From Impatiens glandulifera (taxonomy: Eukaryota; Streptophyta; Magnoliopsida; Ericales; Balsaminaceae): 64,000 nt of DNA. The stretch spans positions 52,207,852-52,271,851 of the forward strand of contig NC_061867.1 in the NCBI RefSeq assembly GCF_907164915.1, written 5' to 3'. Shown here in pieces: positions 1 to 64,000 of the stretch (within the stretch, counting starts at the first letter, position 1; every line of letters starts with the position of its first letter). The translations under genes were made by a program, and so were the position numbers. The notes below the pieces were generated by a model. The model was not told the DNA's origin. It was given only the letters and a program-made list of their open reading frames with translations, and made no database searches.

Positions 1-1989
1 CCACTTTTCTTGACTAATTGTATGAATTCTTTGTTCTAAAAGGTATTTAAGGGGCTCATGATCTGTTTTTATGATGAAAGGTTTAAATTGTAGATAGGAC
101 TTCCATTTTTTAACTGCAAATATTAAAGCTAGTAGATCTTTTTCGTATGTAGGTAATAGTTTGTTAGAATGAGCTAAAGCTTTGCTAATGTAAGCAATTG
201 GTCTATTTTTTTGTATGAGAACTGCACCCATGCCTACATTACTTGCGTCAGTTTCTACTATAAATGTCTCTTTAAAATCTGGGAGTCCTAGAACTGGGGG
301 TGAACACATGGCATTTTTAAGATTTGTAAAAGCTATTTCTGATTCGTTGGTCCATTTAAAACTGTCTTTCTTTAATAAATTAACTAAAGGTTTAGCTATA
401 AGACCATAATTACAAATAAATCTTCTATAGTACCCTGTTAAACCTAAAAAGCCTCTTAAAAGTTTGAGCGTAGATGGTATAGGCCAATTTTGCATAGCAC
501 TTATCTTATCAGGATCAGCCTCAACTCCTTGAGCAGAAATAATATGTCCCAAATAGTCTATCTTTTTACATGCAAATGTACATTTAGATCTCTTTAAAAA
601 CAGATTATGATGTTTTAAGGTATCAAAAACTATTCTTAAGTGCATTAAATGATCATGCCATGTTATACTATAAATCAATATATCATCAAAGAACACTAAT
701 ATAAATTTTCGAAGATAAGGCTTAAATATAGTGTTCATTAAACTCTGAAATGTAGAAGGAGCATTAGTAAGACCAAATGGCATAACAAGAAATTCATATA
801 GTCCTTCATGTGTCCTAAAAGCTGTTTTGTGAGTGTCATTAGGGTTCATTCTAATTTGGTGGAATCCTACTGTAAGATCAAGCTTAAAATATATGTGACT
901 ATCATGTAATTCATCAAAAAGCTCCTCTATAATTGGAATAGGAAATTTATTTTTAATTGTCATATGATTTAATTTACGATAGTCAACACATAAACGCCAA
1001 GTGTGATCTTTTTTCTTGACCAGAATAATTGGTGCTGCAAAAGCACTATGACTATGTTTAATAATTCCTTGTTCCAACATTTCAGATACCAATTTTTCTA
1101 TTTCTGTTTTTTGTATTGCAGAGTATCTGTATGGACTAAGACTAATTGGAGTTGATCCCTCTTTTAGGTGGATACAATGATCATGTGGTCTATGTGGAGG
1201 TAATCCTTTTGGCTCTTGAAATAGTTCTTGGAATTCGTCTAACATTGAATCAAGTTTTTCCTTAGGTAAGTCATATTCATTATTTGTGGCTAAGGAATAA
1301 AAATGAGGTTTGAAAGGCTCATCAATTAGTATAGTAGTGGGTCTCTTATATTTGTTAAAATTATGAGCTCCTAAAATACTACAGATTTCAGCATCAGAAT
1401 TTCCTCTAAGAGTGACTCTACCATTTTTATGTAAGAATGAGAATTTTTGGTGTAAAAAATCACAATGTATGTCTGAAAGTGACACCAACCATTCAATGCC
1501 TAATATAACATAATATTTAGGCATTGTTAGTACTCTAAGATCTGTCATGAATTCATAATCCTGTATAGTGCATAATATCTGTTGATACATAAGACAGCTA
1601 GGTAATTGATTTCCATCAGCAACAGATACTGAAAAGGTAGATGTCTTAATCAATTTGTCTTTAATATGAGGAAGCCATTTAGAATTTATGAAATTATGTG
1701 TACTTCCTAAATCGATTAGTATTTCAACATTTATTTTTCCTATTTTTCCAGGAAGACAAAGAGTTCTATATGATGATGGATCATTGATAGCATTCAAGGA
1801 TATTCCCGATAATTCATCAACATCTTCAGCTAGTGGATCATCTAATTCAGGTTGTGATTCATCTATAAGTTCAGAGTTTTCCAACATATAAAATTCTCCT
1901 TTACATTTATGAGTAGAATTAAATTTTTCGGTACAATAATTACACTCATTTTTTGCTCTTTTTTTTTGCTCTTTTTTTGCTCTTTTCCT
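1..1989 (-). CDS. Ty3/gypsy pol: zinc knuckle, aspartic protease, RT, RNase H (partial)
   Basis: I read every codon from 1989 down to 1 in one frame and found no stop; the frame runs off the left edge. Domains in order: a CCHC-like knuckle (CNYC...HKC, about 1950-1905); a retropepsin-like region with ILIDLGSTHNFI near 1722-1687; RT with WRLCVDYRKLN (about 1000-970), KLDLTVGFHQIRM (about 885-845) and the catalytic FFDDILIYS box (about 690-664); and RNase H with ETDAS (about 265) and TDHEPLKYLLEQ (about 65-25). The protease motif is D-L-G rather than the usual D-T-G or D-S-G. The frame is the same as that of gag, separated from it by a single TAA at 1992-1990, so translation of pol would need readthrough or the copy is inactive. 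Host function: none; this is transposon protein. Confidence 0.9.
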
Positions 1990-3099
1990 TTACATCATTG
2001 CCGTCGAATTTAGGAAAGTCGATTCTGGTGAAACTTTTGTGTATATGGTAAGGTCTATTATTCCTATCTCTTGGGTTATGATCATAATTGTTGACATCAT
2101 ATCCAATTTCTTATAATCCTTTCTACGATTATTATTATTCCATTGAAATTTTGTTGGCTTAGGAGTAGGTAATAAGGGAGGTCCATTATTATGTAGATAG
2201 ACTTTTAAAGAATCATATGTTGCTTCTTGAACTCTAGCCATTGCCATAGCATCATTCAATGAATTAGGATGTAAAAGTCTCACAGAATTAGCAATTTCCT
2301 TTCTTATTCCACCTAAGTAACAGTTTAACATGTAATCATTCGGCATTAGGGGAAGCCTATATAAAATCTCAATAAATTTATCGTTATGCTCATTAATTGG
2401 ACCGACTTGTTTGAGATTCATTAGTTCACCCATAGGATCATCAAAAATTGTTTGTCCAAATTTTTTCTTAATTTCTGTTTTAAGAAAATCCCAAGTAATA
2501 ACAAAATTTGCATCTAAATGATTTCGAAAATTTGTATACCATAATCTTGCCTTATCTTTGAAATGTAGACGAACAATTCTTGGTTGAATATCAAGAGGAG
2601 TATTATCGACTTCAAAAAACTCTTCAGCTGCATAAATCCATCCATCAACATCATTGCCGTTGAATTTAGGAAAGTCGATTCTGGTGAAACTTTTGTGTAT
2701 ATGGTAAGGTCTATTATTCTTATCTCTTGGGTTATGATCATAATTGTTGACATCATAGAATTCTCGTTGTTCTTGAGGATTGTGATGACGTCTTCCATCT
2801 CGATCCGGATTGCCTACAGGTTGTTCTTGAGGATCGTGATGACGTCTTGCATCTCGATCTTGATTGTCTTTAGAAAGTTCATCAAGTCTTGATAATATTT
2901 GTTTCATCGTTTCCTCGGTTCTTGTTTGTTGTTCTATCCATTTGGATTCAAATTTGTATACTAAATCCTCGGTATGCTCAAGCATTTTGATTTGCTTATT
3001 TACTTTTTCGTTGAGCACGTTGACACGAACATATAACTCGTCTGTTTCTGTATTTGATTCTTCAGGATCTGATCTTGATCTAGTTCCCACCATTTTGAT
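1990..3099 (-). CDS. Ty3/gypsy gag, altered C-terminus
   Basis: Retrotransposon capsid protein. The open frame extends upstream to 3270, but that reaches across the PBS into the LTR. The sensible start is the Met at 3099 (MVGTRSRSDPEE), 72 bases inside the PBS. Visible parts are an N-terminal coiled-coil-like stretch, a charged linker with a two-fold repeat of the type RDxRRHHxPQEQ, and the Retrotrans_gag core (FPKFNGNDVDGWIYAAEEFF, later WDFLKTEIKKKFG). The last ~37 codons (2101-1992) are a second copy of gag bases 2757-2648 read in another frame, ending at TAA 1990-1992. The normal C-terminus leading to the zinc knuckle is thus lost. Confidence 0.85.
   Translation of the reverse strand: MKMVGTRSRSDPEESNTETDELYVRVNVLNEKVNKQIKMLEHTEDLVYKFESKWIEQQTRTEETMKQILSRLDELSKDNQDRDARRHHDPQEQPVGNPDRDGRRHHNPQEQREFYDVNNYDHNPRDKNNRPYHIHKSFTRIDFPKFNGNDVDGWIYAAEEFFEVDNTPLDIQPRIVRLHFKDKARLWYTNFRNHLDANFVITWDFLKTEIKKKFGQTIFDDPMGELMNLKQVGPINEHNDKFIEILYRLPLMPNDYMLNCYLGGIRKEIANSVRLLHPNSLNDAMAMARVQEATYDSLKVYLHNNGPPLLPTPKPTKFQWNNNNRRKDYKKLDMMSTIMIITQEIGIIDLTIYTKVSPESTFLNSTAMM
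1992..2101. repeat. 110-bp duplicated gag segment (copy of 2648-2757)
   Basis: Bases 1992-2101 match 2648-2757 with two differences in 110. The offset of 656 bp is not a multiple of three, so the copy is read in a different frame. The TAA that ends gag straddles the outer junction. Confidence 0.9.
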
Positions 3100-3170
3100 C
3101 TGATCTTGAAGTTGCTTCTTGATGAGTAAAAAAAATTGCACAGATTTGAATGAGGTCGGAGGGTCTTTTA

Positions 3171-3182
3171 GCTCTGATACCA
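3171..3182 (-). other. Primer binding site (initiator tRNA-Met type)
   Basis: On the minus strand the sequence is TGGTATCAGAGC, the usual plant PBS complementary to the 3' end of initiator tRNA-Met. It sits one base inside the LTR end at 3184. Confidence 0.9.
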
Positions 3183-3183
3183 A

Positions 3184-4044
3184 TGTGACGATACTAGGGA
3201 ATATTTGGAGAATTGAAAGAAGGGGATGAGAAGACAGTAAGAAGAGTTGCAAGAAGAAGGAAGAAATCAAGAAGACACAAGGTGAGAGGAAAATGTAACT
3301 TCATAGAAAAAATTAGTCAATGTTACACTGATGGATCAAAGTTATATAAATAGCTTTGTAATCTGATAACTTTTGTTTTTAATTAAAAGAATAATAACTT
3401 TATTTAATTTTATCATAACTTCAGGGACTATTTTATATTTACATAATATATCAACATTAGGTTTAGATTTCATTTGTTACACAGATGTTTCTCCCTTTGA
3501 GTTCTTCGCCGCTTCTTCTAGGTTTACTCCCTTTCAACTCTTCTGTTACACATTCATTCATCCTCTAATTCGAATTCACATACACCAGGTTTACTCCCTT
3601 TCAACTCTTCTGTTACACATTCATTCATCCTCTAATTCGAATTCACATACACCATCGTATCTTATACTTAAGGATTCCATTATTAACGACATTTAAACCA
3701 TCATTCCTTCATCCCTCTAATTCAAATTCACATATCCATCACATCTCATATCCTTCAAAGATTCAATTATTAACGGCACTGAAACCACCATTCATTCGTC
3801 CCTTTAATTCGAATTCAAATATTTTATCATATCTTATCCTTCTAAGATTTTCATTATTAACTGTATTTGAACCACCGTTCCTTCATCCTTTTAATTCGAA
3901 TTCACATATTCTATCATATCTTATCCTTTAAGAATTTCATTTCTTAACGGTATTTGAATCATCTTTTCTTCATCCATCTAATTCGAATTAACATATTCTA
4001 TTCTATTATATTTTATCTTTCAAAGATTCATTATTAAAATCACA
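3184..4044 (-). repeat. 5' LTR of the gypsy element
   Basis: The boundaries are TGTGA at 3184-3188 and TCACA at 4040-4044, a perfect 5-bp terminal inverted repeat beginning TG and ending CA, directly next to the PBS. Length is 861 bp. Most of its distal half is built of internal tandem repeats: a 67-bp unit twice (3520-3586 and 3587-3653), then about four further units of ~87 bp sharing the core CTAATTCGAATTCACAT (about 3630-4035). Confidence 0.85.
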
Positions 4045-5018
4045 ACTCTTTCAATCTTTTAAATTTGCACTCATATATAAATAATCATATATATAGAGAG
4101 TAATTATAGGGAAAGTGAATCTGGGGCCGCAAAAGTCCGCGAAAATAGAATATTCTATTTAAACACCAAATATTCTCTCTTCTCTTATTAATTAATTTCT
4201 CTCTCTTTCTCTACGAATTAATTAATTTATCTCTATTTTCTCTCATTAATTAATTAATTTATCTCACTAATTAATTTATTTAAACTCTAAACCCTAATTA
4301 ATATCTCTACGTATTACGGGGAATAGAAATATTAAATAAACATAATAAAAATAAAAAAATTATAATAATAAATATATATATATATAATCATCATTATATT
4401 TTAATCTTTATAACACACACTCTAAAATTCACACCAAGTGTAACTCAAACCAATATCAAGAGTTTGAAATGTTAATCATTTAACCATATTGAGCTACTTG
4501 TGATTGTTGAATTCAATTTATAAATTTATGTATGTATATATTTTTAATAATTGTTAATGAATAAGTCCTTCCATTTTTAGATTGCAAGTTCAAAACTTAT
4601 ATTTAACATTTTTATTTTTATTTTTTTAATTTAATCGTTTCAAATTTATGAATAGGTCAACCCGATTCAAATATTCATTTATTCTTATATATATATATAT
4701 ATTTAAATTAACTATAACTCTTGACCTAACAAATAAAAAAAAAATTAAACATAGTTAATTGGATAAATATTGAATGTCAACTTTCATTAAATTTAATATA
4801 TTTGTATGTTTTGCTTTCCTTTGTATTTTCTTACCTAGTTAGCACTAAATGCAATTCTAAAATTAAAATATAAAATCTCAATAGTATATATAATTGATTA
4901 AAGTGTAATACATACATTTCAGGTTGTAAGTACAATACTTATATATAATATATTTAATTTAATTTTTTAAATTAAATTGTTTCAAATTTATGGGTAAATA
5001 AACTCGTAATCCTATTTT

Positions 5019-5069
<51 letters not shown>

Positions 5070-5204
5070 TGGTTTACTCTATTAATCAAATAATTAAATA
5101 TTTTTTTTTTACCATTATCCTTTCATTAATGAAAAATATTATTTTAAATTAAAAACAAAAATATTTAAATAAATTACTAAAGAATTAGGTTTCCTTAAGT
5201 ATGT
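4045..5204. other. AT-rich spacer with Helitron-like remnants
   Basis: No gene is seen. Two stretches (about 4480-4710 and 4900-5070) resemble the reverse complement of the long monomer of the 17.7-31 kb array: a GATTGCAAGTTCAAAAC-like box, a T-rich stretch, a GTCAACCCG motif, then an (AT)n run. They look like old, diverged relatives on the opposite strand. A long (TA)n microsatellite lies at about 5023-5066. Confidence 0.4.
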
Positions 5205-5212
5205 CCCCAAAC

Positions 5213-5724
5213 TAGGGTTGTAAACGAATCGAATCGAAGCGAATTTTACTGTATTCGATTCGTATTCGTGAAACTATTCGAATATTCGTATTCGTATTCG
5301 AATTTTTTTCGAATAATTAATGTGATTCGTATTCGATTTGAAATTGATATTCGTATTATTCGATCCGATTCGAGTATTCGATTCGATTTTTTTTAAAACA
5401 TAGGTTTTGAGTGATTAGCAGTAGAATGACTAAATGTAAGTTTCAAGTTTTCAACCGAAGAAATGTATATATGTACTAGGGTTTTAGAATAAATAATATT
5501 TATAAAATTAAAATTAATAAAATAGTATATATATATATAATCGAATATTTAATCGAATATTAGCGAATATCGAATCGAATATCTTGATTTTGTATTCGTT
5601 TATTAGTCGAATCGAATCGAATATTTTTATTCGAATTCGAATCACAAAATTACGAATACGAATATCAAAATTCGAATACGAATACCGAATCGAATCAAAA
5701 GTATTTGATTCATTTACAACCCTA
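5213..5724. mobile_element. hAT-type MITE (512 bp) with 8-bp TSD
   Basis: The terminal inverted repeats begin TAGGGTTGTAAACGAATC on the left and, read from the right end, TAGGGTTGTAAATGAATC. The element is flanked by perfect direct repeats CCCCAAAC at 5205-5212 and 5725-5732. An 8-bp target duplication is the hAT signature. The interior is a dense run of ATTCG/CGAAT words forming long inverted repeats. No coding capacity, so non-autonomous. Confidence 0.88.
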
Positions 5725-5732
5725 CCCCAAAC

Positions 5733-6584
5733 AGATCCGTTTAATTATGGGCTGACATATTAATGACGTTTGTAAAGAGTTTAATAAAAAATTAATGGAA
5801 TTAATGGAATTTTAGGTATCGTTTGATTTGGGTTATAGGATTATTAATTATAAATATATATTATAAAATAATTAATTTTATATTAATATCTTTTATAAAT
5901 TTGCAAATTATGAGGAAGGGTTAACGTCATAAATTCATAATATATATATATATATTGGATTTGATTTTTAAACTGTTGTTAGTTTTGGTTTAAACTCCCA
6001 TTATCAATCAAATTCGAAACCTTTTTTACCAAGTAAATAATGAAAAGTATTATTATTTTTAACTAACTATACTAAATTAAATGTAATTTAAATATATATT
6101 TTAAAATAAAAAGATCAATGTTTTAAGCCTGAAAAAAAATCTTATTCTTTACAATAATAACTATTTAATAACAATTAAGTTTAAAATATATATTTTTATA
6201 ATATAAGTTATTATCTTTAAATAATTCTTTAATTTATTTTAATTAATAAAATAAATCATTTAAAATAAAATATTTATAATATGTTTAAACTTTTTTAATT
6301 TATAAAATAATTAATTTAAAATAATTTTAAAAAATATATATACATAATTACTGAGTTGTTGTTCAAAAGTATATATTTTAAATAATTTAATTTGTTACTC
6401 AGTAAAATATTAGCACGGTTTTAAATTTAAATATATATTTTATTTAATGTATAACATTAAAATTATGAAATTAGATTATTATATATAAAATTTTAAAAAA
6501 TAACTAATTTTAAAAAAATTCATCATTTCCGTATGACTAGGTAAAGAGACGTGGAGTACTTCGGGCACAATAAAAAATATTTAA

Positions 6585-6619
<35 letters not shown>

Positions 6620-6872
6620 AAAAATGTTTGAAAATAATATATTATAAATATTTTATTGTATTATTTATTTTATAAGTTTAAATATTAATGAACTATTTAA
6701 ATATAATAAATTAAATTATTAAAATTTTAGTGGATTCAATTAATATTAAAATGTTATATTTAAAAAAGATGTGTTATATTTTCAAACTTTAAATTTATAC
6801 CACGTGTATAACGGCTTACATAAATTCATGTTAACAAGTTTTACCTTTTCAAATAATTTCATTCTTTTTTTT
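5733..6872. other. AT-rich intergenic region
   Basis: Very AT-rich with (TA)n runs (about 5940-5956 and 6588-6616). No reading frame or structure of note before the promoter of the next gene. Confidence 0.6.
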
Positions 6873-6880
6873 TATAAATA
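6873..6880 (+). promoter_or_regulatory. TATA box of the DUF7086 gene
   Basis: TATAAATA lies 84 bases before the ATG at 6964, so transcription would start near 6905 with a leader of about 60 bases. Confidence 0.6.
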
Positions 6881-6963
6881 GCTAAACAAAAACATATTCT
6901 TTTGAAACCTAATTATTTCTCTACTGATCTCTTTTCTCCTATCATTCTATCCATCCCTCTTCA

Positions 6964-8484
6964 ATGTCGAAGAACAATGTTGATCTAACTCTTCGCCTCG
7001 GGTTCTCTGAATGGCATGATAATGAGCCTGATTCGCGGGATAATGAGCCTTTGGTGGATCTTTCTGAATCGCAGAATAATGATCCTTCGATGGAGCTCTC
7101 TGAATCGGAGGACAATGATCATTTGGTAGAGCATGTTGACCTTCAATTACCAGTACCTCAAGGGAGGAAATATTTACATTTCAATTTTGATGCCGCAGTA
7201 AAACACTTTCTTAGGAGTCTGGATACTAAAAAATACGAGTAATTTTTCAATTTCTTAGAATTTCTATTTTATTTTAAGATTATATAGTTATTTAACAATC
7301 TTAATTGGTATATTTTTAATAAATTTGTTTATTTATTTACATGTAATATTATGATATCAATATTCAAATATCTCTTTTTATATTAATTACTTACTTTTTT
7401 TTCAGACAAATTGGTGGTGACCTTCCACGAGAACCTCCTCCTCAACCTTTAGGAGCACTTAATGTTGATTTTTTGAACCATCCTGACCCTATACCAATAG
7501 TACAACCATGTAATAAGAGGATGCGACTGAATTGTGTCAATCTCAAACCCGGCAAAACAATAGAGATTGACCCTCCATTTGATTGGGCCACCGATCGTCG
7601 TGCTAAAGTGCACACTATTGAGTAAACGATCGATAAACTTCTTAAACTCTTCAAGTTTTTCCTATTTTCTTAAGCATATTTATATTATTTAAAAAAAATA
7701 AAATATATTTTATCTTTCATTGAAAATATGAAATTTTGATTTCTTTATTTTCTTGTTATAAAATAATTTATAATTTTTGTTCTTCAAGATTATATATTTA
7801 GTTTTTCATTGATATGAAAATTTGATATCTTTAAGGATATAGATACTAAGTTATTTAATAGTATTTTTTATTCTATGAATTTTATTAACATCTTTTGTGT
7901 TTAATTTCATACCTTATATCACTATATTTTAAAATTTTATTATTATTTTTTATTCACATTAATAAAATAATACAACTCTTATGAAATATGTTTGTTTACT
8001 CTTTATTTTATTTGAACTCCATAAATATTTTCTTATTCAAGTTTTGTTTCATTTCAGATATCTTCTATCAAAAGATATTAAGCAGATTTCAGATAAGGTC
8101 AAGTGTAAGAATTGTGAAAGAGAGTTTAACATAAATTACGATATAGAAACTTTCAACGAGATTGAAAATTACATCATCTTGAATGATAACCAGATGAACA
8201 ACCGAGCACCAAACAAATGGATGGATCCGACCTTACCAAATTGTGAATCATGTGGAAAGGAGAATAGTCTTAAACCCATAATTGCAGACAAGAAAAAGTC
8301 CATCAATTGGCTTTTCTTATTTTTGGGTTCTTTTTTAGGTTGTTGCACATTGAAACAACTTAAGTATTTTTGTAAGCACACAAGGAATCATAGGACCGGT
8401 GCTAAAGATCGCCTCTTGCATGACGCGTATATTGAGCTTTGCCAACAACTAAAGCCTAGCACTCCTTTAACGATTCAAAACTAA
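6964..8484 (+). CDS. DUF7086 domain protein
   Basis: Three exons: 6964-7238, 7406-7621 and 8058-8484, with GT-AG introns (GTAATT/TTCAG and GTAAAC/TTTCAG), both in phase 2, giving 305 residues. The N-terminal third is acidic with imperfect repeats (DNEPLVDLSES, NNDPSMELSES, DNDHLVE). The rest matches the plant DUF7086 family: PPFDWATDRRAKVHTIEYLL, a CKNCERE and CESCGKEN pair that looks like a zinc-binding cysteine set, then KKKSINWLFLFLG, CCTLKQLKYFCKHT and NHRTGAKDRLLHDAY. The family is plant-specific with no established biochemical role. The conserved basic/cysteine layout might bind nucleic acid or protein, but that is inference. The third exon also reads open upstream to 7981; the splice site is preferred because it joins the conserved I-E-Y-L-L. 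Confidence 0.88.
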
Positions 8485-9639
8485 TTTGATTTGTTCTCCG
8501 TTATTTTTGTTTTGACCTATTAGTTTTTCATTATTATTTTGTTTTGGTTAGTATTTATTTATGTTTTTGAACAATGTTTGAGAAAGGGAATGGATAAGTT
8601 ATTATTTTTGAAGATTGATATCCATTTATTATAATTACTTTTTTTAACTCTTCTTTTCTATGTATTTTTTTTTTGTCTTATTTAGTTTTTGCTCTTACAT
8701 TGGTCAAGATTATGGATTTGATTTATCAAATATATATATAGTATTATCAAACCTTAGAATGCATTAAATACAGGCCAAAAATTAATTTAAAAAGAAAATA
8801 CAAAACAATTGAATTCTCACGTGGAATCAATATATAATCTCTTACTACTACTACTAACATGAATAATTAATTATTTAATTATTAGACTATAATAATTGCC
8901 TCATCTAACTAGCCGTTGTAGATCAAATCTTAGGGATAGAAATAGAATATTTAGTGGCTTTTTGTTTGTTCTAACTCTAATATTAAATAATAAATAAAAA
9001 CATTCAAAAAAGAAAGAAGAATTACCTTATATGGAGGGGCATAATAGGAATTAAATAAGAATATAGGCACTTTTAAAAGCTCAATGCCACTAATCCCATC
9101 ATTGTCACCACCATCACAACTTCTTTTAAACTTATGCCAATTCCCTGAAATTATAAACAAAATCAGAATAAAAATTTAATACATATACAAAATAAATAAA
9201 TAAATACATCACAAATTTTACTAAAAAATAAATTAATTCGAATTCAATCTTTTCCAATGAACATTAGTCTTGAACAATTCTCAATTAAGGATGACATTTA
9301 CCGTTCCATATTCATTCGGTTTTGAAGAATCCCGAGACACAAATATTATTTGAATAATATACTAGATTAGTTTATAAATAAATAAACAAAGTACGTTTAA
9401 ACCAAGGTCATTTTGGAAAATGACCCTATCTATACCATAACGGATTTTTAATATGATATATATTGAAAAATTATATATTTTTTTAAAATAATAAACTTAA
9501 AATTCTTATAAAATATAAATAATAAATAAATATATTTAATTATGTTTATTGTGTTCGAGATAAAATCAATATGAGATCAGAACCGACGACACAAATATTA
9601 GTCATGTCTCATCTTTGGTCTACTACTAAAATCATTTAG
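8485..9639. other. Intergenic, with one exon-like segment
   Basis: AT-rich. On the minus strand about 9143-9026 is an open stretch of ~39 codons between an acceptor-like TTTCAG and a donor-like AAG/GTAATT. I recognise no family and found no partner exons, so it is not called as a gene. Confidence 0.4.
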
Positions 9640-9833
9640 GCAATTTGGATCGAAAACCGCCCTTAAAGCGCAATTTGGATTGAAAATTGAGAGGCGCAAT
9701 TTGGATTGAAAATTGAGAGGCTCAATTTGGATCGAAAATCGCCCTTAAAGAGTAATTTGGATCGAAAATCGAGAGGCTCAATTTGGATCGAAAACCGCCC
9801 TTAAAGAGTAATTTGGATCGAAAATCGAGAGAC
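9640..9833. repeat. Seven-unit minisatellite (26/30-bp units)
   Basis: Seven tandem units all begin [GT][CT]AATTTGGAT[CT]GAAAA. They come in two forms, a 30-bp form ending CGCCCTTAAAG and a 26-bp form ending GAGAGGC, in the order 30,26,26,30,26,30,26. The lengths sum to exactly 194 bp. Confidence 0.9.
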
Positions 9834-10264
9834 AAATTGTAATGGTCATCTCTATGCCCAACATAGTTTATAGTTTAAATTGAGCAACATCTCTGCTCCT
9901 GTTCCCTCTCATATGGGAAGGGCAAAATCGTCAATAAAAAAATTACTATTTTGCCATCCTGTAAGAGGGAAGAGTTAAAAGGCAATAATCTCAGATGGTT
10001 TAAATTATGAAACAAAATTTTAGAATATTTTTTATTTAAACAACCTAATATTTAATAACATAAAAAACCCTAAATGAAATAACTTTATTAAAAAAAATAA
10101 AATAAATTTGAATAGCTCCCAAACAAGCAAGTGGAATCGGCGCCTACTTTCTGTCAGTTACCGACTTACAGTCAAAAAAATGACAAAAGCAACCCTCAAT
10201 AATAGGGCTACGTGTCAATATCCTATTAGTTAACCGACTCCGAACTTTAAAATTTTAAAAAAAA
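9834..10264. other. 3' flank of the glucanase gene
   Basis: No gene seen. It probably contains the 3' UTR and polyadenylation region of the minus-strand glucanase. Confidence 0.5.
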
Positions 10265-11491
10265 TTAAAATAATAAAGAGAGAGGGAAAGTAAAAAAAAC
10301 TAATATACGCAAATATAACCAGCGCAAGTTAGCAAAACTTACCGCAGAAGAAGTAATATTTAAATAACCAGTCGATGAGTTTTCCGGCGCCGGCAACGGC
10401 GAACGGGAGGAAGAAGACGATGATACCGATCCGCCATGGCTGGTAGTATTACCAACAGACTGTAAACTCGAAAGACCTAAAGGATATGCCGGCGTACCGT
10501 CCGGTTTAAACAAACCGTAATTCCTCTCCGACGTAGGTCCCGGCTTCATATTCTCGTTAAACAGAGCAAAAACGTAGATGTTCAGATCACAATTAGGTCT
10601 CATCGGCGTACCTTTCTTCTGAGAAATGAGTTTCATCAGATTACTATTATATTTCTTAGCATTCTCCGGCGTTGCTCCGTATTCATTCTCATCTCCTTTA
10701 GACGGCCATCCTGTTTCCGAGATCTGAACCGATTGTCTTTTGAATCCAATCGAGGATAAAGCTGAATGAACAGCGTCGATCTGTGCGAATAACATGTTAT
10801 CGTAATGAAGCTTAGTTACAGGATCAACTACTCCTGAATTCGGTTGAAACAGAACGAAATCAATTGAGATCTGTTTCGGACTATCCTTATACGCGAAGTA
10901 CGGATACGCGTTGATTAAAAACGGCGATCCTGTTTTCGTTAAGAAACTCACGATCTGAGTTATCAAACCAGTTAGATCTCGTCGGAATGAACCTGATGAT
11001 GGTGGATATGAGGTTTCAAGTAAGGCGAGTGAATGCGCGGTTGTAACGGAAACCTGTTTGTCTAGATGAAGAGAGACTAGAGCGGAGTGTACGTTTTGCA
11101 TTGCTGGAAGGAGATCGGAGTTGAGATTTGTATCGTTGAAGGTTAATACTTCATTTCCGACGGTTATACAAGTGATGTTTGTTGAAGGAAGGTAGAGTTG
11201 AACATTTGATTTTACCCAAGCTATGGCGGTTTCTGGATCTCGCATTTTGGATAAGTATTCGTTGCCAACGCCAACGATGAATTCGATTCCTGTGTTTGCG
11301 AATGCTTTGAGGACTTGTGGATTGGCGTCGTATAGTTTTACTTTGTTGGCGCCGATTGAGTGGACGAGTGGAACTACGTTTTCTGGTGACGGTATGTTGT
11401 TTGCTATACGGCCGTAGTTAACTCCGATTGCGGTGATTGTTGATGGTAAGAGGATGAAGATGAAGATTGGTGTTAGGATTCTGAAGTCCAT
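10265..11491 (-). CDS. GPI-anchored glucan endo-1,3-beta-glucosidase (GH17)
   Basis: A single-exon frame of 408 residues. Residues 1-21 are a signal peptide. The GH17 barrel starts at IGVNYGRIANNIPSP (about 22). TVGNEVL places the acid/base Glu at 114 and QISETGWPS the nucleophile Glu at 259. NIYVFALFNENMKPGP and ERNYGLFKPDG close the domain near 335. A Ser-rich linker (about 350-370) is followed by a hydrophobic tail from about 383, the pattern of a GPI-anchor signal. There is no CBM43/X8 domain. The protein resembles the Arabidopsis clade that includes the plasmodesmal callose-degrading enzyme At5g42100. It should cleave beta-1,3-glucan (callose) at the cell surface; a plasmodesmal role is inference. 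A strong donor (GCG/GTAAGT) near the 3' end could support an alternative C-terminus. Confidence 0.93.
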   Translation of the reverse strand: MDFRILTPIFIFILLPSTITAIGVNYGRIANNIPSPENVVPLVHSIGANKVKLYDANPQVLKAFANTGIEFIVGVGNEYLSKMRDPETAIAWVKSNVQLYLPSTNITCITVGNEVLTFNDTNLNSDLLPAMQNVHSALVSLHLDKQVSVTTAHSLALLETSYPPSSGSFRRDLTGLITQIVSFLTKTGSPFLINAYPYFAYKDSPKQISIDFVLFQPNSGVVDPVTKLHYDNMLFAQIDAVHSALSSIGFKRQSVQISETGWPSKGDENEYGATPENAKKYNSNLMKLISQKKGTPMRPNCDLNIYVFALFNENMKPGPTSERNYGLFKPDGTPAYPLGLSSLQSVGNTTSHGGSVSSSSSSRSPLPAPENSSTGYLNITSSAVSFANLRWLYLRILVFFTFPLSLLF

Positions 11492-12608
11492 TTTTGGAGA
11501 ATCTTACTGAAATGGAGATCGAACCAGAGATAGAGAGAGAACTGTGAAGGAGGGTTTTGAGAAGAAGATGATGATGATATTATTGCGTTCTTTATTCTTT
11601 TACTTTTTTCTGCTTTTTTGTTGTGCATAAATCCATCAGTTTATTTGAAAATAATTAGATAGTTTTTAAAGTGGAATGATATTTTCCGATCTTCGGGCAA
11701 AAGCAAGGGCACGAATCCGACCTCCCCGTCACGTGTGACATTTTGTGACTCGAAATGTAATTTTTCGGGATATTTTTAATTTTTCTCTCTTCTACCCATA
11801 TGACATACACTTATTTTCGTCGGATTCATGAACTTATTTTCACAGTAACTTCCTTAGTTTAATATTTTTATTTATTTTTATTTTTAAAACTATGAAAAGA
11901 ATGAATGATTAGTTACACAGTATTAAACAGATTTGATGTATTATTTTGGTCGGTTTGTTTGATGGTGGGTTATTTTATTATTATTTTTTATTTATTTTTT
12001 TAAGAAAATAAATTTTAAAAAATAATTGAGAATAGGAATAACAATGCCACTTGAGTGGATATTAAACCCGAACAAAGTTGGCCAAAAATGGGGATGGGGA
12101 TGAGTAGAAGGTGGAGGAGTTTAGGATGGTAATTCTTTGCTCTATCCAATTCTCATATGAGATACATAAAATTATAATTTTATATTATTATATGTGTAAA
12201 CACTAAAATTTTAATAAATAAATTTAAAATAATTAAAATAAATGAAAAAACATGATTAAAATAACTAATTGAAATAATTATTATATTAATTAAATTTCAA
12301 TTAATTAAAATAAAGGTTAAGAAAAATAAATAAAATAATTTAAAATAAATATTATATTCATTTTATCTTAAATTAATTTAAAGGATAAATAAAATAAAAT
12401 AAACTATTTATTTATACTAAATAAATTATTTATAATACTCTAAAAATATTATTAAAAATAAGCATTATAAATATTATGTTGGTTGAAAACAAAGTCAAAT
12501 GGATGAAAAAAAAATAATTTCAAACAAGTTTTAAAGTTGAAAAAAAATCTGATAAGCGCTGAAATTAAAAGAAACCAGTGCAGTAGACCCCACACTTATC
12601 GGATGAGC
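11492..12608. other. Glucanase promoter side and AT-rich spacer
   Basis: Holds the 5' UTR and promoter of the minus-strand glucanase (to about 11650). The rest is AT-rich with no gene or clear repeat. Confidence 0.5.
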
Positions 12609-12616
12609 GCTGAAAT

Positions 12617-13045
12617 TAAGGATGACAATTTGAAATCGTCTGGCGGTAACCGAATTGTCCCGTTTAGGACGATTTCCCCTAAAATTGAACGGGGATGGGG
12701 AGGGGATGGTATTTGTATCCCCGCCCGTCCCGATCTCACCCTGATTTCGTCCAAACACTATAAACACAATTAAATATATAAAATCATCAATATATTTATT
12801 TATTCATTATATTTTATAAGAATAGTAAGTTTATTTCTTTATAATAATATAAATTTTTAATATATTTTTTAAAAAATCCGTTTATAAAATTTTATTGTGT
12901 AAATTTTTATATTTATTTTAAATATTTTATAAATGGTGTCCCGCGGGGGAACAAGGCGGGGATAGTATTAAAAAATCTCCGAATATAAACGAAACGAATA
13001 TGGTAAATGCATTCCCTGCCCCGAACCGCCACATTTTCATCCATA
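12617..13045. mobile_element. hAT-type MITE (429 bp) with 8-bp TSD
   Basis: Starts TAAGGATGACAATTTG and, read from the right end, TATGGATGAAAATGTGG. It is flanked by perfect GCTGAAAT at 12609-12616 and 13046-13053. GC-rich subterminal parts (GGGGATGGGGAGGGGATGG, CGGGGATAG) enclose an AT-rich core, as in the elements at 55845 and 57915, so all three belong to one family (TAxGGATGxCAAxGGG). Short open frames inside it are not genes. Confidence 0.85.
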
Positions 13046-13053
13046 GCTGAAAT

Positions 13054-13954
13054 CACATCCAACGTCCATAAGCTAGCTGCGTTTGCGCTTTGGCTAGAAA
13101 CAACGTCGCTTCAAGACCCCCTCAGCGCTCAAACGCAAAAGAGGCAAACAACGTGGTTCCGCTCTGGTTTGTCTTCTTCCAGGCGACTAACAGTATTGAT
13201 GATCAGGCGAAATTTTTTAGTTTTTCAAAAGTGGAATTGGGTCGATACTCAAGCAAATTGGCTCATTCAAATGATGAAATAATCACTCTAACACGGTGAT
13301 CATTTTACCTACGATCATAGGCTTCATCATCGCCTAGACGATCAAGTTGGATGATGAACAGACAAACGTCATTAATGGCGTTGTGTTTGAAATTCTATCC
13401 AATTGATCGATCAACCGACCTTGGGAGACTATAAATAGTTCTCTTTAGACAACCGAAGACAAGGATTAGAATCTCAGCCCTCAATCCATTCCATACAAAA
13501 TCTAACATTAAATTTTCAAGCTTTTCTTGAAAATTTCAAAATTTTGTTAAGATTATAAGGCTCGATTCTGGGTAGTCTCAAAGTTGCTAAAAGAGATTAT
13601 GAGTGTTCCCTAAATCACAGTAAACTTCCAATCATGTTATAATTCAACTTATTAATTCAAATTAAAATATTTATATTTCAGTTATACTAGTTTTTATGTA
13701 TTATTGTTTGTTCAATTTATTGATTGGAAACGATCATGAGATCGTTTACAAGCTTTCTATCAAAACTAATTCAAATCAATCGTTCAAATCAAAAGTACCC
13801 ATATTTGATTTTGAAATTTTTCAAAATTGGTTTTCTGTTATTGAGTTATAACTCAAGAACAGTAACCCAAAAAGCTTGCCAACACACTTCTAGGGGTGAT
13901 AAGAGTATATTCAGATCAATTCCAAGCAATCTCGATCATGTTTAATCGAACTCT
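13054..13954. other. Possible LTR-like or relict promoter region
   Basis: No protein is recognised. CTATAAATAG at about 13430 is followed by a C/A-rich leader-like stretch (CAACCGAAGACAAGG), as in LTR R/U5 regions. I found no matching second LTR or PBS, so this is only a suggestion. Confidence 0.3.
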
Positions 13955-14345
13955 CCCCTGCACTTGATCAAGAAAACTCGCACTCGATCGAGGAATTTTT
14001 AGCCTTGGCTTGATTTTCATCTGAGAAAACAAGCCCGACATAGTTTTTCACTGAGGAATCTTAACCCCAACTAAGGACTCCCCTACACCCGACCGATGAT
14101 TTCTAGCCCTGACCAAGAACTCTCAGTACCTGACCGGGAATTTCTTTCCCCGACCGAGAGCTCCCTACACCTCGATTGTGAGTTTCCCTACACCCGACCG
14201 AGGGATCCTTGCCTTGATCGAGGATCTCTCACACCCGACCGAGGGATCCTAGCCTTGATCGAGGATCTCTCACACCCGACCGAGGGTCTAGCACCTGAGT
14301 CCGAGGGATTTCAACCCGTGACTAAGGGATCGACACCCTTGACCG
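13955..14345. repeat. Minisatellite of CCCGACCGAGG-type units
   Basis: Degenerate ~20-bp units alternate CACCCGACCGAGGGATCC and TTGATCGAGGATCTCTCA. Between about 14190 and 14290 they form nearly perfect 41-bp double units. The array is markedly more GC-rich than its surroundings. The open frame across it is a by-product of the repeat. Confidence 0.75.
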
Positions 14346-17300
14346 AGATGACCGGTCCTAGGGCCCGTTTGGTTGGGATTTTAATGTTAAAAATTGATTT
14401 TTTTTATATTAAAAGCCCCAAACCAATTTCTAAAAATTTGAAAAAAATGGAAACAGTTTAAAATATATTTAGAATATTTCATAAAAAAATATTTTAATAA
14501 AAGCCTGTTTGGATTTATTTTTAAATTCCCTTAAAACTGATATTTTTCAGGTACTTTTTTCGACAATCATCGACATCAATCGTACGTACTAGAATTTAAA
14601 TATTATTTTATAATTTTAAACTCAAGGAAACTTGTGAATATTTAGGATTTGAAAAATAATTGGTAAAATAAAACGTAATAAAATCAATTTTTCAAAAGCC
14701 GATATTTTATAGAGTAAAACCGTTTTTTAACAGGTACGGAGGATTTAATACAAAAGCCTTTTCCGAATATCACCAAACAGTGAACTTAAAAAAATTTATG
14801 GTCAAACGTGCATTTATATACATATACAATAACGTTTTTATTGATTTTAAATTAAAAATCAATTAGCGACACTTTTATCAAATAAGATAATCTCTTAAAT
14901 TAATTATATTTAATTAATTTAAAATAAACTACCTATACTAATCAAATTTTAGTGCGCCTAACCTAAGTAAGTTACTATAAACATTATTAATAATAAAATA
15001 TCATGATTTTTTTTTTCTAAATACAACTACATATAGATGAAACTAGTTTTTAACTAAAATAAAGTTTAAACAAATATTTCAATATCTCTATCTTCTTCAT
15101 TTAGTATTCTTTTGAAAGTTTAATCATTAAAAGTTAAAGAGAATATCTGAAAGGTTATTCAAAATAAGTATTAAAAAAATATAAGTATCTGAATGAACTT
15201 CAAATGTACCAAATGTATCTGGAGCTAGAGTAAACACTTCTCTATATAAGGCCTTCCTTATGTTTCACCGTGTTGCTATGAAATGATATAAGATAGTATG
15301 GTAGTTGGTCTATTCAATTCGCATCTTCGCGTAAACTTTTGAACCACTTCAATCGCACGCCTATTCTTGATAAGGCGGGGACTTTTATTTTTTTTCCTTT
15401 CTTACTTTTTTACAATAACTTCCTTTGACTTATCTTTTAACTTTATCTTTCTCGAAAACTTATAAAGTCGATTGTAAACGTGTAACGTATTCTTGATAAT
15501 CGTCGTAGTTCACATTTTTTGAAAAGAGATAATTTGGATTGAAAATCGATCGACAATCGTTCTTACTTAATTGAAAGATCGTGAGTAAAAGATTAATAAT
15601 TGAATTATTTCTTTGAAAAAAATAATGTTTTTTTATATACCTTTACTATTTTGTCATATTTTTGATTTATTATTTCTCTTTGCCAATGTTAAACTTACTT
15701 TTCATTATTCCTAATATATTGATCATTTTTATTATAAAAAAATTATCTTATAGTTTAATTTATATTAACTATTAGAAAATAATATTGAGGAAGAAACATA
15801 AGTTTTGTCTTTCTCCTTTTAACCTTTTCTTAAATAATTCTTCACCTTTCCCCAAGTGTCTAAGCACATGGCAAGGTTTCCTTTGGGAGGTTGTAGCCTT
15901 GTATGATTATTACAATATAAAATTTTGTCTATTTGATAGGTTAATTTAAGCCAAAATATGAAATAAATAAATTGATTTTGGAAATAAAAAGATTTAGTCC
16001 ATCCGAGGGACGATTTTTTCGGTTTGATCGAGAGTTGAATGAAGATGGTATTTATATTTCTCGTTTTTAATTTCACACAGAATACTAATAAACATAATTA
16101 GATATATAACATCAAAATATATTTATTTATTTAAAATATTTTATAAGTCTGCAGATATTTTCGGAAACTAATTTTGGAAGTAGAATAAGTATTCGCCTCT
16201 TATCTGTTTCATTGTCATCTTTATTACCCCCAACCCGTTCTAATATTAAAATAATTATTTAAAAATAATAATAATAAATTGAATTCTTTAAAAGCGGTTG
16301 GGGTCTCATTAATTAATATACATTCTGCCTTATCTTGATAATAATAATATAAACATAGAATAAAGTATTCTATCTCTTGCTTTTCCAACACATTACGAAA
16401 TCGGCGCTGTTCCTTTCACACCTTTTAATAAATCTCATTTTTTAACAAATAAATAATATATATATTATTGACATTTGTTTCCTCAAATCTAATTATAATA
16501 TTACAATAGCTTATTTGATATGTCATTCTTTTCATTTTAATAAATCAAAATTATATTTATCAAATTCAATTATATATTTTCTTATAAATATAAATAAAAT
16601 CACTCTCATTCTTTATTTTATCATTTGTGAAATTGATTGTCATTTTATCAATATTAATTTTAAAACATGATTTTATATATTATTTGTCCGTATAACTTCA
16701 ATTAGTTTTATTAATCTTGAAAAATCTTAAATTATTCTTAGATGATGACCCATTGTAACTTATCAATTCAATTTATATTAATTGAGAATGAGATATTAAA
16801 TAATAAACTTTTAAGACAAAATATTCACTCTAAATCCCTTCTATGATAAATTTAGTACAAAATAGGCTAACAATCTTATAATTTTAGTTCTTATAAACAA
16901 ATTTAAAGAATAAACTAACCCAAAATGGCACAATCATATAAATTCAATTAATATAAAATGTTACCTCAATTGCTCACTGAGTACTTAGTACAAAAATCCG
17001 ATAAAATATTTAACAATTTTTTATTTCAAGCAAATATTGTGTAACGTAGATTATGTCTTTTAGTATATAATTAAATAATTTATCAAAAATCTTTAACCTA
17101 AATTTATACATAAAAAATGAGCTTAAAAAATATAAACAAATCTAGACAAACTTGGTATTACTTATTTGGTTCATTCACTAGAATTCTTTCATTCATGAAT
17201 CTTTTAAAAAGTTGAATAAAATATCTTTAAAAAATAATAATATATTCTAACTTTTCTTTTCTTTTCTTTCTATGGAATCTAATGCTTTTTATTTTATTTT

Positions 17301-17728
17301 TGTTGATAAAATCTAATAACAGACTTAAAGCCTAAAAGACAGAAGTAGTGCTAAAGTCACAACAAGTGGTGATACTAAATTCATTATTTTATACTTTTTC
17401 TTTTTCTTTTGCTAAATATATTTTTATTTCAATACAAGCTCAAGTTCCTCATGCACCGACATAAATAACCAATTATTTCAAAACAATATTTTTTTTAAAT
17501 ATTTTATATGAGATATCAAGTTGAGATATAATATAATTGTACTTTTTTTTAGAAAAAAAATAAAATCTTAATACTATTTCTATTAAGCTTATAAACGTGA
17601 ATTGATTGCGTAATAAATTGCTACAATGATTTCAACGAATAAATAAAATAATTCGAAACAAATAAGAGAAATAAACTAGAACAATTAAATGTATCAAATA
17701 TAAATATTGTTATCAAACATATCTGATA
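14346..17728. other. Intergenic region with old transposon traces
   Basis: 14358-14780 begins GGGCCCGTTTGGTTGGG and ends near CACCAAACAG, a weak inverted-repeat pair of the sort that bounds plant MITEs, but I could not fix a target duplication. About 15985-16245 resembles a decayed member of the TAxGGATGxCAA hAT family (ending TTGTCATCTTTATT). No gene is supported here. Confidence 0.35.
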
Positions 17729-18190
17729 TCTATATATATATAATGATGCTTAATTTTTAAAGTGTCCGGATTGCCGGGTCGAGAGCTGTGGTTAATTTGG
17801 ATACTTGGGTCGGATTGTGGGTTGACCCGTTTTTAAATTTAAAACGGTTAAAAATAAAATTAAAAATGCTAGAGGTATGTTTCGAACTTGCAACCTAACA
17901 AAATAAGTACAACTCTTTAACCAACTAGGCTACAAAGACTTTATATTTTAAATTCAACACCAAATTTGATAAACGCGGGACGTTTTAATATTAATATAAG
18001 TTCAACTTTTTAACTAACTAATATATAATGATGTTGAGTAAATGGATACTTGGGTCGGATTATGGGTTGACTCACCCATAAACTTAAAACGGTTAAAAAA
18101 TGTCAAAAAATGTTATCCGTAATTTGATAAACGCGGGACGTTTTAATATTAATATAAGTTCAACTTTTTAACTAACTAATCTATATATAT

Positions 18191-18485
18191 ATAATGATGC
18201 TTAATTTTTAAAGTGTCCGGATTGCCGGGTCGAGAGCTGTGGTTAATTTGGATACTTGGGTCGGATTGTGGGTTGACCCGTTTTTAAATTTAAAACGGTT
18301 AAAAATAAAATTAAAAATGCTAGAGGTATGTTTCGAACTTGCAACCTAACAAAACAAGTACAACTCTTTAACCAACTAGGCTACAAAGACTTCATATTTT
18401 AAATTCAACACCAAATTTGATAAACGCGGGACGTTTTAATATTAATATAAGTTCAACTTTTTAACTAACTAATCTATATATATAT
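18191..18485 (+). repeat. Representative long monomer A
   Basis: Begins at the (TA)n/ATAATGATGCTTAA corresponding to the Helitron 5' end. It contains GTGTCCGGATTGCCGGGTCG, GATACTTGGGTCGGATTGTG and GTTTCGAACTTGCAACCT, then AACCAACTAGGCTAC and AACGCGGGACG, and ends TTAACTAACTAA before the next TCTATA. On the minus strand it carries TAGCCTAGTTGG (A-box match), 34 bases, GTTCGAAAC (B-box match), then a T5 run about 20 bases further on. Confidence 0.85.
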
Positions 18486-19065
18486 ATAATGATGCTTAAT
18501 TTTTAAAGTGTCCGGATTGCCGGGTCGAGAGCTGTGGTTAATTTGGATACTTGGGTCGGATTGTGGGTTGACCCGTTTTTAAATTTAAAACGGTTAAAAA
18601 TAAAATTAAAAATGCTAGAGGTATGTTTCGAACTTGCAACCTAACAAAACAAGTACAACTCTTTAACCAACTAGGCTACAAAGACTTTATATTTTAAATT
18701 CAACACCAAATTTGATAAACGCGGGACGTTTTAATATTAATATAAGTTCAACTTTTTAACTAACTAATCTATATATATATAATGATGCTTAATTTTTAAA
18801 GTGTCCGGATTGCCGGGTCGAGAGCTGTGGTTAATTTGGATACTTGGGTCGGATTGTGGGTTGACCCGTTTTTAAATTTAAAACGGTTAAAAATAAAATT
18901 AAAAATGCTAGAGGTATGTTTCGAACTTGCAACCTAACAAAATAAGTACAACTCTTTAACCAACTAGGCTACAAAGACTTTATATTTTAAATTCAACACC
19001 AAATTTGATAAACGCGGGACGTTTTAATATTAATATAAGTTCAACTTTTTAACTAACTAATATAT

Positions 19066-19231
19066 AATGATGTTGAGTAAATGGATACTTGGGTCGGATT
19101 ATGGGTTGACTCACCCATAAACTTAAAACGGTTAAAAAATGTCAAAAAATGTTATCCGTAATTTGATAAACGCGGGACGTTTTAATATTAATATAAGTTC
19201 AACTTTTTAACTAACTAATCTATATATATAT
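19066..19231 (+). repeat. Representative short monomer B
   Basis: Shares the ATAATGATG start, the GATACTTGGGTCGGATTATG and AAACGGTTAAAAA parts and the AACGCGGGACG tail of monomer A. It lacks the CCGGATTGCCGGG region and the whole segment with the tRNA-like boxes, and has its own TGTTATCCGTAATTTG. It reads as an internally deleted or ancestral short form. In the last copy the sequence passes from CCGTAATTT straight into the Helitron 3' end. Confidence 0.8.
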
Positions 19232-22200
19232 AATGATGCTTAATTTTTAAAGTGTCCGGATTGCCGGGTCGAGAGCTGTGGTTAATTTGGATACTTGGGT
19301 CGGATTGTGGGTTGACCCGTTTTTAAATTTAAAACGGTTAAAAATAAAATTAAAAATGCTAGAGGTATGTTTCGAACTTGCAACCTAACAAAACAAGTAC
19401 AACTCTTTAACCAACTAGGCTACAAAGACTTCATATTTTAAATTCAACACCAAATTTGATAAACGCGGGACGTTTTAATATTAATATAAGTTCAACTTTT
19501 TAACTAACTAATCTATATATATATATAATGATGCTTAATTTTTAAAGTGTCCGGATTGCCGGGTCGAGAGCTGTGGTTAATTTGGATACTTGGGTCGGAC
19601 TGTGGGTTGACCCGTTTTTAAATTTAAAACGGTTAAAAATAAAATTAAAAATGCTAGAGGTATGTTTCGAACTTGCAACCTAACAAAACAAGTACAACTC
19701 TTTAACCAACTAGGCTACAAAGACTTTATATTTTAAATTCAACACCAAATTTGATAAACGCGGGACGTTTTAATATTAATATAAGTTCAACTTTTTAACT
19801 AACTAATCTATATATATATAATGATGCTTAATTTTTAAAGTGTCCGGATTGCCGGGTCGAGAGCTGTGGTTAATTTGGATACTTGGGTCGGATTGTGGGT
19901 TGACCCGTTTTTAAATTTAAAACGGTTAAAAATAAAATTAAAAATGCTAGAGGTATGTTTCGAACTTGCAACCTAACAAAATAAGTACAACTCTTTAACC
20001 AACTAGGCTACAAAGACTTTATATTTTAAATTCAACACCAAATTTGATAAACGCGGGACGTTTTAATATTAATATAAGTTCAACTTTTTAACTAACTAAT
20101 ATATAATGATGTTGAGTAAATGGATACTTGGGTCGGATTATGGGTTGACTCACCCATAAACTTAAAACGGTTAAAAAATGTCAAAAAATGTTATCCGTAA
20201 TTTGATAAACGCGGGACGTTTTAATATTAATATAAGTTCAACTTTTTAACTAACTAATCTATATATATATAATGATGCTTAATTTTTAAAGTGTCCGGAT
20301 TGCCGGGTCGAGAGCTGTGGTTAATTTGGATACTTGGGTCGGATTGTGGATTGACCCGTTTTTAAATTTAAAACGGTTAAAAATAAAATTAAAAATGCTA
20401 GAGGTATGTTTCGAACTTGCAACCTAACAAAACAAGTACAACTCTTTAACCAACTAGGCTACAAAGACTTCATATTTTAAATTCAACACCAAATTTGATA
20501 AACGCGGGACGTTTTAATATTAATATAAGTTCAACTTTTTAACTAACTAATCTATATATATATATAATGATGCTTAATTTTTAAAGTGTCCGGATTGCCG
20601 GGTCGAGAGCTGTGGTTAATTTGGATACTTGGGTCGGATTGTGGGTTGACCCGTTTTTAAATTTAAAACGGTTAAAAATAAAATTAAAAAAGCTAGAGGT
20701 ATGTTTCGAACTGGCAACCTAACAAAACAAGTACAACTCTTTAACCAACTAGGCTACAAAGACTTTATATTTTAAATTCAACACCAAATTTGATAAACGC
20801 GGGACGTTTTAATATTAATATAAGTTCAACTTTTTAACTAACTAATCTATATATATATAATGATGCTTAATTTTTAAAGTGTCCGGATTGCCGGGTCGAG
20901 AGCTGTGGTTAATTTGGATACTTGGGTCGGATTGTGGGTTGACCCGTTTTTAAATTTAAAACGGTTAAAAATAAAATTAAAAATGCTAGAGGTATGTTTC
21001 GAACTTGCAACCTAACAAAATAAGTACAACTCTTTAACCAACTAGGCTACAAAGACTTTATATTTTAAATTCAACACCAAATTTGATAAACGCGGGACGT
21101 TTTAATATTAATATAAGTTCAACTTTTTAACTAACTAATATATAATGATGTTGAGTAAATGGATACTTGGGTCGGATTATGGGTTGACTCACCCATAAAC
21201 TTAAAACGGTTAAAAAATGTCAAAAAATGTTATCCGTAATTTGATAAACGCGGGACGTTTTAATATTAATATAAGTTCAACTTTTTAACTAACTAATCTA
21301 TATATATATAATGATGCTTAATTTTTAAAGTGTCCGGATTGCCGGGTCGAGAGCTGTGGTTAATTTGGATACTTGGGTCGGATTGTGGGTTGACCCGTTT
21401 TTAAATTTAAAACGGTTAAAAATAAAATTAAAAATGCTAGAGGTATGTTTCGAACTTGCAACCTAACAAAACAAGTACAACTCTTTAACCAACTAGGCTA
21501 CAAAGACTTCATATTTTAAATTCAACACCAAATTTGATAAACGCGGGACGTTTTAATATTAATATAAGTTCAACTTTTTAACTAACTAATCTATATATAT
21601 ATATAATGATGCTTAATTTGTAAAGTGTCCGGATTGCCGGGTCGAGAGCTGTGGTTAATTTGGATACTTGGGTCGGATTGTGGGTTGACCCGTTTTTAAA
21701 TTTAAAACGGTTAAAAATAAAATTAAAAATGCTAGAGGTATGTTTCGAACTTGCAACCTAACAAAACAAGTACAACTCTTTAACCAACTAGGCTACAAAG
21801 ACTTTATATTTTAAATTCAACACCAAATTTGATAAACGCGGGACGTTTTAATATTAATATAAGTTCAACTTTTTAACTAACTAATCTATATATATATAAT
21901 GATGCTTAATTTTTAAAGTGTCCGGATTGCCGGGTCGAGAGCTGTGGTTAATTTGGATACTTGGGTCGGATTGTGGGTTGACCCGTTTTTAAATTTAAAA
22001 CGGTTAAAAATAAAATTAAAAATGCTACAGGTATGTTTCGAACATGCAACCTAACAAAATAAGTACAACTCTTTAACCAACTAGGCTACAAATGCTTTAT
22101 ATTTTAAATTCAACACCAAATTTGATAAACGCGGGACGTTTTAATATTAATATAAGTTCAACTTTTTAACTAACTAATATATAATGATGTTGAGTAAATG

Positions 22201-25200
22201 GATACTTGGGTCGGATTATGGGTTGACTCACCCATAAACTTAAAACGGTTAAAAAATGTCAAAAAATGTTATCCGTAATTTGATAAACGCGGGACGTTTT
22301 AATATTAATATAAGTTCAACTTTTTAACTAACTAATCTATATATATATAATGATGCTTAATTTTTAAAGTGTCCGGATTGCCGGGTCGAGAGCTGTGGTT
22401 AATTTGGATACTTGGGTCGGATTGTGGGTTGACCCGTTTTTAAATTTAAAACGGTTAAAAATAAAATTAAAAATGCTAGAGGTATGTTTCGAACTTGCAA
22501 CCTAACAAAACAAGTACAACTCTTTAACCAACTAGGCTACAAAGACTTCATATTTTAAATTCAACACCAAATTTGATAAACGCGGGACGTTTTAATATTA
22601 ATATAAGTTCAACTTTTTAACTAACTAATCTATATATATATATATAATGATGCTTAATTTTTAAAGTGTCCGGATTGCCGGGTCGAGAGCTGTGGTTAAT
22701 TTGGATACTTGGGTCGGATTGTGGGTTGACCCGTTTTTAAATTTAAAACGGTTAAAAATAAAATTAAAAATGCTAGAGGTATGTTTCGAACTTGCAACCT
22801 AACAAAACAAGTACAACTCTTTAACCAACTAGGCTACAAAGACTTTATATTTTAAATTCAACACCAAATTTGATAAACGCGGGACGTTTTAATATTAATA
22901 TAAGTTCAACTTTTTAACTAACTAATCTATATATATATAATGATGCTTAATTTTTAAAGTGTCCGGATTGCCGGGTCGAGAGCTGTGGTTAATTTGGATA
23001 CTTGGGTCGGATTGTGGGTTGACCCGTTTTTAAATTTAAAACGGTTAAAAATAAAATTAAAAATGCTAGAGGTATGTTTCGAACTTGCAACCTAACAAAA
23101 TAAGTACAACTCTTTAACCAACTAGGCTACAAAGACTTTATATTTTAAATTCAACACCAAATTTGATAAACGCGGGACGTTTTAATATTAATATAAGTTC
23201 AACTTTTTAACTAACTAATATATAATGATGTTGAGTAAATGGATACTTGGGTCGGATTATGGGTTGACTCACCCATAAACTTAAAACGGTTAAAAAATGT
23301 CAAAAAATGTTATCCGTAATTTGATAAACGCGGGACGTTTTAATATTAATATAAGTTCAACTTTTTAACTAACTAATCTATATATATATAATGATGCTTA
23401 ATTTTTAAAGTGTCCGGATTGCCGGGTCGAGAGCTGTGGTTAATTTGGATACTTGGGTCGGATTGTGGGTTGACCCGTTTTTAAATTTAAAACGGTTAAA
23501 AATAAAATTAAAAATGCTAGAGGTATGTTTCGAACTTGCAACCTAACAAAACAAGTACAACTCTTTAACCAACTAGGCTACAAAGACTTCATATTTTAAA
23601 TTCAACACCAAATTTGATAAACGCGGGACGTTTTAATATTAATATAAGTTCAACTTTTTAACTAACTAATCTATATATATATATAATGATGCTTAATTTT
23701 TAAAGTGTCCGGATTGCCGGGTCGAGAGCTGTGGTTAATTTGGATACTTGGGTCGGATTGTGGGTTGACCCGTTTTTAAATTTAAAACGGTTAAAAATAA
23801 AATTAAAAATGCTAGAGGTATGTTTCGAACTTGCAACCTAACAAAACAAGTACAACTCTTTAACCAACTAGGCTACAAAGACTTTATATTTTAAATTCAA
23901 CACTAAATTTGATAAACGCGGGACGTTTTAATATTAATATAAGTTCAACTTTTTAACTAACTAATCTATATATATATAATGATGCTTAATTTTTAAAGTG
24001 TCCGGATTGCCGGGTCGAGAGCTGTGGTTAATTTGGATACTTGGGTCGGATTGTGGGTTGACCCGTTTTTAAATTTAAAACGGTTAAAAATAAAATTAAA
24101 AATGCTAGAGGTATGTTTCGAACTTGCAACCTAACAAAATAAGTACAACTCTTTAACCAACTAGGCTACAAAGACTTTATATTTTAAATTCAACACCAAA
24201 TTTGATAAACGCGGGACGTTTTAATATTAATATAAGTTCAACTTTTTAACTAACTAATATATAATGATGTTGAGTAAATGGATACTTGGGTCGGATTATG
24301 GGTTGACTCACCCATAAACTTAAAACGGTTAAAAAATGTCAAAAAATGTTATCCGTAATTTGATAAACGCGGGACGTTTTAATATTAATATAAGTTCAAC
24401 TTTTTAACTAACTAATCTATATATATATAATGATGCTTAATTTTTAAAGTGTCCGGATTGCCGGGTCGAGAGCTGTGGTTAATTTGGATACTTGGGTCGG
24501 ATTGTGGGTTGACCCGTTTTTAAATTTAAAACGGTTAAAAATAAAATTAAAAATGCTAGAGGTATGTTTCGAACTTACAACCTAACAAAACAAGTACAAC
24601 TCTTTAACCAACTAGGCTACAAAGACTTCATATTTTAAATTCAACACCAAATTTGATAAACGCGGGACGTTTTAATATTAATATAAGTTCAACTTTTTAA
24701 CTAACTAATCTATATATATATATAATGATGCTTAATTTTTAAAGTGTCCGGATTGCCGGGTCGAGAGCTGTGGTTAATTTGGATACTTGGGTCGGATTGT
24801 GGGTTGACCCGTTTTTAAATTTAAAACGGTTAAAAATAAAATTAAAAATGCTAGAGGTATGTTTCGAACTTGCAACCTAACAAAACAAGTACAACTCTTT
24901 AACCAACTAGGCTACAAAGACTTTATATTTTAAATTCAACACCAAATTTGATAAACGCGGGACGTTTTAATATTAATATAAGTTCAACTTTTTAACTAAC
25001 TAATCTATATATATATAATGATGCTTAATTTTTAAAGTGTCCGGATTGCCGGGTCGAGAGCTGTGGTTAATTTGGATACTTGGGTCGGATTGTGGGTTGA
25101 CCCGTTTTTAAATTTAAAACGGTTAAAAATAAAATTAAAAATGCTAGAGGTATGTTTCGAACTTGCAACCTAACAAAATAAGTACAACTCTTTAACCAAC

Positions 25201-28200
25201 TAGGCTACAAAGACTTTATATTTTAAATTCAACACCAAATTTGATAAACGCGGGACGTTTTAATATTAATATAAGTTCAACTTTTTAACTAACTAATATA
25301 TAATGATGTTGAGTAAATGGATACTTGGGTCGGATTATGGGTTGACTCACGCATAAACTTAAAACGGTTAAAAAATGTCAAAAAATGTTATCCGTAATTT
25401 GATAAACGCGGGACGTTTTAATATTAATATAAGTTCAACTTTTTAACTAACTAATCTATATATATATAATGATGCTTAATTTTTAAAGTGTCCGGATTGC
25501 CGGGTCGAGAGCTGTGGTTAATTTGGATACTTGGGTCGGATTGTGGGTTGACCCGTTTTTAAATTTAAAACGGTTAAAAATAAAATTAAAAATGCTAGAG
25601 GTATGTTTCGAACTTGCAACCTAACAAAACAAGTACAACTCTTTAACCAACTAGGCTACAAAGACTTCATATTTTAAATTCAACACCAAATTTGATAAAC
25701 GCGGGACGTTTTAATATTAATATAAGTTCAACTTTTTAACTAACTAATCTATATATATATATAATGATGCTTAATTTTTAAAGTGTCCGGATTGCCGGGT
25801 CGAGAGCTGTGGTTAATTTGGATACTTGGGTCGGATTGTGGATTGACCCGTTTTTAAATTTAAAACGGTTAAAAATAAAATTAAAAATGCTAGAGGTATG
25901 TTTCGAACTTGCAACCTAACAAAACAAGTACAACTCTTTAACCAACTAGGCTACAAAGACTTTATATTTTAAATTCAACACCAAATTTGATAAACGCGGG
26001 ACGTTTTAATATTAATATAAGTTCAACTTTTTAACTAACTAATCTATATATATATAATGATGCTTAATTTTTAAAGTGTCCGGATTGCCGGGTCGAGAGC
26101 TGTGGTTAATTTGGATACTTGGGTCGGATTGTGGGTTGACCCGTTTTTAAATTTAAAACGGTTAAAAATAAAATTAAAAATGTTAGAGGTATGTTTCGAA
26201 CTTGCAACCTAACAAAATAAGTACAACTCTTTAACCAACTAGGCTACAAAGACTTTATATTTTAAATTCAACACCAAATTTGATAAACGCGGGACGTTTT
26301 AATATTAATATAAGTTCAACTTTTTAACTAACTAATATATAATGATGTTGAGTAAATGGATACTTGGGTCGGATTATGGGTTGACTCACCCATAAACTTA
26401 AAACGGTTAAAAAATGTCAAAAAATGTTATCCGTAATTTGATAAACGCGGGACGTTTTAATATTAATATAAGTTCAACTTTTTAACTAACTAATCTATAT
26501 ATATATAATGATGCTTAATTTTTAAAGTGTCCGGATTGCCGGGTCGAGAGCTGTGGTTAATTTGGATACTTGGGTCGGATTGTGGGTTGACCCGTTTTTA
26601 AATTTAAAACGGTTAAAAATAAAATTAAAAATGCTAGAGGTATGTTTCGAACTTGCAACCTAACAAAACAAGTACAACTCTTTAACCAACTAGGCTACAA
26701 AGACTTCATATTTTAAATTCAACACCAAATTTGATAAACGCGGGACGTTTTAATATTAATATAAGTTCAACTTTTTAACTAACTAATCTATATATATATA
26801 ATGATGCTTAATTTTTAAAGTGTCCGGATTGCCGGGTCGAGAGCTGTGGTTAATTTGGATACTTGGGTCGGATTGTGGGTTGACCCGTTTTTAAATTTAA
26901 AACGGTTAAAAATAAAATTAAAAATGCTAGAGGTATGTTTCGAACTTGCAACCTAACAAAACAAGTACAACTCTTTAACCAACTAGGCTACAAAGACTTT
27001 ATATTTTAAATTCAACACCAAATTTGATAAACGCGGGACGTTTTAATATTAATATAAGTTCAACTTTTTAACTAACTAATCTATATATATATAATGATGC
27101 TTAATTTTTAAAGTGTCCGGATTGCCGGGTCGAGAGCTGTGGTTAATTTGGATACTTGGGTCGGATTGTGGGTTGACCCGTTTTTAAATTTAAAACGGTT
27201 AAAAATAAAATTAAAAATGCTAGAGGTATGTTTCGAACTTGCAACCTAACAAAATAAGTACAACTCTTTAACCAACTAGGCTACAAAGACTTTATATTTT
27301 AAATTCAACACCAAATTTGATAAACGCGGGACGTTTTAATATTAATATAAGTTCAACTTTTTAACTAACTAATATATAATGATGTTGAGTAAATGGATAC
27401 TTGGGTCGGATTATGGGTTGACTCACCCATAAACTTAAAACGGTTAAAAAATGTCAAAAAATGTTATCCGTAATTTGATAAACGCGGGACGTTTTAATAT
27501 TAATATAAGTTCAACTTTTTAACTAACTAATCTATATATATATAATGATGCTTAATTTTTAAAGTGTCCGGATTGCCGGGTCGAGAGCTGTGGTTAATTT
27601 GGATACTTGGGTCGGATTGTGGGTTGACCCGTTTTTAAATTTAAAACGGTTAAAAATAAAATTAAAAATGCTAGAGGTATGTTTCGAACTTGCAACCTAA
27701 CAAAACAAGTACAACTCTTTAACCAACTAGGTTACAAAGACTTCATATTTTAAATTCAACACCAAATTTGATAAACGCGGGACGTTTTAATATTAATATA
27801 AGTTCAACTTTTTAACTAACTAATCAATATATATATATAATGATGCTTAATTTTTAAAGTGTCCGGATTGCCGGGTCGAGAGCTGTGGTTAATTTGGATA
27901 CTTGGGTCGGATTGTGGGTTGACCCGTTTTTAAATTTAAAACGGTTAAAAATAAAATTAAAAATGCTAGAGGTATGTTTCGAACTTGCAACCTAACAAAA
28001 CAAGTACAACTCTTTAACCAACTAGGCTACAAAGACTTTATATTTTAAATTCAACACCAAATTTGATAAACGCGGGACGTTTTAATATTAATATAAGTTC
28101 AACTTTTTAACTAACTAATCTATATATATATAATGATGCTTAATTTTTAAAGTGTCCGGATTGCCGGGTCGAGAGCTGTGGTTAATTTGGATACTTGGGT

Positions 28201-31042
28201 CGGATTGTGGGTTGACCCGTTTTTAAATTTAAAACGGTTACAACTAAAATTAAAAATGCTAGATGTATGTTTCGAACTTGCAACCTAACAAAATAAGTAC
28301 AACTCTTTAACCAACTAGGCTACAAAGACTTTATATTTTAAATTCAACACCAAATTTGATAAACGCGGGACGTTTTAATATTAATATAAGTTCAACTTTT
28401 TAACTAACTAATATATAATGATGTTGAGTAAATGGATACTTGGGTCGGATTATGGGTTGACTCACCCATAAACTTAAAACGGTTAAAAAATGTCAAAAAA
28501 TGTTATCCGTAATTTGATAAACGCGGGACGTTTTAATATTAATATAAGTTCAACTTTTTAACTAACTAATCTATATATATATAATGATGCTTAATTTTTA
28601 AAGTGTCCGGATTGCCGGGTCGAGAGCTGTGGTTAATTTGGATACTTGGGTCGGATTGTGGGTTGACCCGTTTTTAAATTTAAAACGGTTAAAAATAAAA
28701 TTAAAAATGCTAGAGGTATGTTTCGAACTTGCAACCTAACAAAACAAGTACAACTCTTTAACCAACTAGGCTACAAAGACTTCATATTTTAAATTCAACA
28801 CCAAATTTGATAAACGCGGGACGTTTTAATATTAATATAAGTTCAACTTTTTAACTAACTAATCTATATATATATATAATGATGCTTAATTTTTAAAGTG
28901 TCCGGATTGCCGGGTCGAGAGCTGTGGTTAATTTGGATACTTGGGTCGGATTGTGGGTTGACCCGTTTTTAAATTTAAAACGGTTAAAAATAAAATTAAA
29001 AATGCTAGAGGTATGTTTCGAACTTGCAACCTAACAAAACAAGTACAACTCTTTAACCAACTAGGCTACAAAGACTTTATATTTTAAATTCAACACCAAA
29101 TTTGATAAACGCGGGACGTTTTAATATTAATATAAGTTCAACTTTTTAACTAACTAATCTATATATATATAATGATGCTTAATTTTTAAAGTGTCCGGAT
29201 TGCCGGGTCGAGAGCTGTGGTTAATTTGGATACTTGGGTCGGATTGTGGGTTGACCCGTTTTTAAATTTAAAACGGTTAAAAATAAAATTAAAAATGCTA
29301 GAGGTATGTTTCGAACTTGCAACCTAACAAAATAAGTACAACTCTTTAACCAACTAGGCTACAAAGACTTTATATTTTAAATTCAACACCAAATTTGATA
29401 AACGCGGGACGTTTTAATATTAATATAAGTTCAACTTTTTAACTAACTAATATATAATGATGTTGAGTAAATGGATACTTGGGTCGGATTATGGGTTGAC
29501 TCACCCATAAACTTAAAACGGTTAAAAAATGTCAAAAAATGTTATCCGTAATTTGATAAACGCGGGACGTTTTAATATTAATATAAGTTCAACTTTTTAA
29601 CTAACTAATCTATATATATATAATGATGCTTAATTTTTAAAGTGTCCGGATTGCCGGGTCGAGAGCTGTGGTTAATTTGGATACTTGGGTCGGATTGTGG
29701 GTTGACCCGTTTTTAAATTTAAAACGGTTAAAAATAAAATTAAAAATGCTAGAGGTATGTTTCGAACTTGCAACCTAACAAAACAAGTACAACTCTTTAA
29801 CCAACTAGGCTACAAAGACTTCATATTTTAAATTCAACACCAAATTTGATAAACGCGGGACGTTTTAATATTAATATAAGTTCAACTTTTTAACTAACTA
29901 ATCTATATATATATAATGATGCTTAATTTTTAAAGTGTCCGGATTGCCGGGTCGAGAGCTGTGGTTAATTTGGATACTTGGGTCGGATTGTGGGTTGACC
30001 CGTTTTTAAATTTAAAACGGTTAAAAATAAAATTAAAAATGCTAGAGGTATGTTTCGAACTTGCAACCTAACAAAACAAGTACAACTCTTTAACCAACTA
30101 GGCTACAAAGACTTTATATTTTAAATTCAACACCAAATTTGATAAACGCGGGACGTTTTAATATTAATATAAGTTCAACTTTTTAACTAACTAATATATA
30201 ATGATGTTGAGTAAATGGATACTTGGGTCGGATTATGGGTTGACTCACCCATAAACTTAAAACGGTTAAAAAATGTCAAAAAATGTTATCCGTAATTTGA
30301 TAAACGCGGGACGTTTTAATATTAATATAAGTTCAACTTTTTAACTAACTAATCTATATATATATAATGATGCTTAATTTTTAAAGTGTCCGGATTGCCG
30401 GGTCGAGAGCTGTGGTTAATTTGGATACTTGGGTCGGATTGTGGGTTGACCCGTTTTTAAATTTAAAACGGTTAAAAATAAAATTAAAAATGCTAGAGGT
30501 ATGTTTCGAACTTGCAACCTAACAAAATAAGTACAACTCTTTAACCAACTAGGCTACAAAGACTTCATATTTTAAATTCAACACCAAATTTGATAAACGC
30601 GGGACGTTTTAATATTAATATAAGTTCAACTTTTTAACTAACTAATCTATATATATATAATGATGCTTAATTTTTAAAGTGTCCGGATTGCCGGGTCGAG
30701 AGCTGTGGTTAATTTGGATACTTGGGTCGGATTGTGGGTTGACCCGTTTTTAAATTTAAAACGGTTAAAAATAAAATTAAAAATGCTAGAGGTATGTTTC
30801 GAACTTGCAACCTAACAAAACAAGTACAACTCTTTAACCAACTAGGCTACAAAGACTTTATATTTTAAATTCAACACCAAATTTGATAAACGCGGGACGT
30901 TTTAATATTAATATAAGTTCAACTTTTTAACTAACTAATATATAATGATGTTGAGTAAATGGATATTTGGGTCGGATTATGGGTTGACTCACCCATAAAC
31001 TTAAAACGGTTAAAAAATGTCAAAAAATGTTATCCGTAATTT

Positions 31043-31095
31043 TTTTTTACGATTTTTATATTATTACTCGTGCTAATGCACGGGCTAAATGCTAG
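31043..31095 (+). other. Helitron 3' terminus with hairpin
   Basis: Hairpin arms are at 31067-31073 and 31078-31084, the 11-base spacer at 31085-31095 ends in CTAG, and the host T is 31096. Layout and distances fit the terminator structure known for plant Helitrons. Confidence 0.88.
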
Positions 31096-32610
31096 TTTAA
31101 CTAATAAGATAAATTAAACTAGCCATTTTATCTAAATCTAAATAAAAGTTTAGTCCAAGGGTTATTCAATTCAGCTTATAATCATGAATAAGTATCAAAT
31201 TAACCAAGATAACTAGTACATCATCTATGAGAAAAGCAATTAGACATATTGGGTTCGTTTGAAAATATTTTGTCGGTTATTTCTCGTATAGATCCATATT
31301 CAAATCAAAATCGAGAAACTGTAACAATTCGAGATGTAAGAAACAAATTCAAACAAGATCAGAATTATTTTGCTCTAGCAAATAACAAAAAAAATCTAAT
31401 CAAACTTGAATAAACCGAATATTATAAAACATATATATGATTATTTAACAATTAAACAAATAAGATAATCAAACTAGCCATTTTATCTATATATAAACAA
31501 AAGTTTAATTAGGTATTATTCAATTTAGTGGTAAAACTCAACTTAAGAAACTAAAATATTATGGATTCGATTTCATCTAAAAACACTTGAGTTTAAATAG
31601 GGCTGTAAAGTATAATGTTAGTTCTCTTTTAATCAAAAACAAATTAACTCATAGTAAGATTTTTTTTATCAAAGAAGTGAATAAACCAATCCAACTTCTA
31701 ATTTTCAAATTTGTTCCATCAGGATGCACACCCTACAATGAAAAAATCATCGAAAAACATCTTTTGGACTATTTCTCACATTGATTCAGATTCAAATCCA
31801 TATCGAGAAACCAAAATAATTTGATGGTTTCAATGTAAACAACAAATTCGAACAAAATCAGAAGATTTTGCACCAGCAAATAACAAAAAAAAAATCAAGC
31901 ATATTTAACAATTTAAATAAACAGAATATTATCAAACATACATGATGGTTTAACAAATAAGGTGTATCAAACTAGAAACTAGCCCAACATCTCGATTTCA
32001 AATCTGATTTATCAAGATGCACACCCCACAATGAGACAATGAATTAGACATATTGAGCTCGTTCGAAAACATTCAGTTATTTCTCATATGGACCAGATTC
32101 AAATCAAAATCGAGAAACCAAAACAATTCAAACAAAATCAGAATAATCTTGTACCAACAAACAACAACAAATATAATCAAACATACAAATGATTAGCAAA
32201 CATTTCTTGTCGATTAACAAATAAGATGAATCAAACTAGCCATTTTTATTTTGATCTAAGTAAGAGTTTAATTAGGGGTTATTCAATTCAGCTTATAGTA
32301 TCAAATTTACCAAGATTTTAACAAATAAGCTGAATGAAACTAGCCCAACATCTCGTTTTCAAATCGAATCCATCAAAATGCACATCCCACACATTCCCAC
32401 AATGAGAAAATCAGTTAGACATATTGGACTAGTTCGAAAACATCTTTTCGGTTATTTCTCACATGGATCCTCTATTCAAATCAAAATCGAGAAACCGAAA
32501 CAATACGAGGGTTTCAATGTAAGCAACAAATTCTAACAAGATCAATGATTTTGCACCAACAAACTACAAAAATAGACATCAAAATGCCTTGCCTCAAAAG
32601 AAGTCAATAT
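31096..32610. repeat. Degenerate tandem repeats, ~320-490-bp spacing
   Basis: At least four diverged copies carry GGTTATTTCTC.TATGGATCC, TCAAATCAAAATCGAGAAACC, CAACAAATTC.AACAA.ATCAG and CAAATAAG.T.AATCAAACTAGCC. Anchors for the TATTTCTC word lie near 31275, 31768, 32088 and 32450. The Helitron is inserted in a further copy whose left part is at about 17600-17728. The open frame at 31587 is a by-product. Confidence 0.7.
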
Positions 32611-32737
32611 ATATAGTTTGCTTCCTTAAACACTCACATCAATAACTCAAGAAACAAAAACAAAAACAAAACAAATGCAACTCCAGTCAGCTTCTGTTCA
32701 TCATCCCCCACAATACCAATCTAAGAACACAATAATG

Positions 32738-33154
32738 TCACCTATGTGCAGTAACCAATGTTTCAATAAACCTCAAACCATCAAATTTAGGGACAAATTT
32801 CTCCTCTTTCACAGAAGTTACACTCGAATTCATACCATTTCCATTGAAACTCTTCAAAAGAGTTGAAGAAAACCCCTGAAATACATGATCATTTACAAAT
32901 CAATCGGTTTATATTCCTAGATCTGTTGAAAACATCAGAAATCAAAACAATCGAAGAACCCAAATGCAAGATAAGATCGATAATCAAGAAACAGTACAAA
33001 AGCCATACGATGAATGAAATACAGAGAGATTAAGAGAAAATCAAACCTCGTTTGAACAGATGTAGGAGATATCGCGGTTGTTTTCGAATGAAGAGAAGGT
33101 AATCATTGTAGAAGCTGCGATAACCGACGCGAAAAGAGTACAAGGAACCTTCAT
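32738..33154 (-). CDS. Small plant protein with FDGLRFIETLVTAHR C-terminus
   Basis: Two exons, 33154-33047 and 32875-32738, joined in phase 0 across a GT-AG intron (GAG/GTTTGA ... TTTCAG), giving 81 residues. The N-terminus MKVPCTLFASVIAASTM is a hydrophobic signal-anchor-like segment. The middle is Ser/Asn-rich, and the end KFVPKFDGLRFIETLVTAHR is strongly patterned. I recall this ending from small uncharacterised plant proteins but know no function. The frame is open upstream to 33292, but the Met at 33154 follows a typical leader. The gene at 36239 shares the C-terminal pattern. Alternative: readthrough of the donor would give only 37 residues. Confidence 0.75.
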
Positions 33155-33347
33155 CGTCTGAAACAAGAACCGATCTTTAAAATGGAGATGAGATTCCGAA
33201 ATTCTTGTGCTGGGTTTTGTTGAAGAAGATGAATCAGGTCGAAATCCGACGAAAGTCGCCGGATCTCGCCCTTTTCTCTGATCTCTCTTCACGCAACCTT
33301 TCGATGTTCTTGATTACCTTCTTCTTCTTCTTTGCTTCGATTCGACG

Positions 33348-33354
33348 CTTTATA
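33348..33354 (-). promoter_or_regulatory. TATA box of the 81-residue gene
   Basis: TATAAAG on the minus strand about 195 bases before the ATG. It is followed by a GAAGAAGAAG-rich leader, as expected for a plant 5' UTR. Confidence 0.55.
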
Positions 33355-34719
33355 GGTTAATGATGGGCTTAATTCAAACGAGGCCTTAAGTTGAGACAAT
33401 GTAGAATAAAATAAAAATCAGGATTATATTAATTAATTAATATTGAACCTATCACTCCTCATTAATTAATATTGGAAGATATTTAAATTTAATGCGAGAA
33501 AATATTTATATATTATATTAATTTAAGACTAAAAATTGACTTATATATTATATTATATTTCAAGAGTAAAATAATATAATGTTATTATATTTGATATATT
33601 ATTATAATATTTATATTATTGAGAATTATATTTATTTTAAAAACATAAAACGTCAAATTGAGCCATTTACTGGGTTGAAATTTCTGAATATTTTAAAATA
33701 AATAATTTATATATATATATACTTATACATAAATAATTTATGTTTTTAATTTAATTATCAAAATTTTAAAAAATTATAGTAGAACTCTTATTTTCTCCTG
33801 AAATTGAGTAATTAAATTATTAATATTAATATTTATAAATATCACATATATAATTAACAACTTTTAAAATTAATATAATATAATCTTTATTTGAACCTTG
33901 ATAATGAGGTCAAATTATAAAATTTGAAAAATAATTGTGTTAATACAGATGAATATATATTTTTAATTATTAAATTTGAATCTTTTCAAATTTTCTCTAT
34001 AAAAGATTTGTTTACTCTCTCATTTATTATACAATTTTTTTTTTGTTATGAACTATTATTGTAATTGACAAATATCTTATTTAATTTGTTTAAATGTAAA
34101 TTAATTTTTGTATTAGGAAATATTTATTATATTTCTAATTTAATATAAATGAATACCTCACATGATTTGTTTTTTAAATATTTATTAAAAAATAATGACA
34201 ACACATGTCCCATTGCCACTATGAAACAAAACTGAATTAAAGTATTGTTTCAGTTCCGACTTCACACATTAGCGTGTTAAATGAGGTGACAGTGATATAG
34301 AAATTTTTATTTTATTTTATTTTTGGTAATAAAGGAATTATTTTATATTTTAATAAAATGAGTTTGTTTAGTGGAGAAAAATAAATAATTATTGTTGATA
34401 ATTTTGAGAGTGAGTGATTATTTTTAATAAAAATAATAATTATTATTTTAATTTTTTTTACTTGTTTCTCTTCCTTATTTTCAGATTAATTTTTTTTTTA
34501 GCATTTTATGTTTTTTTAATTCAATGCTTTTTTCTTTTTCTAATTTTTCATTAACTTCTACATTATCCTTATTCATTATTGATTCTTTCATTTCATTTTC
34601 TTATTTTTTTCTTAGCTTTCTATTTTCTATTTTTCCTTAATTTATTTTGCACATTTAGTTCTAGCATGTTATAAAATATTGCAGAAAATACATCTATTTG
34701 GCCTACATTCATATGAGAT
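33355..34719. other. AT-rich intergenic region
   Basis: No gene or clear repeat is seen. Confidence 0.5.
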
Positions 34720-35400
34720 TTTCATGACTTTGAATTTTCATTTTTTCTATCAACAACTATCATGTTCTTTGAAAGTGTACTTTGATGATGCACTTCAATG
34801 TTTATTCTAACAAAAGTAAGGTGTTTTCCTCCTTCTATAATTGAGACTATATATAATGGTTTTCCCAATAGACTAACAAAGTGACTTAGAGTTTCTGCAT
34901 TATACATGTGTGTTGGGATGTGAACCATATTTAGGCTGTTTCTTTTAGCTTGCTTAGAATGTTTAATTCTTCAAATCATTTCTCCAGCTTCATACGGTTG
35001 GATCAAATATAAGTATGCTCAATTTTCAGAATATCATCCAAGTTTGTTCCATTTTGAATTGCAAAAAATAGAGATAATTGATGTTTGCAGAAACCTTCTA
35101 GTCCCTTCCACTCTCATTGTTTCGTTAGTGTTTCCTTGGCGATAGAGAAATATACACCGTTCTTTCCTATGTAGTTTCCAACAAATACATTTTCCCATTA
35201 TGGACGCATTTCTTCTCCACTTCAGCGGACAATTTAAATTCAAAAGGAGAGTTGGAAATCTTGACTTTTGTTTTAAACTCACTCAAGTGGATTTGACCTT
35301 TGTATATAATTGCAACCCAACTACCGTTCTTGAATATAATCGCAACCCTAATTTCGCGACCCAAAGAGGCAAAGACCACGACCAAAGATTGTTAACGCTT
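34720..35400 (-). pseudogene. Degenerate DUF4283-like fragment
   Basis: On the minus strand 34928-34722 reads ETLSHFVSLLGKPLYI, then GGKHLTFVRINIEV. This resembles the DUF4283 region (..LS.I.S.IGKPL...T....LSFARV.VE.) found in plant LINE ORF1 and related transposon proteins. Further upstream, pieces in two other frames (FEFKLSAEVEKKC; WNKLG) suggest frameshifts. No intact frame exists, so I call it a transposon-derived pseudogene. Similarity is from memory of the family and is moderate at best. Confidence 0.4.
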
Positions 35401-35518
35401 GTCGGTCGCGCCGATTGTGTCGACGGTGTCAATCGTGCTGATTCTTGCCCGGAATTCGTCTTCGTATCTTCGGATTATGGCGACAGTGAAAGCCTATCCT
35501 AATCTTTTGTGATGAAAA

Positions 35519-35555
<37 letters not shown>

Positions 35556-36105
35556 GATTAATTGGTGTTAAGGAATTATGATAGTAAACATTACTAAAAT
35601 AATAATAATAATTATAGTGAATATGAATCAGCTGTGTTCTACTTCTATATGTAGATCAAAAGCACTATTGGTATAAATGTAATTCAACCTAAATTCATTT
35701 ATTTGTTTTACTAAACAATTTTTTTTAGTTATTAGTCATAAGTGAGTTAATAATCCCTTTATCAAATAAAATTTAATCTCATACTCTTCATATGTATTTT
35801 ATTTGTTAAGAGATAAAAATAAATAAAACAGAAAACACAAAGCCGAGTTTCAAGGACAATTGGACCTAAGCCGTAATCCAACAAAACATTGTCTTGATAA
35901 ATCCTAAATTTTGATATAAACCCAAGTTTCTCAAATAATGATTTTGTTATATTATGAATAAATTTAATATTTTTAAGATAAAAGAAGAAGTTTTAACCAC
36001 AATTTTATTCGAAGACTAACCCATAAATAATGTTGGATGGAGCAAAAAAGCAACTTAGAGAAAGGTCTCAAATCCTCGCAGTTATCATCCTCCCATCTCA
36101 TCCTT
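35401..36105. other. Intergenic; (TA)n microsatellite
   Basis: A (TA)n run lies at about 35523-35552. The open frame at 35200-35502 (+) is the shadow of the minus-strand relict plus a chance extension. Nothing else is seen. Confidence 0.5.
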
Positions 36106-36113
36106 TATATATA
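36106..36113 (+). promoter_or_regulatory. TATA box of the 74-residue gene
   Basis: TATATATA 133 bases before the ATG at 36239, implying a leader of about 100 bases. Confidence 0.5.
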
Positions 36114-36238
36114 CCACAATTGTCTTTCTAAAAAAAATAATAAATTAAAAAAGAGAGATAATTTATTTCATAAACCTTGCTTCTCCCTATTTTTTTTTTT
36201 AAATAAAAGGGATTAACAAGTTCTTGATAATAATAATA

Positions 36239-36463
36239 ATGAATTCGATGTTTAGTTCATTCGACGCGGTTAGTGCCCAAGTTTTATTGGGCCACACATT
36301 CGAGACTGCATTCACCCTTAATTCTCAACATCACCATCGGAAGAAATCCTCACCGTCTATTCCGCCACCATCTAACGACGCGGATGGCTCAAAGGTTGCC
36401 ACTACTAGATTCGCACCCGAATTGGACGGCTTAAATTGTTTCGAGACTCTTGTTCCTTTCTAA
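36239..36463 (+). CDS. Small plant protein with RFAPELDGLNCFETLVPF C-terminus
   Basis: A single exon of 74 residues. The frame is open from 36224, but only via a TTG and ATA repeats; the first ATG is at 36239 (MNSMFSSFDAVSAQVL). The middle is His/Lys/Ser-rich and low in complexity. The two ends, MNSMFSSFDA and TRFAPELDGLNCFETLV, are the parts that look conserved. I recognise this as a small plant protein of unknown function, not a named gene. Its C-terminus parallels that of the divergent gene at 32738-33154: [KR]F.P..DGL...ETLV. Confidence 0.75.
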   Translation: MNSMFSSFDAVSAQVLLGHTFETAFTLNSQHHHRKKSSPSIPPPSNDADGSKVATTRFAPELDGLNCFETLVPF

Positions 36464-39400
36464 TCATGGTTCTTAATCTCGGTTGTGTATGGTGAAAAAA
36501 ATTGATTCTTAAATTGATTCGTGTTGAAAAAATTTAGATATCAAATTATTATTTTTTTTACCTATTTTCCTATCATAATGAGATTTTAAAGGGGAATCAA
36601 CTAAAATGTTTTTAATTTTTTTTCTCTAAACTAAAGTTAGATTTTAAATTGATACATTTTTTTTATTGAAAATTTGCCTATCAAATCAAATCTTGTTTGA
36701 ATATTCATGATTATTAAAGATATATACATCTTATACAAAAATTGTGTATGACTTGTTTTCAATTGGTATCATTTTTTTTTTCATTTTATGAGGTTTCTTT
36801 TATTTTCCTTATAAAATAATAAATAAATTTTTAACTTTCGTTTTTGTCTATAGCTCCTATTTGTAAAACTATTTTTTTTAAAGGGGCGTGATTTTTTATT
36901 TTAAATGTATTATTATTTTTATCTTTTGAGATCTTTCTCAATGTTCTAACATTGGAGCGAAATGTAATTTATTATAAATATTTTGTTGTAGATAGATTTT
37001 ATTTATATATATATATATTTTTTAATTTTTGACATATCATTACATTTGTCATTATTTTTTATATATACAAGAGTATATTTATATCTATTCCTTGTCATTC
37101 TTAATGAAAATTTTCAATAAATAATTTATTTATTAAAAGAGTTTGGAGTATAAATACATGTTTAGGTAATTTATAGTGAAAATTTAATTTAAACAAATTA
37201 AATATCTCAAAGTTTAATTTTACTAAAATCGTATTTATAAATAATTAATAATTTTGTCAAATTGTATAAACAATTTATAAAAAAAAATTCTCAATTAAAA
37301 AGACATAATCATTATTTGGTGAGGGTCACTTAAAAAGATGAATTCATTAAGTTCATAAACAATAAGGGTTCGAACAAACTAATGAAACGATGTCGATTAT
37401 TTCATTACCAATTAAAATTACCCATAGACGATGATCGTTAAGAAACACAGAAAAAAAAATCCTGCCAAATTATATGGCTGAAATAATGAGAAAAGTCATA
37501 CAAATCATGATATGATATAGGTAAGAATGTCTCGATATAAAAGATCAATTTTAGTAATTTTTTATTAAAAAAATAAAAAATAATTTTATATCCGATAATT
37601 TCGTCTATGTTATTGTTATGAAAGGTGATAAATACAAAATCAAGAAATGATCACCAACACAATCGAATGTATCAACTTAAAAAATTGGGGGTACTAGAGG
37701 AGAAAAAAATTAAATTTAATTTTTAACTTTGTTATATTTTCTTTTTTTGATAAATTCAAAAAATATAATAATTTTATATTATAATTAATAAAAATAATAT
37801 ATTTTAGTTGTTTAAATGTTATACTATTAATGAGAAGAAACAAATATAATAGAAAAAACCATAATTTCTTACAAAAATATATTTTAACTTCTTTATAAAT
37901 TCTTTTAGAGAGAAAACTAGTTTTTTTTTTAAAAAAATAAAATATCTTACATTATATATATACCTATAATAAATATCTAACTGTTTTTTCTTATTTCCAT
38001 GACTTTGTTTATATGTTAAATAAGACCCACTCTAACTCTATGCAAATTGTTACACTCTAATTCTACGACAAATTGTTACACTCCAATTTTACGACAAATT
38101 ATTATGCATATTTACTTCAAACTTCTCCAATTTTATGCTAAACAGAAACTCAAAACGCAAATTTCAGTCAATTTTCTCTCATATTTGCATTCATACGGTT
38201 TACAAACTCAAAATTTAATTAAATTTTAAAACGACCTTTAAGTTATTAGTTTTTTATTTGGATAATTTAAATTTTTATATAATTTATTTAAACATTTAAT
38301 TTGATCCTTAACTTTTAATTTAAATAAATTTGTATATTTAACTTTTTTTTATATAATTTATTTCTATGTTTAATTTTTTTATCCTATATATTTTTATTAA
38401 TATTTTTACCTATCATAAATTTATAATAATGAAATATATTGATAAAAATATAACAAAAATAATTTTATTAAAATAAAACACAAAAAATAGAAAAAAGAAT
38501 TTGTAATGCATTAATTGATTATTTGTGAGAGGAGAACACTAATTTGGAGAATTGATATATCGTATATTTTTTTTTTAATAATGTATGTTTTTGTAATAAT
38601 GTTCTCCTTTAGTGTAATTTGTATTTATTTATTGATGTTTAATTTATTTTTTTAATAATATTTATTTTAATGTAATTTTTTTTCTGCAGTGTAATTTGTG
38701 TTTATTTAATGATGTTTAATTTATTTTTTACGTGTACAAATTATTAATTTATAATTAATTTTATCATAATTTTTTTTATTGGGTATAAGTTTTAAAAAAT
38801 ATTGAATTTAATTTATAAAGTTATTAAATATTAAGGTAGTTATTGAAAAAATTTAAAAGTTTGTATAAGAAATAATATTTTTAAAATATTGTTTTGAATT
38901 TGATAGAATTTTTAGATCGTAGATGAATTAACGTGACATTTACTCGTTTTGAATTTGAGAATGAAAAATCACATTTTCACTCACTTATTTAGATGATCTT
39001 ATCCCTTCTTTTATAAAATTAAGAATTAACTCTTAAATAATTTGAATATTAGAAAATTAAACATTGAATAAATTGAATCAAGATGTTTAAAAATTGAATC
39101 AAGATGATTTTTAAGAGACTAATTTTGAATATTATTATGTTATCCGAATTAATTTTCAGACATTTTCACTAATTTGTAGAAGAAAAAAAAAATTACATAT
39201 CAACCTTGCCAGCAAAAAAGCTGGATTGTCACTAAAATTTTTTTAAGTATGTTTTAGTTTAGATTTAAACTTTTATGTCACACAAATAAAATTTTAGTTA
39301 ATAAGACTCAATTTAATTGAAAGTGTTCTTAGTTAAATCAAATTTAAAATTTTATTCTTTTAATTATAACTCATAATTTTTTATTCTATGTTTATCATTT

Positions 39401-40200
39401 CTATAGTAACTTATTTAAATACATTGAATTTTTTTTTAAAAGTTTTGATTTGGGTTAGTTTTGAGAATTTATAATTTTTTAATAAATTTTTTATTTAATA
39501 TTTTAGTTAATAAATTTAGTGATATAATTAATAAGATTGTTGAATAATAATTTTTTTTTTTAAACTAATAGAAATCACAATAAAAAATTATTAATCTTTA
39601 TTTCAATAATTATTTTTAATGAAAATATTAATATCATCTTTGCTAAAATATTTCAAATAACTAAATTTTATAATTGCTCAATTTGGAAATTTTGTTAAAA
39701 TATTTCAATTTAATAGCTTTTATATTGTCCAAATTTGAAAATATTTCAAAAGATGGATTTGATTTTCTTTTTTATTTAAAAAATATATTTTTAATATTTT
39801 ATTGGTATTTAGATAAAATAATTATTGTAAGATATTTTAATTATATATTAACAAATCTAATAACATTTATCAAGTATAAATACTTAATTGGACCCTTATA
39901 AATAATTATTTTATTTATTTTTAATATTTTATTTTTATATTTAAACGACACTCATCTATATTATATTATATTAAATATATTTTAAAAGAAAAAAAACTCA
40001 AATTTATTTTTTTATCTAACAAAAGAAATTTTAATTTGCAATATTAATGTTTGAATATATAAAATAAAAAGGAAAAAATTGCAATAATAAAAATGAATGA
40101 GTGGTGACAAATACATCAAAAATGAAATGAAAATGAAGAAATGAATTATAACAAGTGTAAAGCTATGAGCTTTGATTACCGGCGTGTGTCTTTCCTCTTT
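36464..40200. other. 3.7-kb AT-rich spacer
   Basis: No credible gene. The short frames at 38047 and 39674 are AT-driven. No bounded transposon was recognised. Confidence 0.5.
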
Positions 40201-40212
40201 GTTTTCTCCGCC

Positions 40213-40220
40213 TCCTTCTT

Positions 40221-40250
<30 letters not shown>
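40213..40250 (+). repeat. (CTT)n microsatellite in the PDH leader
   Basis: About eleven CTT repeats lie some 120-150 bases before the ATG. CTT/GAA runs are common in plant 5' UTRs. Confidence 0.8.
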
Positions 40251-40251
<1 letters not shown>

Positions 40252-40366
40252 TAGAGCTTTCCTTCATCACAATCTCATCTCTATTTCCTCCAATTCTCTC
40301 TTGTAGAATACACCCACAATTCCTTCTTCTTCTTCTTGTTACCGATTCAAATCGGCCACAATCACA

Positions 40367-42934
40367 ATGCCTTCCGCTTCCTCCGCCATCATCAACACCA
40401 TTCACTCCATCCCTCGCAGTTTCGATCCCCCTTCCATCAAACCCATCTCTCAATTTCTCGGATCCACAACCAAATTACGCCCATCACCTCTCAGAACCCA
40501 TTCCTTAACATCATCATCAATCAGCCGTCAATCTACAATCGTCGCAGTTTCTGATGTCGTCAAAGAGAAAGACCTCAAGCACAAATCATTGGTATAAAAA
40601 CCCAGATCAGTTAAATTGTTTCTTCTCTTTCTCTTTCCCAGTTTCCTCCATTTGAATCTTCATTTTTTGTTTTGTTTTTGCAGCTAATCACGAAAGAGGA
40701 AGGATTGGAACTATACGAGGATATGATCCTTGGAAGAGCATTTGAAGATATGTGTGCTCAGATGTATTACAGAGGTAAAATGTTCGGATTTGTCCATCTT
40801 TACAACGGACAAGAAGCTGTTTCAACTGGGTTTATCAAACTCCTCACTAAAGAAGATTCAGTTGTCAGCACATACCGTGACCATGTCCATGCCTTAAGTA
40901 AAGGCGTCCCTGCACGCGCTGTCATGAGTGAGCTCTTTGGAAAGACAACTGGTTGCTGCCGTGGTCAAGGTGGATCCATGCACATGTTCTCCAAAGAACA
41001 CAATGTCTTAGGAGGGTTTGCTTTCATCGGAGAAGGAATTCCGGTAGCTACAGGGGCTGCATTCACTTCTAAGTATAGGAGAGAGGTATTGAAAGAGAAG
41101 AATGCTGATCAGGTAACTTTGGCTTTCTTTGGAGATGGTACATGTAACAATGGACAATTCTTTGAATGTTTGAACATGGCTGCTTTGTGGAAATTACCAA
41201 TTGTGTTTGTGGTGGAGAATAATTTGTGGGCAATTGGGATGTCTCATTTGAGATCTACTTCTGATCCTGAGATATGGAAGAAAGGTCCTGCATTTGGGAT
41301 GCCTGGTGTTCATGTGGATGGGATGGATGTTTTGAAAGTTAGAGAGGTGGCTAAAGAGGCGGTTGAACGAGCTAGGAGAGGAGAAGGACCGACTTTGGTC
41401 GAATGTGAAACTTACAGATTTAGGGGACACTCTTTGGCTGATCCTGATGAACTTCGTGACCCTGGTTAGTACTACTCTAAATTTATCACTTGTTACTATG
41501 ATATGTTGAATCAGTTTGCCTTCGCCTTAAGTTGACTTTGAGTAAATCCATAATGTCTCACATAAATGATTTAGTTTAGCCTTGCTAATGGTTGCAAAGA
41601 AGTGTTAGAGTTTTGGTGACCCAAATGAGTTTGTCGATTCAAGACATAAGAAAACCTAAATTTGCCATAACAATGCTGAGTTTCCACTTATATCTTGTTT
41701 AATTTACGTAGTTTTTGCATTTTACTTTGTCATCGAATTATTTCAATAAATCATATAATTTAGAAACACTTTATGGATAGGCCTGGCTGGATTTGGATCC
41801 TGATACTGATGAGAAACAGTCAATCAATTTTTGAATGTGTGTGACCTCATCTGGATCCAGATCCAGAAAGTTTTCCAAATAGGCCTTAAAAATTCACCCT
41901 TAACATCACACAATCCCTTGCTCCCTTAAGCCATCATTAAACTAGGAACCCAGTTAAGGTTGAGCATACTCCACAGTAGGGGTGACAATAGGCACCTTAC
42001 TTGCAGCCTAAAATTCAAAAATATCGGCATTGAACTAATAAGCTTGTGGATATTGAAGTTCCACAAGCGATACTTCATGATAGTGTGTTTGAAGTTGTTG
42101 ATTGAATTCCTTATGATATGCAATTGAAACATGTTATTGCTAATTGTAAAAATATGGATTTAAATGTGGGCGTTGTTCTTATTTTATCTTATGGTTTTGA
42201 ATTAGCTTTCTCCAGATTCTTTTGAATTGTACAAGATTAGTAGGTTCTGACTTGGATTTGCATTGTAGATTTAGGCTTTAACATTAGCAACACCTTCGTA
42301 TTATAGTAGGTTCTGACTTGGTTAGTAGCTTCATACTTTGGTTTTTGCATCTAGATCCAGATATGTAAACAAATTTCTGAATTTTTGTCACACTAACTTC
42401 ATAAACATGTTGGCAAATATGATCCCATCTGAATCTGGAAACACATAAGTGACTAGTATAACTTAACATCCTGATGAGATACTTAGAAAAAAATGTTTTC
42501 AAGAAAATTTATGTATGTTTTCTCGTCTAGCTCTAGCTCTAGCTCCAGCTCCAGAAAGTGTTTCTAAATGGGCTTGATTCGATATTTAACCTTCAATCTT
42601 GAGTTTGTGTATAATGGAAGATTATATATTGAGTTGTTTCACAATTTTTATTGCAGCTGAGAAGGCTCACTATGCAACAAGAGACCCCATTACAGCCTTA
42701 AAGAAATACATGATTGAGAACAAACTAACCGGAGAATCAGAGTTGAAAGCCATTGAGAAAAAGATCGACGAGCTACTTGAAGATGCTGTGGAGTTTGCAG
42801 AAGCGAGCCCTCTTCCCCAAAGGAGCCAACTTTTGGAAAACGTATTTGCAGACCCAAAAGGTTTTGGAATCGCCCCTGATGGAACTTATAGATGCGAAGA
42901 TCCAAAATTCACCGAAGGTACTGCTCAGGTCTAG
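40367..42934 (+). CDS. Pyruvate dehydrogenase E1 component subunit alpha, plastidic
   Basis: Three exons, 40367-40591, 40684-41464 and 42657-42934, give 427 residues, close to the Arabidopsis plastid enzyme. Exon 1 is nearly all chloroplast transit peptide (Ser/Pro/Thr-rich, to about 60). The thiamine diphosphate motif runs from GDGTCNNGQ (225) to VVENN (254-255). [12 protein letters not shown] and [12 protein letters not shown] are the conserved active-site and loop regions. With the beta subunit it decarboxylates pyruvate and passes the acetyl group to E2, feeding acetyl-CoA to fatty-acid synthesis in the stroma. The mitochondrial paralogue is excluded by the transit peptide and the FRGHSLADP form of the loop. 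Intron 2 (1192 bp) contains copies of an intron-borne inverted-repeat family. The gene is tail to tail with the START gene, about 450 bp apart. Confidence 0.95.
41760..41890. repeat. Intron-borne inverted repeat (PDH intron 2)
   Basis: Starts TTTAGAAACACTTTATGGA and ends GATCCAGAAAGTTTTCCAAA, so its ends are imperfect inverted repeats. Relatives occur in PDH intron 2 (about 42340-42580), START introns (about 44150-44460), GT31 introns (about 50270-50520, 51400-51560, 51991-52220) and the zinc-transporter UTR intron (about 61130-61250). Confidence 0.55.
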
Positions 42935-43384
42935 TTCTTCTATCCATTCAGTTTTCTCGTTTTTCGTATCGTGTTTTCTATTTTGCAGCTCTTTGTTTGA
43001 ATGAATTATTTAATTGTAACTGTTGTGTTTTAAAGAGAATTGGCATTGAGTCCTTAACTCATATGTATGTCACCAAATTGTAGTCTTTTCATTGTAGTAT
43101 TTTAGTTTTTGACCTTCCTTTTAATGTTGTTTTTATTTGAAAATGTAGTTGTATTGGATTTATATTCGCATTAAATCTTTTTTCAAATTACCCATTTATT
43201 GAGTTTCTTTCATCAATTTCACAAAAAAAAAAAACTAATTGTATTTTTAAATGGTCATAAAAAGTTTGAATCTACAACTTTATAATTGTGGTTCTAGAAG
43301 AGCCTTCAGAACTCAACCCTATATTATATAACATTGGATATTTGAATTGACATATTCAAGAACCTTTCATTTTTCTCTTGAAAA
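42935..43384. other. Convergent 3' UTR interval
   Basis: The 450 bases between the stop of PDH E1 alpha and the stop of the START gene must hold both 3' UTRs. No separate gene. Confidence 0.7.
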
Positions 43385-45606
43385 TCATAATCTCTTGCCG
43401 ATCTTCGCAAACCTTCTACCGACGCCAAATATGACAGCCTTCGTCAATAGACCACGGTCCAAGCTGCAAGCAAGTGCGATGGCTCCACCAACCAAAAGAA
43501 TTTTCTGTATATTATTCTTTCCTACAACCTTCTCCGAATCAGAGGAATCCAAATTCGCGGTTTCAATCTCCAATGAGCCTCCTATTGAATTTTGCAAGGC
43601 TTCAAGGTAAAAGGAGTCTACTTTGGTTGTAATCCCGGCCAAAAAAGCACAACGAGAAAAGACTTTTGTCTCTTGTTGGTATAAGCGAAGGCCACGATCA
43701 ATCTTCTTCACAGCTCCCCACATGCCTTGTCTAACTCCAAGTTTTGCGATTTCCCATGGAATACCCATGTCTTCGTGATGAAACAAAATCACCTCGCAAT
43801 CAGTCATACCACCTTTCTTTGACTCGACTGATGAAAAAAATGCATAAGTTTTAAATTTGATTGAAAAAGATGGAAATTTTGACAAGGGTTTCTTTCTTGT
43901 AATTACCTGGGCGAATACACCAGCTTGAGTAATATAAATCGACTCGTCTCGGTTTGTTACGTCTTGGAACAGTTGAGGAAGGTACTCCCTTTGTGATGCA
44001 GTAGTATGTTCCTTCTGATTCCCAAATACGTCGACCAATTATGTATTCTCTATCACTACAGAAGAAAGGAAACTGAAACCAAACATGAAGAAAACCTTTC
44101 AGAAAACTTGATCAAACCAACCTTAGCAACAACATAGGATCTATTAAGGGTCATCCTAATTTGGATTATGTTCCCAAACACTTTATGTTTCTAGATCTGA
44201 ATTCAAATCCAAATCCAAATGAGAAACCGCATGTAAATTTATGAATGTTTGACTATGTTTATGTTTCTAAACGTGATCTCATCTGGATCTAGACAATAAT
44301 ATGTCAACGAATTTATGAATATATGTCTAATTCAGTTAGGTTCTAACATTATCTTGTTCAGATATTCTTAACAAAAAAAAATAAGTGTTCCCAAATAAAT
44401 TTATCGACGTTTTCTTGTCTAAACCCAACTCCAGCTTCAGAATTGTAAGTGCAAACTTATATTTTTCATTTTAAATCATTTTTTTTGCGATAAGTACCCT
44501 TTCAATTTTTCTTATTGCAAACGAATATTCATTTAGTTACAATTAAATTTCAATCTATTTTAGACAAATAGTATCCATTGGAAGTCATACCTTGCGTACC
44601 CATTGAACAACCATTGATCCATTAGAAGGAAATTCCTCCAAAATTTCAGCATGAAGAATCATATCATCCCATTTCATTCGGAATTCATCGTCCCAAAAGA
44701 AATCCCTCACCATCTCGGGAGTGATATCCTCATACACCGTTCTACTACGATATTGTGGCGGTCCATTCTACATTTCAAACATAATCGAGAATTACAAATG
44801 TAAGTTGTCAGCAACAAACAAACGTACAAAACAAAACACCAACAAATTTTTTGAAAAGAAATCGATACCTCATTATCTCTACGCCAAGCTTGATAATTCA
44901 TTCTCGTAGCGGATTTATCCATCATTTGAATCCAAGCCGGCCCATCATCTTTCTCCTCCACAAGCCGATATAAATGTCTCAAGTCATCTTCATTAACTAC
45001 ACTTGATTTCCCTTTCTCTACTTGTGATGAACTAATAATCCAAGTAAAATCATTGTTAGATTCTGTGACATAAACTCGATAACATTTCAAATAATTACAA
45101 TCCTTTATCAAATCATCCATAAAAATACTAAATTACCTACCTTTTAGTAATTTAACTCAACATAGAACAATATTTTCATTTCATAATCTAGATTTTTTTT
45201 CAACTTTAAATAACCCTAGATTAGTATTAACAACTTCATTCAACTCAATCCAATCCAATCAAATACAATTTCATTACCTGTCATCAAAACTTGGGGTTGA
45301 AGAAGACGATGAACTCTCATTAACCAAACCCGCATCAGAACTCCAAGAAACACAGCCAGGAAGTTGTAATTTCAGAGAATTCAGATAAGGAAAAGACCCA
45401 AAACTAGTATTTGTGATGTTTGAAGAAGAAATTGAATCCAAACCATCAACAGACAAATTTACCCATTTAGGTTTCCATGACCATCCAACCAAAACCCCAA
45501 CAAAAACAGCAATCCATATAGGTATAGTCAACACAAACAAATCAATCATAATATCCCAAACTGTCGGACGCTGTAAGATCTCCCATAAAACAGATGTCAA
45601 CGCCAT
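43385..45606 (-). CDS. START-domain membrane protein, CP5-like
   Basis: Five exons on the minus strand: 45606-45278, 45031-44869, 44767-44591, 44072-43907 and 43827-43385, all GT-AG and in frame, 425 residues. The Met at 45606 (MALTSVLWEILQRPTVWDIM) is preferred over an upstream Met at 45705 because it matches the family start. An N-terminal membrane segment (about 18-42) ends in GWSWKPKW. The START lipid-binding domain (about 125-330) has DGPAWIQMMDKS, PPQYRSRTVYEDITPEMVRD, KFPFFCSDREYIIGRRIWES and FHHEDMGIPWEIAKLGVRQG. A second hydrophobic stretch lies near the C-terminus (ILLVGGAIALACSLDRG). It resembles Arabidopsis CP5 (At1g64720). Lipid ligand and membrane are unknown. The exon 2 acceptor (ATTAG/T) is the least certain junction but preserves phase. 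Confidence 0.88.
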
Positions 45607-46231
45607 AAAGAAAACCCACGATTCAATCACCGGAAAAACAGGCGACGAATCGAGGGTTTCAGAGGGGAAAGAAAATGGAATGAAAGAGTAGATATTTAAA
45701 CACAAACAAATTAAATAATAATATACTAATATGTGATAAGGGTTTAACAGAGATTATAGCCGCGGAAAGAAGAGATGAAGACAAAAGAAGTAATGGTTGA
45801 GGATTGAAGATGAAGATTGAAAGGATAGAGACCTTTATCTTCTTAGGGTTTATCCAAAAAAATCAAAAGAAAAACAGAAAATGGTTTATAGATCCGAATC
45901 AAAGATGGAATCTTTTGTTGGAGAAGATGAAATTAATCAAAATTATAGAGAGATATAGAGAATGGGTATAAGATTTAAGAATGAGATAGTAAGAAAACAA
46001 CTACTTTAAATAAAGGAAGTGTGGTCGGTTCTTCCTTCTTCCTCATTGGTAAGCCGCGTTCTCATTTTCCACGTTCAAAACTCAAAATCTCAAAGTTCAT
46101 ACATTAGACTATTATCAAATCAATACTCTTCTTATCTTTAATCCAATTTTAAAACCCATTATTGTTTGGAGATAGATTTGACTAAATGTATGTATCATCA
46201 ATAAATTTGTAAGATTGTAATATGAAATGTA
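45607..46231. other. Promoter side of the START gene
   Basis: Contains the leader and promoter of the minus-strand START gene. No other gene. Confidence 0.6.
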
Positions 46232-46459
46232 TAGTATAATTAAAGATGAAAATTACAACTATATTTTCTTTTAAATTGATTAGTAATTAATTCATTAAGA
46301 TTAAGATGGAGATGGTATTTATATAATTTATAAATACCCATTTTTTAGTATAATTAAAGATGAAAATTACAACTATATTTTCTTTTAAATTGATTAGTAA
46401 TTAGTTCATTAAGATTAAGATGGAGATGGTATTTATATAATTTATAAATACCCATTTTT
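46232..46459. repeat. Two-copy 114-bp tandem duplication
   Basis: 46232-46345 and 46346-46459 are almost identical; one difference is clear (TAATTAATTC versus TAATTAGTTC). A recent local duplication with no coding content. Confidence 0.9.
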
Positions 46460-49400
46460 AAACATTTATCATAATTGTATGATTTTTTAATATATTATAC
46501 TATATTTAAAAAATATAAAATAATATTTTTTTAGAATATAATATAAATGCTGTAATGATAAATTCATTTATTACTTTAATTCATACATAATATTTAATAT
46601 TGTTATCTCTAATCGTACATGATACATCATATATTGCATTATTTATATTATAAAACTTATCTCAAATTATTCTATATCACGAGTTCGATTTTTATTTAAA
46701 ACGTATTGAGTTAAAGTAAAAATCATAACGGTAATGATCTAGTTTTCAACGTTAAAAAAAAATAATCGTGAAAAAATATTAAAAAAAAAATTAATAAAAG
46801 AAATAGTACACTATAGATCTTTAGAGATTGATATTAGCATAATTGAACATTGATTTTAATCCGGGAACTTCTAGCACACTTATACTAAAAAAAAGAGATG
46901 AAACTAAGGTTTATTAAAAATTTGAAGAGTATAGTTATATTTTATTAAATTAAATGAGTGATCTTTCTTATATGTATAGTCAAGTCAAATGTATTATACA
47001 TCATAGTTCAATTTGCAAACTAGCCAGAGTCATCTAATTTGACCATTAGCTACTTAGCTTTACACAAAATTAAAAGTAAAACATTGGAATTATATGATAA
47101 AATAAGATTTTTTTGAAATTTTTATATTGAAGTTGTTGAGCTTTGAAGAAAAAAAAAACATTTTACAAAAATGCCAATTCCTTTTCCTGCTGGATTTTGT
47201 GGGAGCATGTATTATTCTCATTAAGTCAAAGATAGATTATTCTCCACTAATTATGAACCCTAATTCAATAGGTGGGCGTGACGGTGGTCATACAATATTA
47301 TGTGTTCCTATTCATAAATATAATCTATTGACTTTGCCTTTATGCTTTTCCTATATTCAAAACTAGTTTTTATTTTTTAATTTTTTGTAACCAAAGTTTA
47401 TTAAACGGATAAAAATTAGTTCATCTTATTCATGATATATACCTTAATTTAAGTAGTTTTTAGTAATAATAGAATTTAAATGTTTAATCTCTTGACCGAA
47501 ACTCGTTTTACTAAATTTTTCATAATTATAACAAGTATCTTACTATTAGCAAAAAGTTGGAAACGATTTAATTTGATAATTTTCGTACTTCAAATAAATT
47601 ATTGGTATCAATTTTTTAAAATTTTCAATATTAAATTTGTTTGGTTATAAGATCGTTCAATAAATTAGAAAGAAAAAAATATATAATAATAAATTAAATA
47701 TGTCTAAATTATTATTTGATGTTCGAATTTTGAACAGGTATTTAATGCTCAAATTTTAATATTTATAACAAATTTAGGGTTTTTTTATCCTAACAAACAT
47801 CTGTTTATAGATATCAAAGTGGTGTTTCTTTGCATAAGATATTTTATTATTTAAAAATTTATATATTAATTTTTTCTTTGGCAAACAGTCTGTTTAAAAA
47901 AAAGTATCATATAATTATAAATATTAAAGTTCCATTTTTAGATGACACGTTTAAAACTTCGAATTTTATATAAATATATAATATACATAATAATTGAAGC
48001 TAATTAAAGATAAAGTATTCAAAACTTAGACACATTAAAATAATACAATATTATATTAGAAGCAGATTTCATGTTTTAAATGGTATCTTATAATTTCAAC
48101 CATCACCACTTGCTATTATCAAAACTACTAGTTGAGTACATTCCATTAAAAACGTTATATTTTAAGCTTAAGATCGTGTTAGCTTCGTAAAAAAATTTTT
48201 AAAAAAAAATGATTTTTCATTACTTTTGTAATCTACATTATCATTGTAAGCTATGATAATGATTTTTTAAGTAAATAATTATGACAATTTGACCTATTTG
48301 GGGCAGGTAAAGAAGAGATTTATTGAAGTTTATTGTATAGGAACTAAGAGCAAAAGTCTAAACCTATATATATAATATTAGAGTGGTTAGTGATATTACA
48401 TAAATAAATAATTTTGTAAATAAAGTTTGTTCTTTCATAATAAATAAATAATTATTGCATTCCTTAAATAAAAATGACTTTAGTTTGTTAGAAGAGCTAT
48501 TATGGTCCAACAACTTGTTTGGTTAATGTATTTACATTGAATCTCACCTCTCTAAATTAGAATCTGATTTACATATTATCATTGTTTGGTTCATTAAGGA
48601 TTTTATTTTTTTAAGAAAACCTCGTTTAAAATTGTATTAAATGATGATGAAGTATATATGGTAAACAATCAACCCTAAATCTGTCTTACTTATTTCGTTC
48701 CATTGTTATTTGAGAATCAAAATTAAGTCAATTTTATTAAATGTGTTCGAACTTTGAAGAATTGTATTATATGAAGCTCGAAATATCAAAATTTTAGTTA
48801 TTTTAAAACTTTTCTTAAATGATTAATCATTTTCTTTTTTTCTAATTAATTTATAATATTTTTAAATTAAATGATATTTAAAGACGTTTTGGACGTACTT
48901 TTTTAAATTGAGTATTGTTTTTAAATTTACACATTCTAATTTGTAGAAGTTGTTTTTGGATAAAACTAAAAAATGTATAATTTATGGAAAGAGTTGAGAA
49001 ATTTTGAATAAAGATAAATTTTGTATTTATTTTTCAAATAACTTCGTAACGATATAATTTTATGAACGGTCTATTAATTTAGACGTATTCTTGTTTTAAA
49101 TGAAGTTTTTTTTTTTCTAGATATACTCGAATACATTTTGAAAGCCTTTAAAAAACATGAAATGTGTAAGAATAATAGAAAAATAATAAATAAAAGGAAT
49201 TGTTAATTTATTTATACAAATATGATCAATTAATTCAGAAAAGTTAAACCATGTCCGTTTTTCGTTTCTGAAATGGCTAAAATGTGATAGATTAAGATTG
49301 ATATGACACAATTTAATATTCGACCCTTATTTAGTAAAAACGATTCAAGTTCAAACCTCAAATAGTAATAGGTCTTCCTTGTCTATGATTCTAAGCAAAT

Positions 49401-49906
49401 AAACCGGCTCCACATTTCTTGATGAATAGATCAAATATACATGATTCGTCTCCACATTAATGATACCTCTATATTGATGGTCCTATCATATATCTCAATC
49501 CTCAAGATCTTCACAATATCTTTAAAGAGAGAAAAAAAATCAATAATTTGCCTATCATTTAGGCTAGTGGCCTTTCAACAGGTCAATTTCCCAATGTGAA
49601 ACAACAAACTGTAGAATCTAATAATGGCAGCCCTTCACAGTCTATTTCACAAATGCAATGCATGTTTATCACATGCTTATTTGAAATTCACATTTTATCT
49701 TGTAAGATAATAATAGATAAAATAATCTAATATCAATCGAAAACCAAAGTGTTCATGTTCATTTCTATCTCATTTCTTGTCCATTGAACAAAATGGCACC
49801 AACTGTCCTACAGATAAAAAAACAAAAAGTTGAGCAGTTGATGAACTACACAATGCTCATATTGATCGATAGGTATGTACTCTATATGATCTTTTATTTA
49901 TCGGTA
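46460..49906. other. AT-rich intergenic region
   Basis: No gene is supported; short frames at 47127, 49117 and 49784 lack any recognisable family or splice context. The last ~150 bases are the 3' UTR of the GT31 gene. Confidence 0.5.
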
Positions 49907-52900
49907 TCAGAAACTGGTGTGCCAGATCGCTCCATCGCCTTCCCCACATCGTTGATGAACTTCCATCATTCTCTCCACTGATTTGCATATACCGCTACAA
50001 CTCCAATCAAATGTCGCTGCACAGGGATTCCCAGCTTGTGTTTTCCATTCACAATCTACCAATTAAAAAATAATTCCATGTCAACTTTCAAGAAACCGCG
50101 AAACATTGGAGAACACAGAGCTTTTTGAGGACTTATTTATTTATTTAAAACCACGGACGATAAGGGATATGGAATAATTAGTAAAACAAGACTTGGAGCT
50201 TGTTCGGTTTTGGGTTATTTGGATAACCAGATGGTTATTTGAAAATTGTTTGGTGTAGGTTAATGAAAATTGGGGTATTATGGTATAAATATCAATTTGG
50301 AAACACACTCTGAAGCTGAAACTCGAGTATGAATTTGAACGAGAAAACCTCAAAAAAGGTTTTGAATAAATGTCTGATCAAGTTACTTTCCATACCATTA
50401 TAACATCTAAATTAACATCCGGATGAGAACCAAACAAAAATATTTTCAAAGCAATTTATAATGTCTTCTCATCCAAGTTCAGACCATGATTCAACTCCAG
50501 GAAGTGTTATTTATAAAAATAAAATTATAGGGTATTTTGATTGATGATTTAAATGATGTGACAATGAAACTCAAATAACCTAGATTTAAAAAAAAAAAGA
50601 AAAGAGGAATGGTATTTTAGTTATTTGATTGATGATGTTTGTCTGTCTGTCTTACCAGGTGGTGAACCACAACAAAGACTTCGATCATCAATATGCTCAA
50701 CATCTAGACCGATGAACCAAGAACCGAGAGAGACATCCTCGTTTGCATACTTATGAAGCAAGTTTCTGCAAAGATATAAATCTAACAATCACAGACAATT
50801 TCCTGTTTATTACTAAATTACCAAAAAAAAACAAAATATATTTACTTGTTAACCGAGATATAGGTGGCTAAGTCCTTCGAAATAGCGTATATCTGTCCAG
50901 TGGCATGCCTAAAATACTTGTTCCCATCCTCCCCAAATTTCCAATATTCTGGTTCATGGTATTTCACCCCTCTGCATGCATGTGGGTATTTCTTCGAATT
51001 AAATGAACATTAATTTACTCTCAAATTTAACTCTAGAAAGTTCGATTGCCCTACTTCTGTGAAAGGACAGGTCCAGATTTCATGCAACCGATATAAACAC
51101 GAGGTTTTGACCGATGACGAGCCAAAGTGGATCCAACCATACCTGATCAGTAAAAAATAAATAAATTATGACTTACCAATAGTTGAGCCATACAAGAATG
51201 TCTTTATAGTATTTATGCTGACCTAGGTTAACGTGCACATCATCGTCAACTTTCACATAGAAATCCGCGTCCCATTGTGAAGATGCTGTTGAAAAGTAAA
51301 TTTGGGTTTTTGACGATAATTCGTGGTAACCTTCAATATGGTTCTGCAATATATGGAAGATTGAGTTTTCAGAAACCGTGAATTGATCAACAAATCATCG
51401 CATATATCATTTGGAAACACTTTCTGGAGTTGGATCTGGATCTATGATTGTACGAGAAAACATCAACATATTTATTAATATATGTCTAATTATCGACGTC
51501 AACAAAAGTATTTCTAAGGAAATTTATCGACATTCTACATCAGGCTCATTCAATGTTCATGTATAAATATGCCATTTTTTTCTCTTTATGTCAACTGATG
51601 TTGTGCAATAAAAAACTATAAATTACCAGTGGCAGGAAATCTTGATGTTGTTTTACTTCTGCTTCAATAGCACGATCAAGAACGCCGCCAGGGCTTGCGC
51701 TGTATGGAAACGAAGAACACATGATCGAGGCTCGTATTCACTGACACAATGTATAATCAACTTACCTATGTCCTATAACAAATCTTATGATGATGCCCTT
51801 TTCTTTCTCCAACTTCATCAGTTCATCTCCTACAAGAAAATATCAATTAATGCAATTAGATATTGGTTCATTAGAAAACATCTTTTATGGCATAGATATC
51901 ATCCAAGTGTGGATCCAGATGTATCTGAACTTAGTCTTACACAGATTCATAAATTTATTTAAATGTCCTTCCAATAGGGTTACTAGGCCCCATTTGAAAA
52001 AATTTATGGAGTTGGATATGAGTCTGGGATTGTACAAGAAAATGTTCATAAATCCTTCGAAACACCTCTTTTTGCCAAGTACTTCATCAGAATGTTGATT
52101 TAGATAAGATTATATTCTGAAACATAACTTAATTGGAAACATATTCATAAATTTGTTCACGTTTTCTGATCCAAACTCATACCCAAACTCAGATTCAGAT
52201 CCAAAAAGTGTTTTCAAATGAAATCATTGTTGTTTTTTATCTAGATCCATTTTAAGCTACAAAAAAATGAATTTTGACTAAATTTAGGTTCCAAATGTTT
52301 AGTATCTAGAACCGAATCCAGATACAGAAATTCGATCTGGGAGATTTTTAGATTTTTTGGAGTTTTCTAAAAATCTCTCCATTGTCACATTACTATCATT
52401 CTAATCATCAAATCACTTATTTAATCAATTAAAATACCATTACTGTACTTTTATTAAATACAAAAAGACATTTTTTTGGTAATTTATCTTATACAAGTCT
52501 CAAATAACTAGTTTTTGTATCAAAATAAAAATCCAAAAACCCAAGATCAAACGAGCCCTAAGTGTTTCCAAATTTGGAAATGTTCAAATAAAATCTATAT
52601 ATATAGTTAGAATAACCTTGAGGCATCCAAGTTTCTCTGATTGAATCCCTGCGTTTTCTGCTGCTAAACGCGGTCATAATTCCCATGACAAGAAAAACTT
52701 TTGGTCGATTACTGAACAGTTTGGATCCCTCCTCATCAACATCATCTTTGGGAGCAGCCCTGGCTGCAGCAAGCTGCATCTCCAATGAAGAAATAGTTTT
52801 GTCCAGAGTCCTAATGTTTGTAAAAAAAATCCATACATGGATCTTGTTAGAAATAGAAAAATAACAATGTAGTAAAATCAAAGATATTATTATGATTCGG

Positions 52901-54250
52901 GTTATTCTCTTACATAATTGCCTCATGTGTTTGAGAAACTTGTGTGAGAATGTCCCTTCCATCCAGCAAATGGTCCTGTAATTCCAAAAATAGAAAGAAA
53001 ATGCAGCCATTGAAGAATTTTTCAAATAAAAAAGGGCTCTTGAAGGATATTGTTAGAATTGACTTGCCTTCTTCTTCTCGCTGCATTTGACAGGGATTGG
53101 AAGTTCTTTGTTGTCATATTGTTTCCTTGACAAAGTAGTCTCATTTGTTTGGTCTGACGAGTCCTCCAAAACCCAAAATCTAGAAGGAATAAAACAGTTC
53201 AGTACAACAAATTAGTATAATTTGGTAAGATTTATGTGACCCTCAACTAATACAACAGTCCACGATTATTATCACTCAGTTCAATATGGTAAGATCAATG
53301 AGAATGGTAAACACCTTAGTCCAACCCTCTTAAACGAATTCCTCAAATATTCATGTTTAACCTCCCGGCTAATTCAAATGGTAACAATCTTGAAATATGC
53401 TAATGTCTCAACTTCAATTCACACTCGAAACACCTTATTTAAAGTAGGAGGTTATGAGTCATGACAGTAAAATGTTGTGCTAGTCTCTCCAATAAAACAT
53501 TGATGTTCTAACGATTCTTTCCTTCTCCTTCTCCTTCTCCTTCAGCTCAATCTTAACATACTCATTTCAATACAGTACATCAATGAGAATTGAACCAGAA
53601 ACTTCATGATGTAAACCCCTTAGCTATAAATAAACTAGCAATCTTGAATTATAAGGTTAAGGTCTCAAATGAGAACTCTTCAAGGAAAAATATCATTTCT
53701 CAAAAAGAAGAAAAAAAGAATTGATGTTCTAGTAATTATTTCATTCTCTTTAAGCTCAATCTTCACATTTTGTGCTAATCTTCTCTGTATCATTCAATTT
53801 TTATCGCTCAATCTTAACATACTCATCTCAATATAGTGCATTCAATGAGAATTGAACATAAAACCAAATTCAATTCTCCATGAAACCACCTTATTTGAAG
53901 TCAAAACTGAAAGTTGAGCTAGTCTCTAGTCTCTACATTCTCGTCTAATGGAGTTAGGTTATTCAACTGACATAGAACAGCACAACTTCATCATTCTTAA
54001 ACAACATAGATCTCTAGAATCAAAACATAGACCACGAATCAAGTACTGTAATTTCTCTGAAAATGGGCATGGCTAAAAAAAACCCATTAAGCAGAAATTC
54101 AGAACCAAACAAGATCAAAAGAGAAAAAGGGGGGTAAGAATTAAGAAACCTGTTAACAACGATGATACCGAAGCAGAAACTGGCAATGCACAAAACGAGA
54201 ACCCATCTAGAAGAAACACCAGAGGGAATGGGTTTGTGCTTCATCCCCAT
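49907..54250 (-). CDS. Beta-1,3-galactosyltransferase, GT31 (DUF4094 type)
   Basis: Eleven exons on the minus strand: 54250-54150, 53179-53068, 52975-52914, 52810-52617, 51829-51766, 51699-51627, 51343-51223, 51142-51055, 50971-50846, 50765-50656 and 50055-49907. Phases agree throughout and sum to 1200 bases, 399 residues. A type II membrane anchor (residues 16-33) is followed by the DUF4094 stem ([17 protein letters not shown]) and the Galactosyl_T domain: [36 protein letters not shown] with the metal-binding DDD at 235-237, and [20 protein letters not shown]. The C-terminus has the CEWK/CxxxC cysteines and ends [10 protein letters not shown]. The best fit is the Arabidopsis B3GALT1-6-like group, Golgi enzymes thought to add beta-1,3-galactose to arabinogalactan-protein glycans. 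Intron 2 uses a GC donor (AAG/GCAAGT). Introns carry several copies of an inverted-repeat family. Confidence 0.95.
51991..52220. repeat. 230-bp fold-back repeat in a GT31 intron
   Basis: Ends are CATTTGAAAA and TTTTCAAATG, a perfect 10-bp inverted repeat that continues imperfectly inward (GGAGTTGGATATGAGTCTGG versus the CCAAACTCAGATTCAGATCC arm). No target duplication is visible. It is the best-preserved member of the intronic family. Confidence 0.6.
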
Positions 54251-55836
54251 TTTTTGTAATCAAAACCCAGAAAGCAAACGGCAAAAGCTACTTATTTTTT
54301 CACTTTCCCAATGGAGCTTGAGACGAATAATAACCGAGCAAACATCATAAATGTAAAGCACTTGATCGTATTCAGAGGGTGGAATCGAAGATCTTAGTAT
54401 GAATGTTTTTGAAAAACAGAAGAAAGATTAAAGATTTAGTGAAAATTTAATGCTTCTTTGTTTATAGAAGACAAAAGAAAGACTGCAGCTTTCACTATCT
54501 TTCTGCGGGGACAGCAGTGGAGCAGGCAAAGAAGCAATTATGAATTTACTATTTCACCCTTTAGTGGTTTCTTGAACTAATAAAGGTTGGGAATTTATGG
54601 TGGGTATAATAGTAATTAAACGTTTCACCAAATTTTGTTGGTATGATATTTGAGCATGTTTGAATTTGAATTTATTTTTATTTTTTTGAAAAATAATGTT
54701 TAATAATTATAAAAAATATTATTTTAGATTTTATTACGATTTATTAAAATTAAAATTTAATAAAAATAAATAATTTAATTTAATTTTTAGAATGATACAT
54801 ATATAAAACAAAATATCCAAAACCCATTATATTAATACACTCCATGAAAAAATGTTAATATATTTCTTCTTTCTTTTCTCTTTTTTCTTACAATTATTTG
54901 TTTCTATTTAATAATAAAAAATATGAATATTAAGTTTTTAATAATACATGATTTGCTAAATTGTAAAGAGGAAATTGAAGAGTGTTAAAAAAATTAAAAA
55001 TTGTCAATCTACACATTTGATATGAAAAGTGTTAAAATGAAAAGTGTTTAAAATTAAACTTTTAAAAATATATATATTATTTTTATTTTAAATACAACGA
55101 ATAAGCATGACATGAAAAAATAAATAAATATTTAAATAACTCACAATCTTTTATATATTTCTGAAATAAAATATATCAATTTATTAATCAAAATTTTTTT
55201 GTCTATTTCTAAATAAAAATAAATTTTATTAAATATTAATAACTCAATTTGGTGAGAGAATGACTTGGCATAATTCGAAAAAATCAAATAATTTCTCTTT
55301 TTTCTCTTTTTCCTCCCCCTTTTATATTTTCCAATCAATGAAGATGATGTCAAGTTATTCCCTCACCAAATTCTCTCTCTATCACTCCTCTCTTCATAAT
55401 TTGTATTAAACAAAATTGTGTAAATAATTCAAATAATTGTTTAAATAAACCAATATCCATTGACACTCGCCCCAATATTTTTTACTCTTTTCTTTCCTAA
55501 GCTCTTAATGATCATTATCTAAGAATGATAGCTTGGAATATCTAGTGATTGCTAAATCCACCCATTTTTTAAAAACGAAATTTAAATTTATTCATTATGA
55601 AGATTTGTTTCTCTTTAAAAAACATGTTTATATGTTAACTTATATAATATAATTTGTTTAGAAGTCTAGCTATATTTAGAAGTCTAGCTGTATCTAAAAT
55701 CTAAATCCACTGGATAACTCAAAATAGAAATGTTCAATCTCTATTGACTTAAACTCTACGTTAAAATAAGGTTATAATCGTAGAAAGTAAGGATATAATT
55801 GTAAAAAACGTATTGTTGAACAAGTAAAAAAAAAAT
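54251..55836. other. GT31 promoter side and AT-rich spacer
   Basis: The first ~250 bases hold the GT31 leader and promoter. The rest is AT-rich without a gene. Confidence 0.55.
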
Positions 55837-55844
55837 AATGTAAA

Positions 55845-56854
55845 TATGAATGATAATGGGTACCCGTATAACTAATACCCGGTGGTTATGATCAGAAATG
55901 AGAATGGTAGAATGTTATTCGATCGGGTTCGGGATTGGGAATAAAGAGTATGTCAAACCCGAAACTCGATACTCTGACAATATTAATATTAAAAAAATAT
56001 ATAATTTTTTTTTAAAAAAAAAGATGAGTTTTCAAAATTTTAATCATTATAATTATTAAAATAAATATATATCATTTATTATACTCACCTATATTTCATG
56101 TAAACCAAAATATTTATTATTCATCATATTTATATTTATTTCCCTCTTCATTTTACTCTTGAATATCGTTATCTTTACAAAATGATTTTCTCTCTCCTTA
56201 TTCTTAAACTTTAATATCATTTTCTCTACATGATATTATTTAACTTTTCTTAAACTTTAACATCATTCTTTTACAAAAGGTTATTTATCTCTCTTATTCT
56301 TAATCTTCAACATCATTTTCTTTACAAAATGATATTTACATCACTTTATTTTTCATTATCAACATCATTCTCTCTAGTTTTTTAATATTATTTTCTCTAA
56401 AATTTCTTCAATGTTATTCTTTTATCTCTCCTCATTCTCAATCTTCAACATCATTTCTTTTACAAAATTATTATTTTCCTATCATTATTCTTAATCATCA
56501 ACATAATTTTTCTCTTAGTTTTGTAATATTGTTCTCTCTAATTTCTTCAACATTATTCTTTATAGTTTATTCTTCAATTATAATAATTAAAATATTGTTA
56601 TATTTTTTTGACTAACATATTTTTTTTTATATTATTAGTATTAAAGTTATATTTTTTATTTTTTCAATATCTAAAATCTTATAATTATTTAATCGGGTAA
56701 TGGTGTAACCATAAAGGATTGGGTACCCAAAAATTAGGGATGGGGACACAAATAGAGATACCCGTTGGGTTCGAGATCGGGTAGTATAAGAAAAATCGGG
56801 TTCAAGGATAGGTATCTCACTGCCCGACGGGTAGGATAGCCGTTGTCATCCCTA
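55845..56854. mobile_element. hAT-type non-autonomous element (1010 bp)
   Basis: Begins TATGAATGATAATGGGTACC and, from the right end, TAGGGATGACAACGGC. Flanks are AATGTAAA (55837-55844) and AATGTAAG (56855-56862), an 8-bp duplication with one change. The interior has GGGTTCGGGATTGGG-like subterminal blocks and an AT-rich core of CATCATT/TCTTCAACAT words. Same family as 57915-58904 and 12617-13045; no coding capacity. Confidence 0.8.
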
Positions 56855-56910
56855 AATGTAAGTCATATTTAAAAGTAATTAAATTTTATGTGGAAGATGA
56901 TTTTCTCAAA

Positions 56911-57071
56911 GAGAAATTATTTATACAACACCTTTATACAATATCTTTATATAGCACCTATCTAATTTGACCAAAAATTTTTTTATCTCTTTTATATTTT
57001 TTCAAGATATATTTTCTATTTTTGCCAAATCAGGTAGGTGTTGTATAATGATGCTGTATAAATCATTTCGC
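56911..57071. mobile_element. 161-bp MULE-like MITE with 9-bp TSD
   Basis: The ends read GAGAAATTATTTATACAAC and, from the right, GCGAAATGATTTATACAGC. It is bounded by perfect TTTCTCAAA repeats at 56902-56910 and 57072-57080. A 9-bp duplication is typical of Mutator-like elements. A second internal pair (ACAACACC / GGTGTTGT) extends the foldback. Confidence 0.8.
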
Positions 57072-57080
57072 TTTCTCAAA

Positions 57081-57553
57081 ATAGTTTAAATACTATTTTT
57101 AATATTCTTCTTAGTTTAAATGAAATTGGTCTATCTTATAAAATTAATATTTTGAGTTTTATAACTTAATTATGCTATATTGTTTTTTTTTTTCTAATGA
57201 TTTGGTGAGTTTTTATCTTAAAAAAATATTATTGTTGTTGAAAAAACAAATTATTTGGACTTTTAATTTATGAAATTATTATAATGTATTTTGTATTAAT
57301 TTTTTTAAAATAAAGTAAAAAGTATTTAAATATTTTAATTAATGAAAAGAGTAGTTTGATAATTGGATTGATAATGGTGTAACAGATAAAAAAAAATCTC
57401 AAAATACATATATCATTTATCTTCTTATTTCTTATTGTCTATCATATTACTAGATTCATTAACTTAAATAATAAAATACTTATTTTTTCTCTTCAAATTA
57501 TTCAAATAACCCTAAACATAACAATTCCGAAATATTAATCCAACTTTACCAAG

Positions 57554-57600
<47 letters not shown>

Positions 57601-57906
57601 CTATTCCAATTATTAGATTCCAAATTCAAAAATTAGTAAATAGTATTAAAATAAACAGATTCATATATATATATATATATATATTAATTATTTTAGGCAA
57701 TCAATTTGAATTTTGAATTTTTGGCCCGCAAGTTGCATTTGTAATGTGTTTGCTTGGGCCTATCTTGGGGCACGAAATGGTTGGGCCGGTGACGACTGTA
57801 AATTTGAATAGATTTGGTTGTATAAAAATAAATTCATTTAAGGAATAACAATATAAACACTGATTTTTAAAATAGTGACAAAAATAAAATAAAACAGCTA
57901 TCCACG
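57081..57906. other. AT-rich spacer with (TA)n runs
   Basis: Microsatellites (TA)n at about 57557-57598 and 57664-57684. No gene. Confidence 0.6.
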
Positions 57907-57914
57907 GTTCTAAC

Positions 57915-58904
57915 TAAGGATGACAATGGGTATCTGTATATCCGACACCCGTGGGTATCCGATGGTCGGGTTCGAGTTCGGGTATTTTAAATCGGGTCGG
58001 GATCGGAAATGGGGACTGAAAATGATTACCCGATCGAGTTCGGGGATGGAGAATATATAAAATCCAAACAGATACCCAAAAATATAAATATTATATATAT
58101 ATATGTATATGTTAAAAATTAAATTAACTTTTCAAATTTCAAATCAATACAATCCTTATAAATTTACATTAAATATATTAATTAATTAGTTATATCAACA
58201 CTCAACACTCAACCACCCACTCTCTACGTCATAATTAATTTAATTTATATTCCTCATGACTCTTAATATTTCTTTCTTTAATAACAAAAATTTTCCCTCT
58301 CTATTCATTTCTTATTTTCAAGATTAACATCTCTTATCTATTTTGTTTCAACATTTTCTCTAATTTTTGTTGAACTTCTCTTTAATTTTTGTTGAAGTTC
58401 ATATATGTATATTGTTCAATTTCTATAATATAACTAGTAATTAATATTTTCATATGTATTTTTAATATTTAATATTTAGTATATTTAGAAAATAATAAAT
58501 AAAAATTCATATTTTAATCGGGTAATGAGGTACCCGGTGAATCGGGGATGGGGATACAAATAGATATACCTGTCGGTTTCGGGATCGGGGATGGGTAATA
58601 GAATAAAAATCGGGTTCGGGGATGGGTAATTCACTACCCGGCGAGTAGGGAAGGGGCGGATCCATGTACAAAGTTACCTGGGTCGTAGCCCGGGTAGCCT
58701 AAAATACTTTGTATGTATTTGACAATAACGACGGGTTTTCCCGTTGTTATTGACAAGTTTCATGTCGCTAAAGTATAACATTCACATTAAAACTTGATAT
58801 TATTATCAAGCTAGTCCGGATATATTTTGTATAAAAAAAGTTAGCTCGAGTAGATTTCAAATCCTGGCTCCGTCCCTGGAGTATGGTTTCCGTTGCCATC
58901 CCTA
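57915..58904. mobile_element. hAT-type non-autonomous element (990 bp), hosting a nested insertion
   Basis: Begins TAAGGATGACAATGGGTATC; the right end reads TAGGGATGGCAACGGAAACC inward. It is flanked by perfect GTTCTAAC at 57907-57914 and 58905-58912. Subterminal CGGGTTCGGG-like blocks and an AT-rich core match the element at 55845. The segment 58651-58878 is a later insertion; without it this copy is about 750 bp. Confidence 0.88.
58651..58878. mobile_element. Nested 228-bp MITE
   Basis: Ends AAGGGGCGGATCCATG and, from the right, CAGGGACGGAGCCAGG. Flanks GAGTAGGG (58643-58650) and GAGTATGG (58879-58886) match at 7 of 8 bases and fit the host element's GGTA.. sequence when joined. The interior has a 15-bp-arm hairpin (GACAATAACGACGGG, TTTT loop, 58721-58754). 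Confidence 0.7.
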
Positions 58905-58912
58905 GTTCTAAC

Positions 58913-60296
58913 ATAGCAGCCTTGGATACCCAGACTCTTCGAGGTTCTGATTTCGAGTTCGTAAAATGGCAAGTTCCGATCGTTTTGTTGAATATGTGTA
59001 CAAGCTATATTTTTAATCCGCGAAAATTAGTCACGCCACCCGAAATAAATGCAAAATCCAACTTCTTTTTATTTTATTAATAAAAATATAAAAAACTAGT
59101 GAATGGGAAAGAAAAAAAAAAGTTAAGCTCAACACATAACAAAATAATTAATAAACTTAATAGGTCAAAGACATTTTTATTTATTTATTATATAAGAATT
59201 CAATTATTTATTAAGTTAGATAAAAAAAAAAAATAATAAATCTAGGACAGCTAACTGTCAAACTGTCAATGGAGTCAATGAAAGATGATCAACTCACGAA
59301 TATAAAATAAGAGCAAATTATTGGGTTCAAATACAATATAAAGCAATTAACTTAACTTAATTACTACTTTTGAACCATTTACTTTGATATTTGTTTTTGT
59401 TAATTTGAGGAAATTAGCTTCCCTTCACCATCATTATCCCTAATTCAACATGATTTTTTATTCAAAATTTTGTAACCTTTTAAACTTTAGTGGTTGATTA
59501 AGACAATTTAAAAGTTAGAATATGATAGTACAATGTTACCAAAAAAAAGGGTAATTTTCATAAGTTGTAAATCTTATATTCATGAATTGACTACCTTATA
59601 AAATAATAACGATTAAAAATAGAGTCACAAACAAATCATGTATCAACAAACAAAACATGAATCAACAAACAACACTCTTGTTGAGTTAAAAATTGTATGT
59701 ATAAATTAACAATAGAATAAAATGCTTGTTAATGTTTTTTTTTTAATTGTTTAATTTTAATTTTTTAAAAGTTTATATTAAGAATGAAAAAAATCGTTTA
59801 AGCACACAACGATAAAATATGACATGACATGAAAATAAAAAATAAGAAAAAACGATATTCAATAAATTATCGAGCTCGTAAATCATAAAAAAAAACGATT
59901 AAGTTTCAGACAAACTTTACTGGTTTCTTGAACGAATTTTAGAAAATGTCATAATATATAATAATAGTTATTATGAATGATACGCGTCAGACAACTATGA
60001 TTATTGAAAGCTCGTCGATTTCTCTCCAACCAGATAATCCACTAAAAAACAATTGGGATAATAACTCAAATATGTAGGTCATCAATCCAATTTTTTCAGA
60101 AACTACCCAAAGATTCGAGCTCAAATACCAGTCACCCATCGACAATGCAAAACTAAGTGAGTTGCCGATTAACTTCTTTGTGACTAGTTATAATACAATT
60201 TTTTTTTTTTTAATGTAAGTATCATTTTTTTAATTTATTAAATTATTATTTTTATATTTAAAATTATATAAAAGTATTTTAATATTTTAACTTGGG
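58913..60296. other. Intergenic region
   Basis: AT-rich. The frame at 58883 is mostly transposon end plus chance extension. No gene. Confidence 0.5.
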
Positions 60297-60305
60297 TATA
60301 TAAAA
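60297..60305 (+). promoter_or_regulatory. TATA box of the zinc transporter gene
   Basis: TATATAAAA, with a plausible transcription start near 60330 and a leader running to the 5' UTR intron donor at 60558. Confidence 0.45.
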
Positions 60306-60557
60306 AGAAATAAAATGTGATAAAACCAAACAAGTTTAGATGGATCCAGAAAATTAAAGGTTTAATTTTTCACACCCAAGAAGAGTCACAGTCTGCTAGC
60401 GCGGTTTACCCATACTATCCACTTCGTCTCTTTGCGGTCATAGGCTCTGCTATGAGCTCCAAAGATCGTGTCTGTCAATGTCAGTGAGATTTCTAGAGCG
60501 ATATCATTAATAATTTGGTTAATTCCCATCTGAATTTCAACCATCCGAAGCTTGAAG

Positions 60558-61424
60558 GTAAGCCCTAATGCCATTTTTCTTCTTCCTTTTCTATTCAAAC
60601 AAATGGGTTATCATTGATATTCAATACCCTTCATTAAATCTGCAGATTAGGTCTTTTATTAATCGAAGATTTCTGTTTTTTGTTTGATTGTGGATTGATT
60701 CTTGTCATTTTATAGCCAACGACATTTCAACCTTTTCCCCTGAGTTATTTTATATGGTTGTGTGGATCTTGTGATGTTTGTTCTTGTTCATGGTTATCAA
60801 TAAGTTAATGGGTTTTCATTTATGAAGTTGGATTCATTCAATTCTATGGATCAGGTCATAGTCATACCATATGTCTTTCTTTTTCGTTTATCAGGACAGT
60901 AGTAACGAAAATGGATCATGTTTCTTTCTGTTAGTTAGGGTTTCATTCATCTGACTAATGGGTTTTCTATTATGATTTGAATCTTAAATTGGGTTGAACT
61001 TGATTTTGAATATTTGCGTTTAAAATCTGTTTTCAGTTTCTATCTTTGACTGTATTGAGGTTTGATTGAGCCAATTGATTTGACTAAAACCTTATCCTTT
61101 TTTTACTTATGATTGGATTGTTCTTATCATTATGTATCTGGATGATGAGAATGTTTGAAAACTAAACTTAGTCAAAATATATTGTCTGTTTCTCATCTAG
61201 ATTTGGATACAGAAACATAAATTATAACTGTTTCCTAATGGGTACATGCTTGGAAGATAGGTAACTCAAATACCCTAAATTTATTGGATTTATCATATGA
61301 AATCTTATCTAACTACTTAGGAGTTGCCTAATTTCTCCTGTAAGATTGATAAACTATATCCTTCTCTGTTCTTTTTTTGTGTTTAAATATGATTTTCTGA
61401 AGTTGGGCCATATTTTCTTCTCAG
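60558..61424 (+). other. 867-bp intron in the 5' UTR of the zinc transporter gene
   Basis: Donor GAAG/GTAAGC at 60558; acceptor TTCTTCTCAG ends at 61424, immediately before the ATG. Leader introns in plants often enhance expression; here that is only a possibility. Confidence 0.75.
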
Positions 61425-62528
61425 ATGGAAGTGCATATCAATGAAGATGAACATACGACAAGTGGTGTTATCGTTAAGAAATTTTGCGGGGAAGTAAAAT
61501 GTGGGTTCTCAGATTCCAAGAACAGTTCGAATGAAGAACAAGAACGTACAGCCTCTATGAGGAAACTAGGTATCGCGGTTGGACTCTGTGTCATCTTTAT
61601 GGCAGTTGAAGTTGTCGGAGGCATCAAAGCTAATAGTCTCGCCATTTTGACTGACGCGGCCCACTTGTTGTCTGATGTGGCGGCCTTCGCGATTTCCTTG
61701 TTCTCGATATGGGCATCGGGGTGGGAAGCAAACCCTCGACAATCCTATGGTTTCTTTAGGATTGAGATACTCGGGGCCTTAGTTTCCATTCAGATGATTT
61801 GGCTTCTTGCGGGTATCCTTGTTTATGAAGCCATTACGAGACTCCTTCACGAAACGGGTGAAGTCCAAGGATTTCTTATGTTTCTCGTCGCTACTTTCGG
61901 TCTAATTGTCAATATTATAATGGCTGTCTTATTAGGCCACGATCACGGGCATGGTCATAGCCATGGGGACCATGATCATGATCATAATGGGCATGGTCAT
62001 AGCCACGGGGACCATGATCATGATCATCACGAGCATGATCATGGAGATGAGGAGCAACCACTAATTAAAGATGGAAAGAAGAAAAAAACGAGAAATATAA
62101 ACGTGCAAGGGGCATATCTTCATGTGCTCGGAGATTCGATACAAAGTATTGGCGTGATGATTGGCGGGGGACTTATATGGTGGAAACCGCAATGGAAGGT
62201 TATTGATCTAATTTGCACACTTGTGTTTTCAGTGATTGTGTTGGGAACGACGATCAATTTGTTAAGGAATATCCTCGAGGTTTTGATGGAGAGCACTCCA
62301 AGAGAGATTGATGCGGGTAAGCTAGAAAAGGGAATATGCGAGATGGATGAAGTGGTGGCGATTCATGAGTTGCATATTTGGGCGATTACGGTTGGTAAGA
62401 TTTTGTTAGCTTGTCACGTGAAAATCAAACCTGAAGAAAATGCAGATTTGGTACTAGATAAGGTTATAGAGTATATTAGGCGAGAATACAATATTAGTCA
62501 TGTTACTATTCAAATAGAACGGGAGTGA
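61425..62528 (+). CDS. MTP1: Metal tolerance protein, MTP1-type Zn2+/H+ antiporter (CDF family)
   Basis: An intronless CDS of 367 residues. The ATG directly follows the 5' UTR intron. Six membrane segments are visible. The two CDF metal sites are HLLSD (His80, Asp84, with Asp77 beside it) in TM2 and HVLGD (His233, Asp237) in TM5. The cytosolic His-rich loop (about 172-206) holds two copies of [13 protein letters not shown]. The N-terminus has the [10 protein letters not shown] cysteine motif of plant MTP1 proteins, and the C-terminal domain ends with [19 protein letters not shown]. By family, it loads zinc into the vacuole in exchange for protons and gives zinc tolerance. Arabidopsis MTP1 is about 398 residues, so this protein is shorter, mainly in the His loop. 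The symbol is by homology; MTP2/MTP3 paralogues cannot be excluded. Confidence 0.92.
61947..62030 (+). repeat. 42-bp in-frame duplication in the His-rich loop
   Basis: 61947-61988 and 61989-62030 are near-identical (differing mainly at CCATGG/CCACGG and AAT/CAC). Each encodes 14 residues, so the frame is kept and the number of metal-binding His/Asp is doubled. Confidence 0.9.
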
Positions 62529-62849
62529 ATATGAATGGATCGGAAGAAGTGTCGTTTGAAATCCAATTGTGTCTGTCTTTTCGGAATCAAGGTGGTTCTA
62601 GGGTACTTTTTTCGGATGGTTGTTATGAGTGGTTTTGGCTTGAAGATGTGTCCAATTACTATTATGTTGAAGTAAGCATTCCAATGTTTTATTTTTAATT
62701 CGTTTCAAAATGTTTGGTAGTTTGAATGAAGATGAAATTGTGTTACATTGCTTTTTATGTGCAGTCTTAACCTTTGTCTATAGTTATGGATGACATTCAT
62801 TAAGTATTGTTATGTTAATTGAAAAAGCTCAAAATAAAAGAAAAAGAGG
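62529..62849 (+). other. 3' UTR and flank of the zinc transporter gene
   Basis: Probable 3' UTR (AT-rich, no frame). Confidence 0.5.
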
Positions 62850-63002
62850 ATGATTAGAATTTGGCTCTTGGCATGGAGATTCTATGAGGAAAATGATAAG
62901 TTTGGGGTAAGGGCAATTCAGGCTAAGTATGACATAGTAGGGATGGTTTTCAAAGAAGGTTTCTTAGGCTCTGTAGAAAACACCCATTTCAGTGTGGTTT
63001 GG
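62850..63002 (+). pseudogene. LINE reverse-transcriptase C-terminal scrap
   Basis: Reads WRFYEENDKFGVRAIQAKYD, then FKEGFLGSV and a stop. This matches the W.WRF..E.D.LW..VI..KYG pattern near the C-terminus of plant non-LTR retrotransposon polyproteins. About 45 codons are recognisable; nothing else of the element is seen. Confidence 0.45.
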
Positions 63003-63005
63003 TGG

Positions 63006-64000
63006 TGAACGAAAATTTAACTGAGTTTTGGTGTGTAATATAGTCCTTTTTTTTATGTTAACGCAACTCATTCGGAGTTACGGCTAAACCCCGAGTTAAG
63101 CACACATAACCCGGCACTCAACCATCTTATGATGTTTTAACCTCATAATACGACAATTGATGACATGTTTGATATTATCAATGCAAAATTTGTGAATGTC
63201 TTAGGTTTAAACATCTATTTCAGATAACGATGATAAAATAAAAACGATAAAATAAAAAGATATGCAAGTTTAATGTAATTATCCTTTTGTCGATTATAAG
63301 GAGTGGGTGCTACAAAAATGCATTTTTAGTGTAAATTGTAATGTTTTATAGGAAATCATGACATGCTAAAAGAAATTGTATCCATAAAACATACAATAAT
63401 TTTGGACCAAGAAGAACATGAGAGAATGGAAGCAAAAGAACATCAAAAATAAAATAGTAAAAAAATAAAATGAAATATTCACAACCACTTCAATTATGAG
63501 AATAACAAATTGAATGATTCAAAATTCAACAAGGTAACAATGTATAGATCAATGTCAACATAAGTTCTTTCAAAAATCATGATGTTCTTAATTAGTATTT
63601 TATATATTTTTGATATTTAAAAAATCATGATATTCTTTATTAGTGTCTTACATATTTTTGTTATAATATCTTTTTATGGTTAAATGTTTTGAGCATTTTG
63701 AATGTTTATAATGTTGTAAGTGCTTTTTAATTCATTTGTGTTAACTAATATTACAATTTGATTTGTAATGGTTTCTTTTCTCGCTTTTTATTTTTTATTT
63801 TGTTGTTGAACATTGATTTTTTTTTATATATAAAAAAAACAGAGTGATATTATAGATGAGTTTTTGATCCCATATTCTATCAACTACTTGGGATATTGTA
63901 TGATTGACTAAAATTAAAAATGTAATCAGTATAATGATAAAGAATATTCTAATTTAAATTGAAAACAAGGCCTAAAAATGGATGAAAAAGCTGTTCCAGC
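63006..64000. other. AT-rich end of window
   Basis: 63055-63135 is unusually rich in CCCGAG/CCCGG words (CGGAGTTACGGCTAAACCCC) and may be another transposon piece. Otherwise nothing is recognised. Confidence 0.4.

Follow-up and report, generated by a model that had tools for sequence, protein, structure and literature searches.

Gene surroundings and boundaries of the element

The window, i.e., the whole 64-kb stretch of Impatiens glandulifera DNA that was analysed, contains several genes around a long tandem array. The Pfam scan covered 10 of the 35 listed open reading frames (ORFs) and gave matches for seven, including the following:

1990-3300, minus strand: Ty3-type gag
10265-11503: GH17
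40615-41469 and 42590-42934: parts of an E1 dehydrogenase
61401-62528: cation-efflux protein

The GH17, E1 dehydrogenase and cation-efflux matches agree with the setting among genes that the earlier note had attributed to the array. Two smaller repeats were also observed. A tandem block lying near the Ty3-type gag frame (3520-4037) comprises a 67-bp unit present twice at 100% and an 87-bp unit present 4.8 times at 77%; at 46232-46459 a 114-bp unit occurs twice with 99% matches, probably representing a recent duplication.

The array itself occupies an intergenic stretch of about 13.4 kb (17729-31095), which opens with a 5' TC and closes with a 3' hairpin plus CTAG. Its overall extent and its terminator are as follows:

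17729-31095, plus strand: whole non-autonomous Helitron, 13,367 bp (terminus checks, paralogous empty sites, no ORF of at least 90 aa inside)
31067-31084, plus strand: terminator hairpin with a 7-bp stem, including one G-T pair, and a 4-base loop (hairpin scan and folding)

The 5' TC (17729-17730), canonical for plant Helitrons, is placed exactly at the edge of the repeat. From this point on, the first and the second lap of the repeat are identical at 1038 of 1039 positions, and the 40 bp upstream of 17729 match the 40 bp preceding an internal A unit at 12 positions out of 40. At the opposite end, the last four bases (CTAG, 31092-31095) conform to the CTRR motif and are followed by a T, so that the element is flanked by an A at 17728 and a T at 31096. 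The terminator hairpin is 18 nt long in total, has G-C in five of its seven pairs and is separated from CTAG by a spacer of 7 bases, ending 11 nt before the 3' end; the definition of plant Helitrons quoted in PMC6591975 describes a GC-rich hairpin of 16-20 nt located 10-15 nt upstream of the 3' end.

A scan for a hairpin followed by CTRR|T on both strands of the 64 kb disclosed two sites, versus a mean of 0.2 in 20 order-1 simulations, and one of the two is the end at 31095; the other (33234, minus strand) shows no visible tie to the array and was treated as a chance occurrence. The 56 nt of the 3' end fold with a z of -2.9, just one of 200 shuffled sequences folding as well, and the stem keeps 5 bp in the best structure and 6 bp in the centroid. 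No further exact copies of the 3' end were found within the 64-kb window, where only weak short matches were retrieved (best E 0.008, 25 bp). Since no stop-to-stop ORF of at least 90 aa exists between 17729 and 31095, and hence no RepHel protein, the element is assigned to the non-autonomous members, for which RepHel is not required.

Organization of the tandem units and their joints

The tandem repeat, which is present in the repeat-finder list as well, spans positions 17729-31042, i.e., everything except the final 53 bp of the element (13,314 of 13,367 bp). Splitting the element at the shared unit end yielded 52 units of two types, A (38 units, 293-297 bp) and B (14 units, 157-158 bp). Most A units are 293 bp long (28 cases), nine are of 295 bp and one of 297 bp; 13 B units measure 158 bp and the last one 157 bp. 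The units follow each other in the order A B, then AAAB repeated eleven times, then AAB, and lastly another AAB that ends in the 53-bp tail. Three A subtypes occupy fixed places and are recognized by a C at column 218 (A1), a longer TA run (A2) or a T at column 180 (A3); the A unit starting at 30353 is mixed, bearing the marks of both A3 and A1. The components of the array, all on the plus strand, are listed below:

17729-30194, plus strand: twelve laps of A3-B-A1-A2, with a consensus of 1039 bp (lap comparison)
17729-18021, plus strand: first A unit, subtype A3, 293 bp, whose first bases are the outer 5' TC terminus (unit splitting)
18022-18179, plus strand: first internal B, 158 bp, a B head joined at AATTT to an A tail (unit and lap comparison)
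30195-31042, plus strand: irregular 3' part after lap 12, with a B, the mixed A (30353), an A2' and the repeat part of the last B (unit splitting)
30939-31095, plus strand: last B, the sole unit with its own 3' end (unit and lap comparison)
31043-31095, plus strand: single 53-bp 3' tail with hairpin and CTAG (unit splitting, scan and folding)

All 38 A units start with TC, 37 of them with exactly TCTATATATATA and one with TCAATA. Hence, 38 5' ends are found versus one single 3' end provided with hairpin and CTAG. On the whole, the region 17729-31095 is one Helitron, in which the front end is repeated in tandem over nearly the whole length and one tail closes the series.

A tRNA-derived segment was considered in the A unit on account of its tRNA-like look on the reverse strand, and it was discarded: ARAGORN returned 0 genes in 17600-20200, Rfam, with E values up to 1 allowed, returned no matches in 17600-19250, and in 17855-17955 Rfam gave only two chance-level matches to other families (E 4.5 and 5.3).

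The comparison of the two kinds of B is informative on how the units are joined. The last B tracks the other B units for 104 bp, with one base differing, and then switches to the 53-bp tail; conversely, the internal B corresponds to the last B up to AATTT, save one base (C28T), and then continues as the tail of an A. The tails of A and of internal B are identical at 58 bases out of 58, whereas their heads differ, being recognisably related but diverged, and the 5-bp sequence AATTT occurs in both partners of the joint. As judged from these alignments, the internal B might be a B deprived of its hairpin and joined at the 5-bp shared sequence to an A tail, in a direction of change that we infer.

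The tetranucleotide CTAA precedes all the 37 A units after the first one, thus producing CTRR|TC, the form of a head-to-tail circle joint. In the rest of the window CTRR is found at 1002 of 101,268 positions (1.0%), and the CTAA joint counts as a single observation, made post hoc, with a level of about 1%. The idea that each A might end in a degenerate 3' hairpin was abandoned: the 60-nt tail of the first A does fold (5-bp and 4-bp stems), no better than shuffled sequences (z -0.63, 50 of 200 as good), which leaves the CTAA ending as the only hint.

Throughout the 64-kb window, the units occur in this one array and in one decayed two-unit relative:

4458-4990, minus strand: old and decayed relative preserving portions of two A-like units in head-to-tail order (alignment score 137)

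This score compares with values not exceeding 63 in 300 shuffles and 59.5 in a control on 22 other 2-kb stretches searched on both strands (44 in all). The relative is far more diverged than the units of the array, from which it does not differ in unit order, and the scan gave no hairpin plus CTRR|T site at 4458-4990. Its existence implies that the family is older than the array; a head-to-tail tendency is perhaps older as well.

Empty sites and variation among laps

The two flanks of the element were joined and compared with the 64-kb window. They are embedded in an old local tandem duplication (31096-32582) present in several copies sharing 69-83% identity, which is the source of the empty-site comparison. 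Two paralogous copies of the insertion site lacking the element were recognized through the joined-flank alignment:

32121-32327, plus strand: first empty site, a paralogous copy devoid of the element
31849-31975, plus strand: second empty site, likewise a paralogous copy

The joined flanks match across the join at 32156-32316 (74%, E 3.6e-25) and at 31877-31975 (72%, E 1e-6), and in both empty sites they meet with differences of about 2 bp and without a target-site duplication. A third local copy (31381-31540) shows an 8-9 bp indel, the position of which, at the join or close to it, varies between two scorings. As for the match at 32.2 kb, its right half is strong (136 versus 71 in shuffles) and its left half, taken alone, is weak (58 versus a best of 55 in 500 shuffles). 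Since the joined flanks align over the junction with nearby old repeats and no duplication is seen, the alignments provide good evidence for one single insertion between A and T, without target-site duplication.

In the light of these data, the 5' TC, the 3' hairpin plus CTAG and the A|T insertion proposed in the earlier note are borne out by the repeat edge, the scan, the folding and the two empty sites; the almost entirely repetitive interior has been recovered in the unit splitting, and the assignment to a Helitron with a higher-order tandem body is strengthened by the empty-site comparison. The picture of a satellite enclosed in one pair of termini holds in part: the array is indeed bounded by both ends, but the 5' end is no wrapper around a foreign satellite. 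No non-repeat sequence exists between the outer 5' end and the array, which implies that the element's own 5' end belongs to the repeat.

The TC found at the start of every A partly follows from periodicity, as the sequence at the edge recurs in each unit wherever an array is cut; therefore, the 38 TC starts are by themselves no proof of growth from a Helitron 5' end. Such an origin rests on the element having moved, as witnessed by the empty site, and on the absence of any further sequence at its 5' end. It is known that Helraiser, a bat Helitron that has been reconstructed, cannot do without its 5' end, and that its hairpin acts as the terminator, read-through increasing when the hairpin is lost (PMC4778049). 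By analogy, a working 5' end should be present at the 5' edge of this element, and its sequence recurs in each A.

The same facts bear on the capture of an existing satellite by the Helitron machinery, which would have started at a 5' position within the satellite and read through to a 3' end. There is a single copy of the 53-bp tail, which could have been gained late; PMC4778049 describes both read-through and new 3' ends, and periodicity by itself would place the 5' sequence in every A. However, given the lack of any non-repeat Helitron 5' sequence before the array and the need for the 5' end in Helraiser, the satellite itself would have had to possess a working 5' end; moreover, the unit before each TC ends in CTAA, which is a CTRR. 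We regard such a capture as improbable.

The sequence variation within the array was assessed on the twelve laps (17729-30194), leaving out 30195-31095; columns 747-750 (the TA run) were kept outside the substitution score, and with them the A/T change of lap 10 at 749 and the TA loss mentioned below. The mean pairwise identity of the laps is 99.7% and the lowest 99.3% (ungapped columns), with a divergence density of 0.14% per site. All the 18 scored substitutions are private to one lap; ten of the twelve laps carry at least one of them, and laps 1 and 12 none. The extra TA of A2 is missing in both laps 9 and 12, and a G-to-A change at column 97 is found in two A units holding different places in the lap (20258 and 25748); both might be due to recurrence or exchange.

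That all the scored substitutions are lap-private indicates that the laps arose quickly. In a simulation of growth, the probability of observing 18 private substitutions out of 18 was 0.0006 when laps were added steadily up to the present, with no later pause, and 0.17 when growth was followed by a pause of three growth units; the external share of branch length was about 0.85 or more at the 95% level. If a plant mutation rate of 7e-9 per site and year is taken, the 0.14% per site would give the array an age of about 0.2 million years, provided that conversion has not reset the divergence. The low divergence and the private substitutions make it plausible, on sequence grounds, that we are dealing with a satellite caught at birth, as the earlier note had put it.

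These data are also the ones against which the main rival to rolling-circle copying, i.e., growth after insertion, has to be weighed. In this scenario a short Helitron with two or few A units would have been inserted first, and the array would have grown in place by unequal crossing-over or replication slippage, which is the classic origin of higher-order repeats. The two-A units, the mixed A and the TA loss common to laps 9 and 12 do point to some exchange or recurrence. On the other hand, 0 of the 18 scored substitutions are common to two of the 12 laps, and growth in place must have stopped before most substitutions arose, at least about 85% of the branch length being external at the 95% level. 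On balance, we consider this scenario unlikely.

The private changes are not evenly distributed. Ten pairs fall within 70 bp of each other in the same lap, a value reached in 4 of 20,000 random draws, with the 70-bp limit having been picked post hoc, after inspection of the data. Three tight clusters, in the laps starting at 19807, 21885 and 28119 (laps 3, 5 and 11), hold nine of the 18 private substitutions; eight of these nine are transversions, and seven of the other nine changes are transitions. This clustering is not explained by simple ageing, and it may reflect an assembly error, error-prone synthesis or conversion by another copy. Repeats of 1 kb that are nearly identical pose difficulties in assembly; these difficulties, together with the three clusters, might suggest that the number of laps is in part an assembly artefact, an explanation that is compatible with the other ones. 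Nevertheless, the presence of at least one private substitution in 10 of the 12 laps shows that they are not copies of one read, and both the ends and the units are independent of the exact lap number; accordingly, we give an artefactual lap number little credit.

Probable rolling-circle origin and comparison with known arrays

The reading that we favour, and hold to be probable, is that of a single insertion of a non-autonomous Helitron, the interior of which had been multiplied through rolling-circle replication. Here the 5' end (TC) is borne by the A unit, whose downstream end (CTAA, followed by the next TC) has no GC-rich hairpin to stop replication. The B unit would have lost its hairpin by joining at AATTT to an A tail, thus leading into the next 5' end. 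A circle of about 1039 bp (A3-B-A1-A2) would then have been copied about twelve times, the copying of this hairpin-less circle ending at the one remaining hairpin/CTAG, and the finished product would have entered its site between A and T. What the sequence shows is the single insertion, the 5' end repeated in 38 A units, the one 3' end, the chimeric internal B and the near-identical laps with their lap-private substitutions; the existence of the circle, the supply of a transposase in trans, the way in which B changed and the singleness of the event are the parts of this model that we infer. The copying of a hairpin-less circle up to the sole terminator would account for the many 5' ends, the one 3' end and the uniform laps, and removal of the 3' terminator from the circle is the route already proposed for arrays with many 5' ends (PMC12628747).

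Some observations speak against this rolling-circle reading. Unequal crossing-over and gene conversion can also yield near-identical laps, and private substitutions are also expected from quick stepwise growth followed by a pause (the case with P = 0.17). Besides, at least one exchange or repeated change would be needed to produce the mixed A (30353) and the units with two A towards the 3' end. The TA loss common to laps 9 and 12, the G-to-A change present in two A units and the clustering of the private substitutions weigh against this reading too. The stricter version, in which the whole higher-order array was made in one transposition, with about twelve rounds of copying of the hairpin-less circle before a complete 13.4-kb product entered gene-bearing DNA, is advanced tentatively, as a possibility that we rather doubt.

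Arrays of this general type have been described. According to the account given in a 2025 review (PMC12628747), Xiong, Dooner and Du (2016, Plant J 88:1038) surveyed 27 plant genomes and disclosed a large number of tandem arrays built of Helitrons that were truncated and partly decayed. Many arrays have multiple 5' ends and a single 3' end, with several to several hundred repeats; the same account reports their proposal that the 3' terminator was lost from the circle and that rolling-circle replication followed. The papers citing that work describe its arrays as mostly centromeric (PMC12628747, PMC6591975), and tandem Helitron arrays in plants and bats are cited in PMC5876387 as support for rolling-circle transposition. 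The array described here shares with them the many 5' ends, the one 3' end and the units without terminator. Unlike the arrays portrayed by the citing papers as partly decayed and mostly centromeric, it lies among genes and is about 99.7% uniform between laps; moreover, it differs from those descriptions in its A-B-A-A higher-order pattern and in the visible terminator-less joint.

Other Helitrons are known to carry tandem repeats. DHH_Mothra, a rice non-autonomous Helitron of 1252-2741 bp, has two blocs of tandem repeats (as described in PMC4683698). Like the present element, it is a plant non-autonomous Helitron with TC/CTAG ends, a hairpin and tandem repeats, whose number in Mothra differs between copies; unlike the internal blocs of Mothra, the repeat described here starts right from the 5' end and extends over 13.3 kb. 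In the same way, the Helitrons and Helentrons with central satellite-like arrays described in PMC12628747, PMC7492417 and PMC4067079 are mobile elements carrying an array of this kind; in those descriptions the array is located between conserved end segments, whereas here the 5' end is inside the repeat. Lastly, the FoHeli elements of Fusarium have multiple 5' termini and one 3' terminus, in the form of typically short duplications (<200 bp) for which self-insertion is invoked by the authors, as described in PMC5148889; repeated 5' ends with a single 3' end are a common trait, but the array described here is long. Judging by the titles and abstract openings of a set of papers on Helitrons and higher-order repeats or satellites in plants, none deals with a higher-order Helitron array. 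Thus, Helitron arrays combining multiple 5' ends with a single 3' end were already known in plants, and, as far as the citing papers go, the distinctive traits of the present one are its uniformity, the higher-order pattern, the visible breakpoint and the gene-bearing setting.

How satellites begin is an open question, many arrays being too old to be read. The present array is young, retains both ends, an empty site and a readable terminator-less joint, and its private substitutions set a bound on the speed of its growth; being young and readable, it is a good test case for the rolling-circle model of plant Helitron arrays. If its origin in one transposition were true, higher-order repeats would not need to come from unequal crossing-over.
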